Origin: Mycobacteriales bacterium
GTDB taxonomy: Bacteria > Actinomycetota > Actinomycetes > Mycobacteriales > QHCD01
Direction of reading: 5' to 3'
DNA length: 35,413 nt
NCBI GenBank assembly: GCA_036497565.1
Contig: DASXJE010000243.1
Coordinates: 1-35,413 of the forward strand
Position 1 is the stretch's first letter. Each line of letters begins with the position of its first letter. The notes beneath the pieces are model-generated. The model had not been told where the DNA came from, made no database searches, and worked only from the letters and a program-made list of their open reading frames with translations. Below, piece after piece: positions 1-35,413 of the stretch. The translations under genes were made by a program, and so were the position numbers.

Positions 1-437
1 GACGACGGAATCAACGACGCTCCAGGCGTGTCCTGCAGCCCGAGCGCGGCAATCCCCTTGAGCAATGCCGTGAACGCGACGGGTAGGGCGATCGCGACCG
101 CACCCTGCCAGTCGGCGTGCACGATGCTGTGGGTCGCCTTGCCGGCGACGAGGGTTGCTGCCGCCGAGGACAGGAAGGTCCGCACGACTCGGAGGACGAG
201 ATCCCACACCGAGGACAGCGGCGGCACCTTGAACGTCGCGACACTCAGGATCAGGCTGATGACTGCGGCGAATGCCGATGTGTCCGCGGCCCCCGCCCAG
301 TTCTGGGTGGCCAGCAAGCCGCCGGCGCCGACCGCGAGCAGGAAGTTGACGAACTGCTGCACGAAGGTCGTGCTCGCCCGCTCGAGAGGGTCGAGCACGT
401 AGTTGGCCCAGACCGAACGCGACGTCGCTGTGGCCAT
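1..437 (-). CDS. Holin-like multi-pass membrane protein, 3' end beyond window
   Basis: The open frame starts at ATG 437 with GAGGA just upstream and stays open to the left edge, so at least 145 residues are visible and the C-terminus is missing. It has about four hydrophobic segments (near residues 26-43, 52-70, 82-100 and 110-128). Residues 18-67 (from LERASTTFVQQ) and 79-130 (from LRVVRTF) look like two copies of one module: a basic/amphipathic start, a TF motif, a helix, an (N/D)W(A/Q)GA turn and a second helix. That pattern resembles the phage r1t-type holin family, which normally has a single module. The role is unknown. Chromosomal holin-like proteins in actinobacteria need not be lytic, and no phage genes are adjacent. 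A STAS gene lies upstream on the same strand. Confidence 0.7.
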   Translation of the reverse strand, partial: MATATSRSVWANYVLDPLERASTTFVQQFVNFLLAVGAGGLLATQNWAGAADTSAFAAVISLILSVATFKVPPLSSVWDLVLRVVRTFLSSAAATLVAGKATHSIVHADWQGAVAIALPVAFTALLKGIAALGLQDTPGASLIPS

Positions 438-543
438 GACGTCCTCGATTCGGGCGACACGCTCGGCGAGTGTCCAGGGGTGCGGGAGAGCTTGGCCGAC
501 CGGGAGCGAGCCTGTCAACCTGTCCGTCAGTGCGACCGCGAGG

Positions 544-912
544 TCAGCGGATGTGGAGTTCGGAGTCCATCCCGGTGAGAGTGAGCAGCCGCGCCACCGG
601 GCGGGACGGGTGCAGGAGCAGGAGGCGTCCTCCGTCGGCGTGCAGCCCGGCGTGGTGGCGGACGAGCACGCTCAGTCCGGCGCAGTCCATGAAGGTCAGG
701 TGTCGTAGGTCGAGGATCACGGCCCTGCCGAAGCCGTCCTGCCGGAGCCGGTTGATCGCCTCGTCGAGCATCGGCGCGGTGAACATGTCGAGCTCGCCCG
801 AGGCCTCGACCCAGCTTTGGTTGCTGTCGTGGCTGGTCGACAGCCGGAGCATCCTGGCGCCGGGGGAAATCGCAGTCGAGGAGTCGGCTCTCGGGTTGTC
901 AAGGTCTCGCAT
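544..912 (-). CDS. STAS-domain anti-sigma-factor-antagonist-like protein (phospho-site Ser replaced)
   Basis: This 122-residue protein is a single STAS domain of the SpoIIAA/RsbV type. In that family the antagonist binds an anti-sigma kinase and is switched off by phosphorylation of a conserved Ser. The core reads GELDMF (39-44), then LDLRHLTFMDCAGLSVLV (68-85). The Ser phosphorylated in SpoIIAA (FMDSSGL) aligns with Ala78, so this copy should not be inactivated in the usual way. ATG 912 is chosen because AGGAG lies 7 nt upstream (CCGAGGAGCGGCC ATG). An upstream frame extension to 1056 lacks family character. The 5' region holds a box shared with the two STAS genes at 33975-35165. Targets are unknown. 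Confidence 0.85.
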   Translation of the reverse strand: MRDLDNPRADSSTAISPGARMLRLSTSHDSNQSWVEASGELDMFTAPMLDEAINRLRQDGFGRAVILDLRHLTFMDCAGLSVLVRHHAGLHADGGRLLLLHPSRPVARLLTLTGMDSELHIR

Positions 913-990
913 GGCCGCTCCTCGGAGGGATGCGATGTCGGCCGGAACGAAATGCGTCCGGCGAGCAGCACCTCGGCTGTTGGTGCAGGA

Positions 991-1006
991 GGCTGACGGC
1001 CCAACC
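991..1006 (-). promoter_or_regulatory. STAS-associated box, copy 1
   Basis: On the minus strand this reads GGTTGGGCCGTCAGCC, 78 nt upstream of the STAS start at 912. It matches the boxes at 34462-34478 and 34617-34633 in 14 of 16 positions. The two differences fall in the centre of a GGTTG-N6-CAGCC inverted repeat. A -10-like TAGCCT (1014-1019, minus) lies 7 nt upstream, so the box would sit at or just after the transcription start. Its function, operator or leader hairpin, is inferred. Confidence 0.5.
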
Positions 1007-1092
1007 ACCGTCAAGGCTAGTCGTGCCGGAGGCCCGTGGGCCACCACCTGAGGCAAACGATTCCTGGAAGCTCCGAGATCGGGAGCAGGCGG

Positions 1093-2517
1093 TCAGGGCC
1101 GCACCTCGCTGCGGTCGTCGGACCAGAGGGTGTGGAAGGCGCCGTCGTCGTCGACCCGCCGGTAGGTGTGCGCACCGAAAAAGTCGCGCAGGCCCTGAAT
1201 CAGGGCCGCCGAGGACCGGTCCCGTCGGAGCTGGTCGTAGTAGGCGAGGCTCGCGGAGAAGGCCGGTGCCGGTACGCCGGACTCCGCGGACGTCGCGACC
1301 ACCCGTCGCCAGGCATCCTGCGCCTGCCCGACCGCGTCGGCGAAATAGTCGGCGAACAGCAGGTTGGACAGGTCGGTGTGATCGTCGAAGGACTGCTTGA
1401 TCCGGTCGAGGAACCGCGCGCGGATGATGCATCCGCCGCGCCAGATCGTGGCCATCGCTCCCGGGTCGACGCCCCAGCCGTACTCCTCGCTGCCGGCCGC
1501 GATCTGCGCGAACCCCTGGGCGTAGGCGACGACCTTGCTGGCGTAGAGCGCCTGGCGGACGTCGTCGACCAGCCGGTCGTTGGTCTGCCGCGCGGGGCGC
1601 GGCCCGGCCAGGCGGTCCTGGGCCGTCCGCCGCTCGCCCGCGAGCGAGGACACCACCCGGGCGAAGGTCGCCTCGCCGATCGCCGTCACCGGTACGCCGA
1701 GGTCGAGCGCGCTCTGCACCGTCCACCGTCCGGTGCCCTTCTGCTCCGCCTGGTCGACCACCACGTCGACGAAGGGCCGCCCGGTCCGGGCGTCGACGTG
1801 CCCGAGCACGGTCGCGGTGGTCTCGATCAGGAACGATTCCAGGTCGCCGCTGTTCCAGTCGGCGAAGACGGCGGCAAGCTCGGCCGGCTCCAGACCGCCG
1901 ACGCTGCGAAGCAGGTCGTAGGCCTCGGCGATGAGCTGCATGTCGGCATATTCGATGCCGTTGTGCACCATCTTGACGAAGTGGCCGGCGCCGTCCGGGC
2001 CGACAAGGGTGCAGCAGGGGGTGCCGTCGACCTGGGCGGCGATCGTCTCGAGCACCGGAGCGAGTACGTCGTAGGCCTGCGTGGTGCCGCCAGGCATGAT
2101 GCTCGGCCCGAGCAGCGCTCCCTCTTCCCCTCCGGACACCCCCGACCCGACGAACTGGACGCCGGTGGCGTTGATCGCCTCGGCCCGGCGCCGGGTGTCG
2201 ATGAAGTGCGCGTTGCCTCCGTCGACCACGACGTCACCGGGGTCGAGGAGTGGCACCAGCTCGTCGAGGACCGCGTCGGTGCCGCGGCCGGCCTGCACCA
2301 TGATCATGGCGCGGCGGGGCCGGTCCATCGCCGCGACGAAGTCCTTGAGCGTCTCGGCCGGGATGAATTCACCCTCGTCGCCGTGCTGCTCGATCAGCGC
2401 GGTGGTTCGGCTGGTGGTGCGGTTGTGCACCGCCACCGGGACACCGTGCCGGGCGACGTTGCGAGCGAGGTTCTGGCCCATGACGGCCAGTCCGGTGACA
2501 CCAAATTGGGCGGCCAC
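1093..2517 (-). CDS. gnd: 6-phosphogluconate dehydrogenase, decarboxylating
   Basis: It oxidatively decarboxylates 6-phosphogluconate to ribulose 5-phosphate in the cytoplasm, making NAD(P)H in the pentose phosphate pathway. The 474 residues match the long form of the family. Seen are the Rossmann motif GVTGLAVMG (6-14), the NRT motif after beta-2 (32-34), the substrate loop GSGVSGGEEGALLGPSIMPGG (124-144), and the catalytic Lys182 and Glu189 in HFVKMVHNGIEYADMQ. The GTG at 2517 is the start because GGGAG lies 6 nt upstream and the Rossmann strand begins at once; the frame further upstream runs through the divergent promoter region. It is divergent from a GH3 glucosidase. NRT rather than an acidic residue suggests NADP preference, which is an inference. 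Confidence 0.95.
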   Translation of the reverse strand: MAAQFGVTGLAVMGQNLARNVARHGVPVAVHNRTTSRTTALIEQHGDEGEFIPAETLKDFVAAMDRPRRAMIMVQAGRGTDAVLDELVPLLDPGDVVVDGGNAHFIDTRRRAEAINATGVQFVGSGVSGGEEGALLGPSIMPGGTTQAYDVLAPVLETIAAQVDGTPCCTLVGPDGAGHFVKMVHNGIEYADMQLIAEAYDLLRSVGGLEPAELAAVFADWNSGDLESFLIETTATVLGHVDARTGRPFVDVVVDQAEQKGTGRWTVQSALDLGVPVTAIGEATFARVVSSLAGERRTAQDRLAGPRPARQTNDRLVDDVRQALYASKVVAYAQGFAQIAAGSEEYGWGVDPGAMATIWRGGCIIRARFLDRIKQSFDDHTDLSNLLFADYFADAVGQAQDAWRRVVATSAESGVPAPAFSASLAYYDQLRRDRSSAALIQGLRDFFGAHTYRRVDDDGAFHTLWSDDRSEVRP

Positions 2518-2589
2518 GTGAATCTCCCGAGGGTCGAGTCGTGTGCCCCACGACCCTAGCCAGCCCGCCCGGTCGCCGATGGATCGGTG

Positions 2590-2629
2590 CCGGTGGATCG
2601 GCATCGGGGGCTGTGCCACGATCCACCCG
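2590..2629. repeat. Inverted repeat between divergent gnd and GH3 genes
   Basis: CCGGTGGATCG (2590-2600) and CGATCCACCCG (2619-2629) are complementary at 10 of 11 positions across an 18-nt spacer. The repeat sits in the 140-bp divergent spacer, nearer the GH3 start. It could be an operator for one or both genes or a leader hairpin. A second short self-complementary stretch (AGGGTCG ... CGACCCT) lies at about 2529-2556. Confidence 0.4.
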
Positions 2630-2657
2630 ACCCGGAGCCTCACCTTGGGAGATCGCC

Positions 2658-5114
2658 ATGTGCCCCACGAGCCCTGACCCAGTCGTGGCCGAGCGGGTCG
2701 AGGGCGCCGTCGGGAAGCTGGACCTCGCCGCGAAGGTGCGGCTGCTGACCGGCTCCGGTTTCTGGACGACCTACCCCGAGCCCCTGATCGGGCTCCGGGC
2801 CATGGTGCTCTCCGACGGGCCCGCGGGAGTGCGCGGCGAGACCTGGGACGAGCGCGCGACGTCGGTCAACGTCCCGTCCCCGACCGCGCTCGCCGCGACC
2901 TGGGACGGGCCGCTGGTCGAGCGGCTCGGCGCCTTGCTCGCCGGGGAGGCCCGCCGGAAGGGCGTGGACGTGCTGCTCGCCCCGACCGTCAACCTGCATC
3001 GGACCCCGTTGGGCGGCCGGCACTTCGAGTGCTACTCCGAGGATCCGCTGCTCACCGCCTGCATCGGTACGGCGTACGTGCGCGGCCTGCAGTCCGGCGG
3101 GGTCGCGGCGACGGTGAAGCACTACGTCGCCAACGACTCCGAGACCGAGCGCATGACCGTCGACGTCCGGGTGGACGAGCGGACGTTGCGGGAGCTCTAT
3201 CTCGCTCCGTTCGAGGCGATCGTCCGGGACGCGCAGCCTTGGCTGGTGATGGCGGCCTACAACGGTGTGAACGGGCCGACCATGACGGAGAACCCGCTGC
3301 TCGCCGACCCACTGAAGTCCGCATGGGGCTTCGACGGCGTGGTCGTATCCGACTGGATGGCAACCCATAGCACCGCGGAGTCCGGCCGGGCGGCGCTCGA
3401 CCTGGTGATGCCCGGGCCGCCCGGGCCGTGGGGCGACGACCTCGTCGAGGCGGTGCGGGCCGGTGCAGTACCCGAGGCCGAGATCGACGAGAAGCTTCGC
3501 CGGGTGCTGCTGCTCGCGGCGCGGGTCGGGGCGCTCGAGGGGATCGCGGCCGCGGTCCCGGCGCCACCCCCGCTGCCTGCCGCCGGCGCCCGTGCGGACC
3601 TGCTCCGCGAGGCGGCGGCCCGGGCGATGGTGCTGGTGCGCAACGAGGACCGGGCGCTCCCGCTCGACCGCGCGCTGTTGAGCCGGGTCGCCGTACTCGG
3701 ACCGAACGCCGAGGTGGCCCGGACCCAGGGCGGCGGCAGCGCGTGGGTGAGCCCGGAGCGGGTGGTGACCCCGCTCGACGGCCTCCGGGACGCGCTCGCG
3801 CCGGAGGTCGAGGTGACCCATGCCGCGGGGGCGCGCGCCGTACACAAGCTTCAACCGGTGTCGCTCGCGTCGACCCGCGACCCGGAGACGGGCGAGCCGG
3901 GACTGCGGGTACGCCTCGTCGACGCCGACGGCGGGGTGCTGGTGGACGAGCGCCGGCTCTCCGGACTCCTGCGCTGGATCGGTGACGAGGTCGTCGCCCG
4001 CGCCGCCGCGGTCGAGATCGAGACCGACTTCCGCGCCGACCGGACGGGTGCCTACCGGCTCGGTGTGTGTGGGGTCGGTCGGTTCCGCGTGGAGGTGGAC
4101 GGACGTCCGGTCGTCGACGAGGACATCGTCATCGACTCCGGCGAGGCCTTCGCGGCCTTCCTCGACCCGCCGGAGCGGTCCGTACCCGTCCAGCTCGCCG
4201 CGGGCCAGGTGGTGCGGCTGCGGGTGCGGCACGAGAAGGCCGGGGAGTTCCCGGCGCTGAGCCTCCTGATCGGTGCGGAGCCGCCGATGCTGACGGACGA
4301 GGACGCGTTGGACGAGGCCGTCGCCCTGGCCGCCGCTGCGGACGCGGCGATCGTCGTCGTCGGCACCACCGACGAGATCGAGAGCGAGGGTTTCGACCGT
4401 ACGACGCTGGCGCTGCCCGGACTGCAGGACGAGTTGGTACGGCGGGTGGCGGCCGCGAACCCGCGCACGGTCGTGGTCGTCAACTCCGGTGCGCCGGTGC
4501 TGATGCCGTGGCGCGATCAGGTGGCTTCGGTGGTCCTGAGCTGGTTTCCCGGGCAGGAGTTCGGGTCGGCCCTCGCCGACGTGGTGCTCGGTCGGGCCGA
4601 GCCCGGCGGCCGGCTGCCGACCACCTGGCCGGCGGCGGAGACCGACGCTCCGGTGCTTTCTGCCGTACCCCGCGACGGGCGGCTCGACTACACGGAGGGG
4701 ATCCGGATCGGCTACCGGGCCTGGCTGGACTCCGGCCGCGAACCGGCGTACCCGTTCGGCCACGGCCTCGGCTACACCACGTGGGACTACCTCGCCGTCG
4801 ACGTGTCGTCCACCGAGGCAGTCGTCGCGTCGGTGCAGCTACGCAACACCGGCGTACGGCCGGGTCGCGAAGTGGTGCAGGTCTATCTCTCGCGCTCGGA
4901 TTCGCAGGTGACCCGGCCGGCGAGATGGCTGGCGGGCTACGCGGCCGTCGATGCCGACGCCGGGGAAGAGGTCGTCGCCGAGGTGCGGGTCGACCGTCAG
5001 GCCTTCGCCCACTGGGCGGAAGGATCGGGATGGACGGTCGAGCCGGGACGCTACGACGTCCACGTCGGCCGCTCCGTCGCCGACCTGCGCCTGGCTGCCT
5101 CCGTCGAGCTCTAA
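2658..5114 (+). CDS. Glycoside hydrolase family 3 beta-glucosidase with PA14-like insert, cytoplasmic
   Basis: This 818-residue GH3 enzyme should release terminal beta-linked sugar, probably glucose, from oligosaccharides or glycosides. The first GH3 domain covers about 20-300. It contains SDGPAGVRG (52-60), KHYVANDSETER (154-165) and the nucleophile Asp232 in GVVVSDWMATHS. The second GH3 domain is split by a PA14-like segment at about 405-520. ESEGFDRTTLALPG follows in the second half, then FPGQEFGSALADVVLG and a C-terminal fibronectin-III-like domain. No signal peptide is seen, so it probably acts inside on imported sugars. ATG 2658 is preceded by TTGGGAG. An in-frame extension to 2541 runs through the divergent promoter region and is not favoured. 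The substrate cannot be read from sequence. Confidence 0.93.
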   Translation: MCPTSPDPVVAERVEGAVGKLDLAAKVRLLTGSGFWTTYPEPLIGLRAMVLSDGPAGVRGETWDERATSVNVPSPTALAATWDGPLVERLGALLAGEARRKGVDVLLAPTVNLHRTPLGGRHFECYSEDPLLTACIGTAYVRGLQSGGVAATVKHYVANDSETERMTVDVRVDERTLRELYLAPFEAIVRDAQPWLVMAAYNGVNGPTMTENPLLADPLKSAWGFDGVVVSDWMATHSTAESGRAALDLVMPGPPGPWGDDLVEAVRAGAVPEAEIDEKLRRVLLLAARVGALEGIAAAVPAPPPLPAAGARADLLREAAARAMVLVRNEDRALPLDRALLSRVAVLGPNAEVARTQGGGSAWVSPERVVTPLDGLRDALAPEVEVTHAAGARAVHKLQPVSLASTRDPETGEPGLRVRLVDADGGVLVDERRLSGLLRWIGDEVVARAAAVEIETDFRADRTGAYRLGVCGVGRFRVEVDGRPVVDEDIVIDSGEAFAAFLDPPERSVPVQLAAGQVVRLRVRHEKAGEFPALSLLIGAEPPMLTDEDALDEAVALAAAADAAIVVVGTTDEIESEGFDRTTLALPGLQDELVRRVAAANPRTVVVVNSGAPVLMPWRDQVASVVLSWFPGQEFGSALADVVLGRAEPGGRLPTTWPAAETDAPVLSAVPRDGRLDYTEGIRIGYRAWLDSGREPAYPFGHGLGYTTWDYLAVDVSSTEAVVASVQLRNTGVRPGREVVQVYLSRSDSQVTRPARWLAGYAAVDADAGEEVVAEVRVDRQAFAHWAEGSGWTVEPGRYDVHVGRSVADLRLAASVEL

Positions 5115-5135
5115 CCGCCGGCGCCTCGCGGCCTT

Positions 5136-5196
5136 ATTCCGCGTGAACGTCACGTTCAGGCGCTCTATCCGCATCAACGTGACGTTGACGCGGAAT
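5136..5196. repeat. Long imperfect inverted repeat (25-nt arms)
   Basis: The arms at 5136-5160 and 5172-5196 match in 22 of 25 positions around an 11-nt loop (5161-5171). The arm core is CCGCGTSAACGTCACGTT, itself containing AACGTCACGTT/AACGTGACGTT. It begins 22 nt after the GH3 stop and lies between convergent genes, so it could act as a bidirectional terminator. It has no T-tract, and the long, nearly perfect arms are also compatible with a mobile palindromic unit. Confidence 0.6.
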
Positions 5197-5208
5197 GCGG
5201 GGGAGCCG

Positions 5209-5277
5209 CGGGCGACATCGGACGCGCTACTCGCAAAATCGGGCCGAATATGCGAGTACAGCGTCCGATGATGCCCG
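5209..5277. repeat. Palindromic intergenic element, copy 1
   Basis: The inner arms are CATCGGACGCGCTACTCGCA (5216-5235) and TGCGAGTACAGCGTCCGATG (5251-5270), pairing at 18 of 20 positions. The 15-nt loop (5236-5250) contains its own TCGG-G-CCGA palindrome. Outer CGGGC (5209-5213) and GCCCG (5273-5277) extend the stem. A related copy with the same arm and loop lengths and orientation is at 22019-22088. It is best described as a REP-like or MITE-like unit of unknown class. Confidence 0.7.
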
Positions 5278-5318
5278 GGGGCTCGGCCGGCGGGGGGCCG
5301 CCGCGGCCGGATGCCGAG

Positions 5319-6488
5319 CTAGCGGGCGAGGACGGAGACGAGCGCGGCGACCGGGCGGTGCCGCATCACCCGCGGAAAGGTGGTGTCCCCGCGGGTCAAC
5401 CGCATGAACGTCCGCCACGTCGGTCCGCCGGCGGCGATCGCGGCATGGAACGCGCGCGGCCGCCGGGTATACGCCGCCATGATCGCGCGCCCGGCCCGCA
5501 TCTCGGCTCCCAGGCTCCCGTCGATCTCGGCGGCGTACGTCGTACCCAGCTCCGCCACCTGCGCGCCGTCGGCCCGGGCCATCCGGGCGGCCGCGCCACC
5601 CGCGATCCGGCCGGAGCGGAGCGCATAGGAGATGCCCTCGCGGGTCCACGGCTCGAGCAGTCCGGCCGCATCGCCGGCGACCAGCACTCGGCCCCGTACG
5701 AGCGGCGAGCGGTCGTCGCGGCACCGCGTCAGGTGCCCCGACGATCGGATCACCCTGTGGTCGGCCAGTCCCACCTGGCCGACGAATCGGCGCAGGTAGT
5801 CGCGGACCGCGTCGCCGTCGCCGCGCGCCGAGATCACGCCGACCGTAAGCGCGTCGCCCTTGGGGAAGACCCACCCGTAGGAGCCCGGCAGCGGCCCCCA
5901 GTCGAGCTGGACGCGTCCCGCCCAGGCCGCGGCGGTCGCGGAGTCGGCTGCGACCTCGACCTCGAGCCCCAGGTCGACCTGCCCGCAGGTCACCCCGACG
6001 TGGCGACCCGTGCGTCCCGAGGTCCCGTCGGCACCCACCACCGCCCGCGCGGTGACCACACCGGCCGAGGTGGTCAGCGTGACGTGACCGTCCGCGGCAT
6101 CGACGCCGCGCACCACGGTGCCCGGGAGCAGCGTTGCACCGCACTCCACCGCGCTGCTGGTGAGTGCAGCGTCGAACTCGTCTCGGTTGATCATCTCGAC
6201 CATCTGGGCCGGATCCCGATGGGTACGACGCAAGCCTCCGCCGAGGCTGAAGGTCACTGCGGTGATCCGCTCGCGCGTAGGCGGCCGGACGCCCGGCGGC
6301 AGGGCCGCGAGGCTGGCCCCGACGAGGCCGCCGCCGCAGGTCTTGTAGCGCGGCAGTTGTGCTCGTTCGATCAGCAGCGTCCGAGCGCCGGCCTCGGCCG
6401 CCGACCGCGCCGCGCAGGCGCCCGCCGGGCCCGCGCCGACGACCACGACGTCCCACTCGCCGCCGTTCGCTCCCGGACCCATGGCCAC
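5319..6488 (-). CDS. Geranylgeranyl-reductase-family FAD-dependent oxidoreductase
   Basis: This 389-residue flavoprotein belongs to the geranylgeranyl reductase / p-hydroxybenzoate-hydroxylase-like group. Family members saturate isoprenoid side chains of menaquinone, lipids or chlorophyll, or act on related lipids. Seen are an N-terminal dinucleotide site VVVVGAGPAGACAA, the LPRYKTCGGGL motif typical of geranylgeranyl reductases, VVGADGTSG in the middle, and the FAD-binding GRVLVAGDAAGLLEPWTREGISYA near residue 270. The annotated start is GTG 6488; ATG 6482 is equally possible because neither has a clear ribosome binding site. No transmembrane segment is seen. It is divergent from the SMP-30 operon. 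No prenyl-synthase gene lies nearby, so the substrate is open. Confidence 0.88.
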   Translation of the reverse strand: MAMGPGANGGEWDVVVVGAGPAGACAARSAAEAGARTLLIERAQLPRYKTCGGGLVGASLAALPPGVRPPTRERITAVTFSLGGGLRRTHRDPAQMVEMINRDEFDAALTSSAVECGATLLPGTVVRGVDAADGHVTLTTSAGVVTARAVVGADGTSGRTGRHVGVTCGQVDLGLEVEVAADSATAAAWAGRVQLDWGPLPGSYGWVFPKGDALTVGVISARGDGDAVRDYLRRFVGQVGLADHRVIRSSGHLTRCRDDRSPLVRGRVLVAGDAAGLLEPWTREGISYALRSGRIAGGAAARMARADGAQVAELGTTYAAEIDGSLGAEMRAGRAIMAAYTRRPRAFHAAIAAGGPTWRTFMRLTRGDTTFPRVMRHRPVAALVSVLAR

Positions 6489-6501
6489 AGGCTAGGGGGC
6501 G

Positions 6502-6552
6502 GGTGCGATCCGCACCGACCGGTGGCTTCGCGCGACGCCGGCACTGTGTGCC
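6502..6552. promoter_or_regulatory. Two short palindromes in a divergent spacer
   Basis: GGTGCG-ATC-CGCACC (6502-6516, perfect) and GGCAC-TGT-GTGCC (6540-6552, perfect) lie in the 105-bp spacer between the flavoprotein at 5319-6488 and the SMP-30 gene at 6594. They are 23 nt apart and look like dimer binding sites. No regulator gene sits next to them. The operator role is inferred. Confidence 0.35.
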
Positions 6553-6593
6553 AGGCTTGCCGGGCTCGTCCATCACCAGAGGCTGGAGGCAGA

Positions 6594-7529
6594 ATGACCA
6601 CCACCGGTGAGCCGACCTTCGAGGTCCTCGACGACCGGTTCAGCACCTGCATCAAGACCAGTGCGCGGATCGAGAAGCTGTACGGCGGCTGTCGCTGGGC
6701 CGAGGGTCCCGCCTACTTCCCCGCCGGCCGGTATCTCGTGTGGAGCGACATCCCCAACGACCGGATCATGCGATGGGACGAGACGAACGGCGAGGTCGGC
6801 GTCTTCCGCTCGCCGGCCGGCTACACCAACGGGCATACCGTCGACGCCGTCGGCCGGCTGATCAGCTGTGAGCACGGAAACCGGCGGGTGACCCGGACCG
6901 AGTTCGACGGCTCGGTGACCGTGATCGCGGACCGCTACGACGGCAAGCGGTTCAACAGCCCCAACGACGTCGTGGTCCACTCCGACGGCTCGATCTGGTT
7001 CACCGACCCGGCGTACGGCATCGACAGCGACTACGAGGGTTGGCAGGCGGAGAGCGAGATCGGAGCCTGCCACGTCTACCGCGTCGACGCCGACACCGGC
7101 GCATGCCGCATCGTCGCGGACGACTTCGTGCGCCCCAACGGGCTGGCGTTCTCCCTCGACGAGAGCCAGCTCTACATCTCCGACACCGGAGCCACCCACC
7201 AGGCCGACGGCCCGCACCACATGCGCCTCTTCGACGTGCATTCCGACGGCACACTGTCCGGCGGCAAGGTCTTCGCGACCTGCACCAACGGTCTTTTCGA
7301 CGGATTCCGGCTGGACGACGCCGGTCGGATCTGGACCAGCGCCGAGGACGGGGTGCACTGCTACGACCCTGACGGGTCGCTCATCGGCAAGATCCGGATC
7401 CCCGAAACCGTCGCCAACGTCGTCTTCGGGGGGCCGAAGCGCAACCGGCTCTTCATCTGCGCGACGACCTCGGTCTACTCCGTCCTCCTGCCGGTACGCG
7501 GCGCGGCGCTGCCGCTCGACCGCCGGTAG
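6594..7529 (+). CDS. SMP-30/gluconolactonase-family beta-propeller hydrolase
   Basis: This 311-residue protein is the first gene of a compact four-gene run. The family hydrolyses sugar lactones or related esters with a divalent metal in the central channel of a six-bladed propeller. The expected metal ligands are visible: Glu37 in RWAEGPAYF, Asn124 in NSPNDVVV, Asn182 in RPNGLAFS and Asp197 in YISDTGA. DGSIWFTDPAYGI (131-143) is a family signature. No signal peptide is seen, so it is cytoplasmic. ATG 6594 has TGGAGG 5 nt upstream. The next gene begins 3 nt after its stop, arguing for co-transcription. A role in opening a lactone formed after oxidation of a glycoside product is an inference. 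Confidence 0.9.
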   Translation: MTTTGEPTFEVLDDRFSTCIKTSARIEKLYGGCRWAEGPAYFPAGRYLVWSDIPNDRIMRWDETNGEVGVFRSPAGYTNGHTVDAVGRLISCEHGNRRVTRTEFDGSVTVIADRYDGKRFNSPNDVVVHSDGSIWFTDPAYGIDSDYEGWQAESEIGACHVYRVDADTGACRIVADDFVRPNGLAFSLDESQLYISDTGATHQADGPHHMRLFDVHSDGTLSGGKVFATCTNGLFDGFRLDDAGRIWTSAEDGVHCYDPDGSLIGKIRIPETVANVVFGGPKRNRLFICATTSVYSVLLPVRGAALPLDRR

Positions 7530-7532
7530 GCC

Positions 7533-8138
7533 ATGCCGCCGCGCGAGCCGCGACCGCCGGACCGCGGACCCGGCCGGGTGATCTTCCTCAACGGCGCCTC
7601 CAGCTCGGGGAAGTCCACACTGGCCGCCGCCTTGCAGCGCGCGTTGCCCGAGCCGTTCCTGCACGTCTCGTCCGATCACCTGGTCGACAGCGGCATGCTG
7701 CCGGAACGGCGTAACGACGGCGGCCCGTTCGACTGGTGGGAGCGGGTTCGGCCGCGATTCTTCGACGGCTTCCACCGGTGTCTGCCGGCGCTGGCTCATG
7801 CGCGCAACGACCTGGTCGTCGAGCACATCATCGAGTTCGCCGCCTGGCGTGCACAGCTCGCCCGTCTGCTCGCCGGGCTGGACGTCTTTCTCGTCGGCGT
7901 GCATTGCGACCTCGACGAGCTGGACCGCCGCGAGAAGGACCGGGGCGACCGGCGTATCGGCGAGGGCCGGACGCACGTGGAGACCGACCTGATCCACACC
8001 TTCGGTCCGTACGACTTCGACGTCGACACCACCGCGGGTGTTTCCTCGGCTGTGGTGACGTCGGTCCTCGACGCGTGGAACGTGCGCGGAGAAGAACGCG
8101 CCCTGCAACACACCGCCTCGAAGGGAGACCCGACATGA
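7533..8138 (+). CDS. Chloramphenicol-phosphotransferase-like P-loop kinase
   Basis: This 201-residue P-loop protein resembles the CPT family, whose founding member 3-O-phosphorylates chloramphenicol. Seen are the Walker A loop GASSSGKST (21-29), FLHVSSDH with Asp48 at the position of the family's catalytic Asp, NDLVVEHIIEF (90-100) and the HCDLDELDRREKDRGDR region, a lid-like Arg-rich segment. It sits between a gluconolactonase and a GH116 enzyme, 3 nt after the former and overlapping the latter by ATGA. That argues for a small-molecule or sugar-derived hydroxyl as substrate rather than an antibiotic. The start is ATG 7533; the ribosome binding site is weak, consistent with translational coupling. 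Confidence 0.85.
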   Translation: MPPREPRPPDRGPGRVIFLNGASSSGKSTLAAALQRALPEPFLHVSSDHLVDSGMLPERRNDGGPFDWWERVRPRFFDGFHRCLPALAHARNDLVVEHIIEFAAWRAQLARLLAGLDVFLVGVHCDLDELDRREKDRGDRRIGEGRTHVETDLIHTFGPYDFDVDTTAGVSSAVVTSVLDAWNVRGEERALQHTASKGDPT

Positions 8139-10741
8139 CCACCGCACAGGCTGACCGGTCGATGGCGTACGACGGGGACCGGCGGGCGGCCCTTGCGATG
8201 CCGCTCGGCGGCATCGGCACCGGCCAGTTGGCGATCTGCGGTGACGGCAGCCTGCGGCAGTGGCAGCTGCACAACGTCGGAAACCACCTCGGCTATCTGC
8301 CGGCCAGCTTCTTCGCGCTCCGACTGTCCCGGCCGGAGCCACCGCTGGACGAGATCCGGCTGCTGCAATCCGCACCGGTCGATCCGGTGCCCGGTCCCGC
8401 GCCTCTCGTGTCCGACCACGTCGTGCCGCCGGAGCTCACGAAGCTGACGCAGACCCTGCGGCCGGTCGACCGCACAACCTTCCGCGCTCTGTATCCCTTC
8501 GCAGAGGTCGATTTCCACGACGACGACCTGCCGGTGAGCATGACCATGGAGGCGTTCACGCCCCTGGTCCCGCTCGACGTCGCGGCCAGCGCATTGCCCG
8601 CGGCACTGTTCACCTTCACGGTGCGCAACGACGATTCCCATGAGCTGCACGGCTCGCTCGGCACGGCGTTGCAGAACGCCGTCGGCTGGGACGGGATCAC
8701 GCCGATCGTCGACAACCGGTGCGCGTCGTACGGCGGGAACGTCAACCGCGTCCGCCGCCGCGGCGGGTGGACGTCGCTGCTCATGGACAACCCGTCGTTG
8801 GCCGACGACGACCCGGGGTTCGGCCAGATGGTGCTGTCCGCCGACACCGCAGACGCGGATGCGTATCCGCAGTGGTCGACGGCCGCCGACTTCGCCACCT
8901 TCCTGCGTGGCGGTTCGACCCGCAGCGGCCCGCGCGCGGCCGTCGGGCCGAGCGCACCCGGCGCCACCTGGAACGGCGGCCTGCGGATCCCGTTCCGCCT
9001 CGGCCCGGGGGAGACGGTCGCCGTACGCGTGGTCCTCTCCTGGTACTTCCCCAACCGCTACGTCAACTTCGAGCAGTTCGGGCCGGCGCACGCCGATTCG
9101 CGGAGCAGGTTCTGGCTCGGCAATGACTACGCGACGCACTTCGCCGACGCCGAGGACGTCGCCGAGTCGGTGCGGACGGACTGGCACCGGTTGCGTGACC
9201 GGTCCCGCGAGTGGACCGGCGTACTCGCCGCAAGCTCGTTGCCGGACGACGTCGTCGAGCGGATGGCTGCGCAGCCGTCACTGTTGCGCAGTCCGACCTG
9301 CTTCCAGGCCGCCGACGGGCGGTTCTTCGGTTTCGAGGGCACGCTCGGCGAGTCGACGGTGATGTGGAACGGCGCGTACGGCGGCTCGTGCCCACTGAAC
9401 TGCACACACGTCTGGAACTACGCCCATGCGGTGTCCCGGCTGTTTCCCGAGCTGGAGCGGAGCATGCGGGAGACCGAGCTGGAGATCATGCAGGCGCCAG
9501 CGGGCTACATCCCGCACCGCGCCGTCGCACCCGTCTACCTCCGGCAGATGTGGGACGTACCGATCGGCGGTCCCACCGAGCCGGCGCTGGACGGGATGCT
9601 CGGCACCGTCCTCAAGACCTACCGAGAGGTGCGGGCCGGCGCGGGTCTGCCGTGGCTGGAACGGATGTGGCCGCGGATCAAACGGCTGCTCGACCACATC
9701 GGCGGCAAGTGGGACCCGGACCGGACCGGCGTGCTGCGCGGCATCCAGCCGAGCACGCACGACATCGACCTGCGCGGCGTCAACACCTTCATGGGCAGCT
9801 ACTGGCTCGCCGCACTCCGCGCGGCCGAAGAGATGGCGCGGCTGGTCGGCGACGAGCCGGCCGCCGACGACTATCGGTCACTCTTCCTCGCCGGCAGCAC
9901 GGCGTACGACGAGCTGACCTGGAACGGCGAGTATTACCGGCAACGGCTCGAGCCCGCCGAGGACACGGCGTTCCAGTGGGGAGCGGGCTGCCTGTCCGAC
10001 CAGCTGGTCGGACAGTGGTGGGCGCATCAGCTCGAGCTCGGCTACATCCTGCCCGCCGACCACGTGCGCACCGCGCTCCGCTCGGTTGTGCGGCACAACC
10101 TGCGCGACGGGTTCCGCGGGTTCGACCACCCGTTCCGGGTCTACGCCGACGGCGACGACCGCGGACTGCTGATGTGCTCCTGGCCGGTCGGTGGCCGACC
10201 GGAGATCCCGACGCGCTACGCCGACGAGGTGTGGTCCGGAGTCGAGTACCAGGTAGCCGCGCACTGCCTGATCGAAGGCCTGCACGACGAGGGCATGCGG
10301 ATCCTGCACGGCCTGTGGACCCGCCACGACGGCACCCGCCGCAACCCCTACAACGAGATCGAGTGCGGTGACCACTACGTCCGGGCGATGGCGGGCTGGT
10401 CGGTGCTGGAGGCGCTGACCGGGCTGCGCTGGAACGCCGTACCGGCGAGCCTGCGGCTGCATCCGCTCGGCGTCGGTGAGCAGTGGCAGGTGCCGGTCCT
10501 CACCGACACCGGATGGGGCACGGCCGTCGCGGATGCCCGCAGCCTGACCCTGCACTGTGTGCACGGCACGATCGGACTCGGTGAGCTGCGGATCGTCGGC
10601 GACTGGACGTCGTCGTCGGTCACGGTTGGCACGGAGAAGGTCGACCACCGCGGCGGCGTTGACGGCGACGAGTCACGGCTGTTCTTCGACCCCGCACTGG
10701 TGCTCGAACCTGGCACCCGACTGGTGGTCGCCCGCGACTGA
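8135..10741 (+). CDS. GH116 glycosidase (GBA2-like glucosylceramidase family)
   Basis: This 868-residue enzyme has an N-terminal beta-sandwich (from AMPLGGIGTGQLAICGDGSLRQW near 21-43) and a C-terminal alpha/alpha barrel. Family members (human GBA2, bacterial TxGH116) cleave beta-glucosides or beta-xylosides, including glucosylceramide. Candidate catalytic residues by motif comparison are Glu401 in FFGFEGT (cf. LEG in GBA2) and Asp543 in QPSTHDIDL (cf. QTYD in GBA2). CTHVWNYAHAVSRLFPELERS (423-443) is a further family landmark. No signal peptide or membrane segment is seen. ATG 8135 overlaps the previous stop (ATGA) and has GGGAG upstream. The natural substrate, perhaps a glycolipid or plant glycoside, is not known. 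Confidence 0.9.
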   Translation: MTTAQADRSMAYDGDRRAALAMPLGGIGTGQLAICGDGSLRQWQLHNVGNHLGYLPASFFALRLSRPEPPLDEIRLLQSAPVDPVPGPAPLVSDHVVPPELTKLTQTLRPVDRTTFRALYPFAEVDFHDDDLPVSMTMEAFTPLVPLDVAASALPAALFTFTVRNDDSHELHGSLGTALQNAVGWDGITPIVDNRCASYGGNVNRVRRRGGWTSLLMDNPSLADDDPGFGQMVLSADTADADAYPQWSTAADFATFLRGGSTRSGPRAAVGPSAPGATWNGGLRIPFRLGPGETVAVRVVLSWYFPNRYVNFEQFGPAHADSRSRFWLGNDYATHFADAEDVAESVRTDWHRLRDRSREWTGVLAASSLPDDVVERMAAQPSLLRSPTCFQAADGRFFGFEGTLGESTVMWNGAYGGSCPLNCTHVWNYAHAVSRLFPELERSMRETELEIMQAPAGYIPHRAVAPVYLRQMWDVPIGGPTEPALDGMLGTVLKTYREVRAGAGLPWLERMWPRIKRLLDHIGGKWDPDRTGVLRGIQPSTHDIDLRGVNTFMGSYWLAALRAAEEMARLVGDEPAADDYRSLFLAGSTAYDELTWNGEYYRQRLEPAEDTAFQWGAGCLSDQLVGQWWAHQLELGYILPADHVRTALRSVVRHNLRDGFRGFDHPFRVYADGDDRGLLMCSWPVGGRPEIPTRYADEVWSGVEYQVAAHCLIEGLHDEGMRILHGLWTRHDGTRRNPYNEIECGDHYVRAMAGWSVLEALTGLRWNAVPASLRLHPLGVGEQWQVPVLTDTGWGTAVADARSLTLHCVHGTIGLGELRIVGDWTSSSVTVGTEKVDHRGGVDGDESRLFFDPALVLEPGTRLVVARD

Positions 10742-10769
10742 CCCGGGCCGGCGCCGCTAAGGTCGCACC

Positions 10770-12293
10770 GTGAACGATCACTACAACGTCGTCCTCGTCG
10801 TCTTCGACACGTTGCGCAAGGACGCGGTCGGCAGTTACGGGCTCACGCCGCCGTGGGGCGACGACTTCCCGGCAGTCGCCACGCCCAACCTCGACGCCTT
10901 CGCCGCCGAATCGGTGCGCTACACCCGGGCCTATCCCGAGTCGCTGCCGACACTGCCGGCCAGGCGCGCCCTCTACACCGGCCAACGTACGTATCCGTTC
11001 CACAACGGTGACTTCAAGCTCAAAGGCGATTTCATCCCCGCGCCCGGGTGGGGACCGATCCCGGAGGAACAGCACACGCTCGCCGAGATCCTCGGCGCGG
11101 CCGGCTTCCGCACCGGCCTGGTCTCCGACCTCTACCACCAGTTCAAGCCGAGCAAGAACTTCTGGCGCGGCTTCGACGAGTGGGATTTCATCCGCGGCCA
11201 GGAGACCGACCCGGCCCGATCCGGGCCGGTGCCCACCGAGGCGGAGATCGCGCACTGGATCCCGGAGGAGCTGCGCGAACTCCGCCGCCGCGACCCGGCG
11301 GGGTCCGGGCGGCGGGCGCGTGACGGCGCGGACTGGTTCTCCAGCCGCATCATCGCCAACATGCGGGACCGGGTGGCCGAAGACCAGTGGTTCAACGCCG
11401 AGGTGATGACCACCGCCGCGCGTTGGCTCGAGCAGAACCTCGACGTGCGCCGGACCGGGGAGCGGATGTTCCTCACCGTGGAGTCGTTCGACCCGCACGA
11501 GCCGTGGTTCGTGCCCGAGCATTACCGGCGTCACTACGACACCTCCGACGGCCGGGAACAGGTGATCTCGCCGTACGCCGAGGTTCCCGACCTACCGGCC
11601 GACCTGTTGCGGCGTACCAGGGCCAACTACGCCGGTCTCGTGACGATGGCCGACCGCTGGTTCGGCCACCTGCTCGCCGCGCTGTCGGCGCAGGGCTGGC
11701 TGGAGGACACCGTCGTCATCGTCGCGTCGGATCACGGGCACAGCCTCGCCGAGCGAAAGCATTACATCGGCAAGCGCGGGTATCCCGCGGAGCCGGAGGT
11801 GGTCGAGGTGCCGCTGTTGATCCGGCACCCCGCCGGGTTGGGCGCCGGCAGCGCGGTCGACGACTGGGTGCAGCACCACGACCTCGCCGCGACCATCCTC
11901 GACGCCGCGGAGGTGCCGGCGCCGGAGCCGATCGCCGGTCGTTCGTGCTGGCAGTCGACTTTCGCCGGTGGCGCGCCGGCCAGGGACCATGTCGTCGTCG
12001 GCTGGGGTTCGGCGTTCACCGTGATCACCGACGACTGGTGGTTCAACAGCAAGGTCAACGGGAAGGGCGCGTTTCTGCATCCAATCGGTGACCGCAGCGG
12101 ACCGGATCCGTGGTCGGTCAACCTGGCGGAGCGGGAGCCGGCCGTGGTCGGCGAGCTGTTCGAGAAGGGCGTCGCCGCGGCGGCCGGAGGGTTTCCGCAG
12201 TTCCTCCTCGACGCGGCCGAGAACGCCGAGGATGCGCCGGGTTGCTCGCCACTCGCGGCGGCGCCGCTGACCCGCGCGAAGCCCGTCGGCTGA
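10770..12293 (+). CDS. Sulfatase-like hydrolase of the alkaline phosphatase superfamily, Thr in place of formylglycine Cys/Ser
   Basis: This 507-residue member of the sulfatase / alkaline phosphatase superfamily is the last gene of the run, 28 nt after the GH116 gene. N-terminal metal ligands are in LVVFDTLRKDAVGSYG (Asp13). The second metal site is VIVASDHGHSLAERKHYIGKRG (Asp321, His322). The sulfatase signature C/S-x-P-x-R appears as TLPAR (61-65), with Thr61 at the position normally converted to formylglycine. Thr cannot be converted, so the enzyme may instead use Thr like phosphodiesterases of the superfamily, or be an unusual hydrolase. No signal peptide is seen. The start is the GTG at 10770. 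The substrate is probably a sulfate, phosphate or phosphonate ester on the glycoside handled by the operon (inference). Confidence 0.87.
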   Translation: MNDHYNVVLVVFDTLRKDAVGSYGLTPPWGDDFPAVATPNLDAFAAESVRYTRAYPESLPTLPARRALYTGQRTYPFHNGDFKLKGDFIPAPGWGPIPEEQHTLAEILGAAGFRTGLVSDLYHQFKPSKNFWRGFDEWDFIRGQETDPARSGPVPTEAEIAHWIPEELRELRRRDPAGSGRRARDGADWFSSRIIANMRDRVAEDQWFNAEVMTTAARWLEQNLDVRRTGERMFLTVESFDPHEPWFVPEHYRRHYDTSDGREQVISPYAEVPDLPADLLRRTRANYAGLVTMADRWFGHLLAALSAQGWLEDTVVIVASDHGHSLAERKHYIGKRGYPAEPEVVEVPLLIRHPAGLGAGSAVDDWVQHHDLAATILDAAEVPAPEPIAGRSCWQSTFAGGAPARDHVVVGWGSAFTVITDDWWFNSKVNGKGAFLHPIGDRSGPDPWSVNLAEREPAVVGELFEKGVAAAAGGFPQFLLDAAENAEDAPGCSPLAAAPLTRAKPVG

Positions 12294-12305
12294 TCGGCGC
12301 GGCCG

Positions 12306-12506
12306 TTACTTCTTGCGAAGGCGCGCGGCGAGTGTCGCCGGGGTGCTGAATTCGCACGGCCCCCGGTGCCGGGCGCCGTGCAGGCAGATCCGGCCGGTCG
12401 GCAGGTGCAGGCTGCCGCAGAACCCTGCCCTGGCGGCATCTTCGCTGAAGCCAGCGTTGTGGATCTCCAGCCGGTCAGCCAGCGACGTATCCATCGTGGA
12501 AATCAC
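12306..12506 (-). CDS. Small Cys/His-containing hypothetical protein
   Basis: This is a 66-residue protein of unknown function. The middle holds six possible metal ligands, Cys30, His34, Cys41, His43, His47 and Cys51, within AGFCGSLHLPTGRICLHG and the following ARHRGPCEF. The arrangement suggests a small zinc-binding or structural fold, but no named family is claimed. GTG 12506 is preferred because GGGAGAGG lies 5-6 nt upstream; ATG 12494 is an alternative. It is convergent with the sulfatase-like gene, with 12 nt between stops. The low-complexity Ala/Arg/Lys tail (ATLAARLRKK) is basic. Confidence 0.65.
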   Translation of the reverse strand: MISTMDTSLADRLEIHNAGFSEDAARAGFCGSLHLPTGRICLHGARHRGPCEFSTPATLAARLRKK

Positions 12507-12977
12507 CGCACCTCTCCCGTCCCGGTGATCGAGTGAAGCCTGGCGGCAGCCCAACACCCGGATCGGCGCCGCCCTGCCGAGATGCTCAAATGAGATGCGT
12601 CGTTGCACTAGGAGTCATGGTGAGCCCCGATTGCCCGATTGGGCAAGGGGTTCGCCCGGATCCATGCCCATCCCGCTACCGGTGGCCGCAGCGGTGCGTC
12701 CGGGGCCACCGGTACGCGATCGCCCGGGTGGGGAGATCGCGGCCGTCGGGATTTTTGCGGTAGGGGTCACTTCCTGTGAAGGCTGGGATACGCTGCGGCT
12801 TGACTGGCTTAGGTCGAGTAAGGCGATGACCCGCACCGCGGGCCGCAGGGGGGCTTCGGCCGGTTCGGTAAGGACGCACAGCGGCCTCGGCGTGCCGTGC
12901 GTTCTCGACTGCACTGCTTCCGGGCGAGGGAGGCCTGGTTTTCGGTCCGTAGAGCCGGTCTCCGCGTCGGGAATCCC
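12507..12977. other. Long intergenic region with hairpins
   Basis: No convincing gene is seen on either strand: the open frames are compositionally patchy and lack family motifs. It contains a perfect TTGCCC-GATT-GGGCAA palindrome (12631-12646) and a perfect 11-bp inverted repeat (12677-12714). A TTGACT hexamer (12800-12805) has no good -10 partner at normal spacing. It probably holds the promoters of the small minus-strand gene and of the transposase-like/AfsR pair. Confidence 0.5.
12677..12714. repeat. Perfect 11-bp inverted repeat
   Basis: TACCGGTGGCC (12677-12687) pairs perfectly with GGCCACCGGTA (12704-12714) across a 16-nt loop. There is no T-tract. It could be an operator or a structured transcript end. 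Confidence 0.5.
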
Positions 12978-13238
12978 ATGGCAGCAACCAGATCGCCGCT
13001 TCTGCCCAGATCGTGGGCGCCGCGTCGCCAAGCCTCGTCGGTGCTCGTCGGAGCGGTCCTGGCCTGTCTCATCGCCAACGTCACCGGCCACGGCTCGCCG
13101 CATTCCACCCGGACAGGTCTGCTTCCCGATCGGTATCAGGCGGGCGAATGTCTGATCGATCAGGCGGAAGCACCTGCGGTGGCATACGCGGTTAACGGAG
13201 GCCGGCTCTGCGCAGTTCAGGAACCACACGGGGGATGA
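12978..13238 (+). CDS. Doubtful small ORF with one hydrophobic segment
   Basis: This is an 86-residue open frame beginning at ATG 12978 with GGGAA 5 nt upstream and ending 4 nt before the next gene. The N-terminus is Arg-rich, followed by SSVLVGAVLACLIANVTG (about 25-42), a possible membrane anchor or signal. There are two Cys in the remainder. Third-position composition is mixed and weaker than in neighbours, and no family is recognised. The only support is the ribosome binding site and the tight junction with the following gene. It may be a remnant or chance frame. Confidence 0.25.
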   Translation: MAATRSPLLPRSWAPRRQASSVLVGAVLACLIANVTGHGSPHSTRTGLLPDRYQAGECLIDQAEAPAVAYAVNGGRLCAVQEPHGG

Positions 13239-13242
13239 CGCG

Positions 13243-14145
13243 ATGACCGACACTGTGCACCAGGCGCCGGACGACGCCCGGGTGATTGCGCCCGTAACCA
13301 CCGCAGCCCGCGACGCCGGTTCGTCGCCGCACCTGATCGGCCAGCTGCCCGACATCGTCATCGAGGCGCTGACCGCCTGGCAGAACCGGGCCCTCGACGC
13401 CGTCTGGCCGGTGATCTATGTCGAGGAGCTGCCGGTGCGGATCGGCGCCGGTCAGGCCGTGGCCACCACGATGTACGTCGTCAGCGGGGTGGACTGTGCC
13501 GGGGCCGAACACGTGCTCGGTCTGTGGCCGGCGCCCGGTGCGGACGAGTCCGTGCCGTTCTGGACGCGGGTACTCGGCCAAGTGACCGCGCGCGGGGTGG
13601 GCGACGTGTGCCTGGTCAGCTGCGACGGTGTCGCCGGGCTCGCCGATGCCGTCGGGCTGACCTGGCCGCGCGCCATCTGCCAGACCCGGGTCCTGGGTCT
13701 GATCCGGACCTCGCGACAGTACGGGCCGCGACGGAGTTGGGCGGCGGTCAGCGCCGCACTGCAGCCGGTCTACACCGCGCCCGACGAGGCATCGGCCGCG
13801 GCGGCGCTGGACGCATTCGCCGGCCGGTTCGGCCAGCGCTACCCGGCCCTGGTCCGGCTCTGGCGCGTGCACTGGGCAGCGCTCGCGCCGTTCCTGGCGC
13901 TCCCGATGGGTGTCCGCCACCTCGTCTACACGACGCCGCTGCTGGATTACGTCGATGTCCGGCTGCGCGCGGTCGCCGATGACCAGGGTCCGTTCCCGTC
14001 GGTCCAGGCCGCGGTCGAGGCCCTTTACCTTGCCGTCCGCGACGTCGAGGAGGCGGACCGCCCCCGCACAGTCGTGGACATCGAGCAGCGCGGCGCGCTT
14101 CGGGCCGTGGGGACCTACTTCGACGGGCGGCTTCCCACCAAGTAG
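13243..14145 (+). CDS. IS256/mutator-transposase-derived protein with altered catalytic residues
   Basis: This 300-residue protein aligns by eye along the catalytic domain of IS256-type (mutator) DDE transposases. Landmarks are AWQNRALDAVWPVIYVEELPVRI (45-67), VLGLW (91-95), FWTRVLGQVTARGV (106-119), SCDGVAGL (126-133), QTRVLGLIRTS (147-157), PVYTAPDEASAAAALDAF (175-192) and LVYTTPLLDY (227-236). Of the DDE triad the first Asp is Glu61, the second is kept (Asp128) and the Glu aligns with Asp235. The family's Cys-x-x-His is Arg149/Gly152. The N-terminal DNA-binding portion of a typical ~400-residue enzyme is absent. No terminal repeats were found. The next gene starts 24 nt downstream, suggesting one operon and a domesticated role. 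The start ATG has GGGGGA upstream. Confidence 0.8.
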   Translation: MTDTVHQAPDDARVIAPVTTAARDAGSSPHLIGQLPDIVIEALTAWQNRALDAVWPVIYVEELPVRIGAGQAVATTMYVVSGVDCAGAEHVLGLWPAPGADESVPFWTRVLGQVTARGVGDVCLVSCDGVAGLADAVGLTWPRAICQTRVLGLIRTSRQYGPRRSWAAVSAALQPVYTAPDEASAAAALDAFAGRFGQRYPALVRLWRVHWAALAPFLALPMGVRHLVYTTPLLDYVDVRLRAVADDQGPFPSVQAAVEALYLAVRDVEEADRPRTVVDIEQRGALRAVGTYFDGRLPTK

Positions 14146-14169
14146 GGCCCGCCCTGAGAGAGTGGTCCT

Positions 14170-17100
14170 GTGCAGGTCTCCATGCTGGGTCCGCTCGTCG
14201 TCACCGAGGACGGCCGGCCGCTCGAGGTCGGCGGCGTCCGGCTGCGCGCGCTGATGATCCGGCTCGCCCTGGACGCGGGCAGCATCGTGGCGACCCGGTC
14301 CCTGGTCGACGCGCTGTGGGGATCGGCGCCACCGGCCGACGAGGCCAATGCCCTGCAATCGTTGGTATCCCGGCTGCGCCGGATCCTCCCGGACCGGTCG
14401 GCGATCGCCTCCACCGGCGGTGGATACCGGCTCGTGCTACCGGTCGACGACGTCGACGCCCGCCACTTCGAGCGGCTGGCCCGCCATGGCCGCCGGCAAC
14501 TCGACGCCGGCGAACCGCGCGCCGCGAGCGAGACCCTGTTCTCGGCGCTGCAGCTATGGCGCGGTCCGGCGCTGACCGACGCCGGCGACGCACCGTTCGT
14601 CGCCGCGGCCGCCGCCCGGCTCGAGGAGCTGCGGCTGACCGCCCGCGAGGACCGGATCGACGCCGACATCGCGCTCGGACGTCACGCGGCGGTCGTCGGG
14701 GAACTCGAGAGTCTCGCCGCCGAATATCCGCTGCGGGAGCGGCTGCGCGCCGCGTTGGTCACCGCGCTGTACGCCGTCGGGCGCCAGGCAGATGCCCTGA
14801 CGACGTACGAGCAGACCCGGCGGATGCTCGCCGACGAGCTCGGTGTCGACCCTGGGCCGCAACTGCAGGCCGCCTACCTCGCCGTGTTGCGGGGCGAGCC
14901 CGCCGCGAAGCACCCCGAGCAGCCGACTCCCGTGGCACCACGTCACAACCTGCGGTCGCCACTGACGAGTTTCGTCGGACGGGACGAGGAGGTTGAGCGG
15001 ATCGGCAAGCTGCTGGGTGACAGCCGGCTGATCACCCTGGTCGGGCCGGGCGGCGGCGGCAAGACCCGGCTGGCCGCCGAAACCGGTGCACGGGCGGGTG
15101 AAGCGATGCACCACGGGGTGTGGATGGTCGAGCTTGCCTCGGTCACCGACCCGGGCGACGTGCCCCAGGCCGTTCTCGGCGCGCTCGGGCCCCGCGACTC
15201 GACCCTGCTCGACCTCCGCCGGCAGGGCACGTCCCGCGATGTGATGAGTGGCCTGCTCGACTCCCTCGTCGATGCGCAGGCGCTGCTGATCCTCGACAAC
15301 TGCGAACACGTGATCGACGCGGCGGCCACCCTCGCCGACCAGTTGCTCGGCCGTTGCCCCGACCTGCGCATCCTGGCCACCAGCCGGGAGCCGCTGGCCA
15401 TCGTGGGAGAGACGCTGCTTCCGGTCACGCCCCTCGCTCGGCCGGCCGTCGGCGGCTCCGTCGTCGACGCCATGGCGAGCCCCGCAGTCCGGTTGTTCTC
15501 CGACCGCGCGGCGGCCGTCGCCCCGGGATTCGCCGTCGAACCCGACAACGTCGAGGCGGTGATCGAGATCTGTCGCCGGCTCGACGGCCTCCCCCTGGCG
15601 ATCGAGCTCGCCGCGGCCCGGCTGCGGTCGATGTCGGTGCAGCAGATCGCCGCCCGTCTCGGTGACCGCTTCCGGCTGCTGACCGGCGGGAGCCGGACGG
15701 CTGTTCCCCGGCATCGCACGCTGCGGGCCGTCGTCGAGTGGAGCTGGGACCTGCTGAGCGACCCGGAGCGCAGGCTCGCGAGCCGGCTCGCGGTGTTTCC
15801 GGCCGGTACGACGGTCGAGAGCGCCGAGGCGGTGAGCGCCGACGTCGTACCGGCGGGGCAGGTGCCGGACCTGCTCGCCGCTCTCGTCGACAGATCCTTG
15901 CTGCTCCTCGTCGACGGTGACCCGCCGCGCTATCGCATGCTCGAGACGATCCGGGAGTTCGGCGCCGAGCGGCTCGCCGACGAGGGCTCGATCGCCGATG
16001 TGCAGGCCCGGCACGCAGGCTACTTCCGGGACCTCGCGGAGACCGCCGACCCGTTCCTCCGCGGCGCGGATCAGCTGCCGTGGCTCGCCCGGCTCAGCAT
16101 GGAGCGGGAAAACCTCCTGGCCGCACTGCGCTACGCGATCGACGCGCAGGACGCGGCGACGGCGATCCGCCTCGGCGCTGCACTCAGCTGGTTCTGGACG
16201 CTCCGTGGCAGTCATGGGGAGGCTGCCAGCTGGCTCGAGATGGCGCTCGCGGTGCCGGGTGAGTCGCCGACCGAAGAGCGGGCGGTGGCCGCGACGGTGC
16301 AGGCGATCAGCGCGATGGCCGTCGGGCAGCAGGACCGGAGCCGGGAAACGGCGATCGAGATGCTGGAGAGTTTTCCCGATTTCGATGCCCGCAACCGGCA
16401 TCCGGTGCTGAGCCTCGTCGAGCCGGGCATGGCGATGCTCGCCGAAGACATCCCGCGTGCGCTCCGCACGATCGAACGCGGGCTGGCCAACCCGGACCGG
16501 TGGACCAACGCGACGCTGCGGATGCTCCGGGGCTTCATCGCCGAAAACCAGGGCGATGTCGCTCAGATGGTGGTCGACCTGACCGATGCGGCCAGGGCGT
16601 TCGACGAGATCGGCGAGCGGTGGGGCCTCAGCAACTCGGTGGCCGCCCTGGCCAACCAATACATGAACGAGGGCGACCTGGACAGGTCGTTGGCGGAGTA
16701 CCAGCGCGCGCTCCGGTTGATGACCGAGCTCAACGCCCAGAACGACAGGAGCTTCATGCAGGTCCGCATCGCCATGGTGCGGGCCCGCCGAGGCGAGATG
16801 GAAGAGGCGAAAGCCGAGCTACGCCAGATTGCGGAGAGCACCCAGGAGTCCGGCAGCGGGCTGTTCGAGGCATTGGCCCAGCACGGCCTCGGCGAGATCG
16901 CACGGTTGGTCGGGGACCCGACGTTGAGCCGCACATTGACCGAAGGGGCATTGAGCCGTGTCGACCGGTCCGGTGTCGGTCCGCCCCAGGCCAAGGCGAT
17001 CATGCTGGCCGGACTGGTCAGTCTCGACCTAGCCGAGGGTGATCTGGCCTCGGCCGGGGTTCGGTTGCGTGAGGCGACCGCGTTGGCAACCGCGACCCAC

Positions 17101-17391
17101 GACATGCCCGTTGTCGCGGTGATCTTGATCGTCACCGCGGAGTGGACGCTGCGCGCCGACGGTGACGCCGTCCGGGCGGCCGAACAGTTGGGAGCGGCCA
17201 CCGCCCTGCGCGGCACCGAAGATGTCGGCAATCCGGACGCACAACGGCTGTCCGGGTGGCTACGCGATCGCCTCGGCGACGACGCCTACGACGAGGCATA
17301 CCGGCGCGGCAGCCGGCTGGAACGCGACGACGCGCTCGCCCTGCTCCCGCGAGGTGGGGGAGGGGACGAGCGCGTCGGCTGCGCGGGTTAG
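14170..17391 (+). CDS. AfsR/SARP-type regulator with BTAD, NB-ARC and TPR domains
   Basis: This 1073-residue transcriptional regulator is of the type that controls secondary metabolism in actinobacteria. Residues 1-90 form an OmpR-like winged helix (MLGPLVVTEDG ... RSAIASTGGGYRLVL). Residues 95-243 form the bacterial transcriptional activation (BTAD) domain, ending DELGVDPGPQLQAAYLAVLRGE. The NB-ARC ATPase follows, with Walker A GPGGGGKT (292-299) and Walker B ALLILDNCEH (371-380), then RILATSREPL and a GLPLAIELAAARLR motif. The C-terminal half is TPR-like helical repeat. The GTG start has GAGAGAG upstream. The stop lies 1 bp from the convergent exporter gene. ATP-dependent activation of nearby promoters, possibly the exporter, is an inference. 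Confidence 0.93.
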   Translation: MQVSMLGPLVVTEDGRPLEVGGVRLRALMIRLALDAGSIVATRSLVDALWGSAPPADEANALQSLVSRLRRILPDRSAIASTGGGYRLVLPVDDVDARHFERLARHGRRQLDAGEPRAASETLFSALQLWRGPALTDAGDAPFVAAAAARLEELRLTAREDRIDADIALGRHAAVVGELESLAAEYPLRERLRAALVTALYAVGRQADALTTYEQTRRMLADELGVDPGPQLQAAYLAVLRGEPAAKHPEQPTPVAPRHNLRSPLTSFVGRDEEVERIGKLLGDSRLITLVGPGGGGKTRLAAETGARAGEAMHHGVWMVELASVTDPGDVPQAVLGALGPRDSTLLDLRRQGTSRDVMSGLLDSLVDAQALLILDNCEHVIDAAATLADQLLGRCPDLRILATSREPLAIVGETLLPVTPLARPAVGGSVVDAMASPAVRLFSDRAAAVAPGFAVEPDNVEAVIEICRRLDGLPLAIELAAARLRSMSVQQIAARLGDRFRLLTGGSRTAVPRHRTLRAVVEWSWDLLSDPERRLASRLAVFPAGTTVESAEAVSADVVPAGQVPDLLAALVDRSLLLLVDGDPPRYRMLETIREFGAERLADEGSIADVQARHAGYFRDLAETADPFLRGADQLPWLARLSMERENLLAALRYAIDAQDAATAIRLGAALSWFWTLRGSHGEAASWLEMALAVPGESPTEERAVAATVQAISAMAVGQQDRSRETAIEMLESFPDFDARNRHPVLSLVEPGMAMLAEDIPRALRTIERGLANPDRWTNATLRMLRGFIAENQGDVAQMVVDLTDAARAFDEIGERWGLSNSVAALANQYMNEGDLDRSLAEYQRALRLMTELNAQNDRSFMQVRIAMVRARRGEMEEAKAELRQIAESTQESGSGLFEALAQHGLGEIARLVGDPTLSRTLTEGALSRVDRSGVGPPQAKAIMLAGLVSLDLAEGDLASAGVRLREATALATATHDMPVVAVILIVTAEWTLRADGDAVRAAEQLGAATALRGTEDVGNPDAQRLSGWLRDRLGDDAYDEAYRRGSRLERDDALALLPRGGGGDERVGCAG

Positions 17392-17392
17392 G

Positions 17393-18223
17393 TCAGGCCT
17401 TCCGGCGGTAGGCCCGCACCGCGAGCGGCGCGAAAACGGCCACGATGCCAACGCCCCAGGCCAGTGCCTCGAGCACCGGGACCGCCACGGCGCCCCCGAG
17501 CATGAGGTCACGGACGGCGTCGACGAGGTGGGTGATCGGGTTGATCTTGACCCACTCCTGCAGCCAGCCCGGCATGCTGGATGTCTGCACGAACATGTTG
17601 CTGCCGAAGGTGAGCGGGAACATCAGCAGGAAGCCCACGCCCTGCACCGCGCTCGGCTGGCGGAAGACCATGCCGAGGTAGACCGAGATCCAGCACATGC
17701 ACAGCGCGAAGAGGATGACCAGCAGGCACGCGGCCAGCGCCGAGAGCGGATCCGTCGCCACCCGGAAGCCGAGCAGCGACCCGAATCCCATCAGGACGGC
17801 GACCGAGATCGCATAGCGGACGACCTCGCCGAGCACCGCCCCGACCAGTGGTGCTGATCGCGGGATCGGCAGGCTGCGGAACCGGTCGAAGACGCCCTTG
17901 TCGACGTCGGTGTTCAGGTTGACGCCGATACTCACCGAGGAGAAGACCACGGTCTGCACCATGATCGCCGGCAGGACGAACTCCAGGTAGTCGTGGGTCG
18001 ACCCGGCGACCGCGCCACCGAAGATGTAGACGAAGAGCAGCACGAAGATGATCGGCTGCAGGGTCACATCCATCAGCTGTTCGGGCGTGCGCTTGATCTT
18101 GATGATGCTGCGCTGCGCGAGAGCGAGGCTGTGGCGCACCAGTGCCATCGGGCGCGCCGGGGTCGGGTTGGGGGTCGGACGGTTCGGCGCCTCGGTGACC
18201 GGCGGCGCGGTCAGGACACTCAT
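17393..18223 (-). CDS. ABC-2-type exporter permease (DrrB-like)
   Basis: This 276-residue integral membrane protein belongs to the DrrB/NodJ branch of ABC-2 transporters, which export drugs, lipids or polysaccharide. The cytoplasmic N-terminus ends in SIIKIKRTPEQLMDVTLQP, the usual lead into the first helix. About six hydrophobic segments follow. The motif DVDKGVFDRFRSLPIPRSAPLVG (about 105-127) and LPAIMVQTVVFSSVSIGVNLNTD are characteristic. Its ATG overlaps the stop of the ATPase gene by 4 nt, so the two form one transport unit. The cargo is unknown; daunorubicin-type naming is by family only. Confidence 0.92.
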   Translation of the reverse strand: MSVLTAPPVTEAPNRPTPNPTPARPMALVRHSLALAQRSIIKIKRTPEQLMDVTLQPIIFVLLFVYIFGGAVAGSTHDYLEFVLPAIMVQTVVFSSVSIGVNLNTDVDKGVFDRFRSLPIPRSAPLVGAVLGEVVRYAISVAVLMGFGSLLGFRVATDPLSALAACLLVILFALCMCWISVYLGMVFRQPSAVQGVGFLLMFPLTFGSNMFVQTSSMPGWLQEWVKINPITHLVDAVRDLMLGGAVAVPVLEALAWGVGIVAVFAPLAVRAYRRKA

Positions 18224-19182
18224 GCTGCGTTCTCCTTGTCGTCTTCTTCGGTGGCCCGCCGCCCGGTGAGAGCGAAGAACACCTCGTCGAGGCTGGGCAG
18301 GCCCAGTGCAAGTTCGGTGACCGCGATTCCGTCGCGATGCAGGCGCTGTACGACGGTGGTCAGTGCGGCGTCGCCGTCGACGGCGACGCTCAGCACGCCC
18401 CGGCTCGGTGACTCCACTTCGTGGTCGGTGACCGCGAGCAGGATCGCGGCCACCTCGTCGAGCCGGCTCGGGTCGACCGGCCGGACCTGCAGGGTCTGGC
18501 CGCCGACGATCTGCTTGAGCTCGTGCGGGGTGCCGTGGGCGATGACGGTGCCGTGGTCGATCACCGAGATCTCGTCGGCAAGGGCATCGGCCTCGTCGAG
18601 GTACTGGGTGGTGAGCAGCACGGTGACCCCGTCGTCGGCGAGGTCGCGGATGATCCGCCAGACGTCGTCCCGCTTACCGGGATCGAGGCCGGTCGTCGGC
18701 TCGTCGAGGTAGATCACCGACGGCCGGCCCACGAGACTGGCCGCGAGGTCCAACCGTCGGCGCATGCCCCCCGAGTAGGTCTTGACCGGTCGGTCGGCCG
18801 CCTCGGTGAGCTCGAAGTCGGCGAGCAGCCCCCGCGCCCGGACCCGGGAGTCGGCCCGGGTCAGGTCGAGTAGCCGGCCGATCAGGACCAGATTTTCCCG
18901 CCCGGTGAGGTCCTCGTCGACCGAGGCGTACTGCCCGGTGAGGCCGATCTCTCGCCGTACCTTGTTCGCGTCACGGACGACGTCGAGACCGCCGACCGTG
19001 GCGTGGCCGGCATCCGGTTGAAGCAGCGTGGCGAGGATGCGGACCGCCGTGGTCTTGCCGGCGCCGTTCGGCCCGAGGACCCCCATCACCGCGCCCTGTG
19101 GGACGGCGAGATCGACCCCGGCCAGCGCCACGGTCTGGCCGAAGCGCTTTACGAGCCCCTCCGCCCTGATCGCGTACGTCAT
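18220..19182 (-). CDS. ABC exporter ATP-binding protein (DrrA-like)
   Basis: This 320-residue ATPase pairs with the permease downstream. It has Walker A GPNGAGKT (37-44), the signature YSGGMRRRLDLA (136-147), Walker B VIYLDEPTTGLDP (156-168) and a DrrA-type C-terminal extension after LTTQYLDEADALADEI. ATG 19182 is strongly supported by CGAGGAGGAAGC immediately upstream. A longer frame to 19248 runs through the inverted repeat and is rejected. It probably energises export of a small hydrophobic product, possibly under the AfsR-type regulator that converges on this pair. Confidence 0.94.
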   Translation of the reverse strand: MTYAIRAEGLVKRFGQTVALAGVDLAVPQGAVMGVLGPNGAGKTTAVRILATLLQPDAGHATVGGLDVVRDANKVRREIGLTGQYASVDEDLTGRENLVLIGRLLDLTRADSRVRARGLLADFELTEAADRPVKTYSGGMRRRLDLAASLVGRPSVIYLDEPTTGLDPGKRDDVWRIIRDLADDGVTVLLTTQYLDEADALADEISVIDHGTVIAHGTPHELKQIVGGQTLQVRPVDPSRLDEVAAILLAVTDHEVESPSRGVLSVAVDGDAALTTVVQRLHRDGIAVTELALGLPSLDEVFFALTGRRATEEDDKENAA

Positions 19183-19230
19183 GTGCTTCCTCCTCGGTCG
19201 GTGCGGTGTTGACTGCACCGTGCCAAGGGC

Positions 19231-19263
19231 GGCTGTCAGCGCCCGCACACCTCGCTGACAGCC
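19231..19263. repeat. Perfect 11-bp inverted repeat upstream of the exporter genes
   Basis: GGCTGTCAGCG (19231-19241) and CGCTGACAGCC (19253-19263) are perfectly complementary with an 11-nt spacer. It lies 48 nt upstream of the DrrA-like ATG and 45 nt downstream of the secreted GH3 stop, both on the minus strand. It could be a factor-dependent terminator or hairpin for the GH3 transcript, or an operator for the exporter. The absence of a T-run argues against a simple intrinsic terminator. Confidence 0.55.
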
Positions 19264-19308
19264 ACTGGCAGCACGCTGGCGGCCGCTCTCCCGGGGCGAC
19301 CCCGGGGA

Positions 19309-21777
19309 TCAGAAGATCGTGAAGGGTGCCGACACGGCGACGTCGTAGGGCGTCGTGTCGTTCTTGTTCAGCGCGACCACATAGTCACCGGGCTCGACCG
19401 TCGGCGGTCCGGAGGCGTTGATGTCGCCCTGGGTCTCGGCCAGCGCCGAGGCCGGGAAGGAGACGTGGGCCACCGTGGACTTGCCGGCTCCGAGCGTGAC
19501 CCTCGTGAAGCCGACCAGCCGCTGGGGCGGCACGACCACGCTGCTGACCGGCTGGCTCACGTAGACCGGCACGATGTCGGTCCCGCTCCGGGTCCCCGTG
19601 TTGGTGACGGTGAAGGTCGCCGCCGCATTGCTGTTGGCCGAAACGTGGGGTGTCACCGAGAGGTCGTGGGTGTCGAAGGTGGTGTAGGAGAGGCCGTATC
19701 CGAACGGGTACAGGGGGTTGTAGAGGTGACCGGGACCTGACCCGGTGCCCGGCAGCTGGTCGAAGAACTTCGGCTGGTCGCCCAGTGGGGAGGCCGCCGC
19801 GCCGTCGAAGTCGCCGCCCACCGTCTTCGCGTCCGACGGCCAGCTGACGGGCAGCTTTCCGCTCGGGTTGATCTTGCCGAAGATCGCGTCCGCGACCGCC
19901 CGGCCGGCTTCGGTGCTGCCCTGGTAGGCCATGAGGACGCCGTCCGCCTGCTCCGCCGACCCCAGGCCGACGGGACGGCCCGCGAGGACGACGACGATGA
20001 CCGGCTTGCCCGTTCCCTCGAGCGCGGTGATCAGCGCCTGCTGGTCCGGCGGCAGCGCCGGCGCCGGGTTGTCGCCGAGGCCCTCGGCGTAGGCCTTCTC
20101 GCCGACCGCCACGACGTAGGCGCTCGCACTCCCGGCCTGAGCCAGGGCGCTGGCCTGGTCGGGCGCGGACACCGCGTGGGGATCGGCCGCCTGGATGCCC
20201 TTGAGGACCGTCGTACCCGGGGGGATCTGGTTGGCCGGCCCGGCGCAGCAGACGTGCCCGGAGCCGAAGACGCCCTGCCAGCTCACGCTCCACCCGCCGA
20301 GCTGGTTGGTCATGGAGTCCGCGCTCGGCCCGGTGACGACCACCTTCCCGGTCGGCGACAGGGGCAGCGCGTTGTTCTCGTTACGCAGCAGCGTGACCGA
20401 CTCCCGGGCCGCGGCGAGCGTGCCCTGCCGGCCGGAGTTGACCGCAGCGTCGGCCGCGTGGGCGTCGAGGCACGGGGTGGAGGGGTCGTTGACGCACGGC
20501 TGGTCGAAGAGTCCGAGGTGGAACTTCAAGGTGAGGATCCGGCGTACGGCCTGGTCGATCCGCGCACGGGAGATCTTCCCGGTCCGGACGTCCAGCAGGG
20601 CCGCCGTCTGCCACTGGTCCGGCGCGAAGACCTCCATGCTCATGTCGACGCCGGCGTTGACCGCCTTGGCGATGGCGCCGGCAAGATCAGGGGCCACGTG
20701 GTAGGCGCTCTGCAGCGCGGGCACGTCCTGGTAGTCGCTGATGACGACGCCCTGGAAACCCATCTGCTTGCGCAGGATGTCCGTGAGCAGATAGTGCGAC
20801 GCGGTAGCCGGTACGCCGTTGATCGACCCGGAGTCGACCATGACGCTGTCAGCGTTGGCGTCGATCCCGCCGGCGTAGGACGGGAGGATCATGCTCTGCA
20901 GGTAGCTGAGCGGGAGCAGCGCCTCGTTGCGATCGTGCCCGTTGACCGCCTGCGAGTAGCCGGCGAAGTGCTTGACGGTCGCCGCGACGCCCAGCTTCCC
21001 GGCACCGGCCGGTGCCTGGAGGCCCTGCACGTTGGCCCCGCCCATGGCCGCCGTCAGCGCCGGCTCCTCGCCCCAGGTCTCGTAGGTCCGGCCCCAGCGG
21101 TTGTCCCGCGACAGGTCCTGCACCGGGGCGAACGCCCAGTTCCACCCGGTCGCCTGCAGGGCCTTGGCGGTCGCGGCGCCGCCGGCCCGGGCCGCCGCCG
21201 GGTCCCAGGTGGCTCCCATCCCGATCGACTGCGGGTAGAGCGGCGCCTGCCACGGGTGGCCGAAGCCGTGCACCGCGTCGACGCCGAAGATCAGGGGGAT
21301 GTGCAGCCGCGAGTTCTTGATCGCGTACTGCTGGATGATGTTGTATTCGTTGGCCCAGTCGAAGCCCGTATTGCCGGGGCCACCCTTGCCGGTGGTGTCG
21401 ATCGGGTTATTTGTGCCTCCGGCGAGAATCGAGCCGGCGTGCTGGTCGATCAATATCTTCTGCATGCATGCGGGATTGGGCAGGTTGAAGCCGTTGTCAC
21501 CGCAGGTCGCGCTGTTGGAGTCGGTCAGGGTAGTGACCAGCTGCTGGTCCATCTGCCCGACCTTTTCCGGAAGTGTCATAGCGTTGACCAAGGCGTCGAC
21601 CCGGGTGCCGACCGATAGGTGGGGGTTGAGCCACGGCTGTTTCGCGTGAGCGGCGCTTCCGTCGCCCTGGCTGGCGAGCGACGGCACCGCGAATGCCAAC
21701 GCACCGACGACCGCCACCGCCGCGAGTGACGCGGTTGTTCTTCCTCGGGCCCGACCACCGAAAAACGCACCGGCCAT
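19309..21777 (-). CDS. Secreted glycoside hydrolase family 3 beta-glucosidase
   Basis: This is an 822-residue exported GH3 enzyme. The N-terminus RARGRTTASLAAVAVVGALAFA plus VPSLASQG is a signal peptide with probable cleavage near Ala35. The GH3 N-terminal domain carries GVDAVHGFGH (165-174), WNWAFAPVQDLSRDNRWGRTYE (212-233), KHFAGYS (269-275) and nucleophile Asp348 in GFQGVVISDYQDV. The second domain includes GKVVVTGPSADSMTNQLGGWS, and the C-terminus is fibronectin-III-like. It resembles bacterial exo-beta-glucosidases that finish off cello- or beta-glucan oligomers outside the cell. The ATG has GAGGAGGT 8 nt upstream. A promoter and CebR-like boxes precede it. It differs clearly from the cytoplasmic GH3 at 2658-5114, which has a PA14-like insert and no signal peptide. 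Confidence 0.94.
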   Translation of the reverse strand: MAGAFFGGRARGRTTASLAAVAVVGALAFAVPSLASQGDGSAAHAKQPWLNPHLSVGTRVDALVNAMTLPEKVGQMDQQLVTTLTDSNSATCGDNGFNLPNPACMQKILIDQHAGSILAGGTNNPIDTTGKGGPGNTGFDWANEYNIIQQYAIKNSRLHIPLIFGVDAVHGFGHPWQAPLYPQSIGMGATWDPAAARAGGAATAKALQATGWNWAFAPVQDLSRDNRWGRTYETWGEEPALTAAMGGANVQGLQAPAGAGKLGVAATVKHFAGYSQAVNGHDRNEALLPLSYLQSMILPSYAGGIDANADSVMVDSGSINGVPATASHYLLTDILRKQMGFQGVVISDYQDVPALQSAYHVAPDLAGAIAKAVNAGVDMSMEVFAPDQWQTAALLDVRTGKISRARIDQAVRRILTLKFHLGLFDQPCVNDPSTPCLDAHAADAAVNSGRQGTLAAARESVTLLRNENNALPLSPTGKVVVTGPSADSMTNQLGGWSVSWQGVFGSGHVCCAGPANQIPPGTTVLKGIQAADPHAVSAPDQASALAQAGSASAYVVAVGEKAYAEGLGDNPAPALPPDQQALITALEGTGKPVIVVVLAGRPVGLGSAEQADGVLMAYQGSTEAGRAVADAIFGKINPSGKLPVSWPSDAKTVGGDFDGAAASPLGDQPKFFDQLPGTGSGPGHLYNPLYPFGYGLSYTTFDTHDLSVTPHVSANSNAAATFTVTNTGTRSGTDIVPVYVSQPVSSVVVPPQRLVGFTRVTLGAGKSTVAHVSFPASALAETQGDINASGPPTVEPGDYVVALNKNDTTPYDVAVSAPFTIF

Positions 21778-21843
21778 TGCGCGACCTCCTCAGGTCGTTA
21801 GCGGATCAGCCTCAGTCGTTGCCTTTACTGTCGAAACAGAAAG

Positions 21844-21857
21844 CAGGAGCGCTCGGG
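21844..21857. promoter_or_regulatory. CebR-like LacI-family operator candidate, leader position
   Basis: The perfect 8-bp palindrome GAGCGCTC (21847-21854) lies in CAGGAGCGCTCGGG. It shares nine of 14 positions with TGGGAGCGCTCCCA, the CebR operator known from Streptomyces beta-glucoside/cellulose genes. It lies just downstream of the predicted start of the GH3 transcript, where a bound LacI-type repressor would block elongation. Confidence 0.45.
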
Positions 21858-21885
21858 AGAGAAGTGTTTTCACAACCGACGCGGG

Positions 21886-21915
21886 AGTGTATGCCCGCGC
21901 TTTTTCCCCGGTCAA
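21886..21915 (-). promoter_or_regulatory. Predicted promoter of the secreted GH3 gene
   Basis: On the minus strand TTGACC (21915-21910) and TACACT (21891-21886) are spaced by 18 nt and fit a housekeeping-type actinobacterial promoter. The predicted leader is about 100 nt. CebR-like boxes flank it on both sides. Confidence 0.5.
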
Positions 21916-21977
21916 TAGCGGCTATATAACGGAATGGCGACCACGCGCGCCGAAAATAACGACTGGCGTCTTACGTG

Positions 21978-22023
21978 TGACAGCGCTCCCCATCGGTGGC
22001 CCCCGGCGGCCGGGGAGCGCGCC
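21978..22023. promoter_or_regulatory. Upstream CebR-like box pair
   Basis: TGACAGCGCTCCCC (21978-21991) matches the CebR operator TGGGAGCGCTCCCA at 11 of 14 positions. GGGGAGCGC (22012-22020) is a perfect inverted copy of GCGCTCCCC (21983-21991) 20 nt away. Together they form either a second operator pair for looping with the box at 21844-21857 or a 9-bp hairpin. Confidence 0.4.
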
Positions 22024-22088
22024 GACATCGGACGTGCTACTCGCAAAACTCGGCCGGATTTGCGAGTAGAGCGTCCGATGATCGGCGC
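22019..22088. repeat. Palindromic intergenic element, copy 2
   Basis: The inner arms CATCGGACGTGCTACTCGCA (22026-22045) and TGCGAGTAGAGCGTCCGATG (22061-22080) pair at 18 of 20 positions plus one wobble. The 15-nt loop (22046-22060) contains CGGCCG. The outer flanks GCGCCGA (22019-22025) and TCGGCGC (22082-22088) extend the stem with one bulged base. The inner arms are nearly identical to copy 1 (5209-5277), but the outer flanks differ in sequence while remaining self-complementary. Confidence 0.7.
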
Positions 22089-22238
22089 AGGCGTCGCCGT
22101 CGCCGGCCGTCCGGGGCGATGATGCCGGTCGAGATGCTGGCTCGCCGGGAAGAGTGGCCCGGATCTCGACGCGCCCGGATCTGCGCCGGATCTGCGCCCG
22201 GACCGCGAGGACCCCGGTCGACCCGGCACGATGGCTCA

Positions 22239-23375
22239 GTGAGGAGAATTCGGCCGCCGGTCTGGCTGACCCGCGGCGTGGGCCTGGTGATCTTCGCCCT
22301 GGTGGTGGAGTACCTGGTCCTGCCGCAGCTCGCCGGTGCCCGAAAGGCGCTGCACCTGCTCGTCCGGGTCCATCCCGGGTACGTCGTCGTCGGCATCGCT
22401 CTCGAGGTGTTGTCGCTGTGTGCCTACGCGGCACTGACCCGGGTCGTGCTTCCCCGCACCGGCCGGCCGTCGTGGTGGACCCTGTTCCGCATCGACGTGA
22501 CCTCACTCGGGGTCAGCCACGTCGTGCCCGGCGGCTCGGCGACGGCCGCGGCCCTGCGGCTGCGGCTGCTCATCAGCGCTGGAGTCCGGGGGCCCGACGC
22601 CCTGATCGGCATCACCGTGCAGGGCATCGGGTCGGCGGTGGTGCTCAACGTGATGCTCCTGATCGGGCTGCTGGTGACCATCGCCATCCAGGGCGCCAAC
22701 CTGCTCTACGCCCTGGGCGCACTGCTCGGCGTCCTGCTGCTACTCGGCGCGGGGGCGATGGTCTTCGCGCTCACCTTCGGCCGGGAGGGGTCGGTCCGCT
22801 TCGTCCGGACCGCCGCCACGCACCTTCCGGTGGTGACCCCGGACATGGCCGAGCGAGCCCTCCGCAAGGTCGCCGAGCAGTTGCGGATCCTCGGGAGCGA
22901 CCGGGAGCGGCTCACCGCGGCGATCTGCTGGGCCACCGTCAACTGGCTCCTCGACGCGGCGTCGCTGTGGGTCTTCGTCCTCGCGTTCGGCCATCTGACC
23001 ACCCCGGGCGGGCTGCTGGTCGCCTTCGGCCTGGCCAACGTGGTCGCCGTACTGCCCATCACCCCCGGTGGCCTGGGAATCGTCGAGGGCGTGCTCGTCC
23101 CGACCCTGGTGGGCTTCGGTACGCCGCGGGGCATCGCGATCCTCGGCGTGGTGAGCTACCGCCTGGTGAACTTCTGGCTGCCCATCCCGGCTTCGGCGTT
23201 GACCTACCTGTCGCTGCGCGCCGGTGTACTGCGGCACGAGCACCCCGGCAATCGTCCGTGGCGGCTTCCGCATGTGCTCGCCGCGGCGCGTGCGCGCCAC
23301 TGGTTCGGCGGACACGTAACCGACGAACCCGCACCCGGCGAGCTATCCGCCACGGACGAAACCGCGAAGGAGTAA
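22239..23375 (+). CDS. Flippase-like integral membrane protein (LPG-synthase TM family)
   Basis: This 378-residue polytopic protein resembles the transmembrane part of lysylphosphatidylglycerol synthase (MprF) and the related UPF0104 proteins. It has seven or eight hydrophobic segments, starting GVGLVIFALVVEYLVLP. Family-like stretches are VTSLGVSHVVPGGSATAAALRLRLL (about 87-111) and NVVAVLPITPGGLGIVEGVLVPTL (about 267-290). No aminoacyl-transferase domain follows, so a lipid or polyisoprenoid translocation role is more likely than lysyl transfer (inference). GTG 22239 is chosen because the upstream frame is Arg-rich and runs into the repeat element; ATG 22119 is an alternative. The ribosome binding site is weak. 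The C-terminal ~50 residues are cytoplasmic and charged. Confidence 0.85.
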   Translation: MRRIRPPVWLTRGVGLVIFALVVEYLVLPQLAGARKALHLLVRVHPGYVVVGIALEVLSLCAYAALTRVVLPRTGRPSWWTLFRIDVTSLGVSHVVPGGSATAAALRLRLLISAGVRGPDALIGITVQGIGSAVVLNVMLLIGLLVTIAIQGANLLYALGALLGVLLLLGAGAMVFALTFGREGSVRFVRTAATHLPVVTPDMAERALRKVAEQLRILGSDRERLTAAICWATVNWLLDAASLWVFVLAFGHLTTPGGLLVAFGLANVVAVLPITPGGLGIVEGVLVPTLVGFGTPRGIAILGVVSYRLVNFWLPIPASALTYLSLRAGVLRHEHPGNRPWRLPHVLAAARARHWFGGHVTDEPAPGELSATDETAKE

Positions 23376-23434
23376 CCGCTGGTCGCCGAGCCGCCACCGT
23401 CGGAAGTGGTCGGTGACCGGTCCGGCCGAATCGA

Positions 23435-23463
23435 TTGACAGCCGGGTCGGCCCACGTCATCGT
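23435..23463 (+). promoter_or_regulatory. Candidate promoter for the ScyD/ScyE-like gene
   Basis: TTGACA (23435-23440) and CATCGT (23458-23463), spaced by 17 nt, precede the ATG at 23518. The -35 is consensus; the -10 is weak. The resulting leader would be about 45-50 nt. Confidence 0.4.
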
Positions 23464-23517
23464 GCCTGTGACGCAGGTTGTGGATCATCGGGAAGGCCTG
23501 CGGCCTGGGGGGTTCAC

Positions 23518-24690
23518 ATGAAGCGACGCATCATCGTCGGCCTCGGTGCGGTGGCTCTCGGAGTGGGCGCGGTCGCGGCTCCCGCCTCCGCCGCCTCGAC
23601 TTCGACCTCGGCGGCGGCGACGCCCGCCAAGCCGGTCGTCGTCGTCAGCGGGCTGAACAATCCGCGCCAGCTCGCCTGGGGCCCGCACGGCCTCCTGGTG
23701 GCCGAGGCTGGGCGCGGCTCGCTGCATCCCGGCAAGAACAACTGCTTCGCGGGTCCGGAGGGTCAGACCTGCGTCGGGGCCACCGGCTCGGTCAGCCTGA
23801 TCGCGCAGCCCGGCCTCACTTACAACGCCAGGCCGCACCGGATCGTCACCGGACTGTTGTCGGGCGCTGCACCGGACGGTGGTTCGGCCACCGGCTCGGA
23901 CGGAGTCGACGCCCAGAACGGCTCGGTTCTGATCCAGCAGACCTACTTCCCGGTCCAGCTTCCGCACGGACTCCCGGCGTGGCAGAACGGAAAGCTGCTC
24001 GCAGCAAGGCACGGCCGGCTCAGCAGCGTGGCCAACATCGCCAAGGTCGAGCTGACCCGCAACCCGGACGGCCTCCAGGTCGACTCCGATCCCTATGCCG
24101 TGCTCGCCCTCGGCAGGCACAGCTCGCTGACCGCCGACGCGGCGGCCAACGACCTGATCCTCGTCCGCAACGGGAAGGCCCGGCCGTTCACCGTGTTCCC
24201 GCTGCACGGCTGCGGCGGCCACCGCGACCCCAACGGGTGTGACCAGGAGTCGGTGCCGACTTCGCTGGCCCGGGGCCCGGGCAACGCGATCTACGTCGGC
24301 GAGCTCGCCCACTTCGAACCCGGCGAGGCGCGGGTGTGGAAGGTCTCCGCGACCACCGGAAAGATCCTGGGCTACTACGGCAAGGGCGGCACGATCTGCC
24401 CGAGCGACCAGACCGGCTTCACCACCGTCACCGGCGTGCAGTTCGGCCGCGACGGCAGTCTCTACGTGAGCGAACTCCTCGGCGGCGCCAACGGTCAGGG
24501 CGACATCGTGAAGATCGCCCCCGACTGCACCCGCACCAGCATGGCGGTGCCGCTCCCGGCCGGCCTCGCGCTCGATCGGCACAACAACGTCTACGTGTCA
24601 GCCTTCAGCCTCTCGGACACCGACGGTGCCGTTCCGCAGCCTGGTGCGCCTGCTCTTCCGCCCGGTCAGGTGTGGCGGGTGCGCTTCTGA
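23518..24690 (+). CDS. Secreted ScyD/ScyE-family beta-propeller-like protein
   Basis: This 390-residue protein has a signal peptide MKRRIIVGLGAVALGVGAV followed by AAPASA, with cleavage near residue 26. The mature part begins with PVVVVSGLNNPRQLAWGPHGLLVAEAG and contains several propeller-like blades (TSLARGPGNAIYVGELAH, VQFGRDGSLYVSELLGG, GLALDRHNNVYVSAF). This pattern marks the ScyD/ScyE family, named after cyanobacterial scytonemin-cluster genes but common in actinobacteria with unknown roles. Four Cys (FAGPEGQTC, GCGGHRDPNGCD) could form disulfides. The ATG has GGGGGG upstream. It overlaps the next gene's start. An extracellular ligand-binding or lactonase-like function is possible but unproven. 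Confidence 0.85.
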   Translation: MKRRIIVGLGAVALGVGAVAAPASAASTSTSAAATPAKPVVVVSGLNNPRQLAWGPHGLLVAEAGRGSLHPGKNNCFAGPEGQTCVGATGSVSLIAQPGLTYNARPHRIVTGLLSGAAPDGGSATGSDGVDAQNGSVLIQQTYFPVQLPHGLPAWQNGKLLAARHGRLSSVANIAKVELTRNPDGLQVDSDPYAVLALGRHSSLTADAAANDLILVRNGKARPFTVFPLHGCGGHRDPNGCDQESVPTSLARGPGNAIYVGELAHFEPGEARVWKVSATTGKILGYYGKGGTICPSDQTGFTTVTGVQFGRDGSLYVSELLGGANGQGDIVKIAPDCTRTSMAVPLPAGLALDRHNNVYVSAFSLSDTDGAVPQPGAPALPPGQVWRVRF

Positions 24691-25628
24691 CCCGCCCCGA
24701 TCAGCCGGTCAGCCAGGCTGATTTCGACGCGCTGTACGGCGAGCTACGCCACGCCAATCCTTGGGGAGACCAGGATCGTCGCGGTGCGCTGAACCACCTG
24801 ACGCCGGCCCGGGTGCTGGCAGCCGTGCAGCGGGTGACCGCAGGCCGCACGGTCAGCATGAGCGCCACGATCGGAACCCACGCCGCAGCAGACGATCCCG
24901 AGCATGCGGTGCACACCATGACCGGCACCGGGGTCGAGGTGTTCGAGAACGACTCGCAGGGACTGAACTTCGCCACCGATCACATCGAGATGAACGTGCA
25001 CGGCAACGCGAACAGCCATCTCGACGCCCTCTGCCACGTCATCTACCGCGAGCAGCTCTACAACGGCGTACCGGCGACGGCGGTCACCTCCACCGGCGCG
25101 GACGCCCTCGACGTCGACGACGACCAGAACGGGATCGTCGGCCGCGGCGTACTCCTGGACATTCCGCGGCTACGTGGTGAGCGGTGGCTCGAGCCGGGCG
25201 ACCACGTCTACGCCGACGACCTGATTGCGGCCGAGCGGGAGCAGCACGTCACGGTCGGCCCCGGCGACCTGCTGTTCGTCCGGCTGGGGCACCGGCGCCG
25301 CAGGGAGGAGCTCGGGCCTTGGGATGTCGCCGCCTCCCGGGCCGGGCTACACCCCAGCGCGATGCCGCTGCTCGCCGAACGCCAGATCGCGCTGATGGGC
25401 AGCGACACCAACAGCGATGCCGCGCCGAGCAGCACGGCGGGTGTCGACTTCCCGATCCACGTGCTGGCCATCAACGCCTTGGGGATCCAGCTGCTGGACT
25501 ACCTCGACCTCGATGAGCTCGCCCAGGCCTGTGCGCACCGCGACGACTGGTCGTTTCTCAGCGTGATCGCCCCGCTCCGGCTCCCCGAGGCGACCGGCTC
25601 GCCGGTCAACCCGATCGCGATCCTGTGA
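24672..25628 (+). CDS. Cyclase-family metal-dependent hydrolase (kynurenine-formamidase-like)
   Basis: This 318-residue protein belongs to the cyclase / metal-dependent hydrolase family that includes bacterial kynurenine formamidase and isatin hydrolase. The metal motif is seen as HGNANSHLDALCH (110-122), with His110, His116, Asp118 and His122 as expected ligands. The common HxGTHxDxPxH has NAN in place of G-T. RGVLLDIPRL, VGPGDLLFVRLGH and a Ser/Asp-rich loop LMGSDTNSDAAPS support the assignment. GTG 24672 gives a 19-nt overlap with the upstream secreted protein gene; no better start lies close downstream. It is probably cytoplasmic. The substrate is not predictable. Confidence 0.88.
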   Translation: MAGALLTRPDQPVSQADFDALYGELRHANPWGDQDRRGALNHLTPARVLAAVQRVTAGRTVSMSATIGTHAAADDPEHAVHTMTGTGVEVFENDSQGLNFATDHIEMNVHGNANSHLDALCHVIYREQLYNGVPATAVTSTGADALDVDDDQNGIVGRGVLLDIPRLRGERWLEPGDHVYADDLIAAEREQHVTVGPGDLLFVRLGHRRRREELGPWDVAASRAGLHPSAMPLLAERQIALMGSDTNSDAAPSSTAGVDFPIHVLAINALGIQLLDYLDLDELAQACAHRDDWSFLSVIAPLRLPEATGSPVNPIAIL

Positions 25629-25732
25629 GGCGCCGACGCCTGCCCATCCGCCGCGTCGGCGAAACGTCGTAAGTTGGAGGCATGGCAGTCGTCGGTCGGG
25701 CGCCGCAGCGTACGCGGGGAGGTCGGTAGGCG

Positions 25733-25975
25733 ATGGCCCGCGACTTCTCGGCGGTCGGGCGGGTCGGTGTCCTCACCGAACCCACCCGTGGCGGCACCGG
25801 CCCCGGCGAGGTGTTGATCAAGATCCGCGGGGGTTCCGAAACCTACCTGGCCTGGTCCGACGAACCGCTGCCGAAGGGGGCAAACGTCCTGGTCATCGAA
25901 TCCCGGGGTGCGCGCGCCGTCGACGTCACCCCGTGGTTCGACGCCCCTGGACTGTCCACCGCCGTTCCCGATTAG
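25733..25975 (+). CDS. Short NfeD-like OB-fold protein
   Basis: This 80-residue protein equals just the C-terminal soluble OB-fold domain of NfeD proteins: RVGVLTEPTRGGTGPGEVLIKIRGG, a turn, then GANVLVIESRGARAVDVTPWF. There are no membrane helices or protease domain. NfeD proteins are encoded next to flotillins, and the flotillin gene follows 9 nt downstream, which supports the call. ATG 25733 has GGGGAGG further upstream and GTAGG close by. It probably assists assembly or membrane placement of the flotillin. Confidence 0.75.
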   Translation: MARDFSAVGRVGVLTEPTRGGTGPGEVLIKIRGGSETYLAWSDEPLPKGANVLVIESRGARAVDVTPWFDAPGLSTAVPD

Positions 25976-25984
25976 GAGACCTCA

Positions 25985-27151
25985 ATGTTCGGCTATCACG
26001 TTCCGGCGCCCGACCAGGCGATGCTGATCTCTGGTGGGCAACACTCCGAGGGCGGTACGCCGTTCCGCGTCGTCACCGGCCACGGGACCTTCGTCCTGCC
26101 CTTCTTCCGCAAGGTCCGCTTCCTGACTCTCGCGATGTGTGAGGCCGAGGTCGCCGAGGCCTGTGTCACCAAGCAGGGGATCGCGCTCAACGTGCGGGCG
26201 GTCATCGCCTTCAAGGTCGGCAACGACGACGAGAGCATCGTCAACGCCGGGCAGCGTTTCCTCTCCGACCAGAACCAGATGTCGGTGCTCACCGGCCGGA
26301 TCTTCTCCGGTCACCTGCGGTCGATCGTCGGGTCGATGACCGTGGAGGAGATCGTCACCGAGCGGCAGAAACTTGCGACCGAGGTCCTGGACGGCTCCAA
26401 GGCCGAGATGGCCAAGATCGGTCTGAGCGTCGACGCGCTGCAGATCCAGTCGATCGACGACATGAAGCTCGGCTATATCGCGGCGATGGCCGCGCCGCAC
26501 AACGCTGCGATCCAGCGGCAGGCGCAGATCGCGCAGGCGCAGGCGAATCAGGCCGCCGCGGAGGCAGAACAGCAGTCGCAGCGCGCACAGGCGGAATACG
26601 CCCGGCAGACGGCGATCGTGCAGGCGCAGTACAAGGCCGAGGTCGACCGCGCGCAGGCCGAGGCGGCGCAGGCTGGGCCGCTCACCCAGGCGCAGACGCA
26701 GCGGGAGGTCATCGCCGCGCAGACCGAGCTCGCCCAGCGGGAGGCCGAACTCCGCCAGCAGGAACTGGTCGCCGAGGTGGTCAAGCCCGCGCTCGCGGAG
26801 GCCGAGCGGGTCCGGGTCCTCGCCCAGGCCGACGCGGAGAAGATGCGGATCCAGGCCGAGGCCGCGGCGTCCAACAACCGGGTCGCGCTCGACCGCATGC
26901 TTATCGACCAGCTACCCCTGATCGTCAAGGAGGCGGCGCAGGGGCTCAGCGGTGCCAACGTCAACATCCTCAACGGGGCCGACGGCCTCGGCGAGATCGC
27001 TTCCGGGCTGGTCGGTCAGGGCATGTCCATCCTCGACTCGATCAAGAAGGGGATGGGCGAGCAGCCGCCGGCGGACGCCGACGTCGGTCGGGCCCAGCGT
27101 GAACTCGAGTCCTCGCCCGAACGCCGTTCCGACGAGTCCGACGTGGCCTGA
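25985..27151 (+). CDS. Flotillin-like SPFH-domain protein
   Basis: This 388-residue protein has an SPFH domain at about 5-170 (PDQAMLISGG, FRVVTGHGTFVLPFFRKV, GRIFSGHLRSIVGSMTVEEIVTER, GLSVDALQIQSIDD). A long Ala/Gln/Glu-rich coiled coil follows at about 180-320 (for example AQANQAAAEAEQQSQRAQAEYARQ). The tail is Gly/Asp-rich. Flotillins form oligomeric scaffolds at the membrane and organise lipid domains. There is no N-terminal transmembrane hairpin, so membrane attachment must be peripheral or through the small NfeD-like partner. Strong AGGAGA lies 6 nt before ATG 25985. It forms an operon with the NfeD-like gene, and probably with the next gene. Confidence 0.9.
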   Translation: MFGYHVPAPDQAMLISGGQHSEGGTPFRVVTGHGTFVLPFFRKVRFLTLAMCEAEVAEACVTKQGIALNVRAVIAFKVGNDDESIVNAGQRFLSDQNQMSVLTGRIFSGHLRSIVGSMTVEEIVTERQKLATEVLDGSKAEMAKIGLSVDALQIQSIDDMKLGYIAAMAAPHNAAIQRQAQIAQAQANQAAAEAEQQSQRAQAEYARQTAIVQAQYKAEVDRAQAEAAQAGPLTQAQTQREVIAAQTELAQREAELRQQELVAEVVKPALAEAERVRVLAQADAEKMRIQAEAAASNNRVALDRMLIDQLPLIVKEAAQGLSGANVNILNGADGLGEIASGLVGQGMSILDSIKKGMGEQPPADADVGRAQRELESSPERRSDESDVA

Positions 27152-27166
27152 CCGTCCGACGTCAGC

Positions 27167-27742
27167 ATGCTGATCCGGCCCACGGAGCTCGAGGCGATCC
27201 GTCGCGGCGACATCGACCTCGGCTATCGGTTGTGGGATCGTCCGCGCCTTCTCGTCGGGACCAAGATGCGCACCCGCGTCGGGCTCGTCGAGGTGACGTC
27301 GGTCGACCAGGTCGAGCCGGACAGCATCACCGACCTCGACGCGGTTCGGGCCGGCGCGGCCTCGCGCGTCGACCTGTTCGCCCGTCTCGGCGACCGTCCG
27401 GGCCGGGCGATCTACCGCGTCGGGCTGCGTTACGCGGGAGCTGACCCGCGGGTCGCGCTCCGCGAGGTCGCCGACCTCACCGGCGAGGAGCGCGCCGACC
27501 TCCTCGACCGTCTGGCCCGGTTCGACAAGGCCGCTCCGCGCGGGCCCTGGACCGGCGCGACCCTGGAGATCATCAACCGGCGCCCGGAGGTCCGCGCGCC
27601 CGACCTCGCCGCGGAACTCGGTTACGAGACCGTCGTCTTCAAGCGGAACGTCCGCAAGCTCAAGGAACTCGGCCTCACCGAATCGCTCAGCGTCGGATAC
27701 CGGCTCTCGCCGCGTGGGCGCGCCCTGACCGGTCTGTCGTAG
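27167..27742 (+). CDS. ASCH-like / winged-helix hypothetical protein
   Basis: This 191-residue protein seems to have two parts. Residues 1-70 (MLIRPTELEAIRRGDIDLGYRLWDRP ... VGLVEVTSVDQVEPDSITDLDAVRAG) resemble an ASCH/PUA-like RNA-binding fold. Residues 120-191 look like a winged helix (TGATLEIINRRPEVRAPDLAAELG, then FKRNVRKLKELGLTESLSVGYRLSPRG). The function is unknown; a nucleic-acid-binding role is inferred. It begins 15 nt after the flotillin stop with a weak ribosome binding site, and is convergent with the deacetylase gene 9 nt away. Confidence 0.6.
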   Translation: MLIRPTELEAIRRGDIDLGYRLWDRPRLLVGTKMRTRVGLVEVTSVDQVEPDSITDLDAVRAGAASRVDLFARLGDRPGRAIYRVGLRYAGADPRVALREVADLTGEERADLLDRLARFDKAAPRGPWTGATLEIINRRPEVRAPDLAAELGYETVVFKRNVRKLKELGLTESLSVGYRLSPRGRALTGLS

Positions 27743-27751
27743 GGCCGTTCG

Positions 27752-28675
27752 TCAGCGCAGGCCTGCGAAAAGGTCGTCCTCGGGGAGCGGCGCGTCGGTG
27801 TTGTCCTGGACGCGGACGAAGGTCTCCATACCCATGAGCTCGGTGAACCTCTCCTTGCCCATCCGCAGGAAAACGATGTTGTCGCTCTGGCTGGCGTGGG
27901 CGGCGAGTGCGTCGTACTTCTGACCGCCGAATTCGGTGGTGTCCACCCACGTGGTGATCTGCTCGTCCGGAAGCCCGATCTCCATCTCGGGCTCCTGATG
28001 CGAATGATCCCCAGGCGAATCGTCCCCGTGCGAGTGATCCCCGTGCGAGTGATTCTCGTGCGAGTGATCCTCGTGCGAGTGATCGGGCTCGTCCCACTCC
28101 ATGCCGTACTCACGCATGAGCTGACCGAACTTCTGAATCATCGATCGGGGTGCCGTCGTCCAGTACACCTTGGCCGGGATGCCCGTCGATGCCACCGCGG
28201 CCATCGTCACGCGGTGCGCCTGGATGTGGTCGGGATGGCCGTAGAAGCCGTTCTCGTCGTAGGTCACGACGACGTCTGGCCGGTAGCGGCGCATCAGATC
28301 GGCGAGCCGGGCCGCCGCCTCGTCGACCGGTGTCGTCCAGAACGAACCCGGCGCGTCGTTGTTCTCCCAGCCCATCATCCCGGAGTCGGCATAGCCGAGC
28401 ATCTCCAGATCGCCGACCTTCAACGCCGCGCAGCTCGCCTCGAGCTCACTGCGGCGCATGGCGACGACCGCGTCCCGGTCATGACCGGGCTCGCCCGGCT
28501 TGACCCCGCCCGGGCCGTCGCCGGCCGCGCCGTCCGTGCAGACCACGAGCACGGTCTCGATGCCCTCCGCCGCATATCGCGCCAGGATGCCGCCGGTTCC
28601 CGTCGCTTCGTCGTCGGGATGAGCGTGCACGGCCATCAGCGTCAGAGGCCGGTCGGTCGGGTGCCCGTTTGTCAT
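27752..28675 (-). CDS. PIG-L-family deacetylase (MshB/Mca-like) with His-rich insert
   Basis: This 307-residue zinc-dependent N-deacetylase is of the PIG-L/LmbE family, which in actinobacteria includes mycothiol enzymes MshB and Mca. AHPDDE (18-23) and HPDH (147-150) supply the metal site; VVVTYDENGFYGHPDH is closest in style to MshB. Residues 198-226 are an inserted loop built from five-residue units of the form (E/G)(D/N)HSH, with ten His. The catalytic core on both sides is intact. The ATG at 28675 is 63 bp from the divergent MFS gene. It could act on a glucosaminyl conjugate or another acetylated sugar; which is not decided by the sequence. Confidence 0.88.
   Translation of the reverse strand: MTNGHPTDRPLTLMAVHAHPDDEATGTGGILARYAAEGIETVLVVCTDGAAGDGPGGVKPGEPGHDRDAVVAMRRSELEASCAALKVGDLEMLGYADSGMMGWENNDAPGSFWTTPVDEAAARLADLMRRYRPDVVVTYDENGFYGHPDHIQAHRVTMAAVASTGIPAKVYWTTAPRSMIQKFGQLMREYGMEWDEPDHSHEDHSHENHSHGDHSHGDDSPGDHSHQEPEMEIGLPDEQITTWVDTTEFGGQKYDALAAHASQSDNIVFLRMGKERFTELMGMETFVRVQDNTDAPLPEDDLFAGLR
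27998..28084 (-). repeat. 15-nt tandem repeat encoding the His-rich loop
   Basis: In-frame units of about 15 nt (for example CACTCGCACGAGGAT on the coding strand) repeat about six times and encode residues 198-226 of the deacetylase. One unit has decayed (GDDSP). Copy number probably varies between strains. Confidence 0.75.
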
Positions 28676-28738
28676 GGACCCAGCCTACGAGGCGCGTCAT
28701 CCCGCCCCGTCGGGTCGGTGTCGGGCAGCCTGTCCGGT

Positions 28739-30016
28739 GTGACGACGGGGACGGTACGGCGATTGCTGCCGCTTTACGTCGTGGTCTTCGTCGGCTTCGT
28801 CGGCTACAGCCTCATGATCACGGTTTTCACGCCACTTCTGCTGACCGACAACGGGGGCATATTGCCGGCGTCGGCGTCTCATGCGCAGCGGTCCTTGCTG
28901 CTCGGGGTGCTGCTGTCGGTCTATCCCCTGGGGCAGTTTCTGGGCGCCCCGGTGCTGGGCGCCTTGTCCGACCGATGGGGTCGGCGTCCCGTGCTCATCG
29001 CCACGCTGACGGTCGCCACCGCAGTCTACGTGTCGGTCGGCGCGGCGCTGCTGATAAGCAACCTCGTCCTGCTGGTGATCTGCACGTTCGTCGGAGGGCT
29101 GTTCGAGGCGAACATCTCGATCGCGCAGAGCTCGCTGGCCGACGTCACGTCATCCGCCGACCGGAGCCGGCTGTTCGGCTACGTCTACCTGAGCTCGAGC
29201 CTGGCGTACGTCGTCGGGCCGCTCGTAGGAGGTCCACTTGCCGACGACCAGGTGGTCAGCTGGTTCACGCCAGCGACTCCGTTCTTCGCGGTGGCGGTGC
29301 TGCTGGCGCTGACCCTCGGAGCAGTCGCGAGATGGCTGCCCGAGACCCACCGCCCCACCGCCGCGGGGCGGCCCCGGTCGAACGTCGGCACCCTGACCGC
29401 GGCGTTCACCGAGCGGCGGTTTCGCCGGATCTACCTGACCAACGTCTTGTTCTACCTGGCGATCTTCGGCTTCTTCCGGGTCTACCCGCTCTACCTCGTC
29501 GACCGGTTCGCGTTGGGCGTCACCCGCGAGTCGGAGTTCATCGCGTGGGTCGCGGTGCCCATCGTCGTCGCCAATCTGTGGCTGCTCCGGTCGTTGCTGC
29601 GCCGGTTCACCGCGCACGCACTCATCGTCGCGGCGGGCACCCTCACCGGCGTCGCCATGATCGTCGTTCCGCTACCGGGCATCCTGAACCTCCTCTGGGT
29701 CACCCTCGGGTTGACCGCTCTGGGCCTGGCGATCGTGCTGCCGCTCTGCGCGAGCACCCTGTCCGAGGCGGCCGGCGCCGACGAGCAGGGACACGTCCTC
29801 GGCGCCAACCAATCCCTGCAGGTGGGTGCGGAGGCCGTCTCCGGCCTGGCCGGCGGGGCGCTCGCCGCCGTGGTGAGCGCGCTGCCGCTGCTCGTCTTCG
29901 GCGGAATCGCGCTGGTGGCAAGCACACTCGCCTCGACCCGTCCCCGTAATGGCAGAACTCACGCGAGAGCAACTCCTCGGCTACCGTGGTGGCACCGGCC
30001 GAGGTCGGGCATTTGA
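28739..30016 (+). CDS. MFS transporter
   Basis: This 425-residue major facilitator protein has about 12 hydrophobic segments. The loop 2-3 motif is GALSDRWGRRPVLIATL (about 76-92), the classic MFS signature. FVGGLFEANISIAQSSLADVTSSADRSRLFGYVYLSSSLAYVVGPLVGG resembles the TetA/multidrug-efflux group. A second-half signature is weaker. GTG 28739 is the start because the first helix begins at residue 9 and the upstream frame lies on the divergent gene. It probably exports a small molecule in exchange for protons; the substrate is unknown. The C-terminus ends in a basic tail. Confidence 0.9.
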   Translation: MTTGTVRRLLPLYVVVFVGFVGYSLMITVFTPLLLTDNGGILPASASHAQRSLLLGVLLSVYPLGQFLGAPVLGALSDRWGRRPVLIATLTVATAVYVSVGAALLISNLVLLVICTFVGGLFEANISIAQSSLADVTSSADRSRLFGYVYLSSSLAYVVGPLVGGPLADDQVVSWFTPATPFFAVAVLLALTLGAVARWLPETHRPTAAGRPRSNVGTLTAAFTERRFRRIYLTNVLFYLAIFGFFRVYPLYLVDRFALGVTRESEFIAWVAVPIVVANLWLLRSLLRRFTAHALIVAAGTLTGVAMIVVPLPGILNLLWVTLGLTALGLAIVLPLCASTLSEAAGADEQGHVLGANQSLQVGAEAVSGLAGGALAAVVSALPLLVFGGIALVASTLASTRPRNGRTHARATPRLPWWHRPRSGI

Positions 30017-30038
30017 GGTTGTGAGAGGCGGTCGTGCG

Positions 30039-30638
30039 ATGCGTCCCGATATCAGACCTGGCGGCACCTTCCCTGATTACGCTCTCCCGGATCACACCGG
30101 CACGGTGCGTACTCTCAGCGAGATCCAGGGCCGCGATCCGCTTATCCTCACGCTGGCGCGGGGCAACTACTGCCCCAAAGAGCACCAGCAGCACCTCGAG
30201 TTGGCGGCCAACTACTCGAAGGTAGCGGTGGGCTACACCCAGATCGCGACGATCGCCACCGACGACCATCACACCCTGCAAGAGTTCCGCGCGTCGGTGG
30301 GCGCCCAGTGGCCCTTCCTGTCCGATCCCGGCCGCACCGTCCAGCAGGACCTCGACATCCAGGAATACACCGACCCCGACCACAACCCGATGATCCCGCA
30401 CACCTTGGTGCTCAAGCCGGGGCTGGTCGTTCACAGCATCTACAACGGGTACTGGTTCTTCGGGCGCCCGTCGTTCAACGACCTGTGGCATGACGTGCGT
30501 TCCGCCACTAGCGAGATCCGCCCGGACTGGGATCTGAGCGCTGCTGGGCTTCGCGAAGCCTGGGACGCAGGCGACTACTCGCACTTTCACGGGTGGGACC
30601 GGCGGTCCCCCGAGTCGACACCGACATCGTATGAGTGA
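30039..30638 (+). CDS. Redoxin / AhpC-TSA-like protein
   Basis: This 199-residue thioredoxin-fold protein of the peroxiredoxin/redoxin type starts PGGTFPDYALPDHTGTVRTLSEI and contains a single candidate reactive Cys45 in ARGNYCPKEHQQH, followed by LTL/TLVLKPGLVVHSIYNGYWFFGRP. The usual TxxC motif is replaced by NYC, so peroxidase activity is not certain. ATG 30039 is preceded by GAGAGG; an upstream ATG at 29949 would overlap the MFS gene end and is not preferred. It is followed immediately by a nitronate monooxygenase, suggesting a redox operon. Confidence 0.8.
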   Translation: MRPDIRPGGTFPDYALPDHTGTVRTLSEIQGRDPLILTLARGNYCPKEHQQHLELAANYSKVAVGYTQIATIATDDHHTLQEFRASVGAQWPFLSDPGRTVQQDLDIQEYTDPDHNPMIPHTLVLKPGLVVHSIYNGYWFFGRPSFNDLWHDVRSATSEIRPDWDLSAAGLREAWDAGDYSHFHGWDRRSPESTPTSYE

Positions 30639-30679
30639 CACGGCCGGTGGCCGGCAAGCGTGCGGGAGTGACTAACGCA

Positions 30680-31630
30680 GTGAGCACACCGGTTTGCGAG
30701 ATGCTTGGGATTGAACAGCCGATCGTCCAGGCGCCCATGGCCGCCATTCCGCGGCTGGCCGCCGCGGTCTCGAACGCCGGTGCGCTCGGCATGGTGACGC
30801 TGACCTGGTCCGCTGACACCGGGGCGGTCATTCGTGAGACAGCGGCGCTGACCGCGCGGCCGTTCGGCGGCAACTTCGTTCTCACCGAGGATCACCACCG
30901 CCGCCTCGACCAGGCCCTCGAAGCCGGCTTGCGGATCGTCTCGTTCATCTGGGGGGATGCCGGCGAATACGTCGAGTCGGTGCACGACGCCGGGGGAGTC
31001 GTCATGCTCACGGTCGGCAGTGCCGAGGAAGCACGGCGGGCCGTCGCGTCCGGTGTGGACGTGGTCGTCGCGCAGGGCTGGGAGGCCGGCGGCCACGTGT
31101 GGAGTCGCGTCGCGACGCTGCCGTTGGTGCCCGCCGTGGTCGACGCGGTGGCGCCGGTGCCGGTGATCGCGGCCGGCGGGATCGGTGACGCCCGCGGAGT
31201 CGCCGCGGTGCTCGCCCTCGGAGCACAGGCCGCATGGCTCGGCACGCGATTCCTGCTGGCCGAGGAGATGCCGATCCACGAGGACTACCGGCGCCGGCTG
31301 ATGGCCGCGGCCGAGACCGATCCCCAGTGGTATCCCAACCTGTACGAGGTCGGGTGGCCCGACTCTCCGCACCGCGCGCTCAGCAACTCGACGGCGAAGG
31401 CGTGGGAAGCTGCGGGCCGCCCCCCGCCCGGGCAGCGGCCGGGAGAGGGCGACGTCATCGCGCACTTCGACTCCGGCGAATCAATCGTTCGCTACGAGCC
31501 GGCACCACCGATGGCCGGGACGACGGGTGACATCGAAGCGCTCTCGATGTGGGCCGGACAGGGTATTGCGCTCGCGAAACGGTCACAGTCGGCGGCCGAA
31601 ATCGTCACCGAGCTCACCTCCCGGCTGTAA
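30680..31630 (+). CDS. Nitronate monooxygenase family flavoprotein
   Basis: This 316-residue FMN-dependent TIM-barrel enzyme is of the nitronate monooxygenase / 2-nitropropane dioxygenase family, which oxidises alkyl nitronates such as propionate-3-nitronate. VCEMLGIEQPIVQAPMA (5-21), FGGNFVLTE, VVAQGWEAGGHV with catalytic His139, and VIAAGGIGDARGVAAVLALGAQAAWLGTRF are typical. GTG 30680 is chosen since GGGAG lies 11 nt upstream and the family N-terminus starts here; GTG 30668 and GTG 30635 (overlapping the redoxin stop) are alternatives. It is possibly co-transcribed with the redoxin and the LLM oxidoreductase. Confidence 0.9.
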   Translation: MSTPVCEMLGIEQPIVQAPMAAIPRLAAAVSNAGALGMVTLTWSADTGAVIRETAALTARPFGGNFVLTEDHHRRLDQALEAGLRIVSFIWGDAGEYVESVHDAGGVVMLTVGSAEEARRAVASGVDVVVAQGWEAGGHVWSRVATLPLVPAVVDAVAPVPVIAAGGIGDARGVAAVLALGAQAAWLGTRFLLAEEMPIHEDYRRRLMAAAETDPQWYPNLYEVGWPDSPHRALSNSTAKAWEAAGRPPPGQRPGEGDVIAHFDSGESIVRYEPAPPMAGTTGDIEALSMWAGQGIALAKRSQSAAEIVTELTSRL

Positions 31631-31665
31631 CGACCCGCGCTGTTGCGCCGGCGTAGGCTCGCCGG

Positions 31666-32493
31666 ATGGACACCGGTGTGGGCTTCTTCGCAACGCACGA
31701 CGCCGTCGACCCGGGCTCGCTGGCCCGGCTGGTCGAGCAGCGGGGACACGAGTCGCTCTTCTTCGCCGAGCACACGCACATCCCGGCCAGTCGGGCGACG
31801 CCCTATGCGGGCGGCGGCGAACTGCCGCGCAAGTACCTGCACACCTACGACCTCTTCGTCACGCTCACCGCGGCCGCAGCCACGACCACCAGATTGCGGG
31901 TAGGCAGCGGAGTGTGTCTCGTCATCGAGCGCGACCCGATCATCACCGCGAAGGAGGTCGCGAGCGTCGACGTCCTGTCCGGCGGCCGAGTCGAATTCGG
32001 TGTCGGCGCCGGCTGGAACCGCGAGGAGATGGCCAACCACGGCACCGACCCACGTACCCGGATGGCGCTGCTGGACGAGCGGATGCGGGCCATGAAGGCG
32101 ATCTGGACCGAGGACGAGGCGAGCTTCCACGGAAAGTACGTGGACTTCGACCGGATCTGGTCGTGGCCGAAGCCGGCACAGCGGCCCTATCCTCCGGTGC
32201 TCGTCGGTGGTGCCGGTCCTACGGTCGAGGACCGGGTGCTCGCCTTCGGCGACGCGTGGTTCCCCAACCATTCGCCCGACGTCATCGGGCGCGGGGCTGC
32301 GCTTCGCGCGCGGGCCGACCGCCCGATCGATCTCATGGTGATGGGCGTGCCGCCGGACGCGAAGGTCATCGAGCACTATGAGTCCGCCGGCTTCCGCCGC
32401 GTCGTGCACTGGTTGCCCTCCGCGGGGCTCGGCCCGGTCGAACGCGCACTCGACTACTACGAGTCGGCGATCGCCGAGGTCTACGGAGAGTGA
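31666..32493 (+). CDS. LLM-class F420-dependent oxidoreductase
   Basis: This 275-residue luciferase-like TIM-barrel protein shows the N-terminal GVGFFATHDAVDPGSLARLVEQRGHESLFFAEHTHIP, TTRLRVGSGVCLVIERDPIITAKEVASVDVLSGGRVEFGVGAGWNREEM (a canonical LLM block at about 74-122) and PPVLVGGAGPTVEDRVLAFGDAW. Actinobacterial members of this subgroup usually use F420. The substrate is unknown. It begins 35 nt after the nitronate monooxygenase stop. Its 3' end overlaps the convergent rhomboid-like gene by 13 bp. Confidence 0.9.
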   Translation: MDTGVGFFATHDAVDPGSLARLVEQRGHESLFFAEHTHIPASRATPYAGGGELPRKYLHTYDLFVTLTAAAATTTRLRVGSGVCLVIERDPIITAKEVASVDVLSGGRVEFGVGAGWNREEMANHGTDPRTRMALLDERMRAMKAIWTEDEASFHGKYVDFDRIWSWPKPAQRPYPPVLVGGAGPTVEDRVLAFGDAWFPNHSPDVIGRGAALRARADRPIDLMVMGVPPDAKVIEHYESAGFRRVVHWLPSAGLGPVERALDYYESAIAEVYGE

Positions 32494-33131
32494 CCCGCGC
32501 GGGTTGAGAACCGCCGTCCGCGGGTGAGCGGATAGCAGAGCAGACCGATCAGCAGCGCGCTGAGGTGACCGATGTCGGTGACCGTGCCGTGCCAGATCAC
32601 CGGCGGGATCAGCAGGGCCAGCCCGCCGGCCAGGTAGATCCACCGCCACGGATAGGGAATGCGGTAGGTGAGCACGGCGCATAGCGCGACCAGGGCGTAG
32701 CTGACGCCGACGTCGACGTCGTCGGCGAGGCGGGGATCGGCGGCATGCTCACTGAGGTCGGCGGCGAGGTCGCCGACGCTGATCAGGGTCGCTCCCACGT
32801 GCCCGACGACCGCGATGATCAGCCAGCGCCCGGTGCCGAGCCAGTGCTCGGCGGGGGCGAGCAGCGCCGTGAACAGCACGGCGTAGACGGCCAGCGACGC
32901 CGCGTCGGTCCACAGCGCACTCGCCAGCAACACCTGGACCGGGTCGCGGCCGAGGTTGTGCAGGTTGGTGCTCCAGGTGACGAGCAGATGTTGCTGGGCA
33001 GCGGGCCGCAGGTTGACGAGCACCGTGGTCGTCCCGGCGAGAAGCGTCAGCCAGAGGTAGGTGGCGGGGGCCCGGCGTATCCAATCGACGACCACCAGCT
33101 GCCGGCGTCGGCGTACCGTCTGTTCGGCCAT
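32481..33131 (-). CDS. Rhomboid-like membrane protein
   Basis: This 216-residue protein has about six hydrophobic segments. GVSYALVAL (142-150) fits the rhomboid GxSx active-site loop with Ser144. DIGHLSALLIGLLCYP (187-201) supplies a possible catalytic His189. TNLHNLGRDPVQVLLASALWTD (55-76) matches the loop before the second helix. It may therefore be an intramembrane serine protease, though many such short actinobacterial homologues are of unproven activity. It starts 16 nt after the nitrilase-family gene, likely one operon. The 3' end overlaps the convergent LLM gene. Confidence 0.8.
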   Translation of the reverse strand: MAEQTVRRRRQLVVVDWIRRAPATYLWLTLLAGTTTVLVNLRPAAQQHLLVTWSTNLHNLGRDPVQVLLASALWTDAASLAVYAVLFTALLAPAEHWLGTGRWLIIAVVGHVGATLISVGDLAADLSEHAADPRLADDVDVGVSYALVALCAVLTYRIPYPWRWIYLAGGLALLIPPVIWHGTVTDIGHLSALLIGLLCYPLTRGRRFSTRAGHSP

Positions 33132-33147
33132 CTCACCCGGGGGTGCC

Positions 33148-33948
33148 CTATCGGGGCACGACCCGGAAGCGGCGATGGGACAGGCTCGGGAGTTTGGCCC
33201 GCACCGTGTCCAGCCGTTCCGTGCTCAACTGCGCGGAGGCCACTGCCGGCTCTTCACCTGCGTTGGCCCGGACCACACCCATCGGGTCGACGATCATGCT
33301 GTGCCCGCTGCATCGCGGCGCGGTCTGCCCGGCCCCGACGACGTAGACGGTGTTTTCGATCGCGCGGGCGCGCAGCAGGGTGCTCCAGTGGTCCTCCTTC
33401 GCGGGTCCGCTGGCCCACGCGGCGGGGACCAGCAGTGCCTGCGCGCCGGCGTCGACCAGGAACCGGGCCTGCTCGGGGAATCGCAGGTCATAGCAGGTCA
33501 TGACGCCGAAAGAGAGACCGCCCACGGTGAAGACGAGCGGGTCGGCATGGTCGGCTGGGCGGACCCGCAGCGACTCCTGGTAGCCGAAGGCATCGTAGAG
33601 GTGCAGCTTGCGGTAGACCCCGATCCGCTCGCCGCGTCCGTCGACCGCGAGGACGGTGTTGGAGACCCGGTCGTCATCGGTCAGCCGTTCGGTCATCCCG
33701 GCGACGATGGTCAACCCGGTCTCGGCGGCCAGGGCGGCCACCTCCGTGGCGAAGGCTCCGTCGAGCGTCTCGGCGATGCCGGACAGGTCCGCGGCCGGGT
33801 CCGGTGAGGTGAACATCGAATCTTCCGGGGCGACCATGAGGGCCGCACCCTGCTCGACGGCGGCGAGCGCACCATCGTGCAGCGCCTTGAGGTTGGCGTC
33901 CTTGTCGGTGCCGGCAGCGAACTGGGCGACGGCGACGGTAACGGGCAT
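33148..33948 (-). CDS. Carbon-nitrogen hydrolase (nitrilase superfamily)
   Basis: This 266-residue amidase-like enzyme has the nitrilase-superfamily triad visible as Glu42 (MVAPEDS), Lys114 (YRKLHLYDAFGYQES) and Cys152 (VMTCYDLRFPEQAR). The latter two blocks resemble omega-amidase / deaminated-glutathione-amidase relatives (Nit1/Nit2 type). Damage-repair hydrolysis of small amides is therefore plausible but inferred. It is cytoplasmic. ATG 33948 has no strong ribosome binding site. The rhomboid-like gene follows on the same strand. Confidence 0.9.
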   Translation of the reverse strand: MPVTVAVAQFAAGTDKDANLKALHDGALAAVEQGAALMVAPEDSMFTSPDPAADLSGIAETLDGAFATEVAALAAETGLTIVAGMTERLTDDDRVSNTVLAVDGRGERIGVYRKLHLYDAFGYQESLRVRPADHADPLVFTVGGLSFGVMTCYDLRFPEQARFLVDAGAQALLVPAAWASGPAKEDHWSTLLRARAIENTVYVVGAGQTAPRCSGHSMIVDPMGVVRANAGEEPAVASAQLSTERLDTVRAKLPSLSHRRFRVVPR

Positions 33949-33974
33949 ACGTCGATGATATCGCCGGGGGAGGG

Positions 33975-34370
33975 TCAGACGGCCTCCGCGGTGCCCGGTC
34001 CCTCCCGGTTGAGAAAGATGTCGTCGACGCCGAGCACATCCGCCATCCCGGTCAGCTCGAGGATCCGCTGGACCGGGCCGGTGATACCGGCGAGGGTCAG
34101 GCCGCCGCCCTCCCGCTGCAGGGCGGCATGCGCCTTGAGCAGGACATTGAGCCCGGAGCAGTCACAGAACTCGAGTCGGGAAATGTCGATCGTGACGTCT
34201 CGACAGCCGCTGTCACGCAGCGCCGCCAGATTCTCCTCGAGGAGCGGCGCGCTGCACAGATCGAGGTCCCCGCGGAGTTGCACCTGGCAACCATCCACAT
34301 CGACGACGACCGTCAACTCGAGCAACGTCATCTCGATCGGCCTTCGGGCCGCAACGTCGGAAGATCCCAC
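33975..34370 (-). CDS. STAS-domain anti-sigma-factor antagonist (phospho-Ser present)
   Basis: This 131-residue STAS protein of SpoIIAA/RsbV type contains VQLRGDLDLCSAPLLEENLAAL (30-51) and IDISRLEFCDCSGLNVLLKAHAAL (61-84). Ser72 in DCSGL is at the position phosphorylated by anti-sigma kinases, so this copy can be switched in the normal way. GTG 34370 is chosen because GGGAGGAG lies 7 nt upstream; an internal ATG at 34331 has a poorer site. Its upstream region carries a -10-like TAGTCT and the STAS box at 34462-34478. It is divergent from a second STAS gene. The kinase and sigma partners are not in the window. Confidence 0.9.
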   Translation of the reverse strand: MGSSDVAARRPIEMTLLELTVVVDVDGCQVQLRGDLDLCSAPLLEENLAALRDSGCRDVTIDISRLEFCDCSGLNVLLKAHAALQREGGGLTLAGITGPVQRILELTGMADVLGVDDIFLNREGPGTAEAV

Positions 34371-34461
34371 CTGGTAGCTCCTCCCGATGATCTACCGGAC
34401 GCGTCCGACCGCGGCGAGGACACACGTGGACGAGGTCGGTGGCCGGTGCGCGCGGCACGAA

Positions 34462-34478
34462 CGGCTGACTTCCCAACC
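34462..34478 (-). promoter_or_regulatory. STAS-associated box, copy 2
   Basis: The minus strand reads GGTTGGGAAGTCAGCCG, identical over 17 nt to copy 3. It lies 92 nt upstream of GTG 34370 and 9 nt after TAGTCT. GGTTG and CAGCC can pair around GGAAGT. Confidence 0.6.
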
Positions 34479-34616
34479 GACGTCGAGAGACTACTGCGCG
34501 CAGCCTGTAAGGCAAAGAGGCCAGACAGGTGACGGGATGTATGTCACAGGTCGGACCGGTGATCCACGGTGAACGGCATCTAGCGCCCGGCGCGCCGCGC
34601 ACGTACAGTCTCCCCT

Positions 34617-34633
34617 GGTTGGGAAGTCAGCCG
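34617..34633 (+). promoter_or_regulatory. STAS-associated box, copy 3
   Basis: The plus strand reads GGTTGGGAAGTCAGCCG, 101 nt upstream of ATG 34734 and 7 nt after the -10-like TACAGT (34604-34609). It is identical to copy 2 and matches copy 1 at 14 of the 16 shared positions. Confidence 0.6.
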
Positions 34634-34733
34634 CACAGGCCACCCATCGGCGCCGACACGCGGTCATCCCGACTCCATCGGACCCCTCAGGCTGCGCGTC
34701 TCCGGCCGTTTCGCTCTTGGGGGGGACCACGGC

Positions 34734-35165
34734 ATGGCACCGCCTACACCGCAACGGACCCGTGCGCGGCCGACCGCCGCATCCAGCCATCCCGACGCCG
34801 GACCGCTCCTGTCCTGGTCGGTGACCACCAGCGGGCCGAGTGCGCGGCTCGCAGTGGCCGGCGAACTCACACCAATGACGGCCGACCGCCTGCACGAAGC
34901 CCTCGACTGGTTGCGCCTCGCCGGTCACGGGCAGATCACCGTGGACCTCGGCGGAGTCAGTGCCTGCACGACCGCCGGGCTCGACGCTCTGATCTCCGTC
35001 CTGCGCCGGGTGGTGACCACATCCGTGGGCTCGCTCGTGCTCACCAATCCCAGTCGGGCCGTACGCCGGCTGCTCGGCCTCGGCGACAACACCGTCATGC
35101 AGGACCAGGCGCCACAAGCTCCCCACGAGGGACAGGTTTGGCGCTTTCCGTCCGAACCGGCATAG
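34734..35165 (+). CDS. Divergent STAS-domain protein (phospho-site Ser replaced)
   Basis: This is a 143-residue protein with an unstructured Pro/Arg-rich start (1-25) and a STAS domain (ARLAVAGELTPMTADRLHEAL, 37-57; ITVDLGGVSACTTAGLDALISVLRRV, 68-93). The SpoIIAA DSSG motif aligns with Thr79-Thr80-Ala81-Gly82, so both the Asp and the phosphorylated Ser are replaced. It may be a constitutive antagonist, a decoy, or bind something else. ATG 34734 follows a G-run (TTGGGGGGGACCACGGC). It is divergent from a STAS gene with an intact Ser72 and shares its upstream box. Confidence 0.8.
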   Translation: MAPPTPQRTRARPTAASSHPDAGPLLSWSVTTSGPSARLAVAGELTPMTADRLHEALDWLRLAGHGQITVDLGGVSACTTAGLDALISVLRRVVTTSVGSLVLTNPSRAVRRLLGLGDNTVMQDQAPQAPHEGQVWRFPSEPA

Positions 35166-35291
35166 ACGGACGGATTAGCAATGCTGTCCTGGGCTGGAGC
35201 GCCCCCGTACCCGCCGGTGGACCGATTCGACGGGACCTCGCTGGGTAGTGGGGGAGGGACACAGTCCAGTGAAGAAACGAGGTGCGCGCGG

Positions 35292-35413
35292 GTGACTACC
35301 AGTCCGCTGCGCGAGGTTGCCGACGTCGATGATTCCGCAGCCCCCGACGAGGTGGCCGTCGACGTGATCGACCATGCCGAGTGGAACCGCGAACACCGTG
35401 GTGAGAACGACGT
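35292..35413 (+). CDS. Partial hypothetical protein, 3' end beyond window
   Basis: An open frame from GTG 35292 runs to the right edge (40 complete codons). GAGGTG lies about 8 nt upstream. The visible residues are acidic (EVADVDDSAAPDEVAVDVIDHAEW) and do not identify a family. Position after the STAS pair is the only contextual hint. Confidence 0.5.
   Translation, partial: MTTSPLREVADVDDSAAPDEVAVDVIDHAEWNREHRGEND

Follow-up and report, generated by a model that had tools for sequence, protein, structure and literature searches.

An immobile IS256 derivative in front of a SARP regulator gene: decaying remnant or folded protein probably still kept?

Is the transposase-like open reading frame (ORF) that ends just before a SARP regulator gene in a Mycobacteriales bacterium the remnant of an insertion sequence that is still open by chance, or is it a protein that the host has kept after transposition was lost? 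An earlier note, made from the letters alone, had favoured the second answer and proposed exaptation of the ORF as a DNA-binding or regulatory partner of the regulator. The window, which is the whole stretch of DNA analysed (35,413 nucleotides), contains both genes as described there, 24 nt apart. The features referred to below are the following (L107 is the closest element found, a Trebonia sp. sequence):

12489..13242, no strand assigned: region upstream of the ORF, non-coding-like, the presumed location of a promoter
13243..14145, plus strand: ORF derived from the IS256 family (Transposase_mut), ATG start, 300 aa, retaining the catalytic domain, the insertion domain and a portion of the HTH
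13243..13323, plus strand: diverged N-terminal 27 codons, of which the first 13 nt, ATGACCGACACTG, are those of the likely native start of L107 (1001-1013)
13423..13425, plus strand: codon 61, Glu in place of the first catalytic Asp of IS256 (from the alignment)
13624..13626, plus strand: codon 128, Asp, the second catalytic residue, retained (from the alignment)
13687..13698, plus strand: codons 149-152, Arg-Val-Leu-Gly at the position of the C-x-x-H motif of IS256 (from the alignment)
13945..13947, plus strand: codon 235, Asp in place of the catalytic Glu of IS256 (from the alignment)
14146..14169, plus strand: spacer of 24 nt with a weak purine-rich GAGAGAG before the GTG; any right terminal repeat of the element should lie from this point onwards
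14170..17391, plus strand: SARP regulator (BTAD, NB-ARC/AAA and TPR), GTG start, 1073 aa, intact
17393-18223, minus strand: DrrB-like permease, convergent with the SARP gene
18220-19248, minus strand: DrrA-like ATPase, convergent with the SARP gene

Descent of the ORF and what it has lost

In a profile search the ORF matches PF00872 (Transposase_mut) with E 1.6e-45, and its score of 157.9 bits with the IS256 model NF033543 (cut-off 150) places it in the IS256 family by descent, among transposases of the IS256/Mutator type. Because this NCBIfam cut-off is passed, automatic annotation would name it IS256 family transposase. The only solved relative in the structure-based comparison is TnpA of ISCth4 (6xg8, 6xgw, 6xgx), which has the same fold of catalytic and insertion domain. 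Modelling, which the earlier note had asked for, predicts that the fold is intact (pLDDT 81.5), although AlphaFold, which draws on homologues, would return this fold for a dead gene as well. The model superposes on residues 117-120 to 407 of ISCth4 (Z 27.9, 275 residues aligned); no other solved fold stands out, Hermes and the retroviral integrases coming next with Z about 10.

Of the features of a functional transposase, namely the D-D-E triad, the C/D-x-x-H motif and the N-terminal dimerisation and DNA-binding domains, the ORF has none. As had been read from the translation, its triad is E61-D128-D235 and the C-x-x-H pair is R149/G152, positions that align with D, D and E and with C and H, respectively, in 6xg8 and in the full-length relatives. 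The counterparts in ISCth4 TnpA are D175, D241 and E348 for the triad and C262 and H265 for the motif, and the N-terminus of that enzyme consists of DD (1-56), NDB (56-108) and HTH (108-165) (PMC7780238). The earlier statement that the N-terminal DNA-binding part is missing holds for DD and NDB but not for the HTH, much of whose fold may remain, since the superposition already begins at ISCth4 residue 117-120. At query position 33 the relatives invariably have the HTH contact serine (ISCth4 S147), an equivalence that assumes a 3-residue numbering offset derived from the alignment; the window protein has Gly there. The loss of DD, NDB and this serine makes it less likely that the protein acts by binding DNA. 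Very probably the window protein is catalytically dead.

No terminal inverted repeats flank the ORF, as had been claimed: an internal search, a comparison with the repeats of L107 and a motif search were all empty. In the comparison with L107 one result reached a nominal P of 0.045; it was rejected as lying in the wrong orientation and as one of eight tests. Upstream of the ATG, six-frame reading gave nothing convincing as a transposase N-terminus, and neither a terminal repeat nor an IS N-terminal remnant was recognised between 12489 and 13242. In the host's own genome (assembly completeness 98%) there is no further IS256-like locus, so that the ORF is single copy. With terminal repeats and further copies absent and with the N-terminal domains and catalytic residues lost, mobility has been lost as well.

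About 1,650 genomes of the order, the class and the phylum, together with relatives of the best match, were searched (the host's own family being sampled by 2 genomes), and the best matches of the subgroup are IS256 transposases of 34-43% identity. Of those inspected residue by residue, nearly all retain the triad and the C-x-x-H, and the full-length ones retain the N-terminus. When 84,980 species were scanned with a profile, the best 80 loci gave the same picture, 77 having D-D-E and C/H and three a single substitution. Homologues with the same substitutions, by which the earlier note had wished to see its reading confirmed, were found neither in the roughly 1,650 genomes nor among these 80 loci, and the same holds for orthologues that are conserved at one fixed position and subject to purifying selection. 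A single-protein scan of genome contigs revealed no close relatives. Plasmid and viral collections contain ordinary IS256 elements (best identities 43.5% and 37%, respectively). Two candidates were discarded: L024, which seemed to share the R/G pair, is a short fragment aligned by chance, and L188 from a Trebonia MAG is an ordinary fragment that retains C-x-x-H. The order contains many truncated IS256 copies.

Closest among the matches listed is L107 (Trebonia sp. MAG, JASHXJ010000492.1) with 50% identity over window residues 24-298. Both have the subfamily motifs IDC-GA, AAAALDAFA and RAHW and the same start. L107 differs in being 442 aa long with full N-terminal domains, D-D-E and C-x-x-H, and in having terminal repeats (922-950, 2301-2330) that carry a TGTAA motif. 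L107:922-2330 is an intact IS256 element with terminal repeats of ~29 bp and adjoins a gene resembling that of a phage terminase. The window ORF is descended from an L107-like element. The 13 identical nt at both starts suggest that an in-frame internal deletion may have removed about 150 of its codons while the ancestral start was retained. Two findings that would have spoken for an ordinary mobile element did not turn up: the mobile homologues with terminal repeats lack this set of substitutions, and the ORF is long diverged from any mobile relative, as a recent truncation of an active IS256 element would not be.

The regulator gene, its exporter and the wider window

The gene downstream is, as described, a 1073-residue SARP/NB-ARC regulator that starts with GTG 24 nt past the ORF stop. 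The good ribosome-binding site that it was credited with is in fact a weak one. For comparison the 29 best homologues from the order were used (L078-L106, identities of 42-52%). In 27 of them, just as in the window, the next gene downstream encodes a DrrB-like permease and is convergent, whereas an IS256-like ORF lies upstream in none (0/29), the upstream genes there being variable. This argues that SARP and exporter form an old unit, which the IS256-like ORF joined only in this lineage. The convergent arrangement, kept across the order, also suggests that the SARP controls the DrrAB-type exporter. The same genome contains at least six more SARP or NB-ARC/TPR paralogues (L071-L077), 37-46% identical to the window SARP, and beside these no IS256-like ORF is found.

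The window contains further genes that should be mentioned in their own right. The region 2541-21777 is carbohydrate-rich, with two GH3 enzymes, a GH116 enzyme, a sulfatase and an SMP-30 domain protein. Between the SMP-30/gluconolactonase-domain gene and the GH116 gene lies a chloramphenicol phosphotransferase-like ORF (7533-8138; PF07931, E 6.7e-45), which overlaps the GH116 ORF at the start given for it; the latter probably starts later. On the minus strand, 12306-12608 is a small ORF (<=100 aa) whose C-terminal half contains three cysteines (CGS, ICLHG, GPCEF) and which matches no defence model. Searches with RNA-family and defence-system models yielded nothing.

Decay or upkeep

The ORF has the character of a coding sequence. 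Its GC at the three codon positions is 0.77/0.52/0.89, it uses codons as native genes do, and its sense strand clearly outscores the antisense strand; the 950 nt upstream are unlike a native gene in both GC by codon position and codon use. There are zero frameshifts and zero stops. The absence of stops, from which the earlier note had argued against decay, is correct but weaker evidence than claimed, since in GC-rich DNA 5-7% of matched neutral-decay runs are also stop-free. More weight is carried by the missing frameshifts and by the pattern of amino-acid changes.

Of the 35 columns that never vary among 35 relatives, the window protein has changed 13, and 33% of its conserved columns are broken versus 0-9% in each of these relatives. 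In the tree its terminal branch is 1.33 long versus about 0.16 for the sister L107, which places about 90% of the divergence on the side of the window. Compared with L107, 32% of the conserved and 65% of the variable columns are changed (Fisher p 3e-4). Neutral simulations were started from living relatives, one set of 300 runs from the codons of L107; in this set about 50% of the conserved and of the variable columns change alike, third-position differences amount to about half of those observed, and the mean BLOSUM of the observed changes lies above all 300 runs. In a second simulation, matched by the number of conserved columns that are broken and run also in a version in which neutral decay sets in only after an active phase, the hydrophobic core is retained to about 0.81 versus 0.915 observed (P 0.007-0.01) and zero stops occur with P 0.05-0.07, both P-values being modest. 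This simulation accumulates about 145 nt changes, for which several indels would be expected versus none observed as frameshifts, an argument that depends on the assumed indel ratio of 5-10%. Visibly decayed copies of the subgroup have up to 25% broken conserved columns, fewer than the window protein, and are already truncated, frameshifted or stopped. The pattern of change disfavours free decay, and with moderate confidence we infer that the ORF has been kept as a folded protein since it lost transposase function. The earlier reading of "not decay" is thereby upheld in part: constraint on the fold fits better than neutral decay, but free decay is disfavoured and no more than that.

A truncated and inactivated IS256 copy that by chance still lacks a stop or frameshift, its open frame reflecting high GC, is thus the less likely but most serious rival. 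It is what a single copy in one genome, at an unconserved location and without terminal repeats, would lead one to expect in an order where such truncated copies are common, and the broken invariant columns, the lost N-terminus and the stop-free fraction of neutral runs at 70% GC agree with it; against it stand the sparing of conserved columns with conservative changes, a hydrophobic core retained beyond that of matched neutral runs (P about 0.01), and a native codon periodicity free of frameshifts over about 145 or more nt changes. Considerably less probable is that the frame rather than the protein is selected, translation through the ORF feeding the SARP start. The short spacing, the weak ribosome-binding site of the SARP gene and its lack of an upstream intergenic region of its own would fit such a leader, which would account for the missing stops and frameshifts without any protein function. 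The sparing of conserved columns and of hydrophobic residues after inactivation would then be left unexplained, and translational coupling is usually tighter than 24 nt. That the ORF still encodes an active, unusual transposase with an E-D-D triad is hardly credible: all three positions remain acidic and the predicted fold is intact, but the dimerisation and N-terminal DNA-binding domains and the C-x-x-H are lost, terminal repeats are absent, and the genome contains neither a second copy nor a related repeat.

The reading that we prefer, with a probability of roughly 0.55, is that the ORF is an old, immobilised, catalytically dead, lineage-specific IS256 derivative that was captured as first cistron in front of the SARP gene and is probably still selected as a folded protein. 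An IS256 copy would have inserted upstream of the SARP gene and then lost its ends by deletion. Since the L107 element extends 40 nt past the stop and the window SARP starts at 24 nt, most of the right end must have been removed or overwritten. With the right end mostly gone, the SARP gene, to judge from the spacing, would have come to share a transcript with the old transposase gene as a two-gene unit and probably depends on transcription through it or from within it. IS256-type insertions can raise the expression of downstream genes (PMC7780238). Most likely its product would act as an RNase H-fold protein without catalysis that is co-produced with the SARP, and/or the ORF would serve as a leader cistron whose translation sets the expression of the SARP gene.

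Exaptation or domestication of the ORF is a plausible hypothesis and, since no relative shares the arrangement, no more than that. The proposed regulatory partnership with the SARP has fared less well than the immobility, single-copy state and long divergence of the ORF, the comparison of SARP homologues (0/29) giving it no support. If what is kept is the fold and not the catalysis, the protein would be one of the rare DDE transposase domains in host use among bacteria, and it would provide a recipe for finding others: a broken triad, a kept core, a single copy, no ends and a fused operon. If it is merely decaying, it is a useful warning that, at high GC content, an open frame says little about function.

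Comparison with known systems

From its only solved relative, ISCth4 TnpA, the window protein differs by lacking DD and NDB and by substitutions at the equivalents of D175, E348, C262, H265 and S147. The AfsR-type SARP regulators, with BTAD, NB-ARC and TPR, include the product of the gene downstream of the ORF; the conserved neighbour of that gene is the convergent DrrAB-type exporter, not an IS256-like ORF. TnpA-REP (RAYT), which has been termed the first prokaryotic domesticated transposase (PMC8266576), is likewise a single-copy bacterial transposase kept by its host, but it belongs to another enzyme class, is associated with REP repeats and is widely conserved. A further parallel is offered by the Mutator-derived transcription factors FHY3/FAR1 of plants, in which a MULE-type transposase, related to IS256, is in host use (PMC13306707). 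That the window holds a bacterial counterpart of FHY3/FAR1, i.e., a dead IS256 catalytic domain taken over as co-expressed regulatory partner of a SARP controlling a DrrAB-type exporter, is a rather doubtful extension of the preferred reading. FHY3 and FAR1 represent conserved families of plant transcription factors, whereas the window has one bacterial gene with a putative function and no intact DNA-binding domain.
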